From Clostridia bacterium (lineage in GTDB: Bacteria > Bacillota > Clostridia > Christensenellales > Aristaeellaceae), in NCBI GenBank assembly GCA_017936375.1, contig JAGBFR010000036.1, forward strand, positions 1 through 64,000: DNA of 64,000 nucleotides, given 5' to 3'. The notes below the pieces were generated by a model. It did not search any database, had not been told where the DNA came from, and saw only the letters and a program-made list of their open reading frames with translations. Positions within the stretch are counted from its first letter, which is position 1. Each line of letters begins with the position of its first letter. The position numbers and the translations under genes were made by a program. This document shows positions 1 to 64,000 of this stretch, one piece after another.

Positions 1-12
1 CTCATAAATGAT

Positions 13-73
13 GAGCCTCCTTTGTTTTCTTTCTGCGGTTGCCGAACCACTTTAAGTATAACAAAGGAGGCTC
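13..73. repeat. 14-bp inverted repeat in the leader of an off-window gene
   Basis: Two perfect 14-bp arms (13-26 and 60-73) flank 33 nt that contain a smaller 6-bp hairpin (35-40 with 45-50). On the minus strand the arm at 13-26 contains AAAGGAGG, 10 nt before an ATG at 5-3, so a minus-strand gene probably starts at the left edge. The other arm could pair with and hide that ribosome-binding site. A weak promoter-like pair (TAGATA 83-78, 17 nt, TATACT 60-55, minus) would leave the upstream arm untranscribed, in which case the repeat would be a DNA operator. The rest of 1-140 shows only a short hairpin near 99-115. Confidence 0.6.
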
Positions 74-140
74 CTTGTATCTAAAGATATTTTATCCTCA
101 CCAGCTCCGCTGGTGGTTAAATAACGCTAAAGCTAGACAA

Positions 141-171
141 ATAAAAGGGAATGCGGCAAACCGCATTCCCT
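141..171 (-). terminator. Terminator of the rnf operon
   Basis: An 11-bp perfect stem (146-156 with 161-171) with a CAAA loop lies just after the rnfB stop and is followed on the minus strand by a T-rich tract. Confidence 0.85.
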
Positions 172-186
172 CTCGTTATGGATAGA

Positions 187-1257
187 TTATTTCTCGGCCG
201 GAGCAGCAGGCTTCACAGCAGGTGCAGCCGGAGCTTTCTTGACCTTGTCCATCTTGTTGCGCGGAGCACGACGATCACGCATGGTGATCGCCTTCTTCGG
301 GCACTTCTCCGCACACAGACCGCAGCCCGTGCAGGCGCCGAGCACCTTGTGCTTCTGCTTGAGCGCGCCCTCGATGGCGTCAAACTTGCACTGCTTGGTA
401 CATATCGTGCAGCCAACGCACTTATCAGGATCGATGTACGCTTCCTTGCGCTGCTCATAGTCAGCCGCCATCGCACCGGTCGGACAGACGTCGGCACAGG
501 CCATGCAGCCCACGCACTTCTCGTAATCGATCTTCGGCACGCCATTCTCCATGGTCAGCGCGCCAAAGTTACAGGCCTTAACGCAGGCTTCGCAGCCGAT
601 GCAGGCCTTATCGCACTTCTCCTTCAGCGCGATACCCTTCTCAGGGTTATGGCAGCTGACGGTGACGACGCGATTGTCCGGCTGCATGCTCAGCACATGC
701 TGCGGGCAGGCGGCGACGCACTTCTTACAGCCCTGGCACTTCTCCTTATCGACAACGGCAATCTTCTTCACCGGATCGACATGAATCGCGCCGAACGGGC
801 AGGCACGCTCGCAGGTGCCGAGGCCAAGACAGGCGTACTGGCAGGACTTGGTGCCGTTATTCACCAGAGAAGCCGCAACGCAGTCGTGAATGCCCTGATA
901 ATCAAACTTTTCGCCGCAGTGCTCGCCATAGCCCTGGCAGGCAACGGTCGCAACCATGCGCGCGCCGACGCTCGCCTCGACGCCCATGATCTCGCCCATC
1001 TTCTTCGCGCAGGCAGGACCGCCGACGGCGCAGGCGCCGATCTCAGCCTTTCCATCCGCAACAGCGGCGGCATAGCCGTCGCAGCCCGGGAAGCCGCAGG
1101 CGCCGCAGTTCGCGCCCGGCAGGCACTCGCGAAGGGCATCAACCTTCGGATCGGATTCAATGGCAAAGACGCGGTTGGTAACGCCCAGCAGCGCGCCAAA
1201 GATCAGACCCAGCGCACTCATCACGATCGCAGCGATCACAATAGCAGAAAAACTCAT
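187..1257 (-). CDS. rnfB: Rnf complex subunit RnfB, polyferredoxin
   Basis: RnfB is the iron-sulfur subunit of the Rnf complex that receives electrons from ferredoxin on the cytoplasmic side. The 356-residue protein has one N-terminal membrane helix (about 5-27), the four-cysteine cluster motif beginning at Cys45 (CGACGFPGC), and then six ferredoxin-type four-cysteine motifs (for example CQGCKKC, CIGCEAC, CVGCMAC, CVGCTIC, CTGCGLC). Seven predicted [4Fe-4S] clusters fit the long clostridial form rather than the shorter proteobacterial one. The C-terminus is a Lys/Ala/Pro-rich tail. The ATG is preceded by GGGAGG. It is the last gene of rnfCDGEAB and is followed by a terminator. Confidence 0.96.
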   Translation of the reverse strand: MSFSAIVIAAIVMSALGLIFGALLGVTNRVFAIESDPKVDALRECLPGANCGACGFPGCDGYAAAVADGKAEIGACAVGGPACAKKMGEIMGVEASVGARMVATVACQGYGEHCGEKFDYQGIHDCVAASLVNNGTKSCQYACLGLGTCERACPFGAIHVDPVKKIAVVDKEKCQGCKKCVAACPQHVLSMQPDNRVVTVSCHNPEKGIALKEKCDKACIGCEACVKACNFGALTMENGVPKIDYEKCVGCMACADVCPTGAMAADYEQRKEAYIDPDKCVGCTICTKQCKFDAIEGALKQKHKVLGACTGCGLCAEKCPKKAITMRDRRAPRNKMDKVKKAPAAPAVKPAAPAEK

Positions 1258-1279
1258 GTTTCATTCCTCCCTCGATCGC

Positions 1280-1855
1280 TTAAATCAGACCGGCAAAGCC
1301 GTTGAACGCAACAGCCATCAGACCGGCGGTAATCAGCGCGCCGGTGAAGCCTTCCATCCACTTGGGCATGTTGCCAAGCGCAAGGCGCTCGCGGATGCCG
1401 GCAAACAGGCAGATGGACAGCGTATAGCCAAGCGCAGACGCAGTACCATTGACGACGGAGAGAATCAGGTTGTACCCCTCCGTCACGTTCAGCTGCGCAA
1501 CGCCCAGAACGGCGCAGTTGGTGGTGATCAGCGGAAGATACACGCCGAGCGCCTGATAGAGGCTGGGCATCATCTTCTTGAGCGCCATCTCAACGATCTG
1601 CACCAGAACAGCGATAACCAGAATGAACGCGATGGTCTGCAGATACTCAAGCTGGAACGGAACGAGCAGGAAAGTGTTAATCAGATAGGCAACCAGAGAG
1701 GCCATTGCCATAACGAAGGTAACAGCCATGCCCATGCCAAAGGCGGTTTCCAGCTTCTTGGATACGCCGAGGAACGGACAGATGCCGTAGAAGCGGGACA
1801 TCGCAAAGTTATTGACGAAGATGGAGCCAATCAGAATCGTAAGAATTTCGCTCAT
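1280..1855 (-). CDS. rnfA: Rnf complex membrane subunit RnfA
   Basis: This 191-residue, very hydrophobic protein has about six predicted membrane helices and the RnfA/NqrE family length. With RnfE it forms the pseudo-symmetric membrane core that carries an iron-sulfur centre across the bilayer. Characteristic stretches are the start MSEILTI, FGICPFLGVS-like residues near 24-31, and TTNCAVLG in the middle, which contains the conserved cysteine of the family. The ATG is preceded by AAGGAGG. It lies 12 nt downstream of rnfE and 22 nt before rnfB, so the genes are translated from one message. Confidence 0.96.
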   Translation of the reverse strand: MSEILTILIGSIFVNNFAMSRFYGICPFLGVSKKLETAFGMGMAVTFVMAMASLVAYLINTFLLVPFQLEYLQTIAFILVIAVLVQIVEMALKKMMPSLYQALGVYLPLITTNCAVLGVAQLNVTEGYNLILSVVNGTASALGYTLSICLFAGIRERLALGNMPKWMEGFTGALITAGLMAVAFNGFAGLI

Positions 1856-1867
1856 ACTCTCTCCTCC

Positions 1868-2464
1868 TTACGCCTTCTTCGGCAGCAGCTTGTTCATCAG
1901 CGCCATCATCAGACCAAGCACGATGAAGCCGCCAGCCGGCTTGACCAGCATATCCATCGGCATGTAGCCGGCCGGCATCACCTGAATGCCGAGCAGCGTG
2001 CCCGCGCCGAACAGCTCACGAACCGCGCAGATCATGGTGATCGCACAGGTGAAGCCCAGACCCATGCCCAGGCCATCCACGATGGACGCAAGCGGCTTAT
2101 TCTTGAAGGCAAACGCTTCTGCGCGGCCAAAGATGATGCAGTTGACAACGATCAGCGGAATGAACACGCCCAGCGCAGCATCCAGAGCCGGGACAAACGC
2201 CTTGATGATCAGCTGAACAATGGTAACAAATGTAGCAATGACGACGATGAACGCCGGAATACGAATCTGATCCGGAATCGCCTTGCGCAGCAGAGAAATA
2301 ACCAGATTAGAGAAAACAAGAACGAACGTTGTTGCCAGACCCATGCCAATACCGTTGAAGACAGCGGTAGTGATTGCCAGAGTCGGGCACATACCCAGCA
2401 CCATGCGGAACGTGGGGTTCTCATCGATGATGCCGTTCATGAAGATTTTACGGAGTTCCTTCAT
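1868..2464 (-). CDS. rnfE: Rnf complex membrane subunit RnfE
   Basis: This 198-residue integral membrane protein is of the RnfE/NqrD family, paralogous to RnfA and with the same helix pattern. Diagnostic parts are the N-terminal NGIIDENPTFRMVLGMCP region, which holds one conserved cysteine, and VVNCIIFGRAEAFA in the middle, which holds the other. The start codon directly abuts the rnfG stop codon, and the AGGAGGTG ribosome-binding site lies inside the 3' end of rnfG, so translation is coupled. It acts in electron transfer across the membrane between RnfB and the FMN-bearing RnfG/RnfD. Confidence 0.96.
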   Translation of the reverse strand: MKELRKIFMNGIIDENPTFRMVLGMCPTLAITTAVFNGIGMGLATTFVLVFSNLVISLLRKAIPDQIRIPAFIVVIATFVTIVQLIIKAFVPALDAALGVFIPLIVVNCIIFGRAEAFAFKNKPLASIVDGLGMGLGFTCAITMICAVRELFGAGTLLGIQVMPAGYMPMDMLVKPAGGFIVLGLMMALMNKLLPKKA

Positions 2465-4873
2465 TTACTGCACCTCCTCGGCGGCCTGCTTGAGAGCATT
2501 GTTAATGGCGTTGCTGGTCAGCGTCACGCCGGACTTGACGTCAATCTGAGCGGTCGCAATATCCTGACCGACCAGCGCGTCAAACACGGCGGTATCGGCA
2601 ACCAGATCCGCGCCGAAGCCCGGAGTCTCGCCATGCTCAGTCACAACGACGGAGACGATCTTGCCGTCAGCGCCAACCTCGACGTCGACCTTCATCGGCT
2701 GGAAGCCGGTGACTTCGCAGGTCGTAACCGTAGAAACAGCAGCCTCTTCGGAGGTCTCCGGCAGGGTCGACGGCGTAGCGGCAGCCGCCTGCTTGAGGGC
2801 TTCGTTGATGGCATTGCTGGTCAGCGTCACGCCGGCCTTGACGTCGATCTGAGCGGTCGCGATATCCTGACCAACCAGCGCGTCAAACACGGCGGTGTCA
2901 GCAATCAGATCCGCGCCGAAGCCCGGAGTCTCTCCATGCTCAGTCACAACGATGGAGACGATCTTGCCGTCCGCGCCAACCTCGACGTCAACCTTCATCG
3001 GCTGGAAGCCGGTGACTTCGCAGGTCGTAACCGTAGAAACAGCAGCCTCTTCAGAGGTCTCCGGCAGGGTCGCCGGCGTAGCGGCAGCCGCCTGCTTGAG
3101 GGCATCGTTGATAGCGTTGCTGGTCAGCGTCACGCCGGCCTTGACGTCGATCTGAGCGGTCGCGATATCCTGACCAACCAGCGCGTCAAACACGGCGGTA
3201 TCAGCGATCAGATCCGCGCCAAAGCCCGGAGTCTCGCCATGCTCAGTCACGGAAACGGAGGCAATCTTGCCCTCGCCGTTCACTTCGATAGCAACCTTCA
3301 TCGGCTGGAAACCAGTCGCCTCATAGAAAGGCACCTCGACCGGCGCAGCCTCTTCGGCGGCAGGAGCAGCTTCCTCGACAGGCTCTTCGACAGCCGGGGC
3401 AGCCTCGACAGGCTCTTCCTTAACAACTTCGATGCCATTGGCGGCGGCAGCCTGCGCAATCGCATTGTTGATGGCCGTGCTGGTCAGCGTCACGCCGGCC
3501 TTCACGTCGATACCGGCCGTCGCCAGATCCTGACCGGCCAGCGCAGAAAGCGCCTCCTCCGTCAGCAGATCTGCGCCAAAGCCCGGAGTCTCGCCATGCT
3601 CGGGAGCAGAAACGGAGACGATCTTGCCATCAGCAACCTCAATGTAGAGGATGAACTTGGCAAAGCCCTTCACCGTATACGGATCACCCGGGATCACAGC
3701 GGCGCCGTCGGCAGAGCCGTCAGCAGCAGCCTGCTTGAGCGCGTCGTTGATGGCGTTGCTGGTCAGCGTCACGCCGGACCTGACGTCAATCTGAGCGGTC
3801 GCGATATCCTGACCGACCAGCGCGTCAAACACGGCGGTATCCGCGATCAGATCCGCGCCGAAGCCCGGAGTCTCGCCATGCTCGGTCACGGACACGGAGG
3901 CAATCTTGCCCTCGCCGTCCACTTCGATGGCAACCTTCATCGGCTGGAAGCCGGTGACCTCATACGTCTTCGCACCGCCCTCGGCCGGAGCGCCGGCCAT
4001 CTTGAGAGCCTCATTGATGGCGTTGCTGGTCAGCGTCACGCCGGCCTTGACGTCAATCTGGGCAGTCGCAATATCCTGACCGACCAGGGCGTCAAACACA
4101 GCAGTATCCGCGATCAGATCCGCGCCGAAGCCCGGGGTCTCGCCATGCTCGGTCACGGACACGGAGGCAATCTTGCCCTCGCCGTCCACTTCGATGGCGA
4201 CCTTCATCGGTGCAAAGCCGGTGACGTCGTAAGTATTGGCAGAGGCTTCAGCCACGGTCTCTTCGGCCGGAGCTTCCTCGCTGCCGGCAGAAGCGGCAAG
4301 GATCGCTTCCTTATCGCCCGCCTGCGGCGCAACGCCAAGCTGATTCTTGGTGTAGGTCAGCATCTCGGCGACAGCATTCCTGAAGGCGCTGGAAGACACG
4401 GTCGCGCCGCCGATGGTGTCAACATGGTCGTTCAGCGTGTCCGGATCAGCCGGGATCGCGATGAACTGCTCCATGAAGGGCGCCTCGCCAACCTTGCTGC
4501 CCAGACCGGCAGTCTCCTGCAGCGCGCCGACATAGGTCTGGGTCACCCAGCCCTCAGCGCTCACGCCCAGGGTGATCGGAATCGGTCCGCCGTAGCCCTG
4601 CGGATTGGCAACAAGCGCATAGCCCTTGATTTCGCCGGCTTCATCCTTGCCGGTGAACAGCTGCGCAATCACGCTCTCCTCAGACAGGCCTTCGATGTTC
4701 TCGACTTCTTCATAGCTGCAGCCGGGAAGCACCTTCTCAAGGGCGGCCTTCTGCGCAGCAATCTTCTGCTCCGCGATCGGGCCCTTGGTGACTTCGTTGG
4801 TCACCGCCAGCGCAACGGCGGCGACGCAGGAGAAGATGAAAAGACGAATCGCAAGCTTCAGAATATCACGCAT
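2465..4873 (-). CDS. rnfG: RnfG with six extra tandem FMN-binding modules
   Basis: Residues 1-180 are a complete RnfG: an N-terminal membrane helix (about 7-25), an ETAGLGSK loop (120-127) and the flavinylation motif GGAT with Thr158, where RnfG proteins carry FMN by a phosphoester bond. The remaining 620 residues hold six further modules of about 80 residues at roughly 214-293, 303-382, 398-476, 516-594, 617-696 and 718-797. Each has HGETPGFGA followed by (K/R)(A/S)GVTLTS, and the candidate FMN threonines are 280, 369, 462, 582, 683 and 784. Modules 1, 2, 4, 5 and 6 are nearly identical; module 3 has diverged and is followed by a Glu/Pro/Ala-rich linker (about 477-515). Usual RnfG length is about 200 residues, so this is a fourfold enlargement. 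It overlaps the end of rnfD by 8 nt. RnfG identity is certain; flavin loading of the repeats is inference. Confidence 0.95.
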   Translation of the reverse strand: MRDILKLAIRLFIFSCVAAVALAVTNEVTKGPIAEQKIAAQKAALEKVLPGCSYEEVENIEGLSEESVIAQLFTGKDEAGEIKGYALVANPQGYGGPIPITLGVSAEGWVTQTYVGALQETAGLGSKVGEAPFMEQFIAIPADPDTLNDHVDTIGGATVSSSAFRNAVAEMLTYTKNQLGVAPQAGDKEAILAASAGSEEAPAEETVAEASANTYDVTGFAPMKVAIEVDGEGKIASVSVTEHGETPGFGADLIADTAVFDALVGQDIATAQIDVKAGVTLTSNAINEALKMAGAPAEGGAKTYEVTGFQPMKVAIEVDGEGKIASVSVTEHGETPGFGADLIADTAVFDALVGQDIATAQIDVRSGVTLTSNAINDALKQAAADGSADGAAVIPGDPYTVKGFAKFILYIEVADGKIVSVSAPEHGETPGFGADLLTEEALSALAGQDLATAGIDVKAGVTLTSTAINNAIAQAAAANGIEVVKEEPVEAAPAVEEPVEEAAPAAEEAAPVEVPFYEATGFQPMKVAIEVNGEGKIASVSVTEHGETPGFGADLIADTAVFDALVGQDIATAQIDVKAGVTLTSNAINDALKQAAAATPATLPETSEEAAVSTVTTCEVTGFQPMKVDVEVGADGKIVSIVVTEHGETPGFGADLIADTAVFDALVGQDIATAQIDVKAGVTLTSNAINEALKQAAAATPSTLPETSEEAAVSTVTTCEVTGFQPMKVDVEVGADGKIVSVVVTEHGETPGFGADLVADTAVFDALVGQDIATAQIDVKSGVTLTSNAINNALKQAAEEVQ
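2483..4234 (-). repeat. Six tandem FMN-binding-module repeats inside rnfG
   Basis: Coding repeats of about 240 bp lie at 3995-4234 (module 1), 3728-3967 (2), 3446-3682 (3), 3092-3328 (4), 2786-3025 (5) and 2483-2722 (6). All except module 3 are close copies at DNA level over long stretches, and modules 5 and 6 also share a preceding linker beginning TLPETSEEAAVSTVTT. The similarity indicates recent duplication or gene conversion. Confidence 0.95.
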
Positions 4874-5816
4874 TCTTCTTTACCTCCCCAAAGCTCTTCA
4901 CGCCGGTCACGCGCTCGATCAGCGGGGACGCGACGTTCATCAGCAGGATGGCGTAGGAGCACCATTCCGCCGGGGTCTTCTTGCAGTAGCGGAAAACAAA
5001 CAGCAGCAGGCCACAGCCCAGACCGAAGACGATCTTACCCTTATTGGTAGCAGGAGAAGAAGAGTAATCAGTCGCCATGAAGAACGCACCGAGGATCAGA
5101 CCGCCGGAGAGCAGCTGATACAGGGTCACATTCACATCAAAGCCGGTCGCCAGCAGATAGCACACGGCAAAGGAGCCAAGGAAGGCTGCCGGGATGTGCC
5201 AGCTGATGACCTTCTTCCAGAGCAGATACGCAGCGCCGATGAGCAGCGCGATCTTGCTGGTCTCACCGATGGTGCCGGGGCAGTCGCCCAGGAAGAGCTG
5301 CAGCAGCGTGAAGGTTTCCTTGGAGGCACCGGAGATCGGCGTCGCAGAAGCGATCGCATCAACGCCGGCCAGGTTACCAAACTGCGCTGGAGCGAAGGAC
5401 GTCATCACCGTCGCCCAGGAAAGCGCGAGAATCGCGCGGGCAGCGAGCGCCGGGTTGATGAAGTTCTGGCCGATACCGCCAAAGATCATCTTGCACAGCA
5501 GGATCGCAATGACAGAGCCGATAATCGGCATCCAGTACGGCGCAGTGGACGGCAGGTTCATCGCGAGGAGCATGCCGGTGACCACAGCGCTGAAATCGCC
5601 GACAGACACCTTCTGATGCGCGGCCTTGCAGTAGAACCATTCGCTCAGCACCGCTGCCGCAACGGACAGCGCGAGAATCACCGCAGCGCGATAGCCAAAG
5701 AACAGCACGCCGGCAGCGCAGGCAGGCAGCATGGCAATGCAGACATCCTGCATAATGCTCCTGGTCGAAACATTATCGCGCAGATGCGGAGAAGACGAAA
5801 CAACATACTTAGACAT
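4866..5816 (-). CDS. rnfD: Rnf complex membrane subunit RnfD
   Basis: This 316-residue polytopic protein is of the RnfD/NqrB family, which carries a covalent FMN and takes part in ion translocation. Visible hallmarks are SSSPHLRDN at 7-15, FGGIGQNFINPALAARA at about 112-128, and the flavinylation motif SAT with Thr159 in the segment GVDAIASATP. About nine to ten hydrophobic segments are present. The ATG is preceded by GGAGG at 9 nt. The gene overlaps rnfG by 8 nt and follows rnfC by 21 nt, so it is the second gene of the operon. Confidence 0.96.
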   Translation of the reverse strand: MSKYVVSSSPHLRDNVSTRSIMQDVCIAMLPACAAGVLFFGYRAAVILALSVAAAVLSEWFYCKAAHQKVSVGDFSAVVTGMLLAMNLPSTAPYWMPIIGSVIAILLCKMIFGGIGQNFINPALAARAILALSWATVMTSFAPAQFGNLAGVDAIASATPISGASKETFTLLQLFLGDCPGTIGETSKIALLIGAAYLLWKKVISWHIPAAFLGSFAVCYLLATGFDVNVTLYQLLSGGLILGAFFMATDYSSSPATNKGKIVFGLGCGLLLFVFRYCKKTPAEWCSYAILLMNVASPLIERVTGVKSFGEVKKNA

Positions 5817-5837
5817 TTTGACGTTCCTCCGTAATCG

Positions 5838-7157
5838 TTAGGACTTTTTGCTTCTGGCGATAGCCTTGGCAACGCGGCAGCTCTGCGTGAGCTGGCGCTT
5901 GGCCGGGCAGGCGTACGTGCAGGCGCCGCACTCCATGCAGTTCATCGCGCCAAGCGCAATGGCGCCATCGTAATCATCGTGGCGGACCATGGCGTCAATC
6001 TTCGCCGGCATCAGGCCCATCGGGCAGGTGCGGATGCAGCGGCCGCAGCGGATGCACGGAGACTCCTCATCGCTCAGGCCCTCGTCGCCAAAGGCGAGGA
6101 AGCCGCCGAAGTTCTTGGTAATCGGCAGATTGAGAGACGGGACGCTCATGCCCATCATCGGGCCGCCGATGACAAGCTTGCGCACGCCTTCCGTCAGACC
6201 GCCAGCCTGATCGACCAGATCCATAAGATTCGTACCAATGCGCACACGGAAGTTGCACGGATTGGCCACGCGGCCGGCAAAGGTCACCACGCGCTCAACG
6301 AGCGGCTTGCCCTCGCGTACGGCAGCGGACAGCGCAGCACAGGTGGAAACATTGAGCACAACACACTTAACCGCGCTGGGCAGCGCTCCATTGGGTACCT
6401 TGCGGCCAGTCAGCGCGTAAATGAGCATCTTCTCACCGCCCTGCGGGTACATTACCGGCAGCGCAACAACCTCAATGCCCTCCGTCGCAGCAGCCTTGAG
6501 CGCAGAGATCGCCTCGGGCTTATTGTCTTCGATGCCGATCTTGGCAAGCTTCACGCCGGTAGCCTTCATAGCGATGCGGATACCGTCGATAATCTGCGCC
6601 GCAGACTCGATCATGAGACGGTCATCGCTGGTCAGATAGGGCTCGCACTCGGCGCCATTAACGACGAGCGTATCCGGCTTGGGATCCAGCTTGCTGGTGT
6701 CAAGCTTGACGAAAGTCGGGAAAGCCGCGCCGCCAAGACCAACGATGCCAGCATTTCTTGCGATGGAAACAATCTCCTCCGGGGTCAGCGCGTCGACGTT
6801 TTCACACGGGCGCACAGATTCGTCCCAGCGATCCTCGTAATCATTCTCAATGACCACGGCGGGAACGGCGCGGCCGGCGGCGACCGTGCAGGTCGTCACG
6901 GCGATCACCTTGCCGGAGACGGAAGCATGAACAGGCGCGGAGATAAAGCCCTGCGCCTCACCAATCACCTGGCCCAGATTGACCGTATCGCCAACCTTGA
7001 CGCAGCACTTTGCGGGGGCGCCCGCATGCTGAGACAGGGCGATCGTCACCTTAGCCGGTGCAGCGGCGTTCACAATCGGAGCGGCACAGGTGGACGCTTT
7101 GCCGTTGCCGATCTCGTGCGGATGAATACCGCCGCTGAATGCCTGGGTAGTAGCCAC
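5838..7157 (-). CDS. rnfC: Rnf complex subunit RnfC, NADH-binding
   Basis: RnfC is the peripheral cytoplasmic subunit that binds NAD(H) and FMN and passes electrons within Rnf. The start is taken as GTG at 7157, giving 439 residues, the usual length, with GGGAGG 9 nt upstream; a TTG at 7163 is possible. The open frame runs another 78 codons upstream, but that stretch crosses the promoter and is not RnfC-like. Motifs are GGIHPHEIG (9-17), the glycine-rich GLGGAAFPTFVK (140-151), NGAECEPYLTSD (167-178), and two ferredoxin motifs, CIRCGRCIRTCP and CMECGACTYACP, between about 368 and 418. It is the first gene of the operon. Confidence 0.95.
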   Translation of the reverse strand: MATTQAFSGGIHPHEIGNGKASTCAAPIVNAAAPAKVTIALSQHAGAPAKCCVKVGDTVNLGQVIGEAQGFISAPVHASVSGKVIAVTTCTVAAGRAVPAVVIENDYEDRWDESVRPCENVDALTPEEIVSIARNAGIVGLGGAAFPTFVKLDTSKLDPKPDTLVVNGAECEPYLTSDDRLMIESAAQIIDGIRIAMKATGVKLAKIGIEDNKPEAISALKAAATEGIEVVALPVMYPQGGEKMLIYALTGRKVPNGALPSAVKCVVLNVSTCAALSAAVREGKPLVERVVTFAGRVANPCNFRVRIGTNLMDLVDQAGGLTEGVRKLVIGGPMMGMSVPSLNLPITKNFGGFLAFGDEGLSDEESPCIRCGRCIRTCPMGLMPAKIDAMVRHDDYDGAIALGAMNCMECGACTYACPAKRQLTQSCRVAKAIARSKKS

Positions 7158-7224
7158 AGACAAGTTCCTCCCTTCGATTTTCAAGTGTTCTTTATTTGAA
7201 CCTGAAAACAAAATGATACGCTTT

Positions 7225-7253
7225 ATTATACCACACAAGCATGTAAAATGAAA
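7225..7253 (-). promoter_or_regulatory. Probable sigma-A promoter of the rnf operon
   Basis: On the minus strand a perfect TATAAT (7230-7225) lies 17 nt from TTTCAT (7253-7248), about 70 nt upstream of the rnfC start. The -35 element is poor. The yicC promoter at 30157-30185 has the same two hexamers and spacing. Confidence 0.65.
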
Positions 7254-7331
7254 TATTGATTTAGCCAAATAACCATTGTTAATTTTGTACTCAGCGGAGA
7301 TTCGTCCGGACTCTTTACATGCCGCAAATAC

Positions 7332-7370
7332 AGAACGGCGGTCTGTTATTCCCCAACAGACCGCCGTTCT
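7332..7370 (-). terminator. Terminator of spoIVA
   Basis: A perfect 16-bp stem (7332-7347 with 7355-7370) and a 7-nt loop lie 5 nt after the spoIVA stop codon. The T tract behind it is short, so the long GC-rich stem is the main evidence. Confidence 0.8.
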
Positions 7371-7375
7371 ATGTG

Positions 7376-8854
7376 TTACAAGAGAATACAAAGCATTCCC
7401 CCGCTGCCCTCGTTGATAATTTTCTCCAGTGTCTGCCGCAGCTTAAGCTGCGCGTCCTCCGGCATATGCATCAATTTGCTGGATAGCCCTTCTCTCACAA
7501 GATCCGAAAGCGGTTTACCAAACAGATTGCTCTGCCATAGTTTCTGCGGATCCTGCTCAAATCCATCCAGAAGATATCGAATCATCTCCTCAGACTGCTG
7601 CTCAGATCCAACCAGCGGCGAAACTTCCGTATTGATATCTACGCGGATCAAATGCAGGCTGGGTGCACTTGCACGCAGGCGAACGCCGAACCGCCCGCCT
7701 TGTCGGATCATCTCCGGCTCCTGCAGCGTCAGTTCTTCCAGTTTGGGCGGCACAAGACCGTATCCCGTCTCCCTGACGGAGCGAAGAGCTGCCTCGATAT
7801 GGTCGTATTCCCGTTTTGCCTCCACGAGTTCGCGCAGAAGAGACAGCAGATGCGCGTCGCTTCTGATCTCTGTACCGCACTGCTCCGCAAGAATCCTATT
7901 GAACATCCCCTCGTTCAAGCAAAGCTGCAGCGTTAATTCGCCATTTCCATGCTGCACCCGCCTGACAAAGACGTCCGAAAGATGCTCATTCTGAGCAATA
8001 TCCCGCGCAAAACTCGCAGCGCCGCCAATAATCAGCTCACCGCGCACTGCATTGATGATGCTCGCCTCCAGGCTGCGAACCAGCCAATGACTGTTATCCA
8101 GCGCGCCGATCCACTCCGGCGTCTGTATGCTTACGCAGCCGACCGGAAACTGGTCAAGCACAATCCCGATGATTGCACGGATATCGTCTTCTCCCATCTT
8201 TGCAATATCCACAGCCAGAATGGGCATGCCGTATTCCTTTTCAAGCCGATTGACCAGTTCCTTCGTTTTGACAGCGTCAGGCGCCGATGTATTCAGGAGA
8301 ATAGCAAATGGCTTCCCCAGCGCTTTCAGCTCATCAATCACGCGCTTTTCTGCTTGAGCATAGGCTTCGCGCGGAAGATCGGTCACGCTGCCATCTGTCG
8401 TAACGACCAACCCGATCGTCGAGTGTTCGCCAATGACCTTCCTCGTTCCGATCTCAGCCGCCTGTTCAAATGGGATCGCAGACTCTGCCCACGGCGTGTT
8501 GACCATGCGGAGGGTCTCGCCCTCCTGCGTCCCAAGCGCCCCCTCCACCAGATAGCCTACGCTGTCCACGAGCCGGATCCTGACCCTGCTGCTTTCCGGC
8601 AGCGTCACTTCAACCGCTTCATTGGGTACAAAGGCCGGCTGGGTCGTCATAATCGTGCGGCCCGATCCGCTCTGAGGAATCTCATCCAGCATCCTCGACC
8701 GCAAATGCACATTCTCTACCCCAGGGATCACGATCTGCTCCATGAATTTCTGAATAAACGTCGATTTCCCCGTTCTGACAGGCCCTACGACGCCAATGTA
8801 GACATCTCCCTTCGTCCTCATGGCAATATCCTGATACAAATCTGCTGCCTGCAT
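7376..8854 (-). CDS. spoIVA: Stage IV sporulation protein A, spore-coat ATPase
   Basis: SpoIVA is the ATPase that polymerises on the forespore outer membrane as the basement layer of the coat. The chosen ATG gives 492 residues, the same length as the Bacillus subtilis protein, and has GGAGGG just upstream; the open frame extends 30 codons further without family similarity. The N-terminus contains the P-loop GPVRTGKST. The central part has DSVGYLVEGALG and INTPW/EIGTRKVI-like family segments, and the C-terminus ends with the near-invariant INEGSGG and a hydrophobic tip. It marks the organism as an endospore former and has its own sigma-E-like promoter. Confidence 0.97.
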   Translation of the reverse strand: MQAADLYQDIAMRTKGDVYIGVVGPVRTGKSTFIQKFMEQIVIPGVENVHLRSRMLDEIPQSGSGRTIMTTQPAFVPNEAVEVTLPESSRVRIRLVDSVGYLVEGALGTQEGETLRMVNTPWAESAIPFEQAAEIGTRKVIGEHSTIGLVVTTDGSVTDLPREAYAQAEKRVIDELKALGKPFAILLNTSAPDAVKTKELVNRLEKEYGMPILAVDIAKMGEDDIRAIIGIVLDQFPVGCVSIQTPEWIGALDNSHWLVRSLEASIINAVRGELIIGGAASFARDIAQNEHLSDVFVRRVQHGNGELTLQLCLNEGMFNRILAEQCGTEIRSDAHLLSLLRELVEAKREYDHIEAALRSVRETGYGLVPPKLEELTLQEPEMIRQGGRFGVRLRASAPSLHLIRVDINTEVSPLVGSEQQSEEMIRYLLDGFEQDPQKLWQSNLFGKPLSDLVREGLSSKLMHMPEDAQLKLRQTLEKIINEGSGGMLCILL

Positions 8855-8878
8855 ACCATCCCTCCCTGCTTTCATGCC

Positions 8879-8910
8879 AGCGTATGCATGAGCAGGATGG
8901 GATATGACGC
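8879..8910 (-). promoter_or_regulatory. Sigma-E-like promoter of spoIVA
   Basis: On the minus strand GTCATATC (8908-8901) and GCATACGCT (8887-8879) match the sigma-E -35 and -10 consensus with usable spacing. The pair sits about 25 nt upstream of the spoIVA start and just past the htrA stop. spoIVA is a sigma-E gene in Bacillus. Confidence 0.6.
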
Positions 8911-8912
8911 GG

Positions 8913-10055
8913 TCAGGTTCGCTCATCCGGCAGCTGAAGCTCAATCTCTATTTCGATGCGTTTTCCGTCCGGAATCTCATCCTGAACGGTCAAGTCTTCA
9001 ATTCCCGGAATCCGATACACTTCAAGCTGTATTCGCTCACCCGCTTTTCTGGACGCTATCTCTGCAATTAAATCCGTGTGCATCAGCACACGCTCCTCTT
9101 CAACACGGATGATGATATCGCCCGGAAGAAGACCCGCTTTCTCCGCGGCGCTGCCCGGCGTAACCCCGCTGACGTATACGCCTGCCGGAAGACGCCCTTT
9201 CTCCGGCTCATCACTGCCTCTTATGGTCGCCACAGAGACGCCAAGCTTCGGTCTGGTCACCTTACCGTATTGTATAATGCTGCTGACAACCGGCTCGACG
9301 ACATCCATCGGAATCGCCATGGCGATCCCTTCAATGCTGGCAATTCCGCCTTTTCCGGCTGAGCTGAATTTGAGCGATGGAATACCGATCAGCTCTCCGC
9401 TTGTGCTGAACATCCCGCCGCCGCTGTTGCCCGAATTGATTGCCGCATCCGTCTGAATCATCTTAACAATGGAGGAATCGTCAATCTCTCTGTTGACAGC
9501 GGATATCACGCCGACCGTCACGGTATCCGCCAGCTGTTTACCAAGCGGATTGCCGATGACAATCGCCCAATCTCCCGCGCGAACAGAATCCGGATTGCCC
9601 ATCCTGACAGCAGGCAGAACAACATCCTCCGTCACCCTCAGAACAGCCAGGTCTGTCATCTCATCGTATCCAACAAGCTCCGCGCTCAGGTATTGTCCCT
9701 GCCAGAGCACCTGCAGGCTGTTCGCCCCTTCAATGACATGGTAATTTGTCACCACATGTCCCTGGGTTGTGATTACGACGCCCGATCCCGACGACTGCTC
9801 AATCAATTGCGTCTGTCCGGATATCATGCTGTATGTATTCGCCCTGTTGCTCACGCCGACAACGCAGGGCATGACCCGCTCCGCCACATTGGCAAACGGG
9901 CTTTCCGCCCCTTGAATCACATCCACATATTCGCCCTGTGCATATACCGTCCGGCTGAAGAACCCCTCTCCATCCCTCAGGCTTACCCCAGCAGCTGTAC
10001 CGACTGTCAGCAGAAGCGTACCGAGCATCAGCCTGTTCTCAGCTTTTCCTTTCAA
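8913..10055 (-). CDS. htrA: HtrA/DegP-family serine protease with one PDZ domain
   Basis: This 380-residue trypsin-like protease for extracytoplasmic protein quality control has an N-terminal membrane anchor (about 9-25) placing the catalytic domain outside. The catalytic triad is visible: His106 in TNYHV, Asp135 in MTDLAVL and Ser211 in GNSGGG. A single PDZ domain (about 265-350) includes GLLPGDIIIRVE. The frame opens with TTG at 10055, which lies just 3' of the mutS2 terminator hairpin; GGGGTG in that hairpin could serve as the ribosome-binding site. An ATG at 10028 is an alternative that would shorten the cytoplasmic end only. The downstream neighbour is spoIVA. Confidence 0.93.
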   Translation of the reverse strand: MKGKAENRLMLGTLLLTVGTAAGVSLRDGEGFFSRTVYAQGEYVDVIQGAESPFANVAERVMPCVVGVSNRANTYSMISGQTQLIEQSSGSGVVITTQGHVVTNYHVIEGANSLQVLWQGQYLSAELVGYDEMTDLAVLRVTEDVVLPAVRMGNPDSVRAGDWAIVIGNPLGKQLADTVTVGVISAVNREIDDSSIVKMIQTDAAINSGNSGGGMFSTSGELIGIPSLKFSSAGKGGIASIEGIAMAIPMDVVEPVVSSIIQYGKVTRPKLGVSVATIRGSDEPEKGRLPAGVYVSGVTPGSAAEKAGLLPGDIIIRVEEERVLMHTDLIAEIASRKAGERIQLEVYRIPGIEDLTVQDEIPDGKRIEIEIELQLPDERT

Positions 10056-10088
10056 AACAAAACACCCCGGACATCATTGTGTCCGGGG
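10056..10088 (-). terminator. Terminator of mutS2
   Basis: An 8-bp GC-rich stem (10081-10088 with 10065-10072) with an 8-nt loop is followed on the minus strand by TGTTTTGTTTTG. The 3' arm and tail run straight into the htrA start codon. Confidence 0.8.
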
Positions 10089-10120
10089 CCATTGAAATTT
10101 ATCACATTCCAAGTCGGCGC

Positions 10121-12493
10121 TTACTTCAGCGTCACGATGGTCACGCCCGTCTCGCCTTCTCCGTAGCGGCCAAGCCGGAAGCTGCTCACGCACGGATGCC
10201 GCTGCAGGCAGCTGGTGATGCCGGAGCGAAGGATGCCCATTCCGTTGCCGTGGATGATGCTGACCTGACCAAGGGAGGAAATCATCGCATCATCAAGGAA
10301 CTTCTGAACCTCAGGGATCGCCTCGTCAAGCGCCATACCGCGCACATCGAGCTCCTGCCTGACCTGCCTTGTCATGACGTCCACACGCATTTCGCGCATG
10401 GATCGCTTGTGCTCCAGCTTCTTCTGCTCCTTGCGGATCATCTGCTGGGTGGATGTCAGCGTGCGAAGGTCATCCATCCGGGCGCGCATCTTCATCATGC
10501 CGGCCTTCAATTGGACAAATCCCTTCGCATCCGGGCCGGAGACAACAGTGGCGTCAATATCCATCGAAGCGACATGCACCATATCGCCTGCCTTGACAGA
10601 CGTCGGGATCTCGCCTCCGACTTCTTTCTTTTCCGCAAGCGCATCCTGTGCCTGTTCCATCTTCTTTCTTACGCGCTGGATTTCGTGCTCCTGCGCGCCG
10701 CCCGCCTTCTTCATCGCGCGCAGCTCGGTGATCATCGCCTCAGATTCGCGCCTTGCGTTCTCGACGATCCTCTTAGCCTCTTCCCTTGCCTTCTTGATCG
10801 CGCGATCTCGCTGATCCTCCAGCTTTTTCCTCTCCGCCTCTGCCTGATTGCGGATGGATACCATCTCAGCGCGTGCTTCTTCTGCAATCTGACGTTCCTT
10901 CTCGGCGACCTGACGATGGTACTCGGCATTGGCAATGACGTCCTCAAACCTGACCTGTTCCTTGGAGAGCAGATCCTTTGCGCTGTCAATCAGATACTCC
11001 GGGAGCCCCAATTTACGGGAGATTTCGAAGGCGTTCGATTTGCCGGGAATACCGATGAGCAGCTTGTAGGTCGGTCTGAGCGTCGCCACATCAAACTCAA
11101 CGGAAGCATTCTCCACATTAGGCGTCGTCAGGGCATATTCCTTCAGCTCGCTGTAATGCGTTGTGGCGACAGTGCGTGTACGCATCTTCAGCAATGCAGC
11201 AAGAATCGCCTGCGCCAGCGCAGCGCCCTCCGTCGGATCTGTGCCGGCACCCAACTCATCAAAGAGCACCAGCGAATCCGGCGTTACGCCCTCCAGAATG
11301 GAGACGATATTGGTCATATGCCCGGAGAAAGTGGACAGCGACTGTTCGATTGACTGCTCGTCGCCGATATCGGCGAACACATCGTCGAAGACAGCCAGCT
11401 CTGTGCCATGCTCCGCAGGCACCTGCAGGCCAGCCTGTGCCATCAGCGTAAACAGACCGGTGGTCTTGAGTGTGACCGTCTTGCCGCCGGTGTTGGGTCC
11501 GGTGATGATCAGCGTGGAGAATCCATCACCGAGACGGATATCCAGCGGAACAACCTTTTCCGGATCGATCAGCGGATGCCTGCCGCGCATGATGCTGATC
11601 TTTCCTTCGCTGTTCATCTTTGGCGGACAGGCATGCATCTCTCTGGCCAGCGCCGCCTTGGAGAATGCAAAATCCAGCTGAGCGAGAATGGCAAGATTGT
11701 CAGCGATGGCCTCCGCATCCGGCGCAGCCTGTGCGGACAGCGCGCGCAGAATCCGCTCGATCTCCGCTCTCTCTGCGACGATGAGCTGCTTGAGCTCGTT
11801 GCCGATCTCCACGACGGACATCGGCTCGATAAAGAGCGTCGCGCCCGTGGAGGACTGGTCATGCACGATGCCGGGCACCATGCCGCGATACTCCTGCCGG
11901 ACCGGAATGACATAACGATCTGCACGCATGGTGACAATCGCTTCCTGCAGATACTTCTGGAAGGAAGCATTGTGGATCATGCCGTTCAAGCGCTCGCGCA
12001 CGCGTTCGTTGCATGCGCGCATCTTCCTGCGGATAGAAAACAGCTCGCTGCTCGCCCTGTCGGCAATCTCGTCCTCGCTGAGGATCGCGTCGGTAATCGC
12101 CTGCTCAAGCTGCCTGAATGTCGACAGCCTCGACGCATTCGCCGTGAGCATCGGCGTATTCTCCTTATCCGTCACCAGCGCGTCGCGCGCAGCCCTGGCA
12201 GCGCGCAGCGAGGCAGCGATATCCAGCAGCGCGCGCGGCGAAAGCACGGAACCGATCTGCGCCAGATGCAGCTGGGCGCGAACGTCCGTAAACGGAATCA
12301 TGGGCGTCGCGCCAAGGAAGGTCAGAACGACGTGCGCCTCCTCGGTCTCCTGCTGCATACGCAGGACGTCCGTCAGATTGCCCGACGGCTCCAGCGCTTC
12401 AGAAAGCTCCCTGCCCATATCGGACACGCAGAACTGCGCAAGCTGCGCCCTTATCTTGTGAAACTCTAATACACGTAGCGATCTTTCGGTCAT
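10121..12493 (-). CDS. mutS2: MutS2 family ATPase/endonuclease with Smr domain
   Basis: MutS2 is a MutS-like ATPase of Gram-positive bacteria linked to suppression of recombination and rescue of stalled ribosomes. The ATG at 12493 has GGAGG 5 nt upstream and gives 790 residues. In order: N-terminal lever region, Walker A GPNTGGKT at about 331-340, Walker B in DSLVLFDELGAGTDP, a long charged coiled coil in the 500-640 region, and a C-terminal Smr nuclease domain containing LDVRGM and HGNGMGILR. No MutS N-terminal mismatch-recognition domain is present, which separates it from MutS. It is followed by a terminator. Confidence 0.96.
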   Translation of the reverse strand: MTERSLRVLEFHKIRAQLAQFCVSDMGRELSEALEPSGNLTDVLRMQQETEEAHVVLTFLGATPMIPFTDVRAQLHLAQIGSVLSPRALLDIAASLRAARAARDALVTDKENTPMLTANASRLSTFRQLEQAITDAILSEDEIADRASSELFSIRRKMRACNERVRERLNGMIHNASFQKYLQEAIVTMRADRYVIPVRQEYRGMVPGIVHDQSSTGATLFIEPMSVVEIGNELKQLIVAERAEIERILRALSAQAAPDAEAIADNLAILAQLDFAFSKAALAREMHACPPKMNSEGKISIMRGRHPLIDPEKVVPLDIRLGDGFSTLIITGPNTGGKTVTLKTTGLFTLMAQAGLQVPAEHGTELAVFDDVFADIGDEQSIEQSLSTFSGHMTNIVSILEGVTPDSLVLFDELGAGTDPTEGAALAQAILAALLKMRTRTVATTHYSELKEYALTTPNVENASVEFDVATLRPTYKLLIGIPGKSNAFEISRKLGLPEYLIDSAKDLLSKEQVRFEDVIANAEYHRQVAEKERQIAEEARAEMVSIRNQAEAERKKLEDQRDRAIKKAREEAKRIVENARRESEAMITELRAMKKAGGAQEHEIQRVRKKMEQAQDALAEKKEVGGEIPTSVKAGDMVHVASMDIDATVVSGPDAKGFVQLKAGMMKMRARMDDLRTLTSTQQMIRKEQKKLEHKRSMREMRVDVMTRQVRQELDVRGMALDEAIPEVQKFLDDAMISSLGQVSIIHGNGMGILRSGITSCLQRHPCVSSFRLGRYGEGETGVTIVTLK

Positions 12494-12557
12494 AGCGACC
12501 TCCATCTGTCCGTTATTTCATTGCTTTAAGAAATCGTAGTACTTCTGCATCGCGTCG

Positions 12558-14903
12558 TCATTCCACACCCCGGGCAAGATGTCCTGCCGTAGCATGGACC
12601 GCAGGCGTATGCAGCGCACATCCATTATCCATCAAAGAGCGATATGACTTCGTGATCATCATGCGCTCCTCCGGGGTCTCATCCGTAAAACAAAGGCGCA
12701 AAGAGCAATTCAGCTGACGAAGCTTATCAGCAGCCTTTGCCATATCAGTGACAACGCTGTTATACAGCCGAACAAGACATCCATGATCCATCCTCAGCCG
12801 CCTTGCCGGGAATTGATACCCCTTCCTGTCGGTATAAACAGCTGTGCGCCCTCCATCCCTGACGCAGGCGGCGCATGCGGTATCCTGCGCCTCGTGTCCG
12901 GCCTTTGTCCTGCGCGGACAATGCGAGAGCAGCATCAGCAGCGTCCTGCCATAGGCCTCGATCTCATAATTCCCGCCAAAGCGCATCAGCTCACCAAGCT
13001 CTTTGTGACTCAGCTCGCAGGAGGCCGTCAGCCGCTTTGCGCCCATTGCCGTACAGAAGGCGGCGCAGTCTGCGTTCATCACGTTCAGCCCCTGTCCGCC
13101 ATAGCACGGTACGCCCCAATCGAGCTCAAGCTGGCCGACATTGTTGATCACGACGCCCGCAAGCCGCGCGTGATTGGAAAGGACAAAGGCGTGCAGGGCC
13201 TCAAGCTCCTGTGTGCGCACAAATCCCGGAAGAACAAGCACCGGCCTGGCCTCAGGCTGCGCATCAAGCGCGCGCTGCATGGCAGCTGTCGTAACCTCCT
13301 GCGGACTCCAGTAAAACACATCCGCACCAGTGCCCATCAGAGCCGGCATTTCCTCAAGATTCTCACTCTGTACGATCAGAAGCCGCTCCGATTCCGGCAT
13401 CTCAGCCGGCATGAGCGCCGCTTTGCCCGGATTGACAATTATCTCCGTGCGTGCCGCCTTCATCTTGGCAAGCGCATCCCTTCGCAGATTATTGAGCATA
13501 CCTGCCGTCAAAAAGGCGTTTTCACTCTCAAATGTCAGGGCGCGCAGCGCATAAGGCGTACCACCGAGCTTGGAAAGCTGCTTCTTTGCGTATTCTGCAT
13601 CGAGCGCGCGCTGCTGCGCCGACTCAACTTGCTGCTCGCCAAACGCCTCCACGCAATGTCCGTCGTCATCGCGCAGTTCAAGGCGCGGCAGATCGCCGGG
13701 CATAGCAGTCAGCTTCGCATCAAGCGGTACTTTGATCGGTTCCTGCTTGATGTATTCGCGGATCTCCTGCATCTGCAGCGCATCTGTTAAGCGATAGACT
13801 GCGTCGCCGGGATTCACCTTCCCCTGAGCGATGCGCACGGTCGCCTCGCCGCGGCCCATGACCTCGGGTCCGGAATACGTCGTCTCAATCTCCTGCCGTC
13901 CTCTGATCTGAAGACCATCGCCATTATGCAGCGGCGTATCCAGAAGAACTCTGGTCAGCTGTCCCTTCTGTCCTGTCACACGTCCCATATAGACGCCCCA
14001 GTGATTCGGGCGCTCCCAGCTCATCAGCGCGGCATTGCTCTTGGAGAGCGCATAGCCCTCAGTGAAGCCTCCGCGATTGAAAACCTGTCGCAGCGCATCG
14101 ATCGTCTTCTGATCGGGATGATACGGAACATATGCCTCAGCTGCATCAAGCGCCTCGCGATAGGCACGCGTGATCACGCCGACATACTCAGGCCGCTTCA
14201 TCCGCCCTTCCAATTTGAAGGAGAACACGCCGGCGTCACGCAGCTGCGGAATCCGGTCAATGAGCATCAGGTCCTTCGTGGAGAGAAGATAACCGCTCGT
14301 CCCGTCTTCCAGCCCGTACGGAAGCCGACACGGCTGGGCGCAGCGCCCGCGATTGCCGCTCCTTCCACCAATCATGCTGGAAAACAGGCACTGTCCCGAC
14401 ACCGCCACGCAAAGCGCTCCATGTGCAAAGGCTTCCACCTCCACGCCGGTATCCGCCATCCTGCGAAGCTCCTCCAGCGTGCATTCCCTCGCCGGAACAA
14501 CACGGGAAAAGCCCAGCGACTGCATCAGCCGCGCGCCCTGCGCATTGTGGATGGTCATCTGCGTGCTGCTGTGGAGCGTCAGCTCGGGAAACCTCTCCCG
14601 CGCAATCCGCACGACGCCCAGATCCTGCACAAGCGCCGCATCCACGCCGCAGCGAACCAACAGCTCCAGCACATCGCACAGGTCGTCCTTCTCGCACTGC
14701 TTGACCAGCGTGTTGACGGTAACATAGATCTTTCTGCCCCGTTCGTGCGCGTATTCGACAGCCTCTTTTAATCCATCCGCATCGAAATTACCCGCATAAC
14801 TGCGCGCTCCAAAGGCTGTGTATCCCAGATACACAGCGTCCGCACCGCAGGCGACCGCGGCCGTCAGCGCATCGCGGTTACCCGCCGGGGAAAGAAGCTC
14901 CAT
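12558..14903 (-). CDS. U32-family peptidase-like protein (RNA hydroxylation type)
   Basis: This 781-residue member of the U32 family has the collagenase-type N-terminal half and a long extension. The start is the ATG at 14903, preceded by GGAGGGC; the frame begins six codons earlier without a better site. The N-terminus MELLSPAGN and the signature RSGNRGRCAQPCR (181-193) are diagnostic, with several conserved cysteines around 165-192. The C-terminus ends GHLARGVE, as is common in this family. Large U32 proteins of this layout (RlhA/TrhP relatives) act in prephenate-dependent hydroxylation of rRNA or tRNA; that role is inferred from the family. It sits between zapA and mutS2. Confidence 0.88.
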   Translation of the reverse strand: MELLSPAGNRDALTAAVACGADAVYLGYTAFGARSYAGNFDADGLKEAVEYAHERGRKIYVTVNTLVKQCEKDDLCDVLELLVRCGVDAALVQDLGVVRIARERFPELTLHSSTQMTIHNAQGARLMQSLGFSRVVPARECTLEELRRMADTGVEVEAFAHGALCVAVSGQCLFSSMIGGRSGNRGRCAQPCRLPYGLEDGTSGYLLSTKDLMLIDRIPQLRDAGVFSFKLEGRMKRPEYVGVITRAYREALDAAEAYVPYHPDQKTIDALRQVFNRGGFTEGYALSKSNAALMSWERPNHWGVYMGRVTGQKGQLTRVLLDTPLHNGDGLQIRGRQEIETTYSGPEVMGRGEATVRIAQGKVNPGDAVYRLTDALQMQEIREYIKQEPIKVPLDAKLTAMPGDLPRLELRDDDGHCVEAFGEQQVESAQQRALDAEYAKKQLSKLGGTPYALRALTFESENAFLTAGMLNNLRRDALAKMKAARTEIIVNPGKAALMPAEMPESERLLIVQSENLEEMPALMGTGADVFYWSPQEVTTAAMQRALDAQPEARPVLVLPGFVRTQELEALHAFVLSNHARLAGVVINNVGQLELDWGVPCYGGQGLNVMNADCAAFCTAMGAKRLTASCELSHKELGELMRFGGNYEIEAYGRTLLMLLSHCPRRTKAGHEAQDTACAACVRDGGRTAVYTDRKGYQFPARRLRMDHGCLVRLYNSVVTDMAKAADKLRQLNCSLRLCFTDETPEERMMITKSYRSLMDNGCALHTPAVHATAGHLARGVE

Positions 14904-14934
14904 ATTGCCCTCCGGTATCATTTGTCGTTATTCG

Positions 14935-14968
14935 CAAAAAAGCGGCGCGGGTAATCCCCTCGCGCCGC
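14935..14968 (-). terminator. Terminator after zapA
   Basis: An 8-bp GC stem (14961-14968 with 14942-14949) is followed on the minus strand by a run of six T. It ends the long gene series running from recJ. Confidence 0.85.
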
Positions 14969-14974
14969 CGCATA

Positions 14975-15247
14975 TCATTCCTGATTCTTCCTGCCGTCCT
15001 GCGTGAGCGCAGCCAGCTCCTTTTTCAGGCGCGTATTCTCATCCTGCGCGCGGAAAAGCTCGTCAGCCAGCGTCATCGTCGTCAGAATCGGCGCCACGGA
15101 ATCAGTCGCCCGGGAAAGGATCGCGACCTCGCGCATCTTCCTGTCCACGTAGCGCGCCATGCGCTGCACGTGCTCCGTCGGCTGATCCGTCAGCAGCGCA
15201 TAGTCATGCCCCATCAGGCGCACAACCACTTTATTCTTCTTCACAGG
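14975..15247 (-). CDS. zapA: Cell division protein ZapA
   Basis: ZapA is a small protein that bundles FtsZ filaments at the division ring. The sequence has the ZapA N-terminal beta strands (KVVVRLMGHDYAL), a central alpha helix and a C-terminal coiled coil ending in Lys/Glu-rich residues. The start could be ATG at 15247 (90 residues), as listed, or the GTG at 15241, which has better spacing from GGGGGA. It lies 10 nt after the cyclophilin gene and is followed by a terminator. Confidence 0.85.
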   Translation of the reverse strand, partial: PVKKNKVVVRLMGHDYALLTDQPTEHVQRMARYVDRKMREVAILSRATDSVAPILTTMTLADELFRAQDENTRLKKELAALTQDGRKNQE

Positions 15248-15257
15248 CATCCCCCGA

Positions 15258-15782
15258 TCAGAATCTGCTCTTCTTCTTTTCGACCTTGTACTCAACGCCG
15301 AAGGTCTCAACGCGGACGCTCTTCATGCGCTGATCCTCGTACGGCTTATCCATCGGATCGCGCGGCACGCTCACAATGGCGTCTGCCGTCTCCATGCCCT
15401 CGGTCACCTTGCCAAACGCAGCATACTGACCATCCAGATGCGGCGCATTCTCGACCATGATAAAGAACTGAGAGCCGGCAGAATCCGGCATCATGCTCCT
15501 CGCCATGGAAAGCACGCCGCGGGTATGCTTGAGCGGATTCGGGAAACCGTTGCGCGCAAACTCGCCCCTGATGCAGTAGCCCGGGCCGCCGGTGCCGCGG
15601 CCGAGAGGATCGCCGCCCTGAATCATGAAGCCCGGAATCACGCGGTGAAAGATCACGCCGTCATAAAAGCCGCTGTTGGCCAGTTCGACGAAATTCGCCA
15701 CGCTGTTGGGCGCGGTCTCCGGATAGAGCTCGCCCTTCATGGTCATGCCATTTTCCATTTCAATCGTGAAAATCGGATTCAT
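15258..15782 (-). CDS. Cyclophilin-type peptidyl-prolyl cis-trans isomerase
   Basis: This 174-residue cyclophilin catalyses proline isomerisation and is probably cytoplasmic, since no signal peptide is seen. The ATG at 15782 is preceded by GAGGAGG. Typical motifs are FHRVIPGFMIQGGD (the catalytic arginine lies in this segment), GSQFFIM, and a GKVTEGM-like segment; the usual tryptophan loop is reduced. The tail VEKKKSRF is basic. Its gene lies 34 nt downstream of the hydrolase-like gene and just upstream of zapA, probably on the same transcript. Confidence 0.95.
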   Translation of the reverse strand: MNPIFTIEMENGMTMKGELYPETAPNSVANFVELANSGFYDGVIFHRVIPGFMIQGGDPLGRGTGGPGYCIRGEFARNGFPNPLKHTRGVLSMARSMMPDSAGSQFFIMVENAPHLDGQYAAFGKVTEGMETADAIVSVPRDPMDKPYEDQRMKSVRVETFGVEYKVEKKKSRF

Positions 15783-15816
15783 TTGAATTCCTCCTCTATA
15801 TTCTCTCGAAATTCGC

Positions 15817-16776
15817 TTATTCATACAGGCTCAGCAGATTTCCGCCAAGCAGCGCCTGTATATCTTTTTCAATTGTTCCGCTTTCCAGCGGGTAGCCGGA
15901 CCTGGCCAGCGGCAGATACGCATCGCAAAGTGCCTGCCAGAACGCATCTTTTGCCACAATCCATCTCCCAAGCATCATATCCGGAGACAAAGCGCGGCAG
16001 GTAAACGGGATAAACCTCGTCCCCAGCGCAGCAAGAGCCTCCTCAAGATGATCCATGCTGCTCAGCACAGGAAGCAACCGCGGCTGTTCTGCAGCAGCCG
16101 CAATCAGCCTTCCGTCAAGCCCGGAGGCCGCATGCACCACCGCACGGACAGACGGAAAACTCTCCAGCAGCGCACAGAAACGACCGATCTCGCCCTCATC
16201 CCTAAGAAGCACATGCAGCACAGCATGCATATCCTCGCAGACGGGGAACGCGCAATAGCGCAGCGCATGCTCATCAAAGCGCCTGATCATGAGATCCTTT
16301 GAATTCATAGCGGCGAGCATATCTTCCAGCCGTTTGGCAAGCTGCGCGTAATCGACGCCATAGCGTCCGGCTTCAAAGAAGGACTCATCAGCGGCAATCA
16401 TGGGAGAAATCCTGTCCTCACCATAGAAATCGACGCTCTGCGCCCTGCAGTCGACAGTCACCAGCACGCGCTTGGCACGCATGGAGTCGAGCACTTCGCG
16501 AATATAAGCATGACGCTCATAGCTCTGCTGAATCGACCGTGCACTGCTGAGGTCCCTGGCCGGCAGCTCCAGCGCATCCAGTGCAGCATAGAATGCGGCG
16601 CCGTTTTCACCAAAGGGCGTTCCCTTCCCTGGATGCACGCCAGCCTCATCCATCAGCGCATCGACGCCAAGCGGCCCATTCTGCATGTCAAAATCAAGGC
16701 AGCATTCCGCAATCTGAACGCGGCGCACTGCCTGCTTGACGCAGCGCTTGAGCTCCTGTTTATCGCTAATGATCAT
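15817..16776 (-). CDS. Uncharacterised protein, possibly a degenerate amidohydrolase
   Basis: I do not recognise this 319-residue protein with certainty. Its C-terminal half looks like the second half of an amidohydrolase-type TIM barrel: alternating VRAVVHAASGLDG and FIPFTC strands, then LGRWIVAKDAFW and the closing IQALLGGNLLSLY, which recalls the IxGGNA ending of that superfamily. The HxH or DxHxH metal motif expected near the N-terminus is missing (the position reads CLDFDMQNG), so it may be inactive or use another chemistry. The ATG overlaps the hemZ stop by 1 nt, so the two are translationally coupled. Confidence 0.65.
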   Translation of the reverse strand: MIISDKQELKRCVKQAVRRVQIAECCLDFDMQNGPLGVDALMDEAGVHPGKGTPFGENGAAFYAALDALELPARDLSSARSIQQSYERHAYIREVLDSMRAKRVLVTVDCRAQSVDFYGEDRISPMIAADESFFEAGRYGVDYAQLAKRLEDMLAAMNSKDLMIRRFDEHALRYCAFPVCEDMHAVLHVLLRDEGEIGRFCALLESFPSVRAVVHAASGLDGRLIAAAAEQPRLLPVLSSMDHLEEALAALGTRFIPFTCRALSPDMMLGRWIVAKDAFWQALCDAYLPLARSGYPLESGTIEKDIQALLGGNLLSLYE

Positions 16777-18269
16777 CAGATCTCCCCTTTTGCCTGTGTG
16801 CGCAGCGCAGCAAGCTGCTCTGCCTTGAGGGCAAACGCCTGACGCTTGCGCTCAATCATCTCATCCACACGTGCGATGTACTGCTCGATATTCGCTATAT
16901 TCGGCGCACGGAGGATTTTCTCCTCTTGACGCATGACACATTTTGATATGCCGCCTGCGCCAAGGGCCAGCACGCTGGTGGTCTCCTCCATGTTATCGAT
17001 GTTATAGCGGCAGACGCTTCTGCGCTTCGCATAACCGACATTCTCGAGGTTATCCGCCATGTACTTCTGCCTGTACAGATAATAGGCGCGCATCCCCATC
17101 GCATGCGCCGTCTCGCGCCCGAGGGCCACCATCCTTGCCACGTCGTCCGCGCTCTGCTGATAGCGCTGCTCATGCAGCTTTGAAGAGCGCTTGATGGCGA
17201 GGGTGTGAACGGTCAGACTGTCCGGCCCCAATTCACGGATTCTGTCCAGCGTCGAGGCGAACATCCCGTAATCTTCACCCGGAAGCGCAGCGATGACGTC
17301 CATATTGATGTCGTCAAACCCCAGACTGCGCGCCAGCGCATAGCATTCAACCGTCTGCTGCGCCGTATGCGCGCGGCCAATGCGCACGAGGGTCTCATCA
17401 TTCATCGTCTGCGGATTGATGCTGATTCTCGTGACGGGATGGCTGCGCATCATGCTCAGCTTTTCTCTGTCAAGGGTATCCGGCCTGCCAGCCTCGACAG
17501 TCCATTCTGTCAGAGGACCAAACCGCTTCTCCGCATGGGTCAGCAGCCGGTCAAGCTGCTTGGTCGTCAGGCTGCTCGGCGTGCCTCCGCCGATATAACC
17601 CACGCTGACGTCAAGCCCGTATTCGCTCGCCATCTCGCTGCAGACGTCAATCTCATGCAGCAGCGCATCCAGATACGGCTCCACCAGCCTGCCGTTTCCG
17701 ATCTCGCCTGAGGAAAACGAGCAGTAACTGCACCGCGTCGTGCAGAACGGGATGCCGATGTACAGGTCACACGCATTGGCGGGCCTTTCAATCAGCCTCT
17801 CCTGCGCGTCGAGAATCTCATCCAGCAGATCCAGTTTTTCATCGGACAGGTCAAAGAGCTCCGCCAGCGCAGCTCTTGCCTCGCTCCTGCTCTTTCCCAT
17901 CTCCATCTGCTGATAATACAGCCTCGTCGGACGGATGCCCGTCAGGGATCCCCATGCGGGCCGCCTGCCGGTTATCTCCTTGAACAGACGATAGCAGCAG
18001 CGCTTGATCAGCCGCTTGAGCTGGCGCTTTTCCTCCAGCCCGCCGCAGGTATATGCCTCGCCGCGGAGCGTGGCGCACGTCGCCGTCGGCCCGCTGCTGA
18101 GCGAAAAGCACTCGATCCACATGCCGTCTTCCTGAGCATGCGTATGCTCAAGCTCGGCGTCATGCTCCTCCTGCATGGTCACCGCAGCGCCTTCGCCATA
18201 AAACAGCCGCACCACATCGGCGATATCATTGGCAAAGGCCTCAAACGGCGTCTGTATGGCAATCCTCAC
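16776..18269 (-). CDS. hemZ: HemZ-type radical SAM coproporphyrinogen dehydrogenase
   Basis: This 497-residue radical SAM protein of the HemZ/HemN group is expected to convert coproporphyrinogen III anaerobically or to act in a related heme step. Cys176, Cys180 and Cys183 form the SAM-cluster motif in IPFCTTRCSYCSF. The HemZ-type N-terminal domain (about 1-160) contains GSLTGIRPTRLYY. The start is GTG at 18269, whose codon overlaps the upstream TGA by 4 nt and has GGAGG 8 nt ahead; an earlier in-frame ATG at 18290 would overlap the upstream gene more. Few other heme genes are visible here, so its substrate is inferred from family. Confidence 0.88.
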   Translation of the reverse strand: MRIAIQTPFEAFANDIADVVRLFYGEGAAVTMQEEHDAELEHTHAQEDGMWIECFSLSSGPTATCATLRGEAYTCGGLEEKRQLKRLIKRCCYRLFKEITGRRPAWGSLTGIRPTRLYYQQMEMGKSRSEARAALAELFDLSDEKLDLLDEILDAQERLIERPANACDLYIGIPFCTTRCSYCSFSSGEIGNGRLVEPYLDALLHEIDVCSEMASEYGLDVSVGYIGGGTPSSLTTKQLDRLLTHAEKRFGPLTEWTVEAGRPDTLDREKLSMMRSHPVTRISINPQTMNDETLVRIGRAHTAQQTVECYALARSLGFDDINMDVIAALPGEDYGMFASTLDRIRELGPDSLTVHTLAIKRSSKLHEQRYQQSADDVARMVALGRETAHAMGMRAYYLYRQKYMADNLENVGYAKRRSVCRYNIDNMEETTSVLALGAGGISKCVMRQEEKILRAPNIANIEQYIARVDEMIERKRQAFALKAEQLAALRTQAKGEI

Positions 18270-18871
18270 AGGTACTGCCTCCGTTCCCACGCAATCTTTG
18301 TCTTCATGCCATGGCCGGGATAGACGACCGTCTCCGGATCAAGCGTCAGCAGCTTTTTCAGCGACATGGCCATCTGCATATTGCTGCCGCCGGGAAGATC
18401 CACCCTGCCATAGCCGTTGTAAAACATCGTATCGCCTGCAAAGAGGGTCTGCCCGCTGAGCAGGCACATGCTGCCCGGCGTATGACCGGGCGTATGCACG
18501 ACGGTCAGTTCCATGCCAGCCTCCCTGATGACGTCCCCATCATGAAGGAGAACGTCCGCATTGGGCAGCATAAGGCGTACACGCATCATCGCCGAGGCAT
18601 TCAGGTCAGGATCGGTAAGCGCGGGCGCGTCCTTCTCGTGAACGTACAGCTTTGCCCCCTGCCTGAGCCACTGCATGGCGTAGAGCATATGATCAAAGTG
18701 CGCATGGGTCAGGATGACTGCGCTGACTTTTCTGCCGCACGCCGCCCCTTCCACAGAAGCAAACTCTGCACCCGGGTCGATCACCACACAGCTGTCATAT
18801 CCTTCGGCGGACACCACGTAGGTATTTACCTGCAGCGGACCGCCGGTCACAATTCTGATATCCAGATCCAT
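18266..18871 (-). CDS. MBL-fold metallo-hydrolase, glyoxalase II-like
   Basis: This 201-residue metallo-beta-lactamase-fold hydrolase has the metal-binding HxHxDH motif at 56-61 (THAHFDH), a later HTPGHTPGS, GDTMFYNGYGR and the final PGHG. It resembles the short glyoxalase II-like proteins common in Firmicutes, whose usual substrates are thioesters such as hydroxyacylglutathione or bacillithiol analogues; the actual substrate is unknown. The start overlaps the dtd stop by 1 nt and its stop overlaps the hemZ GTG start by 4 nt, so the three genes are tightly coupled. Confidence 0.9.
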   Translation of the reverse strand: MDLDIRIVTGGPLQVNTYVVSAEGYDSCVVIDPGAEFASVEGAACGRKVSAVILTHAHFDHMLYAMQWLRQGAKLYVHEKDAPALTDPDLNASAMMRVRLMLPNADVLLHDGDVIREAGMELTVVHTPGHTPGSMCLLSGQTLFAGDTMFYNGYGRVDLPGGSNMQMAMSLKKLLTLDPETVVYPGHGMKTKIAWERRQYL

Positions 18872-19320
18872 CAGAACGTCCTCCTGGAATCAACCAGCAG
18901 CGTCACCGGGCCGTCGTTGATCAGGGAGACCTTCATATCCGCCTGAAAAACGCCTGTCTCCACATGCACGCCGGCAGCGCGAAGCCCTTCGCAGTAAGCA
19001 TCATACAGCGGGACAGCCGTCTCCGGCCTCGCAGCCTTGATGAAGCTGGGCCTGCGCCCATGGCGCACATCGCCGTGCAGCGTAAACTGGGAAATCGCAA
19101 GAATCTCTCCGCCGTCGTCAAGAATGGAGCGGTTCATCTTGCCGGCATCATCTTCAAAGATGCGCAGATTGACGGTCTTATCGATACAGTAGCGGACGTC
19201 GGCCTCCGTATCGCCGTCTTCGACGCCGCAGAGCACCATAAATCCCTTCCCGATCTGACCGACGACCTCGCCGTCGATGCGCACGCTGGATTCGAGCACG
19301 CGCTGAATCACAAGTCTCAT
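18871..19320 (-). CDS. dtd: D-aminoacyl-tRNA deacylase
   Basis: This 149-residue enzyme hydrolyses D-amino acids (and glycine from tRNA-Ala) off mischarged tRNA. It shows the two hallmark active-site motifs, SQFTL near residue 77 and NDGPVT near residue 134, and the family start MRLVIQRV. Length is normal. It follows the RelA/SpoT gene by 36 nt. The relA-dtd pair is a conserved neighbourhood in Firmicutes, which supports both calls. Confidence 0.97.
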
Positions 19321-19356
19321 GCTGTTTTCTCCTTTTCCGGCCAGCGCCGGCCGCGC

Positions 19357-21543
19357 TTACACGCGGAAAATATCGATGGTATCCTGCCGCTTGGCCAGCT
19401 GCTTGATCACCCAGTCAAGCTCCTGCTTGTTGGCAACCTGCAGCGTAAGCTCAATGGTGACCGTCTGGTTGGACGGATTCAGGCGCGCATTGAGCGCACA
19501 GACCGTCACCTTCTGCGCAGAAAGATAGCTCATCAGATCAGCAATCAGATTGTGCCTGTCATAGGCCAGAATCTGAAGCGATCCGTTGTAGAATGTATTG
19601 GTTGTATCCGACCACTCCGCCGCAACCCAGCGCGCCGGATCATGCGAAGAATTGACGTTGATGCAGTAGCGGGAGTGAATGGTCACGCCCCTGCCTCGGG
19701 TAATGAAGCCGATGATTTCATCTCCTGGGAGCGGCGTACAGCACTTGGCGAAATGGACCTGGCATCCGGGCAGGCCGGCGACCATGATGCCCATATCGTT
19801 TTTCGCCCCGGAGCCCTGTCTGCCCGCCGTCGGCAGATCCGCCGTCTTGGGCAGAACGGGGATCAGCGGCTTTTCATGGCTCCTCTGCTCCTCACGAAGG
19901 CGCGTAACAATCTGTGCCGCCGTGATGCCGCCGCAGCCAACCGCTGCATACATATCATCGACATCCGTAAAGGAATACTTTCGCAGGATCGGCTCAATAT
20001 ACTCGTTCTTGGCCAGAACGGGCCAGCTGCACGCCTGACGCTTCGCCTCATATTCGAGCATCTGCCTGCCGCTGGCGATATTCTCTTCCTTAAGCTCCTT
20101 CTTGTAGAAAGCCCGGATTTTGGATTTCGCCTGGGAGGTCTTGACGATCTTCAGCCAGTCGCGGCTGGGTCCCTTGCTGCTCTGCTGGGTGATGATCTCA
20201 ACGAAATCGCCCGTGTCCAGCGGCGTATCGAGGGTAACGATCCTGCCATTGACCTTTGCGCCGACGCACTTGTTTCCGACGGCGCTGTGAATCCGATAGG
20301 CAAAGTCGATCGGCGTCGCCCCGCGCGGAAGATCGATGATCTCGCCCTTGGGCGTAAAGACAAAGACCTCGTCGCTGAAGAGATCCACCTTGAGCGACTT
20401 AATAAATTCCTCAGAGTCGCGCGTGTCATTCTGCCAATCCAGAATCTGACGCAGCCAGTAGAGCTTGTTATCAAGCCCATCGGCGACGTGCTTGCCCTCC
20501 TTATAGCGCCAATGCGCGGCAATGCCGTATTCGGCGATGCGGTGCATCTCATACGTTCTGATCTGCACCTCAAAGGGCATGCCATTCTCGCCGACCACCG
20601 TCGTATGCAGGGACTGATACATATTCGGCTTTGGCGTGGAAATGTAATCCTTGAAGCGGTTGGGCACCTGCTTCCAGAGGGTATGGACGATGCCGAGCAC
20701 CGCATAGCAGTCCTGAACGGAATTGACCAGCACGCGGATCGCGATCAGGTCAAAAATCTGCTCGAAAGGCTTTTGCTGGAGCACCATCTTGCGGTAGATG
20801 CTGTAGAAATGCTTGGGTCTGCCGTCAATCTCGTAGCGGACATTCATTTCCCTGATCTTGTCGCTCAGCGTGCTGATAACCGACCGGATATTGGCCTCGC
20901 GCTCCGCGCGCTTCATGCCAACCTTCACAATCAGATTCTGATATCCCTCGGGATCCAGATAGCGCAGACAGAGATCCTCCAGCTCCTGCTTGATCTTGTA
21001 TACGCCCAGCCTGTGCGCCAGCGGCGCATAGATATCCAGCGTCTCCTGCGCGATGCGCTTCTGCCCCTCGGGTGACTGGGACTTGAGCGTGCGCATGTTG
21101 TGCGTGCGGTCTGCCAGCTTGATGAGCACAACGCGGATATCCTTACTCATCGCAAGGATCATTTTGCGGATGGACTCCGCCTGCTGCTCCACCTTTGAGG
21201 AGAAGTCGAGCCTCTCAAGCTTGGTGACGCCGTCGACGAGCAGTGCAACCTCCTGACCGAATTCGCGCGCAATCACTTCCAGTGTGACGCCTTCGCAGTC
21301 CTCCACAGTGTCATGGAGAAGGCCCGCCGCGATCGTCGGCGCATCGAGCATCAGCTTGGCCAGAATGCCCGCGACCGTAAGGGGATGGACAAAATAAGGC
21401 TCGCCGGATTTTCTCATCTGGCCTTCATGCGCCTTCTCAGCGAACGCATAGGCTTTCTTAACCAGATCGACGTTGGCCTCCGGATGGTATTTGACCATCG
21501 TGCCGATCAATTCGTCGATATTCTTGCAGATCTCCTGCGTCAT
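19357..21543 (-). CDS. relA: RelA/SpoT bifunctional (p)ppGpp synthetase/hydrolase
   Basis: This 728-residue stringent-response enzyme carries all standard domains: an HD hydrolase domain with His77-Asp78 (LLHDTVED), the synthetase domain at about 230-350, a TGS domain (about 385-445, with GATPIDFAYRIHSAVG), a helical/zinc-finger region and a C-terminal ACT domain. The intact HD residues suggest both synthesis and hydrolysis of (p)ppGpp. ATG at 21543 overlaps the recJ stop in an ATGA arrangement and has GGAGG 9 nt upstream; a TTG two codons earlier is less well placed. Confidence 0.97.
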   Translation of the reverse strand: MTQEICKNIDELIGTMVKYHPEANVDLVKKAYAFAEKAHEGQMRKSGEPYFVHPLTVAGILAKLMLDAPTIAAGLLHDTVEDCEGVTLEVIAREFGQEVALLVDGVTKLERLDFSSKVEQQAESIRKMILAMSKDIRVVLIKLADRTHNMRTLKSQSPEGQKRIAQETLDIYAPLAHRLGVYKIKQELEDLCLRYLDPEGYQNLIVKVGMKRAEREANIRSVISTLSDKIREMNVRYEIDGRPKHFYSIYRKMVLQQKPFEQIFDLIAIRVLVNSVQDCYAVLGIVHTLWKQVPNRFKDYISTPKPNMYQSLHTTVVGENGMPFEVQIRTYEMHRIAEYGIAAHWRYKEGKHVADGLDNKLYWLRQILDWQNDTRDSEEFIKSLKVDLFSDEVFVFTPKGEIIDLPRGATPIDFAYRIHSAVGNKCVGAKVNGRIVTLDTPLDTGDFVEIITQQSSKGPSRDWLKIVKTSQAKSKIRAFYKKELKEENIASGRQMLEYEAKRQACSWPVLAKNEYIEPILRKYSFTDVDDMYAAVGCGGITAAQIVTRLREEQRSHEKPLIPVLPKTADLPTAGRQGSGAKNDMGIMVAGLPGCQVHFAKCCTPLPGDEIIGFITRGRGVTIHSRYCINVNSSHDPARWVAAEWSDTTNTFYNGSLQILAYDRHNLIADLMSYLSAQKVTVCALNARLNPSNQTVTIELTLQVANKQELDWVIKQLAKRQDTIDIFRV

Positions 21544-23948
21544 GCCCAATCCCCTCCTTTCCTGTTCTTCAGCATGGCAAGTCCGGTACGGATTCTGCTG
21601 CTTTCCAGCGATACCTTGCCGGACGGAAGCAAACTGTATCGGAACGGCTCATTCGTATATTCAAGGAGCGCAAGCTCCTCAAAGATCATCACAGCGCACA
21701 TGGCCATGTTCTCGCTGATACCCGCATCAGCAGCGAGCACGCCAAGGGTATATTCCGTCTTTTCCCGCTTGCGCAGCACGCGGAAGAAGCTTCGCAGCGC
21801 ATCGTCATCCGGCAGAAGCGCCTCGCATGCCGAGGCCGTCTGACGCTCAAAGCCGCTGACCTCGATAATTCGCGCCTGCGGAAAACGGCTTATGGCCATC
21901 TCTCGCTCGGCGTCGCTCATGAAGCCATCCAGCATCACAATCGCCTTTGGATTGCAGTTGAGCCGCTTCCAGTCTGGCGCCATCACAAGCGTATTGAACA
22001 TCCGGATGTCATCCATCTCATGCAGCGCATAATCCAGCTGTGCATGCAGGATCGCCAGATGAATACTGGCCATCTTGAGCGCCGGCAGCGTATGCACGCA
22101 GAGCAGCGTCCCCTGATAGGACGTCAGCAGCTCATCGGCCAGCAGCTTTTCCGCCTGCTTGAGCGGCATACGCTGGACGCCTTCCCGATGTCCGCCGCTC
22201 TCGTCTTTCATCTGAGAGAGCAGGGCGCGGTGGATTTCCGTCTCATTCTGCTGACAGCGGGCAAGGAATGCCTTCGCCGGCATATAGGCCTGAAACTGCC
22301 TGATCTCGCACTGAACCGTGCGTTTATCCTGCCATTCATTGATCGTAAGACCCAGTACAGCCTCAATCACCTCAGGCATCGTGCGCGCACGCTCGCCCAT
22401 TCTGAAAGCGATCGCATTGCGCATGTCTGTTCCATTGGAGAGGCGGAAGCGAAGGTGCGCTCCCTCCTTACCAATCTGGCGAACATCCGTGGCATGCACG
22501 CCGCGCACGCAGAATACGGGTGCAGGATTGCCAAAGCCTGTCGGCTGCATAGCGGCAAACGCCTGAACGAACTCCTCCGTCATCTCGGAAAGCTCGATTT
22601 CAAGATCATATTCCTCTGTCGGGATAAACGCCTCAAGCGCAGACTGCGCGCGTATGGCCTCGCTCAGCCTGCGGCGGAATTCCGCAACATTCTTCTTTTC
22701 AATCGTCAGGCCGGCTGCCTGCGCATGCCCACCAAAGCGAACAAACAGATCACGGCAGGTCGACATCGCCTGATGGATATCCACGCCGGGGATAGATCTT
22801 GCAGATCCCACACAAACCTCGCCATCCTGCGAAAGGAGGATGGCCGGCCACTTGTATTTTTCGACGAGACGCGACGCCGCAAGACCGATCACGCCGGGAT
22901 TCCAGCCCTCGCCGCAGATCACGATCGCACGCTCGTGGCGGAAGTCGATCTCGTTCTGCGTCTTTTCATCTGCCTGCCGGAAGATATCGAGCTCCAATTC
23001 ACGGCGCTTGGTGTTGTCCTGATCCAGCTCCGCTGCGATCTCTCTCGCCGTGTCCAGCCTTCTTGTCGTCAGCAGCTCCACGCCGCGCGAGGCCAGCGCA
23101 AGCCGGCCGCCCGCATTGATGCGCGGAGCCATGCGGAAGGCAATATCCGAAGAGGTGACATTCTGCGCATCCACGCCCGCAGACTCCATCAGCGCAATCA
23201 GGCCAGGACGCTTTGTCCTCGCCATCGCCTGCAGACCAAAGGAGACGATCACGCGGTTCTCGTCCACCAGCGGCACAATATCCGCAATCGTCGCCAGCGC
23301 TGCCAGCTCCCACAGGGGCTCGATCGCCTCCATGCCGCCCAGCGCCTGCACAAGCTTAAAGGCGACGCCGGCGCCGCAGAGCCTTCTGAAGGGATACTGA
23401 CCCATCAGCGGATTGAGCACCGCCTCGCAGACCGGCAGCTCCGGTCCGAGCTGATGATGGTCCGTCACGATCACGCGCATGCCCAGATCTCTTGCCCGTT
23501 TCACCTCGTTGGGGCAGGTAATGCCGCAGTCCACGGTGATCAGAAGCTTTGCATGAGAGGCAATCTGCTCGACAGCAGCGATATTCAGGCCGTATCCTTC
23601 CCCATGTCTGTCCGGAATATAGAAGGAAACCGTCGCGCCGCGCTTTCTCAGATACGTCATCAGGATCGCAGTTGCCGTCACGCCATCGACGTCATAGTCG
23701 CCGAAAATGACGATCTCCTCGCTCTTTTCGATTGCGTCGTTGACCACGGAAACCGCCTTGTCCATATCCTGCATCCGCATTGGATCGCAAAGATCCTCCT
23801 TCTTCGGGTGCAGATACGCATGAATACGCTCCGGGGTATCGATCCCCCTGTCCACGAGCAGCTCAAGGAGGCGCCGCTCAACGCCCAGCTCCGTCAGGCT
23901 ATCCGGAATCTGCGTATTCTCTTTGTGCTTAGGCAGAAACTGAAGCAT
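21540..23948 (-). CDS. recJ: Single-stranded-DNA exonuclease RecJ
   Basis: RecJ is the 5'-3' single-strand DNA exonuclease of recombination and base-excision repair. The 802-residue protein has the DHH-family motifs DYDVDG (84-89) and VTDHHQ, then NPGVIGLAASR and GGHAQAAG of the DHHA1 domain, an OB-fold, and a long C-terminal extension of about 230 residues as in other Firmicutes. The ATG is preceded by AAAGGGGG; the frame extends 29 codons further upstream through a strong inverted repeat, which argues against an earlier start. It leads the recJ-relA-dtd series. Confidence 0.96.
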   Translation of the reverse strand: MLQFLPKHKENTQIPDSLTELGVERRLLELLVDRGIDTPERIHAYLHPKKEDLCDPMRMQDMDKAVSVVNDAIEKSEEIVIFGDYDVDGVTATAILMTYLRKRGATVSFYIPDRHGEGYGLNIAAVEQIASHAKLLITVDCGITCPNEVKRARDLGMRVIVTDHHQLGPELPVCEAVLNPLMGQYPFRRLCGAGVAFKLVQALGGMEAIEPLWELAALATIADIVPLVDENRVIVSFGLQAMARTKRPGLIALMESAGVDAQNVTSSDIAFRMAPRINAGGRLALASRGVELLTTRRLDTAREIAAELDQDNTKRRELELDIFRQADEKTQNEIDFRHERAIVICGEGWNPGVIGLAASRLVEKYKWPAILLSQDGEVCVGSARSIPGVDIHQAMSTCRDLFVRFGGHAQAAGLTIEKKNVAEFRRRLSEAIRAQSALEAFIPTEEYDLEIELSEMTEEFVQAFAAMQPTGFGNPAPVFCVRGVHATDVRQIGKEGAHLRFRLSNGTDMRNAIAFRMGERARTMPEVIEAVLGLTINEWQDKRTVQCEIRQFQAYMPAKAFLARCQQNETEIHRALLSQMKDESGGHREGVQRMPLKQAEKLLADELLTSYQGTLLCVHTLPALKMASIHLAILHAQLDYALHEMDDIRMFNTLVMAPDWKRLNCNPKAIVMLDGFMSDAEREMAISRFPQARIIEVSGFERQTASACEALLPDDDALRSFFRVLRKREKTEYTLGVLAADAGISENMAMCAVMIFEELALLEYTNEPFRYSLLPSGKVSLESSRIRTGLAMLKNRKGGDWA

Positions 23949-23971
23949 ATGCGTCCCCCTTTCCCTCCTGC

Positions 23972-24006
23972 TTGTCCATATCCGTACAGCATGCGGATAT
24001 GGACAA
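23972..24006. repeat. 13-bp inverted repeat upstream of recJ
   Basis: Perfect 13-bp arms (23972-23984 and 23994-24006, TTGTCCATATCCG and its complement) flank 9 nt. It lies between the secF terminator and the recJ ribosome-binding site, 24 nt before the start codon. No T tract follows on either strand, so it is more likely an operator or a leader hairpin than a terminator. A TTGACG hexamer occurs upstream, but I see no good -10. Confidence 0.7.
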
Positions 24007-24048
24007 ACAGAAGCATTTTCATTTCGTATCGTCAAATGAATGAAACAC

Positions 24049-24078
24049 CGTAAGGGCGGGTATGCCCCCGCCCTTACG
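24049..24078 (-). terminator. Terminator of secDF
   Basis: A perfect 12-bp stem (24067-24078 with 24049-24060) has a 6-nt loop and is followed on the minus strand by GTGTTTCATT. It separates secF from recJ. Confidence 0.85.
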
Positions 24079-24090
24079 ATGCAGCTGGAA

Positions 24091-24987
24091 TTACGCCTTC
24101 ACGCGCTTCTTGTTCTTCAGATCCATGAGCAGCGCCCAAACATAACCGTTGATCAGGTTCGCAGAGTAAGCGCCAGCCAGGATACCGACGATCAGCGGCA
24201 GCGCAAACTGCTTGACGGAATCAACGCCCATCACATACAGACAGACGATGGTCAGCAGGGTGGTCACCGTGGTATTGATCGTACGCGGCAGGGACTCGGA
24301 CACGGAGCGATTGACAATCTCCTCGCGCGGCAGATTGCGCACGCCGGCCTTCTTGTTGTTCTCACGAATACGGTCAAAGATGATGATCGTATTGTTGATG
24401 GAATAGCCGACGATGGTCAGCAGAGCCGCGATGAAGGTGGTCTCCACGCGGATGGAACCGCGGAAGAGCACAACGAAGGACAGCATGATCGCAACGTCAT
24501 GCAGCAGGCCGATGACAGCCGCCAGACCGGAGTAGAAGTCAAAGCGGACCGCGATGTAGAGCAGCATCAGCACAGCGGCGAAGGACACGCTCTTGACCGC
24601 GTTGGAGATCAGCTCCTTGCCGGCGACGGCGCCGACGCGGGTGATATCCACATACTCAATCTCCGGATAGGTCTCGGAGAGCTTTGCCTCGAGAGCGGTG
24701 CGCAGATCGTCGGTGTTCTCAGAGTCCGCGATGCGGATCTGCACCTGCGTACCCTCTTCGCCGGCCTTGGCAACCTGCGCGTTGGCGACGCCATTCTCAG
24801 TGAGAGCAGCGTTGACGACATTCACATCAAACTCCGCGCCCATGTTGTAGGTCATGATGGTACCGCCGGTAAAGTCGATACCCAGATTCATGCCGTAGCC
24901 CAGCACGCTCATCGCAAGCGCAACCACCATGATAGCGACGGACAGCACAGCGCACGGCTTCAGGTGATTCTTCATTTCAAACTTCAT
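24091..24987 (-). CDS. secF: Protein translocase subunit SecF
   Basis: This 298-residue membrane protein works with SecD to help complete Sec-dependent export using the proton-motive force. It has six predicted helices with the large extracytoplasmic domain between helix 1 and helix 2. Motifs are GIDFTGGTIM near 33-42, a GVVLIRFDFYS-like segment, SINNTIIIFDRIREN and SVSESLPRTINT. Length is normal. SecD lies 21 nt upstream; the two genes are separate, unlike the fused SecDF of Bacillus subtilis. Confidence 0.97.
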   Translation of the reverse strand: MKFEMKNHLKPCAVLSVAIMVVALAMSVLGYGMNLGIDFTGGTIMTYNMGAEFDVNVVNAALTENGVANAQVAKAGEEGTQVQIRIADSENTDDLRTALEAKLSETYPEIEYVDITRVGAVAGKELISNAVKSVSFAAVLMLLYIAVRFDFYSGLAAVIGLLHDVAIMLSFVVLFRGSIRVETTFIAALLTIVGYSINNTIIIFDRIRENNKKAGVRNLPREEIVNRSVSESLPRTINTTVTTLLTIVCLYVMGVDSVKQFALPLIVGILAGAYSANLINGYVWALLMDLKNKKRVKA

Positions 24988-25008
24988 TTTGATTTCCTCC
25001 TCACCCTA

Positions 25009-26271
25009 TCACACGTAGAGCTTCGTGTTCTTGAAGCCGAGGTCAGCAAAGATATCCAGCAGCTTGTGCGTGATAAAGATCGCGGTGAACATGGACGTAG
25101 CAACGCCGATGCCCAGCGTCAGCGCGAAGCCGCGGATGGTACCGGTGCCGAAGGCATACAACACGACGGCAGCGATGATGGTGGTGATGTTCGCATCAAT
25201 GATGGCGGACAGCGCGTTGGAGAAGCCCTTGCGGATCGCAGAGGTCAGCGGCAGGCCGATCTTCACTTCCTCACGGATGCGCTCGAAGATAACGACGTTC
25301 GCGTCGACAGCCATGCCGATGCCGAGGATGATACCGGCAACGCCCGGCAGGGTCAGCTGAGCGCCGGTCAGGGCAAGCAGCAGGACGACGATCATGATAT
25401 AGATGGTCAGCGCGATGTCGGCGACGACGCCGCACAGACGATAGCGGAAGACCATGAAGATCATGACCAGAATCACGCCGATGATGCCGGCCTGAATCGC
25501 GCGGTCCAGCGCCTCAACGCCCAGCGTCGCAGAGATCGCACTGACCTCAAGCTGGGACAGATTCAGCGGCAGCGCGCCGGAAAGGATCAGAGTCGCCAGA
25601 TTCATCGCTTCCTCAGCGGTGAAATTACCGGTGATCTCGCCCTTGCCGCCGGCAATGACGGTCTGAACAGTCGCGGTGGAGATGGTCTCGCCGTCGAGCG
25701 TGATGGAGATGGTCTTGCCCAGGTTCGCAGCGGTCGCCTCGGCAAAGATCTTCGCGCCCTCATCGTTGAGCTCAAAGGCGATACACGGGGAGCCGTTCTG
25801 GTCCTGCGCAGCCTGCGCATTCTTGACCATGGAACCCTCCATCAGAACGGTGCCGGCCTCGTCGACGAAGTTCAGCTGAGCCGGAGTGCCGATGATGCGC
25901 AGGATTTCATTCGGGTCGGAGACGTTCGGGATTTCAACACGGATGCGGTTGGTGCCCTGACGGGTCACGGTCGCCTCGGTGAAGCCCTGACGGGTCAGAC
26001 GGCTGGTCAGGATGCTGACCGTGGAGCTCATCTTGGTCTCAAAGTCCTCAGTGCCGTCGTCCTCAGCCTCGTAGACGGTGTAAACGCCGCCGCGCAGGTC
26101 AAGACCCAGGCTGATGGCTTCGCCCCAGGGCTTCAGGTAGTTGATCATCGAGCCCTTGCCGATGCCGAACAGCGCAATGCAGCCGACCACAGCAACGACA
26201 ACCAGGATGGAGACCAGCGAGATCAGCGCACGCACGCGCGGATTCATCGCCTTGGCATTCTTCTTAGCCAT
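25009..26271 (-). CDS. secD: Protein translocase subunit SecD
   Basis: This 420-residue partner of SecF carries the signature DLRGGVY-type motif at the start of its periplasmic-type domain and, in the membrane part, GIGMAVDANVVIFERIREE. Six helices are predicted. The ATG at 26271 is supported by a GGAGAGG sequence 9 nt upstream; the longer frame begins eight codons earlier within the ribosome-binding region. It is preceded by a small membrane protein gene from which it is separated by only 56 nt, probably on the same transcript. Confidence 0.97.
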   Translation of the reverse strand: MAKKNAKAMNPRVRALISLVSILVVVAVVGCIALFGIGKGSMINYLKPWGEAISLGLDLRGGVYTVYEAEDDGTEDFETKMSSTVSILTSRLTRQGFTEATVTRQGTNRIRVEIPNVSDPNEILRIIGTPAQLNFVDEAGTVLMEGSMVKNAQAAQDQNGSPCIAFELNDEGAKIFAEATAANLGKTISITLDGETISTATVQTVIAGGKGEITGNFTAEEAMNLATLILSGALPLNLSQLEVSAISATLGVEALDRAIQAGIIGVILVMIFMVFRYRLCGVVADIALTIYIMIVVLLLALTGAQLTLPGVAGIILGIGMAVDANVVIFERIREEVKIGLPLTSAIRKGFSNALSAIIDANITTIIAAVVLYAFGTGTIRGFALTLGIGVATSMFTAIFITHKLLDIFADLGFKNTKLYV

Positions 26272-26327
26272 AGTGTTATTCCTCTCCTCTATCATATCAT
26301 ACGGGGTTTGCAGCGAGTGTCACGACG

Positions 26328-26687
26328 CTATGCAAAACCATCGCCGAGGGCAAATGCCTGATAGACAGCGCGCATATACGAGCATGCAGCAAGAATGTTT
26401 CCGTTGGAGTCGCAGCAGATCCCCGCCGTCTCCATCCGCAAGGCACTCTTTCCAGAATGCGCAGGCAAATCCTTGCGCTGCGCATCGTACTCTCTGGCTT
26501 CAAGCAGCCCGTTCAGTTCACTTTGCGTCTGCAGTCTGCACGTATAGGCAGATGCAGGCACATTCTGCGCAAGCATGACGGACGGCTCTTCGCGTTCAAT
26601 CAGACGATCTGCCCCGGTGACGAGCAGGCAGGCAAAGCACACAAGAAATGTACAAAGCAAAAGTTTATACCATGAGCATTCCTTCAT
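26328..26687 (-). CDS. Uncharacterised small membrane-anchored protein
   Basis: I do not recognise this 119-residue protein. The ATG at 26687 is well supported by GGGAGG 8 nt upstream. There is one cysteine-rich membrane helix near the N-terminus (about 8-26, KLLLCTFLVCFACLLV) followed by about 90 soluble residues that would face outward, containing CCDSNGN near the C-terminus. It has its own promoter and is the first gene before secD, so a role beside protein export is possible but unproven. Confidence 0.7.
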   Translation of the reverse strand: MKECSWYKLLLCTFLVCFACLLVTGADRLIEREEPSVMLAQNVPASAYTCRLQTQSELNGLLEAREYDAQRKDLPAHSGKSALRMETAGICCDSNGNILAACSYMRAVYQAFALGDGFA

Positions 26688-26742
26688 GCACAGCGCCTCC
26701 CTTCCGTCATGGGTGCAAATTCCCATATTTGTACATTACTCA

Positions 26743-26771
26743 ATTATATTCATAATCAGCTTTTCCGTCAA
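26743..26771 (-). promoter_or_regulatory. Sigma-A promoter ahead of the small membrane protein and secDF
   Basis: On the minus strand TTGACG (26771-26766), a 17-nt spacer and a perfect TATAAT (26748-26743) lie about 55 nt upstream of the start codon at 26687. Confidence 0.85.
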
Positions 26772-26815
26772 GCTGTCATCATGCCCATTCTATCTTATGG
26801 AAGAAAAAATGGATG

Positions 26816-26848
26816 AAAAAACTGCCGCGCATCCATCTGCACGGCAGT
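26816..26848 (-). terminator. Terminator of the yicC-coaBC operon
   Basis: A 7-bp stem (26842-26848 with 26821-26827) with a partly self-complementary 14-nt loop is followed on the minus strand by TTTTTT. Confidence 0.8.
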
Positions 26849-26884
26849 CGTCATCAAATTATTCCCTGTATTTGTCTCTCGGCG

Positions 26885-28105
26885 TCAGGCATTGGTCTTC
26901 TGCATACGAAGCTCCTGAATCCGGTCAAGAATCCGATCAGCCACCTCGTCCTTGCTCATCAGCGGCAGCTGCCTGCTGTCCTCTCGGGTCATCAGGGTGA
27001 CGATGTTGGTGTCCACGTCAAAGCCTGCGCCCGCCGCCGTCACATCGTTGGCGACGATCATATCCAGATTCTTCTTTTCGAGCTTTCCCTTTGCATGCTC
27101 AGCGACATGCTGCGTCTCCGCAGCAAAGCCCACAAAGATCTGATCTGCCCGCTTGGCCTTTCCCAGCGTCGCGGCGACGTCCGGGTTTTCAATCATCTCC
27201 AGCACAAAATCCTCGCCGCCCTGCTTCTTGATCTTCTGGTCAGCGATGGTTTTGGCTCGATAATCCGCAGGCGCAGCGGACTGGATCAGGATATCCTGTG
27301 CATCCGCATATTCCAGCGCGCGCTCAAGGAGATCCCGCGTGGTCGTGAAGGAAACCGTGGTCACACCTGCGGGCGGCTGGAGGGAAACCGGTCCTGTTAG
27401 CAGCGTCACATCCGCCCCGCGTCTTTTCGCAGCGCGCGCAATGGCATAACCCATCTTACCGGAGGAGCGATTGCTGATATAGCGCACAGGATCAATCGGC
27501 TCCCTTGTCGGACCGGCTGTGACCATCACGCGAAGCCCCTTCAGGTCCTGCACGGCAAAGAGCGCGTCGATGGCGCGCTGCGCGATCACGGAGACGTCCT
27601 CCAGCTTGCCCGCGCCGCTGTCGCCGCAGGCCAGATAGCCCGTCGCAGGCGCGACAATCTGCACACCGCGGGATTCAAGGGTGCGAAGGTTCTGCTGCGT
27701 CGCCGGGTTGTCCCACATGCCGGTATTCATTGCGGGCGCAATCATCACCGGCGCACGCGTGGCCAGAACGGTCGTGGAAAGCATGTCATCCGCAATGCCG
27801 CAGGCCATCTTGGCAATGATATTCGCCGTAGCCGGAGCAATCAGGAAGAGATCCGCGCGCTTGGCCAGCGCGATATGCTCGACCTCCCACGTCGCCGGGC
27901 GCTCAAAGGTATCCACGGCAACAGGATGACCGGAGAGCGTCTCGAAGGTCAGGGGCGATACGAAGCTGCATGCGTTTCTGGTCATCACCACATACACATC
28001 AATGCCCTGCTTCTGCAGCAGACGCAGAATTTCACATGCCTTATATGCAGCGATGCCCCCGGTAACACCGAGGACAACGCACTTTTTACTTGTATCAGCG
28101 GACAT
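26885..28105 (-). CDS. coaBC: CoaBC, phosphopantothenoylcysteine synthetase/decarboxylase
   Basis: This is a bifunctional coenzyme A biosynthesis enzyme of 406 residues. The N-terminal flavoprotein half (CoaC) has GVTGGIAAYKA, NTGMWDNPATQQN and the loop ending CGDSGAGKLED. The C-terminal half (CoaB) has TAGPTREPIDPVRYISNRSSG, split here into recognisable parts AGPTREPIDPVR and NRSSGKMG. The ATG at 28105 lies inside the last codons of rpoZ, an 11-nt overlap. The gene closes the conserved yicC-remA-gmk-rpoZ-coaBC operon and is followed by a terminator. Confidence 0.96.
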   Translation of the reverse strand: MSADTSKKCVVLGVTGGIAAYKACEILRLLQKQGIDVYVVMTRNACSFVSPLTFETLSGHPVAVDTFERPATWEVEHIALAKRADLFLIAPATANIIAKMACGIADDMLSTTVLATRAPVMIAPAMNTGMWDNPATQQNLRTLESRGVQIVAPATGYLACGDSGAGKLEDVSVIAQRAIDALFAVQDLKGLRVMVTAGPTREPIDPVRYISNRSSGKMGYAIARAAKRRGADVTLLTGPVSLQPPAGVTTVSFTTTRDLLERALEYADAQDILIQSAAPADYRAKTIADQKIKKQGGEDFVLEMIENPDVAATLGKAKRADQIFVGFAAETQHVAEHAKGKLEKKNLDMIVANDVTAAGAGFDVDTNIVTLMTREDSRQLPLMSKDEVADRILDRIQELRMQKTNA

Positions 28106-28316
28106 CGATTTCCGGCGCGCGGTCATAGGAAATCAGGCCGCGGTTCACCTCGTCGATCGCGATGGAGACGGGCATATTCTCCTTGTCCTTGGTATCCACC
28201 AGAGCGGGAATGCCGTCGATCAGCTGGCGGGCGCGCTTGGACACCTCAACGACGAGGGTGTAGCGGCAGTCAGCCTTATCAAGAAGCTGCAGGATATTGG
28301 GATCGGTCATGGACAT
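28095..28316 (-). CDS. rpoZ: RNA polymerase omega subunit
   Basis: The 73-residue omega subunit assists RNA polymerase assembly. The sequence has the family core CRYTLVVEVSKRARQL and the closing VNRGLISYDR-type segment, and its position between gmk and coaBC is the classical one. The first ATG has GAGGAGG at 8 nt. The end overlaps coaBC. Confidence 0.95.
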   Translation of the reverse strand: MSMTDPNILQLLDKADCRYTLVVEVSKRARQLIDGIPALVDTKDKENMPVSIAIDEVNRGLISYDRAPEIDVR

Positions 28317-28360
28317 AGCGTCTTCCTCCTCAAAAAGGTCACTCTCCGGCTTGGCCGGTA

Positions 28361-28939
28361 TTACATCTGCTGCGACTTTGTCGCATGGAGATAGATTGTG
28401 CGAAGTTCTTCATAGGCTGCGTCAAGATCGTTGTTGACAATCCTGTGCTGATACTTTTCGGCAATCGGAAGTTCGCGCTTTGCCGTCTCAAGGCGGGCAA
28501 GGATCTTCTCCTCGCTCTCCGTCGCGCGGCCGCGCAGCCTGCTTTCCAGTTCCTCATAGCTCGGCGGCAGGATGAACACGCTCACGCAGTCGGGCATACG
28601 CTCAAAGACCTGAAGCGCACCCTGCACCTCGATCTCAGTGATGACATTCACACCCTTTTCCAGCACGGACAGTACATAGGATTTCGGCGTGCCGTACATA
28701 TTGCCGCTGAACTCGGCATGTTCCAGAAAGTCATTATTCGCGATTCTCTCAAGAAAATCCTGCCTGCTGATGAAAAAGTACTCTCTTCCGTGTACTTCTC
28801 CCTCACGCGGGCCTCGGGTGGTTGCGGAGATAGAATCCACGACCTGCCCCTCAAACTCCGCAAGAAGCCGATTCTTCAGCGTTCCCTTGCCCACGCCGGA
28901 CGGCCCGGAGAGAACGAATAAAACGCCCTTCTTCTGCAT
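28361..28939 (-). CDS. gmk: Guanylate kinase
   Basis: This 192-residue enzyme phosphorylates GMP to GDP. It has the P-loop SGPSGVGKGT at 11-20, the GMP-binding segment beginning TTRGPREGEVHGREYFF and the standard length. Its ATG overlaps the remA stop by 1 nt and has GAGGAGG upstream. In Firmicutes gmk sits between remA and rpoZ, as here. Confidence 0.97.
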   Translation of the reverse strand: MQKKGVLFVLSGPSGVGKGTLKNRLLAEFEGQVVDSISATTRGPREGEVHGREYFFISRQDFLERIANNDFLEHAEFSGNMYGTPKSYVLSVLEKGVNVITEIEVQGALQVFERMPDCVSVFILPPSYEELESRLRGRATESEEKILARLETAKRELPIAEKYQHRIVNNDLDAAYEELRTIYLHATKSQQM

Positions 28940-29214
28940 TATGCCTCTTCCTCCTCGACGATATTGGTATTATCCTTGATATCGAAGCGGTGAGCAATGG
29001 TCTCCGGCTGCACCGCAGAGAGAATGACATGATCGCTGTCGGAGATGATGACCGCACGCGTCCTGCGGCCGTAGGTGGCGTCGATGAGCCTGCGCTCCTC
29101 TTTCGCCTCCTGAATGATGCGCTTGACCGGCGCGGAATCCGGGCCGATGATCGCGATAATGCGGCCGGAAGAGATGAAATTGCCGTAGCCGACGTTAATC
29201 AGTTTAATATCCAC
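28939..29214 (-). CDS. remA: RemA-family DNA-binding regulator (DUF370)
   Basis: This 91-residue protein is of the RemA family. In Bacillus subtilis RemA is a DNA-binding activator of biofilm matrix and osmoprotection genes. The family start with INVGYGN, then [14 protein letters not shown], and [13 protein letters not shown] are clear. An acidic extension, IVEEEEA, closes the protein. The start is GTG with GGAGG 5 nt upstream. It sits between yicC and gmk in the usual order; whether it controls matrix genes here is unknown. Confidence 0.95.
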
Positions 29215-29240
29215 GTTTTCCTCCGTTTTCAGGCCGCGCC

Positions 29241-30113
29241 TTACTCGATATTCTGCACCTGCTCGCGCAGCTTCTCGATCTCGCCCTTTGCTTCGACGAC
29301 CTTCTGCGCGATGGCGGCATCGGATGCCTTGGAACCGATGGTATTGACCTCGCGGTTGAGCTCCTGCACGAGGAAGTCAAGCTTCCTGCCGACAGGCTCC
29401 TTCATATCGACTGTCGCGCGAATCTGGCCGGTATGGCTGACAAGTCGCACGAGTTCCTCGTCGATCGCAGCGCGGTCGGCAAAGATCGCCACCTCGGTCA
29501 CAAGCCTCGCCTCGTCGATTTCGCCCTCCGTCAGCGCGGCGATGCGCTGGTGGAGCTTCTCGCGGTATTCCTCCACGACAGAAGGCGCGCGCTGCGCAAT
29601 CACCTCGCGGATCGCCTCAATGGCGCCGATCTTTTCCAGAATGTCAAGACGCATATTCGCGCCCTCCATCTCGCGCATATCGCACAGCGCGCAGAGTGCG
29701 CCGTCCAGCGCCTCAAGGAACAATTCGCGCACGGCGTCCTGATCCTCCGCCCGCTCCTCTACGCGCATGACGTCCGGCATGCGGGCATATTCGACGAGGG
29801 AAATCTCATTGCTCTTGCCCAGCGCCTCGCCGAGCGCCTGATAGGCGCTGCGGTATGCCAGCGCCAGCGCCGTATCCACATGCACCTCACGAGCATCCTC
29901 GCGATGATTGGTATAGCTGACAAAGACGTCCACATGACCGCGTGCGAGCCTTGCGCTCACGCCCTTGCGCATGGCGTCCTCAAGGAACAGCAGGTGCCGC
30001 GGCAGCCTGCAGGAGATATCCAGAAAACGATGGTTGACCGTCTTGACCTCGACGGCCATCTCGCGTCCATCCCGCTCAATCTGACAGCGGCCATAGCCCG
30101 TCATGCTCTTCAT
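29241..30113 (-). CDS. yicC: YicC/YloC-family endoribonuclease
   Basis: This 290-residue YicC-family protein has the conserved start [21 protein letters not shown] and, in the C-terminal DUF1732 part, [18 protein letters not shown]. Family members are endoribonucleases implicated in small-RNA and mRNA decay. It is the first gene of the yicC-remA-gmk-rpoZ-coaBC operon, with AAGGAG upstream of the ATG and a promoter about 50 nt away. Confidence 0.95.
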
Positions 30114-30156
30114 GTGCGTCCGCTCCTTCTCATCGTATAATTTATATACAGAAAAG

Positions 30157-30185
30157 ATTATACCACGCCATTATGAAAAATGAAA
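30157..30185 (-). promoter_or_regulatory. Sigma-A promoter of the yicC operon
   Basis: On the minus strand TATAAT (30162-30157) is preceded by TTTCAT (30185-30180) with 17 nt between them, the same arrangement as the rnf promoter. Two 9-bp direct copies of AACGGCGTT (30194-30202, 30223-30231) lie just upstream, between it and the ligA stop. Confidence 0.65.
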
Positions 30186-30230
30186 TACCAGAAAACGGCG
30201 TTTCTTTCCGTCTTATATTGACAACGGCGT

Positions 30231-32219
30231 TCACGCATCGCCGCCGACGAGCGAAAGGAATTCCGCCTCGTCCATGATGCGCACACCCAGCACCCTTGCC
30301 TTCTCCAATTTGCTGCCTGCGCTCTCACCGGCGAGCACAACGCTCGTCTTTTTGGATACGCTGCCGGCCGCCTTGCCGCCGTTTCGGCGGATGATCTCCT
30401 CCGCCTGCGCACGGCTGAGTGTGGGCAGCGTGCCTGTGAGCACGAACGTCATGCCCTCAAACGCTGCGCCGGCGCTCTCCTGCGCATGCATCTGCGGCTT
30501 TACGCCGTGATCGAGCAGCTTCTTGACAAACGCACGGTTATCTTCCTGCGCAAAGAACTCCGTAATCGACGCGGCGACGATCTCGCCCACATCGTCAAGC
30601 GCCGTCAGTTCTTCGTCCTTCGCGTTCATCAGGGCCTCGAGCGTACCGAAGTGCTCCATCAGATCACGCGCCGTCTTCTTGCCGATATTGGGAATACCGA
30701 TCGCAAAGAGGAACGCATCCAATTCACAATCCTTGCTTTTCTCCAGTTCAGAGATAAGCTTGTCCGCCTTCTTCGCGCCAAAGCCCTTGAGCACGGTCAT
30801 CTGCCCCTTCTCAAGGGCATACAGCTCATCCGCCGTGCGGACGCCGAGTTCATCATAGAACAGCTCCGCCGTCTTTTCGCTGAAGGACTCAATATCAAGC
30901 CCCTGTCGGGAAGCAAAGTGCGCCATGCGGGCGATCGCCTGCGGGCGGCAGGTATTCCTGTTCAGGCAGAAGATGTGCGCGCCGCGCTGCGTAAGCGCTC
31001 CGCCGCAGGCCGGGCAGCGCTTCGGCGGCAGGATATCCGTCTCGGGCGCTTCGCCTTCGCCCTCCCAGACGACGCCCATGATCTCCGGGATCACGTCATT
31101 GGAACGACGTACCCATACATCGCTGCCCACGCGCACACGCTTGCGGCAGATGTCTCCATAGTTATTGAGCGTTGCGCGGCGCACCGTCACGCCGCAGATA
31201 TCTACCGGCGCAAGATGCGCGAGCGGCGTCAGCTTGCCCGTGCGGCCCAGCTCCCATGTGACGTCCTCAAGCCTCGTGACCGTCTCCTGCGCAGCAAATT
31301 TATAGGCGACGGCCCAGCGCGGAAACTTATCCGTCGTACCGAGCACTTCGCGCGTGCGCATATCGGTCAGCTTGATCGTCGCGCCGTCGATGAGAAAATC
31401 GAGCGTATCTCTCTTCTCCTCGATCTCATGCACGAGCGCAAGCGCCTCCTCAATGGTCTTCGCCTCACCGAGATAGGGACTGACACTCAGCCCATTCTCT
31501 TTAAGGAAGGCGATCATCTCCGCCTGCGTCTCAAAGCTCTTCCCCTCGATATACCCGATCTGATAGAAGAAGGCGTCAAGCCGCCTGCTGGCCGTGACCT
31601 TCGGATCAAGATTGCGTAGCGCGCCGGCCGCGGCGTTGCGGGCATTCTTCAGCGGCTCATCCGCCGTCTCGTTATATGCTTTGAGCGTGGACAGGCGCAT
31701 GATGCCCTCTCCCTGCACCTCCATCCGTCCCGTGAACGGAATGGTCAACGGAATCGTGCGGATCGTCTGCGCCTGCGGAAGGATCGCCTCGCCGACCTCG
31801 CCGTTGCCGCGCGTCGCCGCCTGGACGAGCTTGCCGCCGTCATAGGTCAGGTTGACCGTCAGACCGTCGAGCTTGTATTCCACGCAATAGGCATTCTCCG
31901 GTAGTGCACCGGCGTCCTCGGTCAGCTTTTTGGCACGCTGTGCCCAGGCGAGCACCTCCGCCTCGCTCTGGGCCTTGTCCATGCTCCAGAGCCTTGCGAT
32001 GTGCCTGTGCTGCTCAAATCCGGCGAGCACCTCTCCGCCTACGCGCCGCGTCGGCGAATCCTCCAGCCGCTCGCCCGTCTCATCCTCCAGCCTGCGCAGC
32101 TCAGCATACATCGAATCCCACTCGTCATCGGACATCATGGATTCGTTCCTGTCGTAATACTGCCTCGACGCCTCGTTGAGCCGGTCGATCAGCTCCCGCA
32201 TGCGCTGCATGCCGTCCAT
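30231..32219 (-). CDS. ligA: NAD-dependent DNA ligase LigA
   Basis: This 662-residue replicative ligase has the adenylated lysine in CVEYKLDGLT, an OB-fold, a four-cysteine zinc finger (CPACGGA then CLNRNTC), a helix-hairpin-helix region (GIPNIGKKTARDL) and a C-terminal BRCT domain (FVLTGTLPTLSRAQA). The ATG at 32219 has GGAGGG upstream and lies one base after the pcrA stop; the reading frame continues 14 codons further into pcrA. It forms a conserved pair with pcrA. I see no clear hairpin terminator after it. Confidence 0.97.
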   Translation of the reverse strand: MDGMQRMRELIDRLNEASRQYYDRNESMMSDDEWDSMYAELRRLEDETGERLEDSPTRRVGGEVLAGFEQHRHIARLWSMDKAQSEAEVLAWAQRAKKLTEDAGALPENAYCVEYKLDGLTVNLTYDGGKLVQAATRGNGEVGEAILPQAQTIRTIPLTIPFTGRMEVQGEGIMRLSTLKAYNETADEPLKNARNAAAGALRNLDPKVTASRRLDAFFYQIGYIEGKSFETQAEMIAFLKENGLSVSPYLGEAKTIEEALALVHEIEEKRDTLDFLIDGATIKLTDMRTREVLGTTDKFPRWAVAYKFAAQETVTRLEDVTWELGRTGKLTPLAHLAPVDICGVTVRRATLNNYGDICRKRVRVGSDVWVRRSNDVIPEIMGVVWEGEGEAPETDILPPKRCPACGGALTQRGAHIFCLNRNTCRPQAIARMAHFASRQGLDIESFSEKTAELFYDELGVRTADELYALEKGQMTVLKGFGAKKADKLISELEKSKDCELDAFLFAIGIPNIGKKTARDLMEHFGTLEALMNAKDEELTALDDVGEIVAASITEFFAQEDNRAFVKKLLDHGVKPQMHAQESAGAAFEGMTFVLTGTLPTLSRAQAEEIIRRNGGKAAGSVSKKTSVVLAGESAGSKLEKARVLGVRIMDEAEFLSLVGGDA

Positions 32220-32220
32220 A

Positions 32221-34638
32221 TTATCCCTCCGTCTTGATGATCGGCGCAATCGCCAGCGCAAATTCCTTTACGCCGATGCGCGTATCGTCAAATCTTATCA
32301 TGATCCTCGCGTCGGATCCCGTGCCGGTCACGCGGACAACCGCGCCCTTGCCGTATTTCTTATGAAGCACATGATCCCCGGCCGAAAAGAGCGAAGGCTT
32401 CTGCACCTCGTGCGCGGAGGAGGCGACCACCTTCGGCACATCCATGCCACGCTGCACGCCTTGAACGGTTTTGCTGCCAATTTGCTCGCTGCCGCCCATG
32501 CCCACGCCGCTGCCCCGGCTCCAGCTGGAGAAGCTCTGCCTCGGCCCGGACGGCGCCTTCGCGCCAAACTGCGTCTTCGGCTGCCATGCGCCGCCGCTCT
32601 GCGTCTGCTGCTGCGGCCTGCCAAAGGAACTGCTCCTGCTCCATGCCGGCTGCCTCCACTGACCGCTCTGCCATCCGTCAGAGGCTGTGCTGCGGCCGCC
32701 AAAGCCTCCGCTTCTTCCGCCCGCTTCAGAAATATCGGAAAGCACGCGGTCGGGAATGTCATCGATAAAGCGGGAGCGGTCGTTAAACTGCATCTGATTG
32801 TAAAGCATTCTTCTAGAAGCATGCGTCAGATACAGGCGCTCGCGCGCGCGGGTGATGCCGACGTAGCAGAGCCTGCGCTCCTCTTCCATCCTGTCGTGAT
32901 CGTCACGGCTGCGCATGGACGGGAAGAGATTCTCCTCCATACCGACCATGAAGACATTCGGGAACTCAAGACCCTTCGCGCTGTGCAGCGTCATCATCGT
33001 CACCGCACCGCCATCCTCGCTCATTTCATCCAGATCGGATACCAGCGCGACGTTTTCCAGATAGTCCGCCAGCGTCGGATTATCCGCCTTTTCCTCATAT
33101 TCCTGAACGGCGCCGATGAACTCGCGGATATTCTCCACCCTCGAGCGCGCCTCGTCGTTGTCCTCTTTGGCATACTGGCTTTCCAGCCCGGTCGTGTCGA
33201 TGACGTACTGCACCAGCTGCGTCAGCTTCATGCTCTCGGTCATCATCGTCAGGCTCATCATCAGCTCACTGAACTTTTCAACGCTCTTTCTGGCGCGCGT
33301 GCCGACGCTCTCCGGGATGTCCATACACACGCTCAGCAGCGGGACGCCCTCCTCCTGCGCGCAGCGCGCCAGCTCTGTCACCGTCGTATCGCCGATAGCA
33401 CGCTTGGGCACGTTGATGATCCTGCGGAGCGAGACGTCGTCCGCCGGGTTGACCATCACGCGCAGGTAAGCCAGAATATCCTTGACCTCCTTGCGGTCAT
33501 AGAATCGAAGGCCGCCGTACATCCTGTACTTGATGCCCGTCTGCACAAAAGCTTCTTCGATGACGCGGGACTGCGCGTTCGTCCTGTAGAGCACGGCAAA
33601 GCGCGATGCATCCTCGCCCTGACGCTGCAGATCGCGGATCTGCTGGCAGATAAAGGCCGCCTCCTCACGCTCGTCGCCTGCGCGGTAGAGGCGGATGGCC
33701 TCGCCCGGCTCCTGCTCCGTCCAGAGCGCTTTATCCTTGCGCTTTTCATTGCGCGCAATGACCTGATTGGCTGCATCCAGAATGTTGGCTGTCGAGCGGT
33801 AATTCTGCTCAAGCTTAATGACCGTCGCGTCCGGGAAATCCTTTTCAAAGTCGAGAATATTGCGGATATCCGCGCCGCGCCAGCCATAAATCGACTGATC
33901 GTCATCGCCGACGACGCAGAGATTGCGGCTGTGCTGCGCAAGCAGCCTCACCAGCATATACTGCGCATAGTTGGTATCCTGATACTCGTCGACGTGGATA
34001 TAGCGGAACTTTCTCTGGTATGCCTCCAGCACAGGCGGATGCATGGCGAACAGCTCCAGCGTCTTGACGATCAGATCGTCAAAATCCAGCGCGTTGCTGC
34101 TCTTGAGCTTCTCCTCATAGGCGCTGTACACATCCTGCACGATCTGGCAGCGGTAATCCCTGTCGGACTGCGCAAACCACTCCTGAGGACCGAGCAGCTT
34201 GTTTTTCGCATCGGAAATCTTGCCCTTAATCTCCCTGGGCGCGAGGAATTTCTCATCGATATTCAGCCGCTTGAGAATTTCCTTGAGCACCGTCATCTGG
34301 TCATCGTCGTCATAGATGGTGAACGAACGGCTATAGCCCAGTTTTTCAATATCCCTGCGCAGGATCTTGGCGCAGCCGGAATGGAACGTGGATACCCATA
34401 CGTCCCCCGCCGACGCGCCGGCCAGCTTCTCAATGCGCTCGCGCATCTCCGCTGCCGCCTTATTGGTAAACGTGATCGCCATGATCGCCCACGGCGGCAC
34501 GCCATGCTCGAGCAGATTGGCCACACGATAGGTCAGCGCGCGCGTCTTGCCGGAGCCTGCGCCGGCAAGCACCAACAGCGGCCCTTCCAGCGTTTCCGCT
34601 GCGAGCCGCTGTTCCCTGTTCAGATCATTCAGATTCAT
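32221..34638 (-). CDS. pcrA: ATP-dependent DNA helicase PcrA (UvrD/Rep family)
   Basis: This 805-residue superfamily 1 helicase has motif Q/I (LNREQRLAAE, GAGSGKT at about 26-32), motif II in VDEYQDTNYAQY, QNYRS, TLHSAKGLEFP and VGITRARERLYLTHA. The last 150 residues are a Gly/Ser/Gln-rich linker and a small KOW/Tudor-like domain (AGDHVLHKKYGKGAVV), as in PcrA, where it contacts RNA polymerase. The gene is between yerC and ligA, the standard Firmicutes arrangement. The ATG has AGAGGA upstream. Confidence 0.97.
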   Translation of the reverse strand: MNLNDLNREQRLAAETLEGPLLVLAGAGSGKTRALTYRVANLLEHGVPPWAIMAITFTNKAAAEMRERIEKLAGASAGDVWVSTFHSGCAKILRRDIEKLGYSRSFTIYDDDDQMTVLKEILKRLNIDEKFLAPREIKGKISDAKNKLLGPQEWFAQSDRDYRCQIVQDVYSAYEEKLKSSNALDFDDLIVKTLELFAMHPPVLEAYQRKFRYIHVDEYQDTNYAQYMLVRLLAQHSRNLCVVGDDDQSIYGWRGADIRNILDFEKDFPDATVIKLEQNYRSTANILDAANQVIARNEKRKDKALWTEQEPGEAIRLYRAGDEREEAAFICQQIRDLQRQGEDASRFAVLYRTNAQSRVIEEAFVQTGIKYRMYGGLRFYDRKEVKDILAYLRVMVNPADDVSLRRIINVPKRAIGDTTVTELARCAQEEGVPLLSVCMDIPESVGTRARKSVEKFSELMMSLTMMTESMKLTQLVQYVIDTTGLESQYAKEDNDEARSRVENIREFIGAVQEYEEKADNPTLADYLENVALVSDLDEMSEDGGAVTMMTLHSAKGLEFPNVFMVGMEENLFPSMRSRDDHDRMEEERRLCYVGITRARERLYLTHASRRMLYNQMQFNDRSRFIDDIPDRVLSDISEAGGRSGGFGGRSTASDGWQSGQWRQPAWSRSSSFGRPQQQTQSGGAWQPKTQFGAKAPSGPRQSFSSWSRGSGVGMGGSEQIGSKTVQGVQRGMDVPKVVASSAHEVQKPSLFSAGDHVLHKKYGKGAVVRVTGTGSDARIMIRFDDTRIGVKEFALAIAPIIKTEG

Positions 34639-34689
34639 TCTTTGTCCTCTTTATCCTCTTAAGCACGGCAAAAGCCCGCTTCCGCCGCA

Positions 34690-34989
34690 TCATCCCTGCG
34701 TTTCGTCCTCTTTATTGAGGATCAGCTGATAGCCGCCCGCGCCATAAGCCAGGCTCCTGTTCACGCGGCTGATGGTCGCCGTAGAAGCGCCCGTCTTTTC
34801 CGCGATTTCCTGATAGGTTACCTTTTTCCGCAGCAGACGCGCGACGGCAAGCCTCTGTGCGACGGCCTGCAGTTCGTGAATGGTAAAAATGTCCTCAAAA
34901 AAGCTGCAGGCCTCCTCCTTGGTCTCAAGCAGGAGCATCGCCTCGGCCAGCTTCTCAATCTGTTCGTCTTTCATGATTTCGCTTCTCAT
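34690..34989 (-). CDS. YerC/YecD-family TrpR-like regulator
   Basis: This 99-residue protein is of the YerC/YecD family, small TrpR-related helix-turn-helix DNA-binding proteins. The DNA-binding part reads QRLAVARLLRKKVTYQEIAE then TGASTATISRVNRSL, a typical family signature. The ATG at 34989 has GGAGG 6 nt upstream. The gene lies 51 nt before pcrA, as in many Bacillota. What it regulates is unknown. Confidence 0.92.
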   Translation of the reverse strand: MRSEIMKDEQIEKLAEAMLLLETKEEACSFFEDIFTIHELQAVAQRLAVARLLRKKVTYQEIAEKTGASTATISRVNRSLAYGAGGYQLILNKEDETQG

Positions 34990-35021
34990 GTGCAACCTCC
35001 GGTCTTTCAATCGGTAAACGC

Positions 35022-35027
35022 ATTATA
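35022..35027 (-). promoter_or_regulatory. Probable -10 element of the yerC-pcrA-ligA promoter
   Basis: A perfect TATAAT on the minus strand lies 33 nt upstream of the yerC start. The T tract of the upstream terminator occupies the -35 position, so only the -10 is convincing. Confidence 0.5.
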
Positions 35028-35042
35028 CCATAAATCCTCAAA

Positions 35043-35072
35043 GAAAAAAAGACGGCGCGTTGCTCCGCGCCG
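35043..35072 (-). terminator. Terminator after the SSB-like gene
   Basis: A 7-bp GC stem (35066-35072 with 35053-35059) with a 6-nt loop is followed on the minus strand, after two bases, by a run of T. Confidence 0.85.
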
Positions 35073-35108
35073 CCTATTTTGCCGCAATTTCAGCTTTTCG
35101 CCATCTGA

Positions 35109-35783
35109 TTACTGCGGAATCGCCGCATCATGGTGCACAGCACCCGTATTCAGATTCATCGCCAGCGCATTCGCATCCCCCAGCAGCTCCAGATGTCCAA
35201 CAGACACCTCGTAGGCCGTCTTCTCCACAACCGTGCCATCCGGCAGCTGCTTCTGATAGCCGCGGGACTGCAGCCTGCCCGTCAGGGTGATCTTATCGCC
35301 GACGGAGAGCTTCGCTGCAAAGCGCGCGCTGCGGCCCCATGTGATGCAGGGAATATAGTCGCTCTTGCCGTATGCCCGGTTGACAGCGAGCATCATATCC
35401 GCAATCTCGCGTCCGAAGGGAGTTGTACGATAGGCAGGCGCCTTGCAGAGCGTGCCGGTAAGCTGGATCTGATTGGGATTTTCCCTTTCGTCCGGCTCGA
35501 CAATCCGCTGGGCAAAGGCCGTGATCAGCAGTCTGCCGGAGCCCTCGATAATCTTGTTATACGAGCGCACCTGCCCCTCGATGGAAAGCGGATCGCCATC
35601 CTTGAGCATCGCGCCGTCAAGAAGCCGCTCAGAGAGCGTCACCGGCAGCAGATCCTGCGCGCCGGAGAGGCGCGGCACCCCCAGCGTCAGATAATAAAAC
35701 TTTTCGCCAAAGGCCTCATGCCCAACCTCGGGCGTGCCGACGACAACGCCGCTCAGGCGCAGTGTGTTAATCACATTTTCCAT
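35109..35783 (-). CDS. Tandem OB-fold protein, single-stranded DNA-binding-like
   Basis: This 224-residue protein contains two SSB-like OB-folds. The first (about 4-100) begins NTLRLSGVVVG and includes FYYLTLGVPRLSG. The second (about 105-205) begins NQIQLTGTLCKAPAYR and includes DYIPCITWGRSARFAAKLSVGD, which is the classical SSB strand pattern. The C-terminus ends in AAIPQ and lacks the acidic DDDIPF-like tip through which replicative SSB recruits partners. It is therefore probably not the essential SSB. It is a single gene between pdaB and yerC. Confidence 0.8.
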   Translation of the reverse strand: MENVINTLRLSGVVVGTPEVGHEAFGEKFYYLTLGVPRLSGAQDLLPVTLSERLLDGAMLKDGDPLSIEGQVRSYNKIIEGSGRLLITAFAQRIVEPDERENPNQIQLTGTLCKAPAYRTTPFGREIADMMLAVNRAYGKSDYIPCITWGRSARFAAKLSVGDKITLTGRLQSRGYQKQLPDGTVVEKTAYEVSVGHLELLGDANALAMNLNTGAVHHDAAIPQ

Positions 35784-35817
35784 TGTACGTCCTCCTCAAC
35801 CATATTCGTTGTCCATG

Positions 35818-36624
35818 TCACGCTTCCGGCGCTGCGGTTCCATCGGGAACCGGCTCCGGCGTACACAAATGCTGTTTGCCCGTGTGATCGATCCATGTCT
35901 TTCCCTCGAGCAGCAGCTGTGAGATCGGAATTATTCTGTATCCTTCCCTCGTGTAATATTCAAGGATCTGCGGGAGCGCCTCAAGGATATACTTTGAGTC
36001 ATTATGGAATAGAACGATATCCCCGGGGCTTACCTGCTTTGTGCACTGGCGCACCATATTCTCTGTGCCCAGATTCTTCCAGTCCAGAGAATCGACGTTC
36101 CATTGCACGCATTCGTATCCCTCCTCCCGGCTGACCCGCACGACCAGATCGTTATACTCGCCATACGGCGGGCGGAAGAGCGTGGTCGGCGTTCCGGTGA
36201 TGGATTTTACGAGATCGCTTGTCTTTCGCAGTTCCTCCCGGATCTGAGCCTGATTCAGCTGTGACATATGCGGGTGTGTCGCAGAGTGGTTGCCGATTTC
36301 ATGCCCGCGGCTGACAAGCTCCCGAACAAGATCCGGATGCTCCTCTGCCCAGAATCCGACGAGGAAGAAGGTCGTCTTGACGCCGTACTGATCCAGAATA
36401 TCGAGTATGCCTTCCGTATTGGCACGGCCCCATGCCGCATCAAAGCTGATGGAAAGCACCTTCTCCTCTGTATCGACATTGTAGACGGGAAGCTCTCGCG
36501 TCGCCACGGCAGCCATCAGGGACGGGCCGCCGCTCATTGAGACATACGCAGCCAGCACAGCGGCAAGCGCAGCCGGCGGGATCAACCGACGAAGAAGCTG
36601 CGCATTCATGCGCAATCTTTTCAT
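35818..36624 (-). CDS. pdaB: PdaB-like sporulation polysaccharide deacetylase
   Basis: This 268-residue protein has an N-terminal membrane anchor (about 15-35) and an extracytoplasmic NodB-type deacetylase domain. Motif 1 reads SFDAAWG, as in the PdaB group, in place of the usual TFDDGP; HSATH supplies the metal-binding histidines; LFRPPYGEYN and DIVLFHND are later motifs. In Bacillus PdaB is needed to maintain spores after the late sporulation stage. Start at the ATG (36624) that has GGAGG 8 nt upstream; two earlier ATGs overlap or abut the ribosome-binding site. The family assignment is stronger than the exact substrate. Confidence 0.85.
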   Translation of the reverse strand: MKRLRMNAQLLRRLIPPAALAAVLAAYVSMSGGPSLMAAVATRELPVYNVDTEEKVLSISFDAAWGRANTEGILDILDQYGVKTTFFLVGFWAEEHPDLVRELVSRGHEIGNHSATHPHMSQLNQAQIREELRKTSDLVKSITGTPTTLFRPPYGEYNDLVVRVSREEGYECVQWNVDSLDWKNLGTENMVRQCTKQVSPGDIVLFHNDSKYILEALPQILEYYTREGYRIIPISQLLLEGKTWIDHTGKQHLCTPEPVPDGTAAPEA

Positions 36625-36811
36625 AGACATCGCCTCCATGAAAGCCTTCGCAGTTTGTATATGTGCCCGCCGGCGGTTTTAGAACTTCACTCATAAGACG
36701 TAGAATCCTGCCGAAAAATTCCGACTCCTCAAAGGTTTCACATTGCTGCCATATTTGCCCGGGTCAGTTTATCGGCTTCCGCATCCCGTTCCTCCTTTTA
36801 TTGCATAGAAA

Positions 36812-36835
36812 AACGGCGCGTCCGAAGACGCGCCG
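36812..36835 (-). terminator. Terminator of upp
   Basis: A 9-bp GC-rich stem (36827-36835 with 36814-36822) closes a TTCG tetraloop on the minus strand and is followed by TTTTTC. The remaining gap between upp and pdaB (36625-36811) shows no further gene. Confidence 0.9.
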
Positions 36836-36861
36836 CAAGGCTTATTAATGCGTATTCTTTT

Positions 36862-37530
<669 letters not shown>

Positions 37531-37541
37531 TCATTTGCTTC

Positions 37542-37570
37542 ATTATATCATTTTGCTCCGGGATGGGCAA
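37542..37570 (-). promoter_or_regulatory. Sigma-A promoter of upp
   Basis: TTGCCC (37570-37565), 17 nt and a perfect TATAAT (37547-37542) on the minus strand, 50 nt upstream of upp. Confidence 0.7.
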
Positions 37571-37615
37571 GTATCTATGCTCTGTTTTTTGTATCCATCC
37601 GTTCCCATGCGTCGC

Positions 37616-37645
37616 TTGACAGGCGAATGTGTGCCGCGCTATACT
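37616..37645 (+). promoter_or_regulatory. Sigma-A promoter of lgt
   Basis: TTGACA (37616-37621), an 18-nt spacer and TATACT (37640-37645) lie 67 nt before the lgt start. It is divergent from the upp promoter. Confidence 0.85.
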
Positions 37646-37712
37646 TTATAAAGGTATGTCTTTCCATCAATCGGCCACGCTATGGCTGGATTCATTGTTT
37701 TCGGAGGTATTT

Positions 37713-38858
37713 ATGCTCAGCAGACCTTTGCTCGACCGCGTCGCCTTCCTTGGCATCAGCTGGTATGCGATCCTCATCGTTGCGGCAATCCTCATCGGCT
37801 ATCTCATCAGCAGCCGTGAAGCGCGCCGCCTCTCCTTCCCGCAGGATACGCTTGTGGATTTCCTCCTCTATGCCATTCCGCTCGGCATCATCTGCGCGCG
37901 TCTTTATTACGTCTTTTTCCGCTTCAATACCTATGCGGAGGATCCAATCGCCATCTTCAATATCCGCGAGGGCGGTCTGGCCATCTATGGCGGCGTGATC
38001 GGCGGCCTCATCGCCGCGCGCATCGTCTCCCGCAGGCATAAGATCAGCGAGCTGCAGCTGCTGGACGTTCTTGCCCCGTCGCTCGTCCTCGGGCAGGCCA
38101 TCGGCCGCTGGGGCAACTACATCAATATGGAGGCCTACGGCCTGCGCATCGGCGAAGAAGCCCTCCAGTTCTTCCCATTCGCTGTGGAGATTCCCGTCGG
38201 CGAGGTCTGGTACTGGCACATGGCGACGTTCTTCTACGAGTTCTGCTGGGATATCCTGGTCTTTGCCCTGCTTTTGATCGTTCGCCGCTGCTGCCGCAGG
38301 AAGGGCGATGTCTTCTGCTGGTATCTGCTGCTGTACTGCTCCGGCCGCACGGTCATCGAGGGCCTGCGCAATGACAGCCTGACCTTCATCAGCGAGTTCG
38401 TCCGTATCTCTCAGGTGCTATCCGCCATCGCGGCGTTCGCCGTGGTGATCTATTTCTTCCTGCGCATCCGCGACAGGATCAGCGCGGTCACCATCGCGCC
38501 CGTCGTCAGCGCGGTGCTCTGCCTCGTCACCACATTCCTTGGCGAATTCGAGCGCGGCGCATACAGCACACTCTTTATCTTCTCGCAGCTCAGCCTTGCC
38601 GCGCTGATCATCTCTCAGATCGTCATCATCGTCCTCTGGACGCTGGACAGCGGCAAGTTTGACGCCCTGACGGCCATTCCCCTCATTGCCGATGCGCTCT
38701 TTATCGCTGCGCTGCTCATCGCCGGCGTCCCGCGCGCCAATGAGGACAATACCTACTATGTCTCCCTCAGGCAGTGCGCTGCCATGATCCAGATGATCCT
38801 CTGCGGCTGGCTGCTCTGCTACCCCTTCTGCCCGAAGTCTGCAGAGACCACCCGCTGA
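37713..38858 (+). CDS. lgt: Prolipoprotein diacylglyceryl transferase Lgt, extended form
   Basis: Lgt attaches diacylglycerol to the lipobox cysteine of prelipoproteins, the first step in lipoprotein maturation. The signature GRWGNYINMEAYG lies at 131-143, with GGLAIYGGVIGG (88-99) before it and GRTVIEGLRND later. ATG at 37713 has GGAGG at 5 nt; the frame extends 28 codons upstream over the promoter. The protein is 381 residues against the usual 260-300. The last 120 or so form about four extra membrane helices of unknown role. A position often histidine in other Lgt proteins reads tyrosine here (IYGG). Confidence 0.93.
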   Translation: MLSRPLLDRVAFLGISWYAILIVAAILIGYLISSREARRLSFPQDTLVDFLLYAIPLGIICARLYYVFFRFNTYAEDPIAIFNIREGGLAIYGGVIGGLIAARIVSRRHKISELQLLDVLAPSLVLGQAIGRWGNYINMEAYGLRIGEEALQFFPFAVEIPVGEVWYWHMATFFYEFCWDILVFALLLIVRRCCRRKGDVFCWYLLLYCSGRTVIEGLRNDSLTFISEFVRISQVLSAIAAFAVVIYFFLRIRDRISAVTIAPVVSAVLCLVTTFLGEFERGAYSTLFIFSQLSLAALIISQIVIIVLWTLDSGKFDALTAIPLIADALFIAALLIAGVPRANEDNTYYVSLRQCAAMIQMILCGWLLCYPFCPKSAETTR

Positions 38859-38876
38859 TCTCAAGACGCATTCCCC

Positions 38877-38908
38877 GCCAGCCGGTCCTGAATCGGCTGG
38901 CTTTTCTT
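38877..38908 (+). terminator. Terminator of lgt
   Basis: An 8-bp stem (38877-38884 with 38894-38901) is followed by TTTTCTT. recX starts 38 nt later, so recX may need read-through or its own promoter, which I cannot identify. Confidence 0.85.
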
Positions 38909-38945
38909 CCCAATATGCAAGAATACTCCAAAGGATGGAATTCTT

Positions 38946-39572
38946 ATGGCACAGACGCTCACCATTTCAAAGGTCACGCGCGTACATGGCCGCGCAAATC
39001 TCACCCTTTCCACGGGTGAGACGCTCTCTATGCCCCGCGCCATGCTCAAGGAGCGACCCTATCGTGGCGGCATGCCCTTTGACAGAGCCAGCCACACCGC
39101 GTTCATCCGGGATCGATCCTATCCCTTCGCGCTGGATAAAGCCGTATCCCTGCTCGCGCTCCGCGCCCGCACCGAAAAGGAAATCCGCGATTCCCTCCGC
39201 CTTTGCGCCTATCCCGAGGAGACCATCGAGCGCGTCATGGCGCGCCTTGGAGAAGCCGGATACCTCAATGACGCCGATTTTGCTGTGAGCTGGTCTGCCT
39301 CCCGCCTGTCAAAGGGGATGGGCGCCCGGCGCATCAGTCAGGAGCTGAGCCGAAAAGGCGTCGACAGAGAGACCATCAGCGCCGCGATCGACGAGCTTGA
39401 TGAGGACGACGTCTTCGCTTCCGCAATGAAAACCGCAAGAAAGGCCGCCTCGGGCAAGGATCTCGCTTCCCCATCTGACAGACAGAAAATCACAGCGGCC
39501 CTGCTGCGCAGGGGCTTTGACTACGGCATAGTGCGCAGAGCGCTGGATACGCTGAGATCCGGAGAAGACTGA
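38946..39572 (+). CDS. recX: RecA regulatory protein RecX
   Basis: This 208-residue RecX modulates RecA filament formation. The helical repeats are clear: ALDKAVSLLALRARTEKEIRDSL, split in the protein as three-helix units, YLNDADFAVSWSASRLSKGMGARRI-like text and LLRRGFDYGIVRRAL. The N-terminal 60 residues form the extra domain found in Firmicutes RecX. It lies downstream of lgt on the plus strand and is convergent with the HAD phosphatase gene. Confidence 0.93.
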   Translation: MAQTLTISKVTRVHGRANLTLSTGETLSMPRAMLKERPYRGGMPFDRASHTAFIRDRSYPFALDKAVSLLALRARTEKEIRDSLRLCAYPEETIERVMARLGEAGYLNDADFAVSWSASRLSKGMGARRISQELSRKGVDRETISAAIDELDEDDVFASAMKTARKAASGKDLASPSDRQKITAALLRRGFDYGIVRRALDTLRSGED

Positions 39573-39598
39573 GCGCACCATATTCTTCATATAAAAAC

Positions 39599-39625
39599 AG
39601 CCTTCCAGATTCGCGCTGGAAGGCT
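39599..39625. terminator. Bidirectional terminator between recX and the HAD phosphatase
   Basis: A 10-bp stem (39599-39608 with 39616-39625) is flanked by AAAAAC on the left and ATTCTTATT on the right, so it can serve both convergent genes. Confidence 0.85.
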
Positions 39626-39629
39626 ATTC

Positions 39630-40496
39630 TTATTCATGTTCCGATTGCTTTGCCGCAAGCACACGGCGGATCATTTTCGCCACGCCGCATTCATCATTTG
39701 TCGCCGTGACGTAACGGCAGACATCCTTAACATGTTCGGGCGCATTGCCCATGGCCGTGCTGTGATACGCATATTCGAGCATGGAAAGGTCGTTTTCCGC
39801 ATCGCCGAAGGCCATGACGTTCTCGCGCGTCAAGCCAAGCTGCTCTGCCAGCCACGCAAGCGCCATGCCCTTGCCGGTATCCTTCGGCATGATTTCAATA
39901 TTATTGGGCGAAGAGGAAACGATCTCCAGATGCGGCAGCGCGCGGCGGAGAGCCTCCCTCGCAGGCGGAATCCGCTCATCGCTCACGGCGCTCCACATTC
40001 CGTTGGCGACGATAAAGAGCTTCATGATGCCGCGCTCCGCCGCCTCGCGGATGTTCTCCTTGCCATAGCGCGGCTCGATCAGCCCGCGCGCCACGAGATG
40101 ATAATCCCGCCCGGATTCATCCTGAACGGTATTGACAATCCCATCTTCAAAGCCGTTGATCATCATCCCATAAGGGAGCAGGATATCCAGCGCCCGCAGC
40201 GCATCCTGCGTCTCAAACCGCCTGCCATAGATGATCTTTCCTTCCGGCAGCGCCCTTTCCGCAATCCTCGCGCCGTTGGCAGCGATGATCATACAGGGCA
40301 GATCGTACTGGCGGATAAAATCGCTGGCATCCTCCGCCATGCGGCCCGTCGAAATGCAGACGCAGACGCCTGCATCATGCGCCGCGCAGATCGCGTCAAT
40401 ATTCTCCTGAGGAATCGTAGCGTGATCGCTCAGCAGGAGCGTGCCGTCCATATCAATGGCAATCATGCCCACATTTGCAAGCTCAGCTGTTTTCAT
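39630..40496 (-). CDS. Cof-type HAD-superfamily phosphatase
   Basis: This 288-residue HAD hydrolase is of the Cof/YwpJ type with a type II cap. Motif I is DMDGTLL with the nucleophile aspartate, motif II is STGRM, and motif IV is FGDAENDLSMLEYA. Such enzymes dephosphorylate sugar phosphates, nucleotides or cofactor precursors; the substrate cannot be read from sequence. The ATG is preceded by GGAGGA. It follows the pseudouridine synthase gene by 42 nt and probably shares its transcript. Confidence 0.94.
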   Translation of the reverse strand: MKTAELANVGMIAIDMDGTLLLSDHATIPQENIDAICAAHDAGVCVCISTGRMAEDASDFIRQYDLPCMIIAANGARIAERALPEGKIIYGRRFETQDALRALDILLPYGMMINGFEDGIVNTVQDESGRDYHLVARGLIEPRYGKENIREAAERGIMKLFIVANGMWSAVSDERIPPAREALRRALPHLEIVSSSPNNIEIMPKDTGKGMALAWLAEQLGLTRENVMAFGDAENDLSMLEYAYHSTAMGNAPEHVKDVCRYVTATNDECGVAKMIRRVLAAKQSEHE

Positions 40497-40538
40497 TCGC
40501 TTTCCTCCATCGTCCTTTGTATCCCATTGGCTAAGCCA

Positions 40539-41426
40539 TCAGAACGGACATTTGGCCTCAAAGCTTCGTCCGTTCAGATAGGCGAGCGCGCCGTCCGCAT
40601 GAACAACCAGCCGCGTCGCCCAAAGCTGCTGCCGGCGAATCCCCAGCTGACGATTGATCGCCCTGTCGCCGTATTTATCATCACCCAGAATCGGATGACC
40701 GATATGCGCCAGATGCGCCCTGATCTGATGCGTTCGGCCTGTGATCAGCTCGACCTCAAGGCGTGCATACTCGCCCGGCTGTATGACCCTGTAAGCGGTC
40801 TCGATGGGCAGCGAATTGCGGGCGGGATAATCCGTAATCGCCACGCGGGAGATCTCCGCATCCTTGCGCAGATAAGCGCGCATATGCGCCTGCGCCATCG
40901 CAGGGCAGCCCTTGACGCGGCAGGTATAGAATTTCTGGAACGTCCGCTCGCTGAATGCCGCTCTGGCGGAGTCAAACGCCTCATCATCCTTGGCAAACAG
41001 GAGCAGACCGCCGGTCTGTACATCCAGCCTGTGGCATAGATGCAGGGAGTCGGTCTGCTTCCCCTGCGCCTTCAGGTATGCAATCGCGCGTGTAAGCGCA
41101 CTGTCGCCCTCAAGGGGCTTTTCTTCATTCTGAGAAGGGATGCCCTGCGGCTTATTGACGAGCAGAATCCGCTCGTCTTCAAAGACGATCTCCGGCAGCG
41201 GCAGGCTCTTCTTCTCCTGCTGGGCAAGAACCGCCTTCGGGAAGAATACGCGGATTTCCTGTCCGGCCTTTACGCGAACGTCCGCTGTGATCTTTTCACC
41301 GTCCACGCGGACGTCACGCTTCTTGATCGCTTCTTTGATCGCCCAGATCGGAATCTCGGCAGCCTCCTGCCTGAGGATGGCAGAGAGCAGCCAACCATCC
41401 CTCTCCCTGCTCACAATGAACTGCAT
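40539..41426 (-). CDS. RluA-family RNA pseudouridine synthase
   Basis: This 295-residue enzyme isomerises uridines in rRNA or tRNA. An N-terminal S4 RNA-binding domain (about 1-70) has AIKKRDVRVDGEKI. The catalytic motif HRLDVQTGGLLLFA contains the essential aspartate. Later motifs are GRTHQIRAHLAHIGHPILGDDKYG. The exact target among RluC/RluD/YjbO types is not decidable. It lies between an uncharacterised gene and the HAD gene in one probable operon. Confidence 0.95.
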   Translation of the reverse strand: MQFIVSRERDGWLLSAILRQEAAEIPIWAIKEAIKKRDVRVDGEKITADVRVKAGQEIRVFFPKAVLAQQEKKSLPLPEIVFEDERILLVNKPQGIPSQNEEKPLEGDSALTRAIAYLKAQGKQTDSLHLCHRLDVQTGGLLLFAKDDEAFDSARAAFSERTFQKFYTCRVKGCPAMAQAHMRAYLRKDAEISRVAITDYPARNSLPIETAYRVIQPGEYARLEVELITGRTHQIRAHLAHIGHPILGDDKYGDRAINRQLGIRRQQLWATRLVVHADGALAYLNGRSFEAKCPF

Positions 41427-41476
41427 GCTCTTCTTTCCTTTCTCTGCCCGCAGGCGTCTGCTTTTTCATTTGTTCG

Positions 41477-42514
41477 TCACTGCAGCAGAATATCCTCTGT
41501 GCATTCAATCCATTTTGGCGTGAGGCAGTACATCATCCTGAGCGCACTGCGCATGGCGTCCGTCAGGTAGACGATCACGGACGTCTGCAGCACATCCTCC
41601 ATTGCCCGCAGCGGCGCACCCTGCTTACAGAGGAATCGAATCGTCTTCGCCACCTCAGAGTTCTGTCTTCCATCCCTCAGCGTGCCGGCAATCGCACGTT
41701 CCAGCGCGTCCTGAAGGGGGATTTCTTCCGGCAGAATGTCTTCCGTCGCCCATAGTCCGGCAGCATCCATCTGCTGAAGGCTCGTCCTTCTCCTGCCGTC
41801 CGCAATCAGGCACTGCGGCTCCGCCAGCGCTGCATGCAGCAGCATGACGCCACCGCTGTAATCCACGCAGTCAAATCCCGCCCAGAGATAGCGGCGGGCA
41901 AGCTGCATGGAGAGCTCCGATCCCATGTTCTCTGATCTGAGCACATCGACAATCATCCTCTGCGGCCGCCTATCATCCATCGCGCCGACGCGATAGAGCA
42001 TTCCATGCAGACGCGCATGGACGAGATCAAGCCTTTGCCGTATACGATCGTGTCTATCCTGTGCGAATGCGCGCGCTGCAGCCCGAGCAACCGGGATCTC
42101 CATTTCAAAATACGGCCTTCCCGATACAAGCCCGACGCTCCCCCACAGCCGAAGAGACAGCGCCCTGGCCGCCTCAAGCTCCCGCTGCTCGGCAATCTGC
42201 GCGCTGCCGCCAAGGATCAGCGCGCGCTCGACGAGCTCATGCTCCTCTCTCGAGAGACAGGCCGCCTGCTCAGCCATGCTATTCATTACCGCGCGCCTCA
42301 CCTGCTCAAGCTGCTGTGCGCGCATAGGCTTACGCTCGATATTCTGCCAGCTACGCTCGATCCTCCTCTGCAGCGCGGGGCCGTCCAGCGCCTCCAGCCT
42401 CGCTGCGCCCAGAGGAGGCATCTGGGACACCATCTGATCAAATCGCTTCTTCTGCATGAACTCAAGCGTCTTTTCCTGCCATCCGCCGATAAATACTTCA
42501 TCCTGTCTGAACAT
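41477..42514 (-). CDS. Uncharacterised 345-residue protein
   Basis: I do not recognise this protein. The ATG at 42514 is supported by GGAGGGG 4 nt upstream; the frame extends 28 codons further through a hairpin. It is soluble, rich in Arg, Leu and Ala and mainly helical, with no signal peptide, membrane segment or obvious catalytic motif. The stretches FDCVDYSGGVMLLHAALAE and CLIADGRRRTS-like text near the middle suggest a globular centre. It leads a probable operon with the pseudouridine synthase and HAD phosphatase, which says little about its function. Confidence 0.75.
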   Translation of the reverse strand: MFRQDEVFIGGWQEKTLEFMQKKRFDQMVSQMPPLGAARLEALDGPALQRRIERSWQNIERKPMRAQQLEQVRRAVMNSMAEQAACLSREEHELVERALILGGSAQIAEQRELEAARALSLRLWGSVGLVSGRPYFEMEIPVARAAARAFAQDRHDRIRQRLDLVHARLHGMLYRVGAMDDRRPQRMIVDVLRSENMGSELSMQLARRYLWAGFDCVDYSGGVMLLHAALAEPQCLIADGRRRTSLQQMDAAGLWATEDILPEEIPLQDALERAIAGTLRDGRQNSEVAKTIRFLCKQGAPLRAMEDVLQTSVIVYLTDAMRSALRMMYCLTPKWIECTEDILLQ

Positions 42515-42569
42515 AGATCCCCTCCGAGTACCGCAGCGCCGATGCGCTGTCTCAATCGTGCGCAAAGCA

Positions 42570-42598
42570 ATGGCACCCGTGATTGCCATGGGTGCCAT
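42570..42598 (-). terminator. Possible terminator of ilvE
   Basis: A 9-bp stem (42590-42598 with 42570-42578) and an 11-nt loop follow the ilvE stop by about 50 nt. The following TGCTTTG is a poor T tract. Confidence 0.5.
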
Positions 42599-42646
42599 CT
42601 GCTGCGTTTATCTTTGGAAATCCATATTCTTCTGTGCGGATCAGGC

Positions 42647-43717
42647 TCAGTCGATCTTGAGCACCCAGCCAAACGGATCCTCAACCTCGCCGAACTGAAT
42701 ACCCGTCAGCATATCATAGAGCTTCTGGGTCAGCGTGCCGATCTCTCCGCCGGAGATCGTGATCTCGCGATCATTCCAGGCCAGGCGGCCAACCGGGGAC
42801 ACGACAGCCGCCGTGCCGGAGCCGAAGGCTTCCTCAAGCTGACCATTCTCGGACGCGTTGAACACATCCTCCACCGTGATGCGGCGCTCCTCAACCGGGA
42901 CGCCAAGATGACCGGCCAGCTTGATGATAGAATCGCGGGTAATGCCGCCAAGGATGGAACCGGTCAGCGGCGGGGTCACGAGCGCGTCGCTGAACTTAAA
43001 GAACATGTTCATCGAGCCGACTTCCTCGACGTACTTATTCTCCTTGCCGTCCAGCCAGAGCACCTGCTCGTAGCCCTTGCTCTTGGCGATCTCGCCGGCA
43101 AGGATGGACGCCGCATAATTGCCGCCCGTCTTCGTGAAGCCGACGCCGCCCTTGACAGCGCGCACGAGCTCCGGCTCGACATAGATGCCCACCGGCGCAA
43201 GGCCCTTCGGGTAATACGCACCGGACGGAGAGCAGATGATGAAGAAACGATAGGTGTGCGAGGCATGAACGCCCAGCATCACATCGGTAGAGATCATCGT
43301 CGGACGGATATACAGAGAAGTACCCGGCGCAGACGGCACCCAATCGGCATCTGCCTTAAGGAGCGCCAGAAGGCCGGCAAGCGCCTGCTCAATATCGAGC
43401 GCCGGCATGCCCATGCGCTCGGCAGAGCGATTCATGCGGGCAAAGTTATCGCGCGGACGGAAGAGCTGCAGACCGCCATCCTTGCGGCGGTAGCACTTCA
43501 TGCCCTCAAAAATCTCCTGTGCATAGTGGAACACCGTGCACGCGGGATCCATCAGAAACGGACCATAGGGAACCACGCGGGCGTCGAACCAGCCGCGGCC
43601 AACCTCATAATCCATCACAAACATGTGATCGGTAAAAACCTTGCCAAAGCCAAGCTTGGACTCATCCTCGGGCTTCTTCTTGGGCGCAGACGTCAGCGTC
43701 ACCGGAATCTCGTACAT
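42647..43717 (-). CDS. ilvE: Branched-chain amino acid aminotransferase
   Basis: This 356-residue fold-type IV PLP enzyme of the longer BCAT group carries out the last step in valine, leucine and isoleucine synthesis or the first in their breakdown. The PLP lysine is Lys196 in GFTKTGGNYAAS. EIFEGMKCYR (68-77), IRPTMIS and NMFF are family segments. ATG at 43717 has GGAGG 9 nt upstream. It is monocistronic with a strong promoter and a short leader that contains a hairpin. No other branched-chain genes are adjacent. Confidence 0.96.
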   Translation of the reverse strand: MYEIPVTLTSAPKKKPEDESKLGFGKVFTDHMFVMDYEVGRGWFDARVVPYGPFLMDPACTVFHYAQEIFEGMKCYRRKDGGLQLFRPRDNFARMNRSAERMGMPALDIEQALAGLLALLKADADWVPSAPGTSLYIRPTMISTDVMLGVHASHTYRFFIICSPSGAYYPKGLAPVGIYVEPELVRAVKGGVGFTKTGGNYAASILAGEIAKSKGYEQVLWLDGKENKYVEEVGSMNMFFKFSDALVTPPLTGSILGGITRDSIIKLAGHLGVPVEERRITVEDVFNASENGQLEEAFGSGTAAVVSPVGRLAWNDREITISGGEIGTLTQKLYDMLTGIQFGEVEDPFGWVLKID

Positions 43718-43789
43718 CAGTAATTTCCTCCATAAAGTTCGATTTTTCGCCGAACTTCGGGGCAATTCGCCTCAAATCGTAGCAGGTCT

Positions 43790-43818
43790 ATTTTATCGCC
43801 TGCGCCTGTGCCTGTCAA
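43790..43818 (-). promoter_or_regulatory. Sigma-A promoter of ilvE
   Basis: A perfect TTGACA (43818-43813), a 17-nt spacer and TAAAAT (43795-43790) on the minus strand, 73 nt before the ilvE start. Confidence 0.85.
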
Positions 43819-43880
43819 GTATCCGGAGGGGCGTTTCGGCTCAATTCCTGAATTTTCTGCAAGTTTTATATGATCATTTT

Positions 43881-43961
43881 TCATCTTTCTTCCGTTTTCA
43901 CCAGATTCAGCAGATAATTCGCCGGATTATGTTCCATCCATTCATCTGTGTTCCTCGCCAT
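43881..43961 (-). CDS. Possible 26-residue peptide
   Basis: A short open frame begins at an ATG (43961) and reads with an ordinary amino-acid mix (starts MARNTDEW, contains NPANYLLNL). It lies just after the ABC operon terminator and before the ilvE promoter. No good ribosome-binding site precedes it and the upstream frame is open through the terminator, so it may be chance or a remnant. I would not trust it without comparative evidence. Confidence 0.2.
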   Translation of the reverse strand: MARNTDEWMEHNPANYLLNLVKTEER

Positions 43962-43970
43962 CACAGAGAA

Positions 43971-44000
43971 AAGGGCCGGCGGATCAACCCGCCGGCCTTT
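43971..44000 (-). terminator. Terminator of the three-gene ABC operon
   Basis: A 9-bp GC stem (43989-43997 with 43974-43982), extended by A-T pairs, is followed on the minus strand by CTTTTCT. Confidence 0.85.
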
Positions 44001-44039
44001 GTCTATGTATCCTCCGCGCACAACGAAAAGGAGGGACAA

Positions 44040-44951
44040 TCAGCTCTTCTTCGTTCTTCTCCTGCCGCCTCCGGCACGCAGGATGAGCACCGTGCCCGCA
44101 AGCAGCAAACCCGCCGCCGCAAGCATGGCTGCGAGGCAGATCAGCGATACAGACGCGAAGCCCGCCGCCTTTGCCGCCGTATAGATATGATACAGACGCA
44201 GGGTACTCTCCATCGTCCGGTGGAGGATGCCCGTCTGAGATGCAAGGAGCGTCACCAGACCCACAGCAGGATTGAGGAAAATGGTTACCGGCATCCCCTT
44301 CAGGATTTCACCGGCTGTCATGTCCGCCATCAGTTCAATCGTCTTCCCCGTGTAATGAGCCGCCAGCGGGCCATGCTTGGCAAGTCCCCAGCTGAGTGCG
44401 CCAATCAGAAATACGGCCATATACGACGCAAGAATCGCCGTGAGGGATCGCTTCATCAGCGAGGACACAAACAGGCCGACAGTCAGCGCAGAAAACGCGA
44501 TCGCAGCCAGATAGATCGTCGTGCAGCATATCGCACCGAGGGATACGCCGCCGGTCATCCATGCCATGAGCATGACAGGCACGCCGGAAAACAGAAGGAG
44601 CAGCAGGAAAGCCAGATTCTCCATCAGCTTGCCTGACACGATGCCCCACGCGCCAATCTGCGTGACCATGAGCAGGTCAAACGTCTGCCTTTCCCTCTCG
44701 CCTGCGATGCTGCCCGCGCTCAGCGCAGGCGCCGCAAGCAGAATAAGGAAGAACTGCCCCGCCGTCATCCAGATATATGCCTCTACACTCCTGCGCATCC
44801 AGTCAATGGTCATTCCCGCACCATAGAATCCTTCCAGCAGCATCACCGCAACGGCAAGCAGCGCGCCGACATAGGCCGTAATGAGCAGCGGCGTTCTGAC
44901 AGAGCGCATACGCCGTCTGGCAGAGGACTCAAAAATCGGATTCAGCATCAT
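44040..44951 (-). CDS. ABC-2-type transporter permease
   Basis: This 303-residue integral membrane protein has about six helices in the ABC-2/NosY-type pattern. The segment AGSIAGERERQTFDLLMVTQ is the typical cytoplasmic coupling region of these permeases. The ATG overlaps the end of the ATPase gene by 4 nt. With the ATPase and the large exported protein it forms a three-gene operon; the substrate is unknown. Confidence 0.9.
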   Translation of the reverse strand: MMLNPIFESSARRRMRSVRTPLLITAYVGALLAVAVMLLEGFYGAGMTIDWMRRSVEAYIWMTAGQFFLILLAAPALSAGSIAGERERQTFDLLMVTQIGAWGIVSGKLMENLAFLLLLLFSGVPVMLMAWMTGGVSLGAICCTTIYLAAIAFSALTVGLFVSSLMKRSLTAILASYMAVFLIGALSWGLAKHGPLAAHYTGKTIELMADMTAGEILKGMPVTIFLNPAVGLVTLLASQTGILHRTMESTLRLYHIYTAAKAAGFASVSLICLAAMLAAAGLLLAGTVLILRAGGGRRRTKKS

Positions 44952-45877
44952 TCCCTGATCACCTCCATGAATACATCCTCCAGCGTCGCCTTATCCCTGT
45001 GGCAGGCGCACACACGCAGTCCGGCGCCGATCAGATCCCGCAGCAGCGCCGCATCCTGCGCTCTGTCCTCCGGCATATCAATGCGGCAGCGCCCTTCATC
45101 CATCGCGGCTTCCGCGCCCGTGACCCGCCTGCACACCTCTGCGGCAAGCTCCCTTTCCGCATCATCGAGCGCCTTATCAAACTCAATCACAAGCGTTGCG
45201 GCAGCATGGATCTTCTTTTCCAGTTCATCCATCTGCCCGCTGAATACAAGCTTTCCCTTATCGAGAATGGACATTGAACTGCACAGCTCGGAGAGCTCCG
45301 GCAGAATATGGGAAGAGATGAGCACCGTCTTTCCCGTCCGCCCGATCTCACGCAGAATATCCCTCATTTCAGCGCGCGATCTCGGGTCCATGCCGGAGGC
45401 CGGCTCGTCCAGAATGAGCAGCTCCGGATCGTGGAGCATGGCACGGCAGAGGCAGAGCCTCTGCTTCATGCCTCGCGAGAGATCATCCACATACCGCTCT
45501 CTTTTGTCTCTCATGCCCGTCATATCCAGCAGCTCGTCGATTCTCCTGCGGCGCGCTTTCGCGCTTATCCGCATGCAGCCGGCATACAGGTCGAGGTACT
45601 CCCACGCCTTGAGATTATCATACACGCCAAAGAAATCCGGCATATAGCCGATCACCTTTCGCGCCGCCTCAGGATCCGCAGCCACATCAACACCGCCGAT
45701 CATCGCCCTGCCCGAGGTCGGGCTCAGGAGCGTGGCAAAGATTCGCATGGCGGTCGATTTGCCTGCTCCATTTGGACCGACAAAACCATGCACCTCGCCC
45801 GCGTCCACATGAAGATCAAGCTGATCAAGCGCGAGCAGCTGTCCATATCGCCTGCTGAGCTTTTCACATTGGATCAC
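44948..45877 (-). CDS. ABC transporter ATP-binding protein
   Basis: This 309-residue ATPase is of the ABC-2 exporter class. Walker A is GPNGAGKST (34-42), the signature is DLSRGMKQRL, Walker B is LLILDEPASGMD and the switch histidine lies in ISSHILPE. The C-terminal 80 residues (from about 220) form the accessory domain seen in this group. Both ends overlap neighbours by 4 nt, showing translational coupling to the 822-residue protein upstream and the permease downstream. Confidence 0.95.
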   Translation of the reverse strand: MIQCEKLSRRYGQLLALDQLDLHVDAGEVHGFVGPNGAGKSTAMRIFATLLSPTSGRAMIGGVDVAADPEAARKVIGYMPDFFGVYDNLKAWEYLDLYAGCMRISAKARRRRIDELLDMTGMRDKRERYVDDLSRGMKQRLCLCRAMLHDPELLILDEPASGMDPRSRAEMRDILREIGRTGKTVLISSHILPELSELCSSMSILDKGKLVFSGQMDELEKKIHAAATLVIEFDKALDDAERELAAEVCRRVTGAEAAMDEGRCRIDMPEDRAQDAALLRDLIGAGLRVCACHRDKATLEDVFMEVIRE

Positions 45878-48342
45878 TTTGTCCTCACTCCTTCCACCGT
45901 AATCCTCGGCGCATAGACGCCCGATTCCATCTGTCCCATATAGCGGACAAAGACCTCGCCATCGGCGCTGACCGCGCGTCTTGCCAGTTCGCCGTCCGCC
46001 TCGGCGTAACTTAGTCCATCAATCGCAATCCATTCCCCGGCTTCATGGTCATAGACCGCTGCTGTCAGCTCCTCACGCTCAATCCAGCTATCCGTGGAAA
46101 AAGCCAGTCGCGCGACGTCCATATCAAGGATTCCCTCCGGCCTGTAGGCAAAGACGGCCTCCTTTTCCGCGCTCACATAACCGTTCTTCATCTCCTGTCC
46201 GCTCGTCGGTACGTCGTTTTCATCCATAGACACGCTGAGCACCGGCGTCGCCTCGCGCGGAATGTAGACATAGCCGTCATCGCCCGCAAGGCTGCACTGC
46301 ATATCGGCAAACACCATGCCCGTATGCGCGCAGCGGTCAATTTTCTCTCCGTCGATAAGCAGCGGCGTCCCCTGCGCATCCTTTTCTCTTGCAGCCAGCA
46401 TGCAGAAGAACGTGTCGCTATGGCTTTCAGCGCCGCTGCGCACAAGCTCTGCGGCAAGGCTGCGCTCGTACTGCTCCTGATCGCTGTACTGGATACTCTT
46501 GCCTTCCGTCTGCTCCTCCGGATAGGCATATGCGTGAGCGATGGTATATACATTCGTCGTATACGGCAGAATCTCGCCCTCGGTGATCACCGGATTCGCG
46601 TCCTGATCAAACTTCCATTTGCAGGGGCGGCTGATATGCACAGCCGCCTCCTGCCCGGGCGCAAGGCTTCCTACTCTCGCATAGCCAAGGCTCGTCATCA
46701 GGATGGCATCCTCAAGCTGCATCGGCGTCCCGTTTCTTATTTCAGCGCGCAGGCCATCCCGGGTCAGCTGCGCCTGCGCCTCAATGATGCCCTGCGACTT
46801 ATCTTCCTTGACGATGACCAGATCCCTCGTCGTCCACGACGCCGCGGACGGAAGCTCCAGCGAAGGCGCATTCCCCTCACGCATGACGTCTCTGAGCTCA
46901 AGCTCGTCCTCTTTAGAAAAATAGCTGCTGGCATATCCATAGCTCAGGCGCTCAATGCGCTCACCTGTTCCCGCGCTGATCACGGCGCGCTCCTGACCCA
47001 TATACCCGAGGTGAACGATCTCCTGCACATCTCCGCCGCCGTCGATCCCATACTGTGTCACGCGCAGGGACGACGCGGCAGGCTGTCCAAAGCCAAGCCC
47101 GATTCCATGCAGGACAGCTGCGCCGCACATCGCAACAGCCAGCGCAGGCAGGATTGCCCAGATCAGCTTTGTCCTGTCCCTGCTGCGGAGCAGCGCATAG
47201 AGCCCTACGCCTGAAACGAGCGCATACCCGGAAAGCAGGATGACAAACGGCAGGATGCTCTTTCCTTCATCTACCCTCTGCATGCGCGCCGCGGCCGTGG
47301 CAATCGTATAATTCGGCGTGCTGCTCTCCTCAACAATCTGACGATAGCGCTCAGAATCAATGGTCAGCAGCATCCTCCTGAGGATCGCCTGCTTCTCATT
47401 GGCCTGACGCGTGGCCGTCGTATCCCAGTCAAATCCAGTAATTACAAGCAATCCGCGTCCCTTCCTGCAGGCTGCGGCGATTGCCCCATCATCTGCAGAA
47501 ATCAAAGCGTCCGCATCCTTTGCTTCCAGCCGGAATTCTGCTGCATCGTCCAGACCATCGGTCTGATAGGCCGTATCCGTATAGCCCATCAGCGCATGGA
47601 TAACGCCTTGCGCGTCCGGTTCCGAGGAATCAGCCTTTATCAGACCGACGTCCGCAAGCTGAGCTGCCCAGTGAAGCGTATCGTTTCCGCCTTTTCCCGT
47701 TCCGGCAATCAGAATACCTCCGTCCAGCAGCCATTCCGTCAGCGCGGCCTTCTGTTCATCGGACAGCGGACAATCTCCGCTGAACATCATCACATCAAAC
47801 GCGCTCAGCTCCCGCTCGCTCCTGCCGACAGCATCCATATCAAGCGGAATCGCATGAATGGTTTCCATTCGCTTGAGCGGGTCTTCGGTCTCATCCGTGG
47901 TCAGCGACGCTGCAGCTGCCTCGTCCGTACATCCGGGCAGACCGATAACCATCGCATTGCGCTCAATCGACTGTGCAGCTCGATACGACGCAGAAGCCAG
48001 AATCTGCTCCTCATGCCTGAGCGTCAGCGAAAACTCCATCTGAGGCACAAGCGTCAGGATGGGAATCGTCATTTCAGCCACTTCGCCTGCGTCAGCCTGA
48101 ACATCGATCTCGATCCTGTCCTTCATGCCGGATCGGGCATGAAGGTCAATCGCCACCGTACCGTCGATCGCCTCGTCTCCCGCCTCTATGCGGATATTCA
48201 GCGGCTGATAACGGCCGCAGAGCACAGCGTCTCCATACCCCACATGCAGCTCAATCTTTGGCGTTCCCTCTGCACATGCCACCGAAAGCAGGCAAAGCAG
48301 CAGGAGAAATACAGGTATAATCCGCCTTCTCTTCGCTCTCAT
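45874..48342 (-). CDS. Large exported membrane protein of an ABC operon, unknown function
   Basis: This 822-residue protein is not one I can assign. A signal sequence (about 6-25) leads an all-beta domain (about 30-125), then a GATase/flavodoxin-like domain (about 130-310, with FDVMMFSGDCPLS and LLDGGILIAGTG), two membrane helices near 365-425 (PFVILLSGYALV and WAILPALAVAMCGAAVL) and a beta-rich extracytoplasmic tail. The layout recalls the accessory proteins of gliding-type or ABC-2 systems, but similarity is only architectural. ATG has GGAGG 8 nt upstream. The stop overlaps the ATPase gene. Confidence 0.8.
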   Translation of the reverse strand: MRAKRRRIIPVFLLLLCLLSVACAEGTPKIELHVGYGDAVLCGRYQPLNIRIEAGDEAIDGTVAIDLHARSGMKDRIEIDVQADAGEVAEMTIPILTLVPQMEFSLTLRHEEQILASASYRAAQSIERNAMVIGLPGCTDEAAAASLTTDETEDPLKRMETIHAIPLDMDAVGRSERELSAFDVMMFSGDCPLSDEQKAALTEWLLDGGILIAGTGKGGNDTLHWAAQLADVGLIKADSSEPDAQGVIHALMGYTDTAYQTDGLDDAAEFRLEAKDADALISADDGAIAAACRKGRGLLVITGFDWDTTATRQANEKQAILRRMLLTIDSERYRQIVEESSTPNYTIATAAARMQRVDEGKSILPFVILLSGYALVSGVGLYALLRSRDRTKLIWAILPALAVAMCGAAVLHGIGLGFGQPAASSLRVTQYGIDGGGDVQEIVHLGYMGQERAVISAGTGERIERLSYGYASSYFSKEDELELRDVMREGNAPSLELPSAASWTTRDLVIVKEDKSQGIIEAQAQLTRDGLRAEIRNGTPMQLEDAILMTSLGYARVGSLAPGQEAAVHISRPCKWKFDQDANPVITEGEILPYTTNVYTIAHAYAYPEEQTEGKSIQYSDQEQYERSLAAELVRSGAESHSDTFFCMLAAREKDAQGTPLLIDGEKIDRCAHTGMVFADMQCSLAGDDGYVYIPREATPVLSVSMDENDVPTSGQEMKNGYVSAEKEAVFAYRPEGILDMDVARLAFSTDSWIEREELTAAVYDHEAGEWIAIDGLSYAEADGELARRAVSADGEVFVRYMGQMESGVYAPRITVEGVRTK

Positions 48343-48460
48343 CGAAATCTCCTCCTTTTATAATCAACAGTTACGCTTTGCTTTTGTGTCTTCATCTGTA
48401 TGACGAGGAGAGGCCCGACAAAATTTCACATCTTTTGCATTCTTTTCTGAGCAAAGAAAA

Positions 48461-48482
48461 AGAGCCCGCTTTCGCAGACTCT
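48461..48482 (-). terminator. Terminator of glpK
   Basis: On the minus strand a 9-bp stem closes a GAAA tetraloop and is followed by TTTTTC, just after the glpK stop. Confidence 0.9.
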
Positions 48483-48494
48483 TCATGTAATTGC

Positions 48495-49988
48495 TTAGTC
48501 CTCCTGCGCCCAGCGCATGCTGCGCTCCACAGCGCGATGCCATCCCTTCAGGGACGCTTCTCTCTTTGCATCATCCATCTTCGGCGCGAGGCTCAGGTCC
48601 ATGCGCCAGATCCGGCTGAGCTCATCCATATCCTTCCATACGCCAACCGCAAGACCGGCCATCAACGCTGCGCCTAGCGCCGTCGTTTCAATGACTGCGG
48701 GGCGCACCACACGGCAGCCCAGCACATCGGACTGGAACTGCATCAGGAATTGATTCGCGCTCGCGCCGCCATCCACACGCAGCTCCGCCGGGCGCCTGCC
48801 GCAGTCCGTCGCCATCGCCTGCACAAGATCTGCGGACTGATACGCAATCGACTCGAGCGCCGCACGGACAATGTGCGCGCGGCCGGTACCCCTCGTCAGG
48901 CCGATGATCAGACCGCGGCTGTACATATCCCAGTACGGCGCACCGAGTCCGGTGAAGGTCGGCACCAGATATACGCCGCCGCAGTCCTCAATAGAGTTGG
49001 CGATGATCTCCGTCTCAGAGGCGCGCTCGATGAGTTTCATCTCATCTCTCAGCCATTGGATTGCCGCGCCGGCGACAAACACGCTGCCCTCAAGCGCATA
49101 AGTACACTTGCCTCCAATTCGCCATGCAATCGTGGAGACCAATCCGTTCTCGCTCCTGGCAATCCGATTGCCCGTGTTCATCAGCAGAAAACAGCCCGTA
49201 CCATAGGTATTCTTCATCATGCCGGGCGCAAAGCAGCCCTGACCAAACAGCGCGCTGTGCTGATCACCCGCAATCGCCGCAACGGGGATTGCGCGTCCCA
49301 GAATCGCAGGGTCCAGCATGCCGATCACGCCGGAGGAGTCAACCACCTTGGGCAGCACGGCGCGCGGAATGCGCAGCGCGTCCAGCAGCGTATCGTCCCA
49401 CTCGTTCTTCTCAATGTCAAAGAGCATGGTCCGGCTGGCGTTGGTCGCATCGGTCACATGCGGGCGTCCCGCAATCAGATTCCACGCGAGGAAGCTGTCC
49501 ACCGTGCCAAAGCACAGCTCGCCCCGCTCCGCCCGGTCATGAACATCCAGATGATCGAGCAGCCAGCTGAGCTTCGTGCCGGAAAAATAGGCGTCCGGCA
49601 CAAGGCCCGTCACCCGGCGGATATGCGGCTCATACCCGTCGTCGCAGAGCTTCTTGACGATCGGCGCCGTCCTCCTGCACTGCCACACGATCGCATTATG
49701 CAGCGGTCTGCCGGTCTCGCGATCCCAAAGCAGCGTGGTCTCCCGCTGATTGGTGATGCCGATCGCAGCGATTTCCTCCACAGAAATGCCGCTGATGCGA
49801 ACGGCTTCGCGCAGGGCATCGACCTGTGTATTGAGGATTGCCGTCGGGTCATGCTCCACCCAGCCCGGCTGAGGATAAATCTGCTCAAACTCGTAGCTCT
49901 TCATCGCAACGATCTGCGCATGCTCGTCAAAGACCACAGCGCGCGAGCTCGTCGTGCCCTGATCCAGCGCGATAACGTACTTAGCCAT
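48495..49988 (-). CDS. glpK: Glycerol kinase
   Basis: This 497-residue FGGY-family kinase phosphorylates glycerol to sn-glycerol 3-phosphate. It has DQGTTSSRA (8-16), [34 protein letters not shown] and the C-terminal GLAVGVWK. Length and motifs are those of GlpK rather than xylulokinase. ATG has AAGGAGGA upstream. No glycerol facilitator or dehydrogenase is adjacent. A carbohydrate-type ABC transporter lies 7 kb away but has no shown link. Confidence 0.97.
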
Positions 49989-50008
49989 GATATCTCCTCC
50001 TTGTAAAA

Positions 50009-50041
50009 TGCGCCGCTGCGAGGTGATCCCGCAGCGGCGCA
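50009..50041 (-). terminator. Terminator of the beta-propeller gene
   Basis: A perfect 12-bp stem (50030-50041 with 50009-50020) with a 9-nt loop is followed on the minus strand by TTTTAC. Confidence 0.85.
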
Positions 50042-50054
50042 GATGTGCAGCAAT

Positions 50055-52244
50055 TTACTTGATTTCGACAAAGTACACAACGCCGCCGGTCGTACCGACA
50101 ACGATCGTGTTGTCATACGCAGCCGGAGAGGCCTGAATTGCGCTGCCGAGATTGACCGTGCTGATGGTGGAGCCGGTGTAGCCATCCATCAGGCGGAGCG
50201 TTCCGTTATCATCGCCCAGCACGATATAGCTCTTGCCGTCGGGCTGGTAGACCGCAACCGGAGAGGAAACGGAATCGACGTCCAGCGTCTGGCTCCAGAC
50301 CTCTTCACCCGTCTTCTTATCAAGCGCATAGACGACGGCGGAGTTGGTCTTGCTGTCCAGCCTGACGCGGTTGACGTTGAAGATCACCAGGTCATTGATA
50401 TCGCCCTGGCCGATGAGCGGAGAGGCCATCAGGCCCGCATACAGGCCATTCTTCGCCGGCGCAGAAGCATACTTGCCGGAGAGCTCGCCCGCGTACTGCC
50501 AGACGATTTCGCCCGTCATCGCATCAATCTTCACCAGCCTGATCGGGCCGCTCTTCGCTCTGCGGTTGATGACATTGCCCGCATAGAGGTAGACATTGTC
50601 CTCTTCCACCTCAAGGGAGACAGAAGCGATGACGCTGTCGTCCATATTCACCGCCCAGACAGGCTGCATGGTATTCATATCCACGCACTGGATCGTACCG
50701 GCCAGATCGCCGAAGTAGACATAGTCGCCATAGGCGGCAATGCTGCCCGGGATACCCTGAGAGGCATTGCGGATGTTGGTGGTATAGCCGTAGGCGGCCG
50801 TTGTCGGAGAGATGGAGATCTCCGCATTCTCCAGATCAAACTGCGTATTCATCGACATGGCATAGAGCATGCCGTTGCCCGCGCCGTAGAGAATGGTGTC
50901 AGAGCCAGTCTCCACAATCGGAGAAGAGGCGATGGTGCCGATCTTCTTCGTCTTGGCCGCCTGATCATAGCCGGAGCGGAAAGCGAGCAGCTTCTGATCG
51001 ATCAGGTTGAAGACACGCAGGCCAAGGTTGCCGGTGTAGCCATTCACGCTGTCAGCCGTCTGACCGACATACAGGAGCGGATAGCCATACGGATTCAGAC
51101 TCGGAGTCATGGTCATCGGGAATCCGATTTCGATCGGCTCACGGCTGTAAATCTGCTTATCCAGATCGAAGAAGTAGATGTTGCCGTCGGTGGAGGCAAA
51201 GATGACCTCCTTCATCGCCGTCGTATTGCGCATGTCCTCCTTGATGTTCATCATCTCGCGGATATTCTTATACCACTTGACGATGAGCGGCTGACTGCCA
51301 ACGCCGAAGCCGGCGTACTTCTCCGTCAGCGCGCCGGTGCGGATCGCACGCAGCACAGAAAGCTGGGCATGCTCAATCTCAATCGTGCCGGAAGCCGCAT
51401 TCTGGCGGAGCGGGCCGCCGCGGAAGGTCAGCACGCCAGCCTGCGCGCTGTACTTCGCAGGATCGCCCATGCTCACCTCTTCGCCCCTGCTGAACGCATC
51501 GATGACCGTGCTCTCCTGTGCGACGAAGCTCTCCTTGAGCAGATTCGCTGGGAGGGCGGCCTCGCTGCCCGCAGCCTTCAGCGGCTCATACGGCGTCGGA
51601 GTCGGCACCGGAGTCGGGGTCGGCGTAGGGGTAGGTGTCGGAGTAGGCGTCGGAGTAGGCGTCGGAGTGGGCGTCGGCGGCGGGGTGGGCGTCGGCGTCG
51701 GAGTGGGCGTCGGCGTCGGAGTGGGCGTCGGAGTGGGCGTCGGCGTCGGGGTAGGCGTCGGAGTAGGCGTCGGCGCGGCAGTCGGCTCAGCCGTCGGTTC
51801 GACAGTCGGAGTAGGCGTCGGCGTTACATACGGCGTCGCCGTAGGCATCACCTTCTGAATCAGCTCCTGCGTCTGAGCCGGGAACACATACCAGCCAAGC
51901 ACAGCGGCAAGAATCGCAGCAATCAGAAGAACCGCAAGAGCAATCAGCAGCATGGAGCCGCAGCCCTTCTTTTTCTTCGGTTCTTCCGCGTCGCTGACGT
52001 CCTCCCAGATTTCCTCCTGCACGGGCGCAGCGGTCTTCTTAGCCGCCTTCGCAGGCTTAACAGGCTTCTTCTCCTCAGCCGCATCGTTTGCAGGCTTCGA
52101 TTCCGGCTGGGGCTCCGCTGTTACCGGCTGTGTCGCGGCCTCTGCCTCCTGGGGCTTTTCAGTCTCTTCAAACACGCTCTCCTGCGCAACTCTGCGCCTG
52201 CGTCTGCGCGGCTGCTCGGGCGTTGCATTCTTCATCTCGTCCAA
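50055..52244 (-). CDS. Membrane-anchored PQQ-type beta-propeller on a Pro-Thr stalk
   Basis: The 729-residue protein has a charged cytoplasmic N-terminus of about 90 residues with a run of arginines, one membrane helix (about 97-120), a Pro-Thr stalk of about 80 residues, and a C-terminal beta-propeller of the PQQ/YVTN-like kind. The propeller repeats are visible as strands such as [26 protein letters not shown] and [18 protein letters not shown], each with a conserved Trp. No quinoprotein enzyme motif is obvious, so a binding or sensing role is more likely. The start is uncertain: TTG at 52244 is best spaced from GAGGTG; GTG 52253 and ATG 52235 are alternatives. Confidence 0.85.
51597..51839 (-). 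repeat. Pro-Thr-coding low-complexity repeat
   Basis: About 240 bp of degenerate six-base units encode alternating Pro and Thr in the beta-propeller gene. The plus-strand frame through it reads Val-Gly repeats and is not a gene. Such tracts change length easily. Confidence 0.95.
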
Positions 52245-52276
52245 ATTGTACACCTCATTTCAGACTATGTGCATCC

Positions 52277-52305
52277 ATTATACAGGATATTTCTCCTTTT
52301 CTCAA
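52277..52305 (-). promoter_or_regulatory. Sigma-A promoter of the beta-propeller gene
   Basis: TTGAGA (52305-52300), a 17-nt spacer and a perfect TATAAT (52282-52277) on the minus strand, about 35 nt before the start. Confidence 0.85.
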
Positions 52306-52416
52306 CCTATTTTTGAAAAAGCTTCTATTAGGGCCCCATGAACAGATATGGCCCCGCCTCACGCGGCATCGCCGCCAGCATAATCTGAAGCAGACAGATT
52401 ATAAGGAGGTCCTGAT

Positions 52417-52674
52417 ATGCCCATGCCATCCAAGCTGCTTCACGCCATCCCCCCATCTGGTTCAGCGTCGCTTTCCAATCAACCCGTTATTCAGACGCAG
52501 CCGTCAGCCAACGCCCCTTCCATGCCGCTCAGCAAAAACGATGAATCCCCCTCTTTACAGGTTCCCTCTGCATTCATCCCACCGCAAAAGCGCACGCACT
52601 ACATATCTGATATTCAACGAAAGCACAGCATAGCCGCCCGCCGCGCCTGCTTTACGCCCGTTCATCCCGAATGA
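52417..52674 (+). CDS. Uncharacterised 85-residue protein
   Basis: This small plus-strand gene is supported mainly by an ideal AAGGAGGT ribosome-binding site 6 nt before the ATG. The product is rich in Pro and Ser (SNQPVIQTQPSANAPS) with a basic C-terminal part (HYISDIQRKHSIAARR); there is no membrane segment. A CAC then 16 nt then CATAATCTG upstream (52364-52388) resembles a sigma-K promoter, which would make it a late sporulation gene, but this is weak. Its last 13 nt overlap the convergent gene. Confidence 0.6.
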   Translation: MPMPSKLLHAIPPSGSASLSNQPVIQTQPSANAPSMPLSKNDESPSLQVPSAFIPPQKRTHYISDIQRKHSIAARRACFTPVHPE

Positions 52675-53192
52675 TCCGCTTGACTGCATCCGGATGGCCT
52701 CTCTTCCGCCATTGCAAAAACCTGCTCATCGCTCCATACGCCATGATGATAGCGCGCGCCGGGCATACAGGCAGGCGGCGGCCATCTGCGCTCCGGCAGG
52801 CTGCGCTTACTCTGCTCCTGCCTCCGCATATGGGCGTCCTCTAAAGCAGAACCATTCTTTTCTTCATTCTCCCTGTCCTCATCGGTCCTTTCGCTTTCAA
52901 TGGCGCTGCACGCCCATTCTCCGTCGACCGCGCCTTTCCTGTCGCTTGACAAGAGTATTCCCTTTTCATCAAAAAGTGCAGCCCGGTCAATCTCACCAGC
53001 ATATCCATATGTATGCTCCTGCCCGTCGCAGCAAACGGGAATCCGCTGCACAGCGCCGTCACCGCCCTGCAGCGCAGCGAACACGCCGTCCTTTTCACAA
53101 GCGACAGTTTTCAAAGAAAACGTGCCTTCCGCACAAATCAGATACCCTCCGACACGTCCTGCAGCATCCCGCAAGAGAAAGCTCTTTGCCAT
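52662..53192 (-). CDS. Uncharacterised 176-residue protein
   Basis: I do not recognise this protein. ATG is preceded by GGGAGGG at 6 nt, so it is a real gene. The first 100 residues look beta-rich (FLLRDAAGRVGGYLICAEG), then follow an acidic/charged stretch (ESERTDEDRENEEK) and a C-terminal part with RRWPPPACMPGARYHHG, whose Pro/Cys/Trp pattern is distinctive. It has no signal peptide or membrane helix. Its 3' end overlaps the small plus-strand gene. Confidence 0.65.
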   Translation of the reverse strand: MAKSFLLRDAAGRVGGYLICAEGTFSLKTVACEKDGVFAALQGGDGAVQRIPVCCDGQEHTYGYAGEIDRAALFDEKGILLSSDRKGAVDGEWACSAIESERTDEDRENEEKNGSALEDAHMRRQEQSKRSLPERRWPPPACMPGARYHHGVWSDEQVFAMAEERPSGCSQADHSG

Positions 53193-53229
53193 ATTCTTCC
53201 CTCCCGTAAAAACTATGCGGGATTCACGC

Positions 53230-53258
53230 TTGCCTTGTCAGGTATTTAGGGGTATAAT
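53230..53258 (+). promoter_or_regulatory. Sigma-A promoter of the VanW-family gene
   Basis: TTGCCT (53230-53235), a 17-nt spacer and a perfect TATAAT (53253-53258), 40 nt before the GTG start. Confidence 0.75.
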
Positions 53259-53298
53259 AAATTGATATTCTATCACACCAGTCAACGGAGGCTTTACT

Positions 53299-54378
53299 GT
53301 GCGATTCAAGCTTACACGCAGCCGTCGCTTTGCGGCGGTCATCATATCCGCTCTCCTCTGCATTCTGATTTCCGCTGCAGCTGCGGATACCGGCTATGAA
53401 ACCTGCTACGAGGACTTCATGGCCAATGCGGTGAACGGGAAACCGCAAATCCTCTACACGGGCAAGACGACGATGGCGCTGTCCATGCGCAGCGGCCCCA
53501 GCAAGGAGACGCAGGCCCTCGGCTCGCTCAAGAGCAGGGAGACCGTTTACATCTTCGGCTATGACCAGACATGGCTCTTCTGCTGGGATGACGAGGTCGG
53601 CGCATACTATATCGGCCGGCACAATGTCGATACCATCGAGCCCATGCCCGGCGTCACAGAGCCCTACGGCGTCATCAGAAACCGCTATGTCGCCTATACG
53701 TCCAAGGACACCGTGCTGCGCGCTTCTCCGGACGCCAATGCCGAGATGGTCGACAGCTATCCCGCCGGCACGCGCATCAGCTTCTGGCACATCAAGGATG
53801 GATGGGCCGTCATGCCGTATAAGCGCCTTATCGGATACATCTATGTGGGCGACCTCACGGACCTCACGCCCGTCGCGCCCGACGTCAATTACGCCAAGGA
53901 CGGCGACATCATCTCCGCCTTTACCACGCACTACTCCATCGCCAAGACGGAGCTGAACGTCGGCCGAATGGAGAATCTCCGTGTCGGCTGCCGCTATATC
54001 AGCAAGACCTATGAGCCCGGCGAGGTGCTCGACTTCAATAAGACTGCCGGCCCCTACCGCAAGAGCCGCGGCTACATGCCCTCTCCCGTTCTGATTGACG
54101 GCGGTACCGTCGCAGGCTACGGCGGCGGCACCTGTCAGGTCTCCACCACGCTGTACAACGCGCTCCTCCAGCTCTGGGACGGCGTGACGATCGTCTACCG
54201 CAGGCCGCACGGCCCGGGCGGCGCAAAATACGCACCCCACGGTGTGGATGCCGCCGTCGGCGCCGACAATCTGAATCTCATCTTCCGCAACGATTACGAT
54301 TTCCCGATTTCCATTGAATGCACGGTGCTCAACGGTTCGCTGTGCATCTGCATCCGCAAGGGCGCCCACAACCCGTGA
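53299..54378 (+). CDS. Secreted SH3-like and VanW-domain protein
   Basis: This 359-residue protein starts at GTG with GGAGG 7 nt upstream. A signal sequence (about 10-29) leads one or two bacterial SH3-like modules (about 50-190: MALSMRSGPSKETQALGSL and VLRASPDANAEMV) and a C-terminal VanW domain (about 220-350) with GEVLDFNKTAGP and GGGTCQVSTTLYNALL. VanW-domain proteins are cell-envelope proteins of poorly known function, and the SH3 modules suggest wall binding. It is monocistronic and ends in a terminator. Confidence 0.9.
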   Translation: MRFKLTRSRRFAAVIISALLCILISAAAADTGYETCYEDFMANAVNGKPQILYTGKTTMALSMRSGPSKETQALGSLKSRETVYIFGYDQTWLFCWDDEVGAYYIGRHNVDTIEPMPGVTEPYGVIRNRYVAYTSKDTVLRASPDANAEMVDSYPAGTRISFWHIKDGWAVMPYKRLIGYIYVGDLTDLTPVAPDVNYAKDGDIISAFTTHYSIAKTELNVGRMENLRVGCRYISKTYEPGEVLDFNKTAGPYRKSRGYMPSPVLIDGGTVAGYGGGTCQVSTTLYNALLQLWDGVTIVYRRPHGPGGAKYAPHGVDAAVGADNLNLIFRNDYDFPISIECTVLNGSLCICIRKGAHNP

Positions 54379-54383
54379 TCAAC

Positions 54384-54420
54384 AACACGCTGCCTGTTCA
54401 AAACGGCAGCGTGTTTTCTT
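54384..54420 (+). terminator. Terminator of the VanW-family gene
   Basis: An 11-bp stem (54384-54394 with 54405-54415) is followed by TTCTTTTTG. Confidence 0.9.
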
Positions 54421-54485
54421 TTTGTTGTTCCTGTTCTGTTTTCCTTTTTGTCGTCCCCGCGCTGCTTTTTGCCGTTTCTGCGTAT

Positions 54486-54515
54486 CAAAAAACCACCCCT
54501 TAATGGGGTGGTTTT
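54486..54515 (-). terminator. Terminator of the secreted 226-residue protein gene
   Basis: A 9-bp stem (54505-54513 with 54491-54499) has a 5-nt loop; on the minus strand it runs into TTTTTT. It could also act on the plus strand. Confidence 0.85.
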
Positions 54516-54524
54516 ACGTTTTTG

Positions 54525-55205
54525 TTACTGCGCCTTCGCGATGGAGGTCACGTGGGTGTTGACGCCCTCGTACCAGTAGAGGAAGCCCTCAACGTCGACG
54601 ACATCGCCAGCCTGCAGCTCGGCAACCGCCTTATACACGTCGGAATCCGGACCGGTCAGGTAAACCTCAACGCAGAAGCTGTAGCTCTGGCCGTTGTAGG
54701 AGACCGTCAGATAGATGTCATCGCCCGGCTCGCCGTTCTTGTACTCGACGCCCTCGAGGGTCAGGCCCTTGAAGGAAACGAACTTGTTCTGATGGTTGAT
54801 CAGCTCTTCGGTGCCCAGCAGCTCGGTCACATCCAGCGCCTCAGCGATGAAGGTATCGCCGCCCTCGACAAACTCGAAGGTGCCGTCCATCACCTCAACC
54901 TCGCCGGCCCACTGGCCCTTGTAGCCGGTGACCTTGATCTTGGTGCCCGGAACGAGCTTGGCAGCATCTTCCTCGGAGCAGGCCAGCTCGTAGAGGAAGT
55001 AGGCGCCGTCCTGATCCTGGGTATAGACGGTCACCTTGTTGTCCCACCAGGACTGATGAGCCTGAACATAGGTCTCGATGACGACCTCGGTGTCCATCTC
55101 CGCAGCAGCATAGTCCGCATAGGTCATCACACCCTCGGCCATGCCCATCACGGCAAAGGCGGAGAACGCGACGAGGGTCAGCAGGATAGCAAGAATCTTC
55201 TTCAT
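54525..55205 (-). CDS. Secreted protein with two OB-like domains, unknown function
   Basis: This 226-residue protein has a clear signal peptide (MKKILAILLTLVAFSAFA, cleavage near 23) and no lipobox. The mature part shows two beta-barrel-like units with internal similarity: KVTVYTQDQDGAYFLYEL then GTKIKVTGYKGQW, and DIYLTVSYNGQSYSFCVE then GDVVDVEGFLYWYEG. The pattern recalls OB-fold domains of exported proteins. Very acidic overall. ATG has AGGAGG upstream and it has its own promoter and terminator. Function unknown; I infer an extracellular binding role. Confidence 0.8.
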   Translation of the reverse strand: MKKILAILLTLVAFSAFAVMGMAEGVMTYADYAAAEMDTEVVIETYVQAHQSWWDNKVTVYTQDQDGAYFLYELACSEEDAAKLVPGTKIKVTGYKGQWAGEVEVMDGTFEFVEGGDTFIAEALDVTELLGTEELINHQNKFVSFKGLTLEGVEYKNGEPGDDIYLTVSYNGQSYSFCVEVYLTGPDSDVYKAVAELQAGDVVDVEGFLYWYEGVNTHVTSIAKAQ

Positions 55206-55244
55206 GGTATTTTCCTCCTGTCAAGAGTTCAAAAGTACACGACT

Positions 55245-55272
55245 ATTATACATCAATTCCCGCATAAATCAA
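55245..55272 (-). promoter_or_regulatory. Sigma-A promoter of the secreted protein gene
   Basis: TTGATT (55272-55267), 16 nt and TATAAT (55250-55245) on the minus strand, 40 nt before the start. It lies in the 77-bp gap after the solute-binding protein gene. Confidence 0.75.
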
Positions 55273-55282
55273 CGGCTTATTT

Positions 55283-56896
55283 TCAGCGCTTCGCTTTTTT
55301 CTTGCGAAGGACGCCGATCAGCAGATACAGCCCCATGGCCGCCCATGTGCCGCAGAGCGCCGCCAGAAGAATCACCGACGTCGCCGGCAGCGGCCCAAGC
55401 GCGCCGCTGTCCACGGTTGATGCGCTCCTGCCGGACTGCTGATCGAGCCTGTACAGGGAGGCCACGTCGCCATAGAGCTTTTCAATGAAGGCGTCATCCA
55501 CCGTCTTCTTGCGGCGCACGCCTTTGGTGACCTCCTCAATCATCTGCCCCGCCGCGTCGCGCAGGGATGCCGAGCCATTGAATACCGGGGTCACAAACGT
55601 GTTTTCCGTCTGATCCATTAAAAGCTGCGACGCCTTGATCTTGACGTCATAGTGCAGTTCGTTGTCCTCGCCGCAGCGCGCGATGTAGTCCTTATACTCC
55701 GCGCTCTCCTGCGCCTTTGCGGTGACGGGCACATATCCCTCCGTAGAGGCATAGGCGATCTGCACGTCATTGGTCAGCAGATACTGCGTGAACAGCCACG
55801 ACGCCATGACCTCCTGCGGATCTTCTTTATTGAAGATGCACACGGACGGTCCCTGCGAGATCATGACAGGATTCTCGGGATCAAACTGCGGGATCGGCAT
55901 GACAACCGTCTCAAACTCCACCAGTTTATCCTCCGCGATGTCCGTCAGCGGCGCATCGGAGCCCATCCATGTCGCGCCGGCTGTGGAATCCACCGCAAAG
56001 ACGCACTGACCTGCATTGAGGAAGTTTGCCGGATAGCTGGAAATCTTGAAGGTCGAGAACGCGCCTCTTGACGTATGCAGTGCGACTGTTTCAAGGATCT
56101 CCTTCGTCTCATCGCTGAAGATCAGGATATTGCCCTCCGCGTCGGAGTAGCCCGCGCCCTTCTGCCTCAGCATCTGGATCATCATGTTGTCCGTGGACTT
56201 ATAGATGAAAGGAATCATCACCTTCTGACCATTGAGCAGGTAATTCCCCTCTTCATCCTTGGCGGCAGCGGCGTCCGCCACCTCCCAGACGAAATCCCAG
56301 GTGAGCACCTCGGGCAGCTCATAGCCAAGCGCCTCGACATAGGTCTTGTTGACATAGCAGGCCTCTGTGGAGCGCATATAGGGCAGCGCATAGTGTCTGT
56401 CCCCGATCACGCACTCCTCCAGAAACTTGGGAACGATCTCCTCCTGCACCGGCGAATCGAACTTCACCATCCTGCCGCCCAAACCGTAATCCTCATCGTC
56501 AAAGAGCGCATCGAGCGGCACGACGCTGTTCGTTCCGGTCATGTAGGTCGCTATATGGTCCGGATAGGTGATGCAGACGTTAGGCGTCGTGTTCGTCGAG
56601 ATATTGGTGATGACGTCGTTATAGATCCTGCCGTAGTCCGTATACAGGCGCAGGTTGACGCTGATATTGGGATACAGCGCCTCAAAATCCTCGATCGCCT
56701 TTTCATAGATGGCGACCTGCGTCATGTTCGTGTCGTTCTTCGCCCAGAAGGTGATCTCATGCGTCCGGCTCTCGTCAAAGGTATCCGGCACCTCAAAGGC
56801 GACAAGGCCCTTGGAGCCGTGGCAGCCGCTGAGCAGCGCCATCGCGCCCATCAGCATCAGCAGCAAGGCGAGGCGCTTCATTCTCCTTGTAATCAT
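55283..56896 (-). CDS. Solute-binding lipoprotein with C-terminal LPATS/membrane tail
   Basis: This 537-residue family 1 extracellular solute-binding protein belongs to the carbohydrate-type ABC transporter just upstream. It has a lipoprotein signal with LLSGC (Cys25), then EITFWAKNDTNM and the DFEALYPNISV-like segment typical of sugar-binding proteins. Unusually, the C-terminus carries LPATS (503-507), a hydrophobic helix and a basic tail RKKKAKR, like a sortase sorting signal or a second membrane anchor. ATG at 56896 overlaps the permease stop in an ATGA and has GGAGG 9 nt ahead; the frame extends 73 codons upstream inside the permease gene and is not used. Confidence 0.9.
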   Translation of the reverse strand: MITRRMKRLALLLMLMGAMALLSGCHGSKGLVAFEVPDTFDESRTHEITFWAKNDTNMTQVAIYEKAIEDFEALYPNISVNLRLYTDYGRIYNDVITNISTNTTPNVCITYPDHIATYMTGTNSVVPLDALFDDEDYGLGGRMVKFDSPVQEEIVPKFLEECVIGDRHYALPYMRSTEACYVNKTYVEALGYELPEVLTWDFVWEVADAAAAKDEEGNYLLNGQKVMIPFIYKSTDNMMIQMLRQKGAGYSDAEGNILIFSDETKEILETVALHTSRGAFSTFKISSYPANFLNAGQCVFAVDSTAGATWMGSDAPLTDIAEDKLVEFETVVMPIPQFDPENPVMISQGPSVCIFNKEDPQEVMASWLFTQYLLTNDVQIAYASTEGYVPVTAKAQESAEYKDYIARCGEDNELHYDVKIKASQLLMDQTENTFVTPVFNGSASLRDAAGQMIEEVTKGVRRKKTVDDAFIEKLYGDVASLYRLDQQSGRSASTVDSGALGPLPATSVILLAALCGTWAAMGLYLLIGVLRKKKAKR

Positions 56897-57768
56897 CCCT
56901 TCATGCCTCCCCTCGCGACGCCGGCCATGATCTTCTTGTGAAAGACGAGGAACAGCACGATCAGCGGCACAGAGATGACCACAACCGCCGCCATCATCGC
57001 CGGGATATTCTCGCGGCCAAAGCCGTTTTCCCGGATCTCCTGTATACCGTTGGAAACGAGGAAATACGCCTGATCGTCGGTGATCAGCCTCGGCCAGACG
57101 TACGAATTCCAGCACTCAATCACCTTGAGGATGGTGATGGTGATCAGCGTCGGGCGGCAGATCGGGATCATCACCTTAAAAAGGTATTTGAGATCCGACG
57201 TGGCGTCCACCTTCGCCGCATAGTACAGCTCGTCCGGGATCTGCGCAAAGTTCTCCCTGAGCAGATAGATGTAGAACACCGACGTGACCGACGGCAGAAT
57301 CAGGCCGACGAACGTATTGCGCATATCCAGATTCGTGATGGTCACGAAATTGGTGATGACGACCAGCTCATTGGGGATCATCATCAGAGAAAGGAAGACG
57401 ACAAACGCGATATCCTTTCCCGGAAAATCCAGCCTCGCAAAGGCAAACGCCGCCAGCACCGTCACAAAGAGCATGATCGCCGTCGTCGCCACGGTGAAGA
57501 TCAGCGTATTGATAAAGTAGCTGCCCAGCGGCACAGCTGTAAAGGCGTCCTGATAGTTTTCAAGCGTCGGCGCGAGCGTATAGAGCTGGGGAACAAATTC
57601 CGAGCTGTAGGCGCTGTAGCTCTTGAGCGACGTGAGGATCATCCAGTAGAACGGGAACAGGACGACAATCCCCCACACGGCGAGCAGCGCATAGATCAGC
57701 GCCTTCACGGCGAAGTTTCCCGCCTTCGCGCGCTTTTCAATCATTTCATAATCCATTTGATTTGCCAT
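56893..57768 (-). CDS. Carbohydrate ABC transporter permease (MalG/UgpE-like)
   Basis: This 291-residue permease has six helices and the EAA-loop region VDATSDLKYLFKVMIPICRPT. The start MANQMDYEMIEKRAK precedes the first helix. It belongs to the CUT1 sugar or glycerol-phosphate uptake group. It follows the partner permease by 12 nt and its stop overlaps the solute-binding protein start by 4 nt. The actual sugar cannot be read from sequence. Confidence 0.95.
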   Translation of the reverse strand: MANQMDYEMIEKRAKAGNFAVKALIYALLAVWGIVVLFPFYWMILTSLKSYSAYSSEFVPQLYTLAPTLENYQDAFTAVPLGSYFINTLIFTVATTAIMLFVTVLAAFAFARLDFPGKDIAFVVFLSLMMIPNELVVITNFVTITNLDMRNTFVGLILPSVTSVFYIYLLRENFAQIPDELYYAAKVDATSDLKYLFKVMIPICRPTLITITILKVIECWNSYVWPRLITDDQAYFLVSNGIQEIRENGFGRENIPAMMAAVVVISVPLIVLFLVFHKKIMAGVARGGMKG

Positions 57769-57780
57769 ATGTGCGCCCTC

Positions 57781-58671
57781 TCAGTAATGTACATGCTTTC
57801 TGCTGATCATCAGATTGATGCAGGTGATGGTCAGCACAATCGCAAAGAGAATGATCGCAGCCGCAGAGGCGTACGACGGGTAGCCGCCGCTGTTGCCGTA
57901 GAGCATATCGTACACATAGCCGACGATCGTGTTCATCTCCGCCGCATTGAGATTCGTGCCAAAGAGCGCAACCGCATCGCTGTACGCCTTGAACGCGCCG
58001 ATAAAGCCCGTGATGATCAGATAGAACACCGTCGGCGAGATCATCGGCAGCGTGATGCGCGCAAACACACGGAGCCGCGGCGTGCCGTCCACCTTAGCGG
58101 CATTGTAGTAGATTTCATTGACCGAGGCCAGCGCACTGGTCAGAATCAGGATCTTGAAGGGCATGACCACCCAGATCGTATAAAAGCACAGGACGAACAT
58201 CTTCGCCCAGTACGGGCCGTCGATGAAATCGACAGACTCCCCGCCGAACCAGTTGATGACCAAATTGGCAAAGCCGTCCGTATACGGCGTCTTCTTGAAC
58301 AGAATCATGAAGACGAGGCCGACCGCCAGCGTATTGGTGACATACGGCAGGAAGTACACCGTCTGGAAGAGATTGCGCAGCGCCTTGATGGAGCTGAGCG
58401 CAACGGAGATCAGCAGCGCAATGCCCGTGGAGAGCGGCACCGTCACTGCCACGAGGATGAACGTATTCTTCACCGCCTGCAGGAAGTACGGGTCGCGCAG
58501 CACATACCGGTAATTGTAAAGGCCAACGCCGTAATACGTCTGCGAGGCGGAGTTATACCCTTCCTCAAAGGAATAGATAAAGACGTCGATCAGCGGATAC
58601 ACCATGAAGACGCCCAGAAAGAGGACCGCCGGCAGAAGATACAGCCAGCCCTTGATGCTCTGTTTTTCCAT
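57781..58671 (-). CDS. Carbohydrate ABC transporter permease (MalF/UgpA-like)
   Basis: This 296-residue permease has six helices, with the start KGWLYLLPAVLFLGVFMVYPLI typical of the UgpA/LacF group and the coupling loop YYNAAKVDGTPRLRVFARITLPMISP. The ATG at 58671 has GGGGGA upstream. The longer frame (171 nt more) lies inside the ATPase gene and has no permease character. It lies 13 nt after the ATPase gene and is followed by the second permease. Confidence 0.95.
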   Translation of the reverse strand: MEKQSIKGWLYLLPAVLFLGVFMVYPLIDVFIYSFEEGYNSASQTYYGVGLYNYRYVLRDPYFLQAVKNTFILVAVTVPLSTGIALLISVALSSIKALRNLFQTVYFLPYVTNTLAVGLVFMILFKKTPYTDGFANLVINWFGGESVDFIDGPYWAKMFVLCFYTIWVVMPFKILILTSALASVNEIYYNAAKVDGTPRLRVFARITLPMISPTVFYLIITGFIGAFKAYSDAVALFGTNLNAAEMNTIVGYVYDMLYGNSGGYPSYASAAAIILFAIVLTITCINLMISRKHVHY

Positions 58672-58684
58672 GGCTGTTCCCCCG

Positions 58685-59788
<1,104 letters not shown>

Positions 59789-59862
59789 ATTGGTATCCCT
59801 TCCTTTTGTTCCCGCAGCGCCTTCGCGTCTGCGGCTGCTTATTGATTCATTGACGTGCCGCC

Positions 59863-60411
59863 TTATCGCCTGTATGCCGCCGGTCCCTGCTCATAGAGAT
59901 TGCCTCCATGCGCATCGATGGCGACGATCAGCGGCATGCGTTCCACCTTCAGCTCCCGGATAGCCTCCGTACCCAGATCCTCAAAGGCGATCACGCGGGC
60001 CGATTTGACGCTCGAGGCAATCAGCGCGCCCGCGCCGCCTGTCGCAGCGAAGTAGACGCCGCCATTTCTCTGTATGGCCTCCACAACCGACTGAGCGCGC
60101 TGTCCCTTGCCGATCATGCCGATCAAGCCAAGATCGCAGAGCATCGGCGCGTACGCGTCCATGCGATAGCTGGTCGTCGGCCCGCAGGAGCCGATCGCAT
60201 CGCCGGGCTTTGCCGGGCACGGCCCGGCGTAGTAGATCACCTGATTGCGCACATCAAAGGGCAGCGCTTCCCCAGCCCTGACCCTGTCGCACAGGCGCTT
60301 ATGGGCGGCGTCCCGCCCGGTATAGATCGTGCCGCTGAGCAGCACGGTATCGCCCGCCCGCAGGTCGGCTATCTCCTCCTGCAAGAGCGGCGCATGAATC
60401 TCTCTTTCCAT
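59863..60411 (-). CDS. Class I fumarate hydratase, beta subunit
   Basis: This 182-residue C-terminal subunit of the two-subunit iron-sulfur fumarase catalyses fumarate to malate. Key motifs are LLSGTIYTGRDAAHKR and GSCGPTTSYRMDAY. The paired subunit is 10 nt upstream. L(+)-tartrate dehydratase has the same architecture, so the substrate is fumarate by family frequency, not by proof. It is read with the alpha subunit from one promoter and may continue into the ABC transporter genes. Confidence 0.92.
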   Translation of the reverse strand: MEREIHAPLLQEEIADLRAGDTVLLSGTIYTGRDAAHKRLCDRVRAGEALPFDVRNQVIYYAGPCPAKPGDAIGSCGPTTSYRMDAYAPMLCDLGLIGMIGKGQRAQSVVEAIQRNGGVYFAATGGAGALIASSVKSARVIAFEDLGTEAIRELKVERMPLIVAIDAHGGNLYEQGPAAYRR

Positions 60412-60421
60412 CCTGCACCTC

Positions 60422-61261
60422 TCAGATCACAGCGCTCTTGTGTCGCGCCGCATGGCACTGCATATTGACCGCAACGGGCAGGCCGGCGATGTGCGTGTGC
60501 ATCTGCTCGATGTGCACGGCAAGGGCTGTCGTCCGTCCGCCAAGTCCCTGCGGGCCAATGCCCAGATCGTTGATGCGCGCGAGCAGCTCGCGCTCCATCT
60601 CCGCCAGCATAGGATCAGACGACGGCTCGCCGCACTCCCGCGTGAGGCTGTGCTTGGCCATGAGCATGGCACACTCTGCCGTGCCGCCAATGCCCACGCC
60701 CACGACGACCGGCGGGCAGGGATTGCCGCCCGCAAGACGTACGGTTTCCACGATCGCCTCTTTGACGCCCTCCACGCCCTGAGACGGCGTGAGCATCCAC
60801 AGGCGTGACATGTTTTCCGAACCGAAGCCCTTTGGCGCAGCGGTGATCCTTACCTGCTCGCCGGGTACAAGCTTCATATGGACGATGGCGGGCGTGTTGT
60901 CCTTTGTATTCACGCGCTCAAGCGGCGTCAGCACGCTCGCGCGGAAGCAGCCGTCCCGATACGCCCTTCGAACGCCGTCCTCAATGGCGGCATTCACATC
61001 TCCGCCTGTAAAATGGACGTCCTGCCCGATTTCCATGAAGATGACCGCCATACCCGTATCCTGACAGATAGGCATCTGCTTCTCTGCTGCGAGGCGATCA
61101 TTGTCAAGGAGCTGCTGCAGCACAGCGCGCCCAAACGGAGATTCCTCCGTCTCAAGATTCCTTCTGAGCTGGGAAAGCACATCGTCCCCGATCTCACAGC
61201 AGGCGCTGCGGAACAGGCTGCACACCGTATCGCTGACCTGCGCTATGTCAATCTCTCTCAT
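60422..61261 (-). CDS. Class I fumarate hydratase, alpha subunit
   Basis: This 279-residue N-terminal subunit binds the [4Fe-4S] cluster. It shows PICQDTGMAVIF, GSENMSRLWML, NPCPPVVVGVGIGG, and GLGGRTTALAVH near the end, all characteristic of class I fumarases. The conserved cysteines that hold the cluster are in the CQDTG and NPCPP regions. Together with the beta subunit it forms a fumarate hydratase of the anaerobic, oxygen-sensitive kind. The alternative assignment is tartrate dehydratase. ATG has AGGAG upstream. Confidence 0.92.
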   Translation of the reverse strand: MREIDIAQVSDTVCSLFRSACCEIGDDVLSQLRRNLETEESPFGRAVLQQLLDNDRLAAEKQMPICQDTGMAVIFMEIGQDVHFTGGDVNAAIEDGVRRAYRDGCFRASVLTPLERVNTKDNTPAIVHMKLVPGEQVRITAAPKGFGSENMSRLWMLTPSQGVEGVKEAIVETVRLAGGNPCPPVVVGVGIGGTAECAMLMAKHSLTRECGEPSSDPMLAEMERELLARINDLGIGPQGLGGRTTALAVHIEQMHTHIAGLPVAVNMQCHAARHKSAVI

Positions 61262-61316
61262 CTCATGCTCCTGCGCCGCGCCATGGGCTGCGGCGTCCTC
61301 CTGTTTGTTCTATGTT

Positions 61317-61345
61317 AATATAGCGCAAAAAACGCGCCATTGCAA
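61317..61345 (-). promoter_or_regulatory. Sigma-A promoter of the fumarase genes
   Basis: TTGCAA (61345-61340), a 17-nt spacer and TATATT (61322-61317) on the minus strand, about 55 nt before the alpha-subunit start. Confidence 0.75.
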
Positions 61346-61402
61346 GCAGGACAGACCATTGACTTTTTCCCCGATGGTGTTTCTTTTTTTCAGAATCCGG
61401 GC

Positions 61403-61408
61403 TATAAT
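61403..61408 (+). promoter_or_regulatory. Probable -10 element for the AI-2E-family transporter
   Basis: A perfect TATAAT lies 30 nt upstream of the start. The hexamer 17 nt before it, TTTCTT, is a poor -35. Confidence 0.5.
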
Positions 61409-61438
61409 ACCCATATACACAGATTCGGAGGACATCAC

Positions 61439-62671
61439 ATGCAACTAACAGACAATACAAAACGCTTTCTGATCTTCCTGTCCGCCTTTATAGTCGGGCT
61501 TGTCCTTTGCAGCACGCATATCTCCTCCATCGCCGCATGGCTTTCCAGCGCGCTGACAACCTTTTCTCCCTTTATCGTCGGCGGATGCATCGCGTTCCTG
61601 CTGAGCGTCCCGATGAAGCTGATTGACAGGCTGCTCAGCACAAAGCGCCGCGGCACAAACAAGCCGCTGCTCGGCGACGGCGCGCGCCGCCCTGTCAGCC
61701 TCATCCTTTCCATCCTCCTCTTCGTGACGATCCTTGTGCTCTTCGTGCTGATTGTCGTTCCGCAGCTGGTGGAAACGGTCTCCTCCCTCGCCGGCTCAAT
61801 CATGGCGTTTGTGCCTGTCGCACAGAGCTGGATCTCTGAGTTCATGGTCTGGCTGGAGGGGTATCCGGAGCTGCATGAGTTTATCTCGCCGTATATCCCT
61901 GATCTCAATGCGATGGCCTCCACACTGATTGCCTTCGTTCAGAAGTTCTTCGGCGTCGCCGCATCCTCTCTGGTCTCCGGCGTATCCACGATCTTCTCCA
62001 GCGCGACGGACGTCATCATCTCCTTCGTCTTTGCCATCTATATCCTGCTGCAGACGGACTCCCTCTCCCGCCAGAGCAAGAAGCTGATCTACGCCTTCCT
62101 GCCCAAGCGCTTCTGCGACACTGTGCTGCGCGTGGCGGGTATGGCACACAAGACCTTCTTCTCCTATGTCACCATCCAGTGCACGGAGGCCATGATCCTC
62201 GGCGCGCTCTGCTTTGCCGGCATGGTGCTCTTCCGCTTCCCGCATGCACTGGTCATTTCGGTGATCATGCTCTTCTGCGCGCTGATTCCGATTTACGGCG
62301 CGATCATCTCCTGCGTGGTGGGCGCATTCCTCGTGCTGATCGAGAGCCCCATGCAGGCGCTCGGCTTCATCGTGTTCATTCTCGTCCTCCAGCAGCTGGA
62401 GACGAATCTGATCTATCCCCGCGTGGTCTCCACCTCCATCAATCTGCCGCCCATGTGGGTGCTGCTGGCCGTAACAGTCGGCGGCGGTCTCTTCGGCCTT
62501 GTCGGCATGATCACCGCCGTTCCGATCACCTCCATCGGCTACACGCTCCTCGGCGAACTGACCGCGCAGCGCCTTGAGGCCCGCCGCATCACGCCGGAGG
62601 ATTTCGCCGTCTATCAGCCGCCGGAAAAACCGGCCGAAAAGCGCCCCGAAACAAAAAAGCGCCGCGGATGA
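61439..62671 (+). CDS. AI-2E family transporter / PerM-like membrane protein
   Basis: This 410-residue polytopic protein is of the AI-2E (PerM/YtvI) family. ATG at 61439 has CGGAGGA 6 nt upstream; the frame extends 33 codons upstream over the promoter. Eight hydrophobic helices are predicted. The central soluble loop is followed by TDVIISFVFAIYILLQTDSL, and IYGAIISCVVGAFLVLIESP and GGGLFGLVGMITAVP are family segments. Despite the name, many members are not autoinducer-2 transporters; some are sodium/proton antiporters. The C-terminal tail is highly charged (PPEKPAEKRPETKKRRG). Confidence 0.9.
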   Translation: MQLTDNTKRFLIFLSAFIVGLVLCSTHISSIAAWLSSALTTFSPFIVGGCIAFLLSVPMKLIDRLLSTKRRGTNKPLLGDGARRPVSLILSILLFVTILVLFVLIVVPQLVETVSSLAGSIMAFVPVAQSWISEFMVWLEGYPELHEFISPYIPDLNAMASTLIAFVQKFFGVAASSLVSGVSTIFSSATDVIISFVFAIYILLQTDSLSRQSKKLIYAFLPKRFCDTVLRVAGMAHKTFFSYVTIQCTEAMILGALCFAGMVLFRFPHALVISVIMLFCALIPIYGAIISCVVGAFLVLIESPMQALGFIVFILVLQQLETNLIYPRVVSTSINLPPMWVLLAVTVGGGLFGLVGMITAVPITSIGYTLLGELTAQRLEARRITPEDFAVYQPPEKPAEKRPETKKRRG

Positions 62672-62673
62672 TC

Positions 62674-62702
62674 TTTACAAATCCTCTGTCATCCGCTATC
62701 AT
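62674..62702 (+). promoter_or_regulatory. Sigma-A promoter of the HTH-S24 regulator
   Basis: TTTACA (62674-62679), a 17-nt spacer and TATCAT (62697-62702), 45 nt before the start of the regulator. Confidence 0.7.
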
Positions 62703-62746
62703 GTCTTTATTATGCAGACAAGCATCCCATTCAGGAGGAAACGCAC

Positions 62747-63466
62747 ATGAGCCGTTTAGGTGATCTCATTCTCCTCGAGCGCACGCGCCAGAAGCTGACC
62801 CGCAAGCAGGTCGCCAAGAAGTGCGGCGTATCCGAGGGCTATATCAAGGACGTCGAAGAGGGCCGCCGCATCATTCAGGACGATCAGGCACGCCGTATTC
62901 TCAATAAGCTGGGCACCAGCTCCCGCAACGAGGCTGAATTCTCCCTCGACGAAATCGCAGCCACGGTCGACCTGGGCACCCTTGCCCCCGCGCCGAAGCC
63001 TGCCGAGCCGGCAAAGCCCGCCCCCAAGCCCGAGCCCGTCAAGACCTCCTCGCCCGAGGAGCAGAGCGGCATCTGGCTGGATGCGCTGAGCAGCGTCCTC
63101 AAGCCCGTACCGGTCATGAACGCCGGATGGATTCAGGTCTCCCGCAGGATGGTCCCGATTCAGGACGGCAAGATCGAAGGCGCCAAGCCTGACAAGGTTG
63201 TCTACTTCCTCGCGCCGGACGATTCCATGCGCGCCATGCGCATTGAAAAGGGCGATCTCGTGCTCATCGTCCCGCAGACACTGCCCGTCGACGGCGCGAT
63301 CATGCTCGTCGAATACGGTGCGCACCGCTGCCTGCGCCGCGTGAAGCTGCTGGGCAATTCTAACATCCTGCTGCAGAGCGGCGACCGCGAGCTGGGCGCA
63401 GAATCCGTGCACATCAGCGACATCAAGCTGGTCGGCCGCGCCGTGCGTGTGGAAATCGCGCTCTAA
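62747..63466 (+). CDS. HTH (XRE) regulator with LexA/S24-like C-terminal domain
   Basis: This 239-residue protein combines an XRE-type helix-turn-helix (about 5-58: LTRKQVAKKCGVSEGYIKDVE), a Pro/Lys/Glu linker (about 80-105) and a LexA/S24-type C-terminal domain (about 125-239). The nucleophile position is present as Ser160 in PDDSM, followed by EKGDLVLI. The position of the catalytic lysine (a VKR motif in LexA) reads LRR (196-198), so self-cleavage may be lost or altered. ATG has AGGAGGA upstream. It is directly followed by the SprT-like gene. Confidence 0.85.
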   Translation: MSRLGDLILLERTRQKLTRKQVAKKCGVSEGYIKDVEEGRRIIQDDQARRILNKLGTSSRNEAEFSLDEIAATVDLGTLAPAPKPAEPAKPAPKPEPVKTSSPEEQSGIWLDALSSVLKPVPVMNAGWIQVSRRMVPIQDGKIEGAKPDKVVYFLAPDDSMRAMRIEKGDLVLIVPQTLPVDGAIMLVEYGAHRCLRRVKLLGNSNILLQSGDRELGAESVHISDIKLVGRAVRVEIAL

Positions 63467-63469
63467 GCC

Positions 63470-64000
63470 ATGGCCGGTACATCCACTGCGCTCCCCTTTG
63501 CGCTCCCCGCATCACAATCCGATATTCTCCGCAGACGGGCAGGCATTCTGACCCGTCTTCTTTTGCTGGACGAGGGATTTGCGCAGGTGCCCGTGCGCTC
63601 CATGCGTCAGGACACGCTCGACGCCTTGCTCCGTCTGTACGACAAGGCGTTTCTCTCCGGATATCTCTCGCGCACATATGCAGAGCTGAAGATCACGCTG
63701 TCCTCCCGCATGACCAGCGCGGCAGGGAAATTCATCTATTCCCGTGACGCTGCAAAGCGCCTCTCAGGCGCGGAAATCCGCATGTCCTCCGATTTCCTCT
63801 TCCGACTGAAAGAAGGGCCTTTCGACTTGAATGGCCTGACTGTCTCCACCGCGCAGGAAGCGTTCCTTGTCGTTTTTGAGCATGAGCTCTGTCATGCAAT
63901 TGAAACAGCGCTCTTTGGCAGCTCCGGTCATTCAAAACGATTTCTTTCCATCGCTTTCTCCTTGTTCGGGCACACGCAGATCCACCATGCCCTGCCGACT
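63470..64000 (+). CDS. SprT-like zinc metalloprotease, truncated by the window end
   Basis: The open frame begins at ATG 63470, 3 nt after the regulator stop, and runs 177 codons to the window end without a stop. The zinc-protease motif HELCHAIE lies at 138-145, followed by HSKRF with a possible third metal ligand at His154, as in the SprT-like family (whose eukaryotic members, Spartan/SPRTN, repair DNA-protein crosslinks). The ribosome-binding site is weak, so translation may be coupled to the regulator. The C-terminus, where a zinc ribbon would be expected, is outside the window. Confidence 0.75.
   Translation, partial: MAGTSTALPFALPASQSDILRRRAGILTRLLLLDEGFAQVPVRSMRQDTLDALLRLYDKAFLSGYLSRTYAELKITLSSRMTSAAGKFIYSRDAAKRLSGAEIRMSSDFLFRLKEGPFDLNGLTVSTAQEAFLVVFEHELCHAIETALFGSSGHSKRFLSIAFSLFGHTQIHHALPT

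Follow-up and report, generated by a model that had tools for sequence, protein, structure and literature searches.

A seven-domain RnfG in a clostridial rnf operon: six additional FMN-binding domains as a candidate branch from the Rnf pump to exported flavin reductases

In the Rnf pump, RnfG ordinarily shuttles a single electron by swinging back and forth between RnfA/E and RnfD (PMC12174285). The locus described here raises the question of what an RnfG with seven FMN-binding domains could do, whether its additional domains can be loaded with flavin, and where their electrons would go. It lies within a 64,000-nucleotide stretch of DNA from a Clostridia bacterium of the Aristaeellaceae (assembly GCA_017936375.1, contig JAGBFR010000036.1), hereafter the window, which encodes rnf genes in the order C-D-G-E-A-B on the minus strand, as assigned from Pfam and NCBIfam matches of the neighboring genes (Table 1). 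The ends of the operon genes overlap or abut; rnfG starts within the 3' end of rnfD, and rnfE starts directly after the rnfG stop codon. The listed TTG start of rnfC is probably too early, since the TIGR01945 match begins only at residue 84. RnfD contains a flavinylation-type motif of its own (DAIASAT at residue 153). Furthermore, a SpoIVA gene was identified upstream of rnfC, and the host is therefore probably a spore-former.

Table 1. Genes of the rnf operon and domains of RnfG, in positions of the window
Feature	Position	Strand	Evidence and remarks
rnfC	5838..7391	minus	TIGR01945 497.4 bits, cut-off 246; two CxxCxxC motifs
rnfD	4866..5816	minus	PF03116 359.1 bits
rnfG, 802 aa	2465..4873	minus	Head and six FMN_bind modules; ORF, Pfam, NCBIfam
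rnfE	1868..2464	minus	PF02508 222.7 bits; E versus A by operon position
rnfA	1280..1855	minus	PF02508 198.2 bits; E versus A by operon position
rnfB, ferredoxin-type Fe-S subunit	187..1257	minus	FeS and Fer4 matches, motifs
RnfG head, residues 1-185	4319..4873	minus	One N-terminal TM helix; DTIGGATVSS with candidate FMN Thr158
Tail module 1, residues 213-296	3986..4237	minus	Candidate Thr280 in DVKAGVTLTS
Tail module 2, residues 303-386	3716..3967	minus	Candidate Thr369 in DVRSGVTLTS
Tail module 3, residues 396-480	3434..3688	minus	Candidate Thr462; most divergent of the modules
Tail module 4, residues 514-599	3077..3334	minus	Candidate Thr582
Tail module 5, residues 615-700	2774..3031	minus	Candidate Thr683
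Tail module 6, residues 716-802	2468..2728	minus	Candidate Thr784

The first-pass annotation had read rnfG as a normal RnfG head followed by six additional FMN_bind-like modules. Its coordinates and length were correct, although no strand was given, and the domain searches agree with this reading: the protein contains seven PF04205 (FMN_bind) stretches with a total of 297.6 bits (Pfam cut-off 22), single modules scoring 39.2-59.7 bits against the same cut-off, and matches TIGR01947 with 185.5 bits over the whole protein (cut-off 102), the best stretch being residues 9-176. A script aligning each module to the profile recovered the same seven candidate flavin threonines that had been proposed, and the reported repeats proved invariant across the six tail modules (HGETPGFGAD and GVTLTS). 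Successive profile matches are separated by 16-49 residues. For tail module 2, the only module searched against solved structures, the best match was 8p2b (E 4.4e-8, nearly the whole module aligned), which is domain 1 of CbFMN4 and proved to be completely flavinylated (PMC10339131). The isoalloxazine pocket of NqrC/RnfG is built in part by residues 172-176 in Vibrio cholerae numbering, and FMN is attached at T225 (PMC12174285); from our reading of the alignment ranges of the structure match, HGETPG appears to correspond to residues 172-176. In Pfam, the repeats also gave weak matches to Inhibitor_I78, C1-set, DUF5054 and SurA_N, which were set aside as no single stretch passed by itself. Standard RnfG and NqrC proteins (7zc6, 8rb9, 8ahx, 4u9s; TIGR01947) share the head, the TM helix, the flavin threonine motif and the operon with the window's RnfG, but contain a single FMN domain and lack the tail.

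The proposed location of the modules on the outer face of the membrane agrees with the predicted topology. Hydropathy windows of 19 residues exceed 1.6 only when starting at residues 3-11, corresponding to a single hydrophobic segment at residues 3-29, and the highest window after residue 40 reaches 1.13. As the head is outside by homology and the sole hydrophobic segment is N-terminal, the tail should be located outside the cytoplasmic membrane. Neither CxxCH nor an LPxTG-like motif was found in the protein by motif scan.

Long repeats, and the fact that nine of the 17 genus rnfG frames end at a contig end inside rnfG, could point to an artefact of assembly or sequencing, one of the circumstances that the first-pass annotation had named as fatal to its reading. 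However, the six tail modules all differ, with pairwise DNA identities of 68-91%, and dN/dS ratios are 0.11-0.47 in all 15 pairs. The architecture also agrees in other genomes, and long RnfGs are present in relatives. The RnfG head was detected at ≥55% identity in 16 of 21 genus genomes, the window's own included. Modules could be read in 17 genomes of the genus, six of them (the window's own among these) from the family sample and the other 11 fetched in addition, each of which has at least one tail module and 2-9 FMN_bind domains per frame; the eight uncut frames, from the window and seven relatives, contain 5-9. Furthermore, a search of genome contigs retrieved three loci of close relatives, all Clostridia MAGs. 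Module divergence, selection and these other genomes rule out an assembly artefact for the multi-module architecture, and we regard the probability that the multi-module RnfG is spurious as negligible. For 35 of 71 tail modules the closest relative is another module of the same genome, and for 24 of 71 it lies elsewhere at the same ordinal position, a mixed pattern as regards concerted evolution.

Taking D-x-x-[ST]-G-A-[ST] as the canonical ApbE target motif, none of the six tail modules contains it: all read G-V-T, retaining D, G and T, and four of the six also carry A at the motif's [ST] position. Among the 73 tail modules of the 17 genus genomes, of which two are without a readable motif, D, G and the acceptor T never vary (71/71), and the position before the acceptor T is occupied by V in 51 modules, by A in 18 and by S in two. 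The corresponding 17 heads read GAT (14) or GAS (3) and in no case GVT, which is likewise absent from the 27 FMN_bind domains that the window's genome has outside RnfG (23 GAT, two GST, one GCS and one SCT). Other genera seldom have GVT: among the readable domains that follow the first one in their rnf-linked frames, it occurs in 3 of 94. In the tails of close relatives, the residues before T read, module by module, AAVAA (G032), AAVV (G154) and AASAAAAA (G153). The notion that GVT marks dead modules is weakened by the invariant T and by this interchange of A and V, and the best reading of the alignments is that GVT represents a genus-level tolerated variant of the flavinylation motif. As a change of the motif Ala to Val in a Klebsiella fumarate reductase left approximately 50% of flavinylation (Bertsova et al., as reported in the review PMC12052999), loading of the tail with FMN is plausible, perhaps incompletely or with a co-adapted ApbE. 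The natural GVT repeats would allow the requirements of ApbE around its target threonine to be tested directly.

The window's genome encodes one ApbE (207.6 bits, cut-off 25.6), the enzyme that the first-pass annotation had suggested looking for, with a lipoprotein-type signal recognized by eye; at least one ApbE is present in all 21 genus genomes searched. FMN_bind occurs at 34 places in 23 proteins of the window's genome, seven of them in RnfG. A Sec- or Tat-like N-terminus, as judged by eye and hydropathy, is present in each of the remaining 22 proteins (one, at C11, is cut by its contig end), and 21 of them also match FAD_binding_2, the build of ApbE-flavinylated fumarate- or urocanate-reductase-like enzymes. 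Extracytosolic enzymes of this type are named in PMC8238504; they would be likely receivers of electrons from RnfG and not the same kind of protein. FAD_binding_2 has 42 matches in the window's genome, compared with 13-45 across the 21 genus genomes. The window's own contig contains no FMN_bind reductase gene.

Searches for alternative membrane donors covered NapH-like, MsrQ-like and PepSY types and DsbD_TM. The window's genome, which is 81% complete, so that absences are soft, yielded no match above cut-off to Fer4_5 (8/21 genus and 6/14 control genomes), Ferric_reduct (1/21 and 4/14), PepSY_TM (0/21 and 4/14) or the quinone synthesis family UbiA (2/21 and 14/14). DsbD_TM was found once (13/21 genus and 10/14 control genomes); the frame, at G000:C50, appears to consist of a CcdA-like membrane region and, behind it, a thioredoxin-like region, and a thiol route seems likelier for it than a role as electron donor. 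As NapH-like, MsrQ-like and PepSY donors and UbiA were not found in this genome, at its 81% completeness, Rnf is the strongest candidate for supplying electrons to the many extracytosolic flavin reductases, a set that possibly works without quinones.

We also investigated whether the number of RnfG modules and the presence of further FMN_bind proteins co-occur across the family. RnfD is encoded in 132 of 150 family genomes; besides the window, DNA downstream from rnfD was fetched for 80 of the 132, and upstream DNA for 40 of these 80. Counting the window, the rnf cluster includes an FMN_bind gene in 43 genomes, and in 30 of these a linked frame has at least two FMN_bind domains, up to nine (for G112 this is a frame distinct from its RnfD-RnfG fusion). 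The comparison includes 32 of the 43 genomes; 11 were dropped because the frame was cut (G035, G055, G065, G069, G071, G090, G125, G135 and G143), because it fell into two pieces (G082) or because a fusion with RnfD stood next to another multi-domain protein (G112), and G070, also with an RnfD fusion, was retained as single-module. Domains outside RnfG were taken as the Pfam matches per genome minus the modules counted with a profile built from the domains of the window's genome, differences of one or two being inexact; at least two such domains were present in 14 of 19 genomes with a multi-module RnfG vs 1 of 13 with a single-module RnfG (Fisher p 0.0003, Mann-Whitney p 0.001), these genomes being related and hence non-independent. 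The same comparison by genus means, which mends this kinship only partly, gave 8/12 vs 0/9 (Fisher p 0.002, with a weaker Mann-Whitney p of 0.021). Five of the 19 multi-module genomes (G012, G034, G039, G042 and G115) have no other FMN_bind domain; exported FMN_bind reductases therefore cannot be the sole receivers, and the tail can have other partners.

Multi-flavinylated RnfGs, defined as having more than one FMN-binding domain, have already been reported (Meheust et al. 2021, eLife e66878; PMC8238504), and the novelty of a multi-flavin RnfG is thus lower than initially thought. By its seven domains and predicted outer side, the window's RnfG fits this definition. Like it, the published RnfGs lie in an rnf cluster, contain more than one FMN_bind domain, and have been proposed to form a second pathway to extracytosolic acceptors, with examples in Christensenellales; a multiheme domain noted among them is absent from the window's RnfG but present in a relative (L221). 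Near-identical extracytosolic FMN_bind domains on flexible linkers are also found in CbFMN4 of a Clostridiaceae bacterium and SaFMN3 of Streptomyces azureus, which resemble the RnfG tail but are not RnfGs, carry DxxxGAT instead of GVT, and are proven to be flavinylated (PMC10339131). Likewise, the multiheme cytochrome MmcA of Methanosarcina acetivorans provides an extracytosolic electron outlet on Rnf, although its hemes are located on a separate protein and the system is archaeal (PMC6703419, PMC12174285). In the literature covered, consisting of parts of mostly open-access main texts, neither GVT-type tail modules nor a multi-flavin RnfG feeding the exported flavin reductases of its genome are described. 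The kind of protein is therefore known; what is unusual here is the attachment motif, together with an informative genomic setting.

We lean, with moderate confidence, towards a reading in which the six-domain flavin tail of a complete Rnf pump is loaded by ApbE and provides a branch to approximately 21 exported FMN_bind/FAD_binding_2 reductases. In such a system, RnfG would bear a flexibly linked tail of six FMN_bind domains outside the cytosol, with ApbE placing FMN on the head and, at least partly, on the GVT threonines of the tail. The head FMN, reduced by RnfA/E, would pass electrons along the usual path to RnfD and NAD+ or, alternatively, by collision to the FMNs of the tail and from there to soluble or wall-bound proteins outside the cell, where an exported reductase's own FMN domain could accept them. 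The reductases would most likely be the main receivers, and Rnf would serve as the hub of a respiration without quinones; that the tail is covalently loaded, that a branch exists and which proteins receive its electrons are all inferred. The first-pass annotation had envisaged a flavin wire leading to a surface or extracellular acceptor. Seven FMN_bind domains were indeed found, outside by prediction, but instead of ordered, directional transfer the linkers of 16-49 residues and the near-identical domains suggest equal tethered carriers, as SaFMN3 has been read (PMC10339131), and instead of a generic acceptor the exported flavin reductases are likelier. Should the tail carry flavin and feed them, this clostridium would respire many organic acceptors via an ion pump without quinones, and the branch point would be part of the Rnf pump itself. 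A more far-reaching version, which is tentative and less likely than not, would make Rnf the sole outlet of quinone-free respiration, the seven-flavin RnfG with its valine-tuned tail switching electrons at one subunit between NAD+ and organic acceptors through some 20 reductases.

Against a branch speaks that it would drain electrons past the NAD+ step, and other roles for the tail have to be weighed. GVT modules that are apo or hold flavin loosely could act as a spacer or docking arm, with FMN only on the head. The restriction of GVT to tail modules, compared with the heads and the remaining FMN_bind domains of the genome, and the reduced flavinylation after an A-to-V change would fit this idea, but it is quite unlikely given the invariant threonine, the GAT motifs in tails of close relatives, the retention of HGETPG in all six modules and the half of flavinylation that survives with Val. 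A loaded tail might instead serve extracellular transfer across the cell wall to minerals, humics or shuttles. Multi-flavinylated proteins have been proposed for longer-distance electron transfer (PMC8238504), the five multi-module genomes without other FMN_bind domains offer no such protein receivers, and the 1011-aa RnfG-like frame of L221 combines five FMN_bind domains with four CxxCH motifs. The window's RnfG has neither CxxCH nor an LPxTG-like motif, though, and the many exported reductase-like proteins of its genome are obvious receivers, making non-protein acceptors unlikely here, if worth keeping in mind.

The tail could also represent a reservoir of flavin and electrons or an oxygen scavenger without specific receivers, as near-identical modules should share similar potentials and reduced SaFMN3 reacts with O2 (PMC10339131). 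This role leaves the co-occurrence with exported FMN_bind proteins unexplained and appears quite improbable, and a branch to the exported reductases remains our preferred reading.

Several further observations were made in the window and among its relatives. The window encodes a HemZ-type coproporphyrinogen dehydrogenase (16776-18290, minus strand; 483 bits, cut-off 321), an enzyme of the heme pathway, yet its RnfG lacks a heme motif. Two long frames on the same strand (45874-48342 and 50055-52253; 822 and 732 aa) have no NCBIfam match at E 1e-30. In 22 family genomes with rnfC adjoining rnfD, no FMN_bind gene was found in approximately 7 kb of DNA before rnfD or in the 1.5-5 kb after it; these loci include L106/L165/L220 (G057) and L088/L154 (G149), a 23rd genome (G033) has just 1.8 kb of upstream DNA, and in the eight of the 22 genomes inspected on the downstream side, rnfE-A-B directly follow rnfD. 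The RnfD frames of L145 (G084, 633 aa) and L146 (G013, 489 aa) carry what looks like a central insertion, with the alignment to ordinary RnfD interrupted near residue 155. Apparent RnfD-RnfG fusions, in which RnfD and an FMN_bind domain share one frame of approximately 520 aa, were identified at L143 (G070), L144 (G112) and L221:2128-3684 (G132). The 1011-aa frame mentioned above (L221:5778-8810) is located downstream of rnfB and resembles the flavin/multiheme RnfG reported for Christensenellales (PMC8238504). Other loci, including L167 (G094), L168 (G019) and L169 (G136), have rnfG upstream of rnfC and rnfD, and the ten uncut multi-module frames in this order encode proteins of 411-1333 aa with 3-9 FMN_bind domains.
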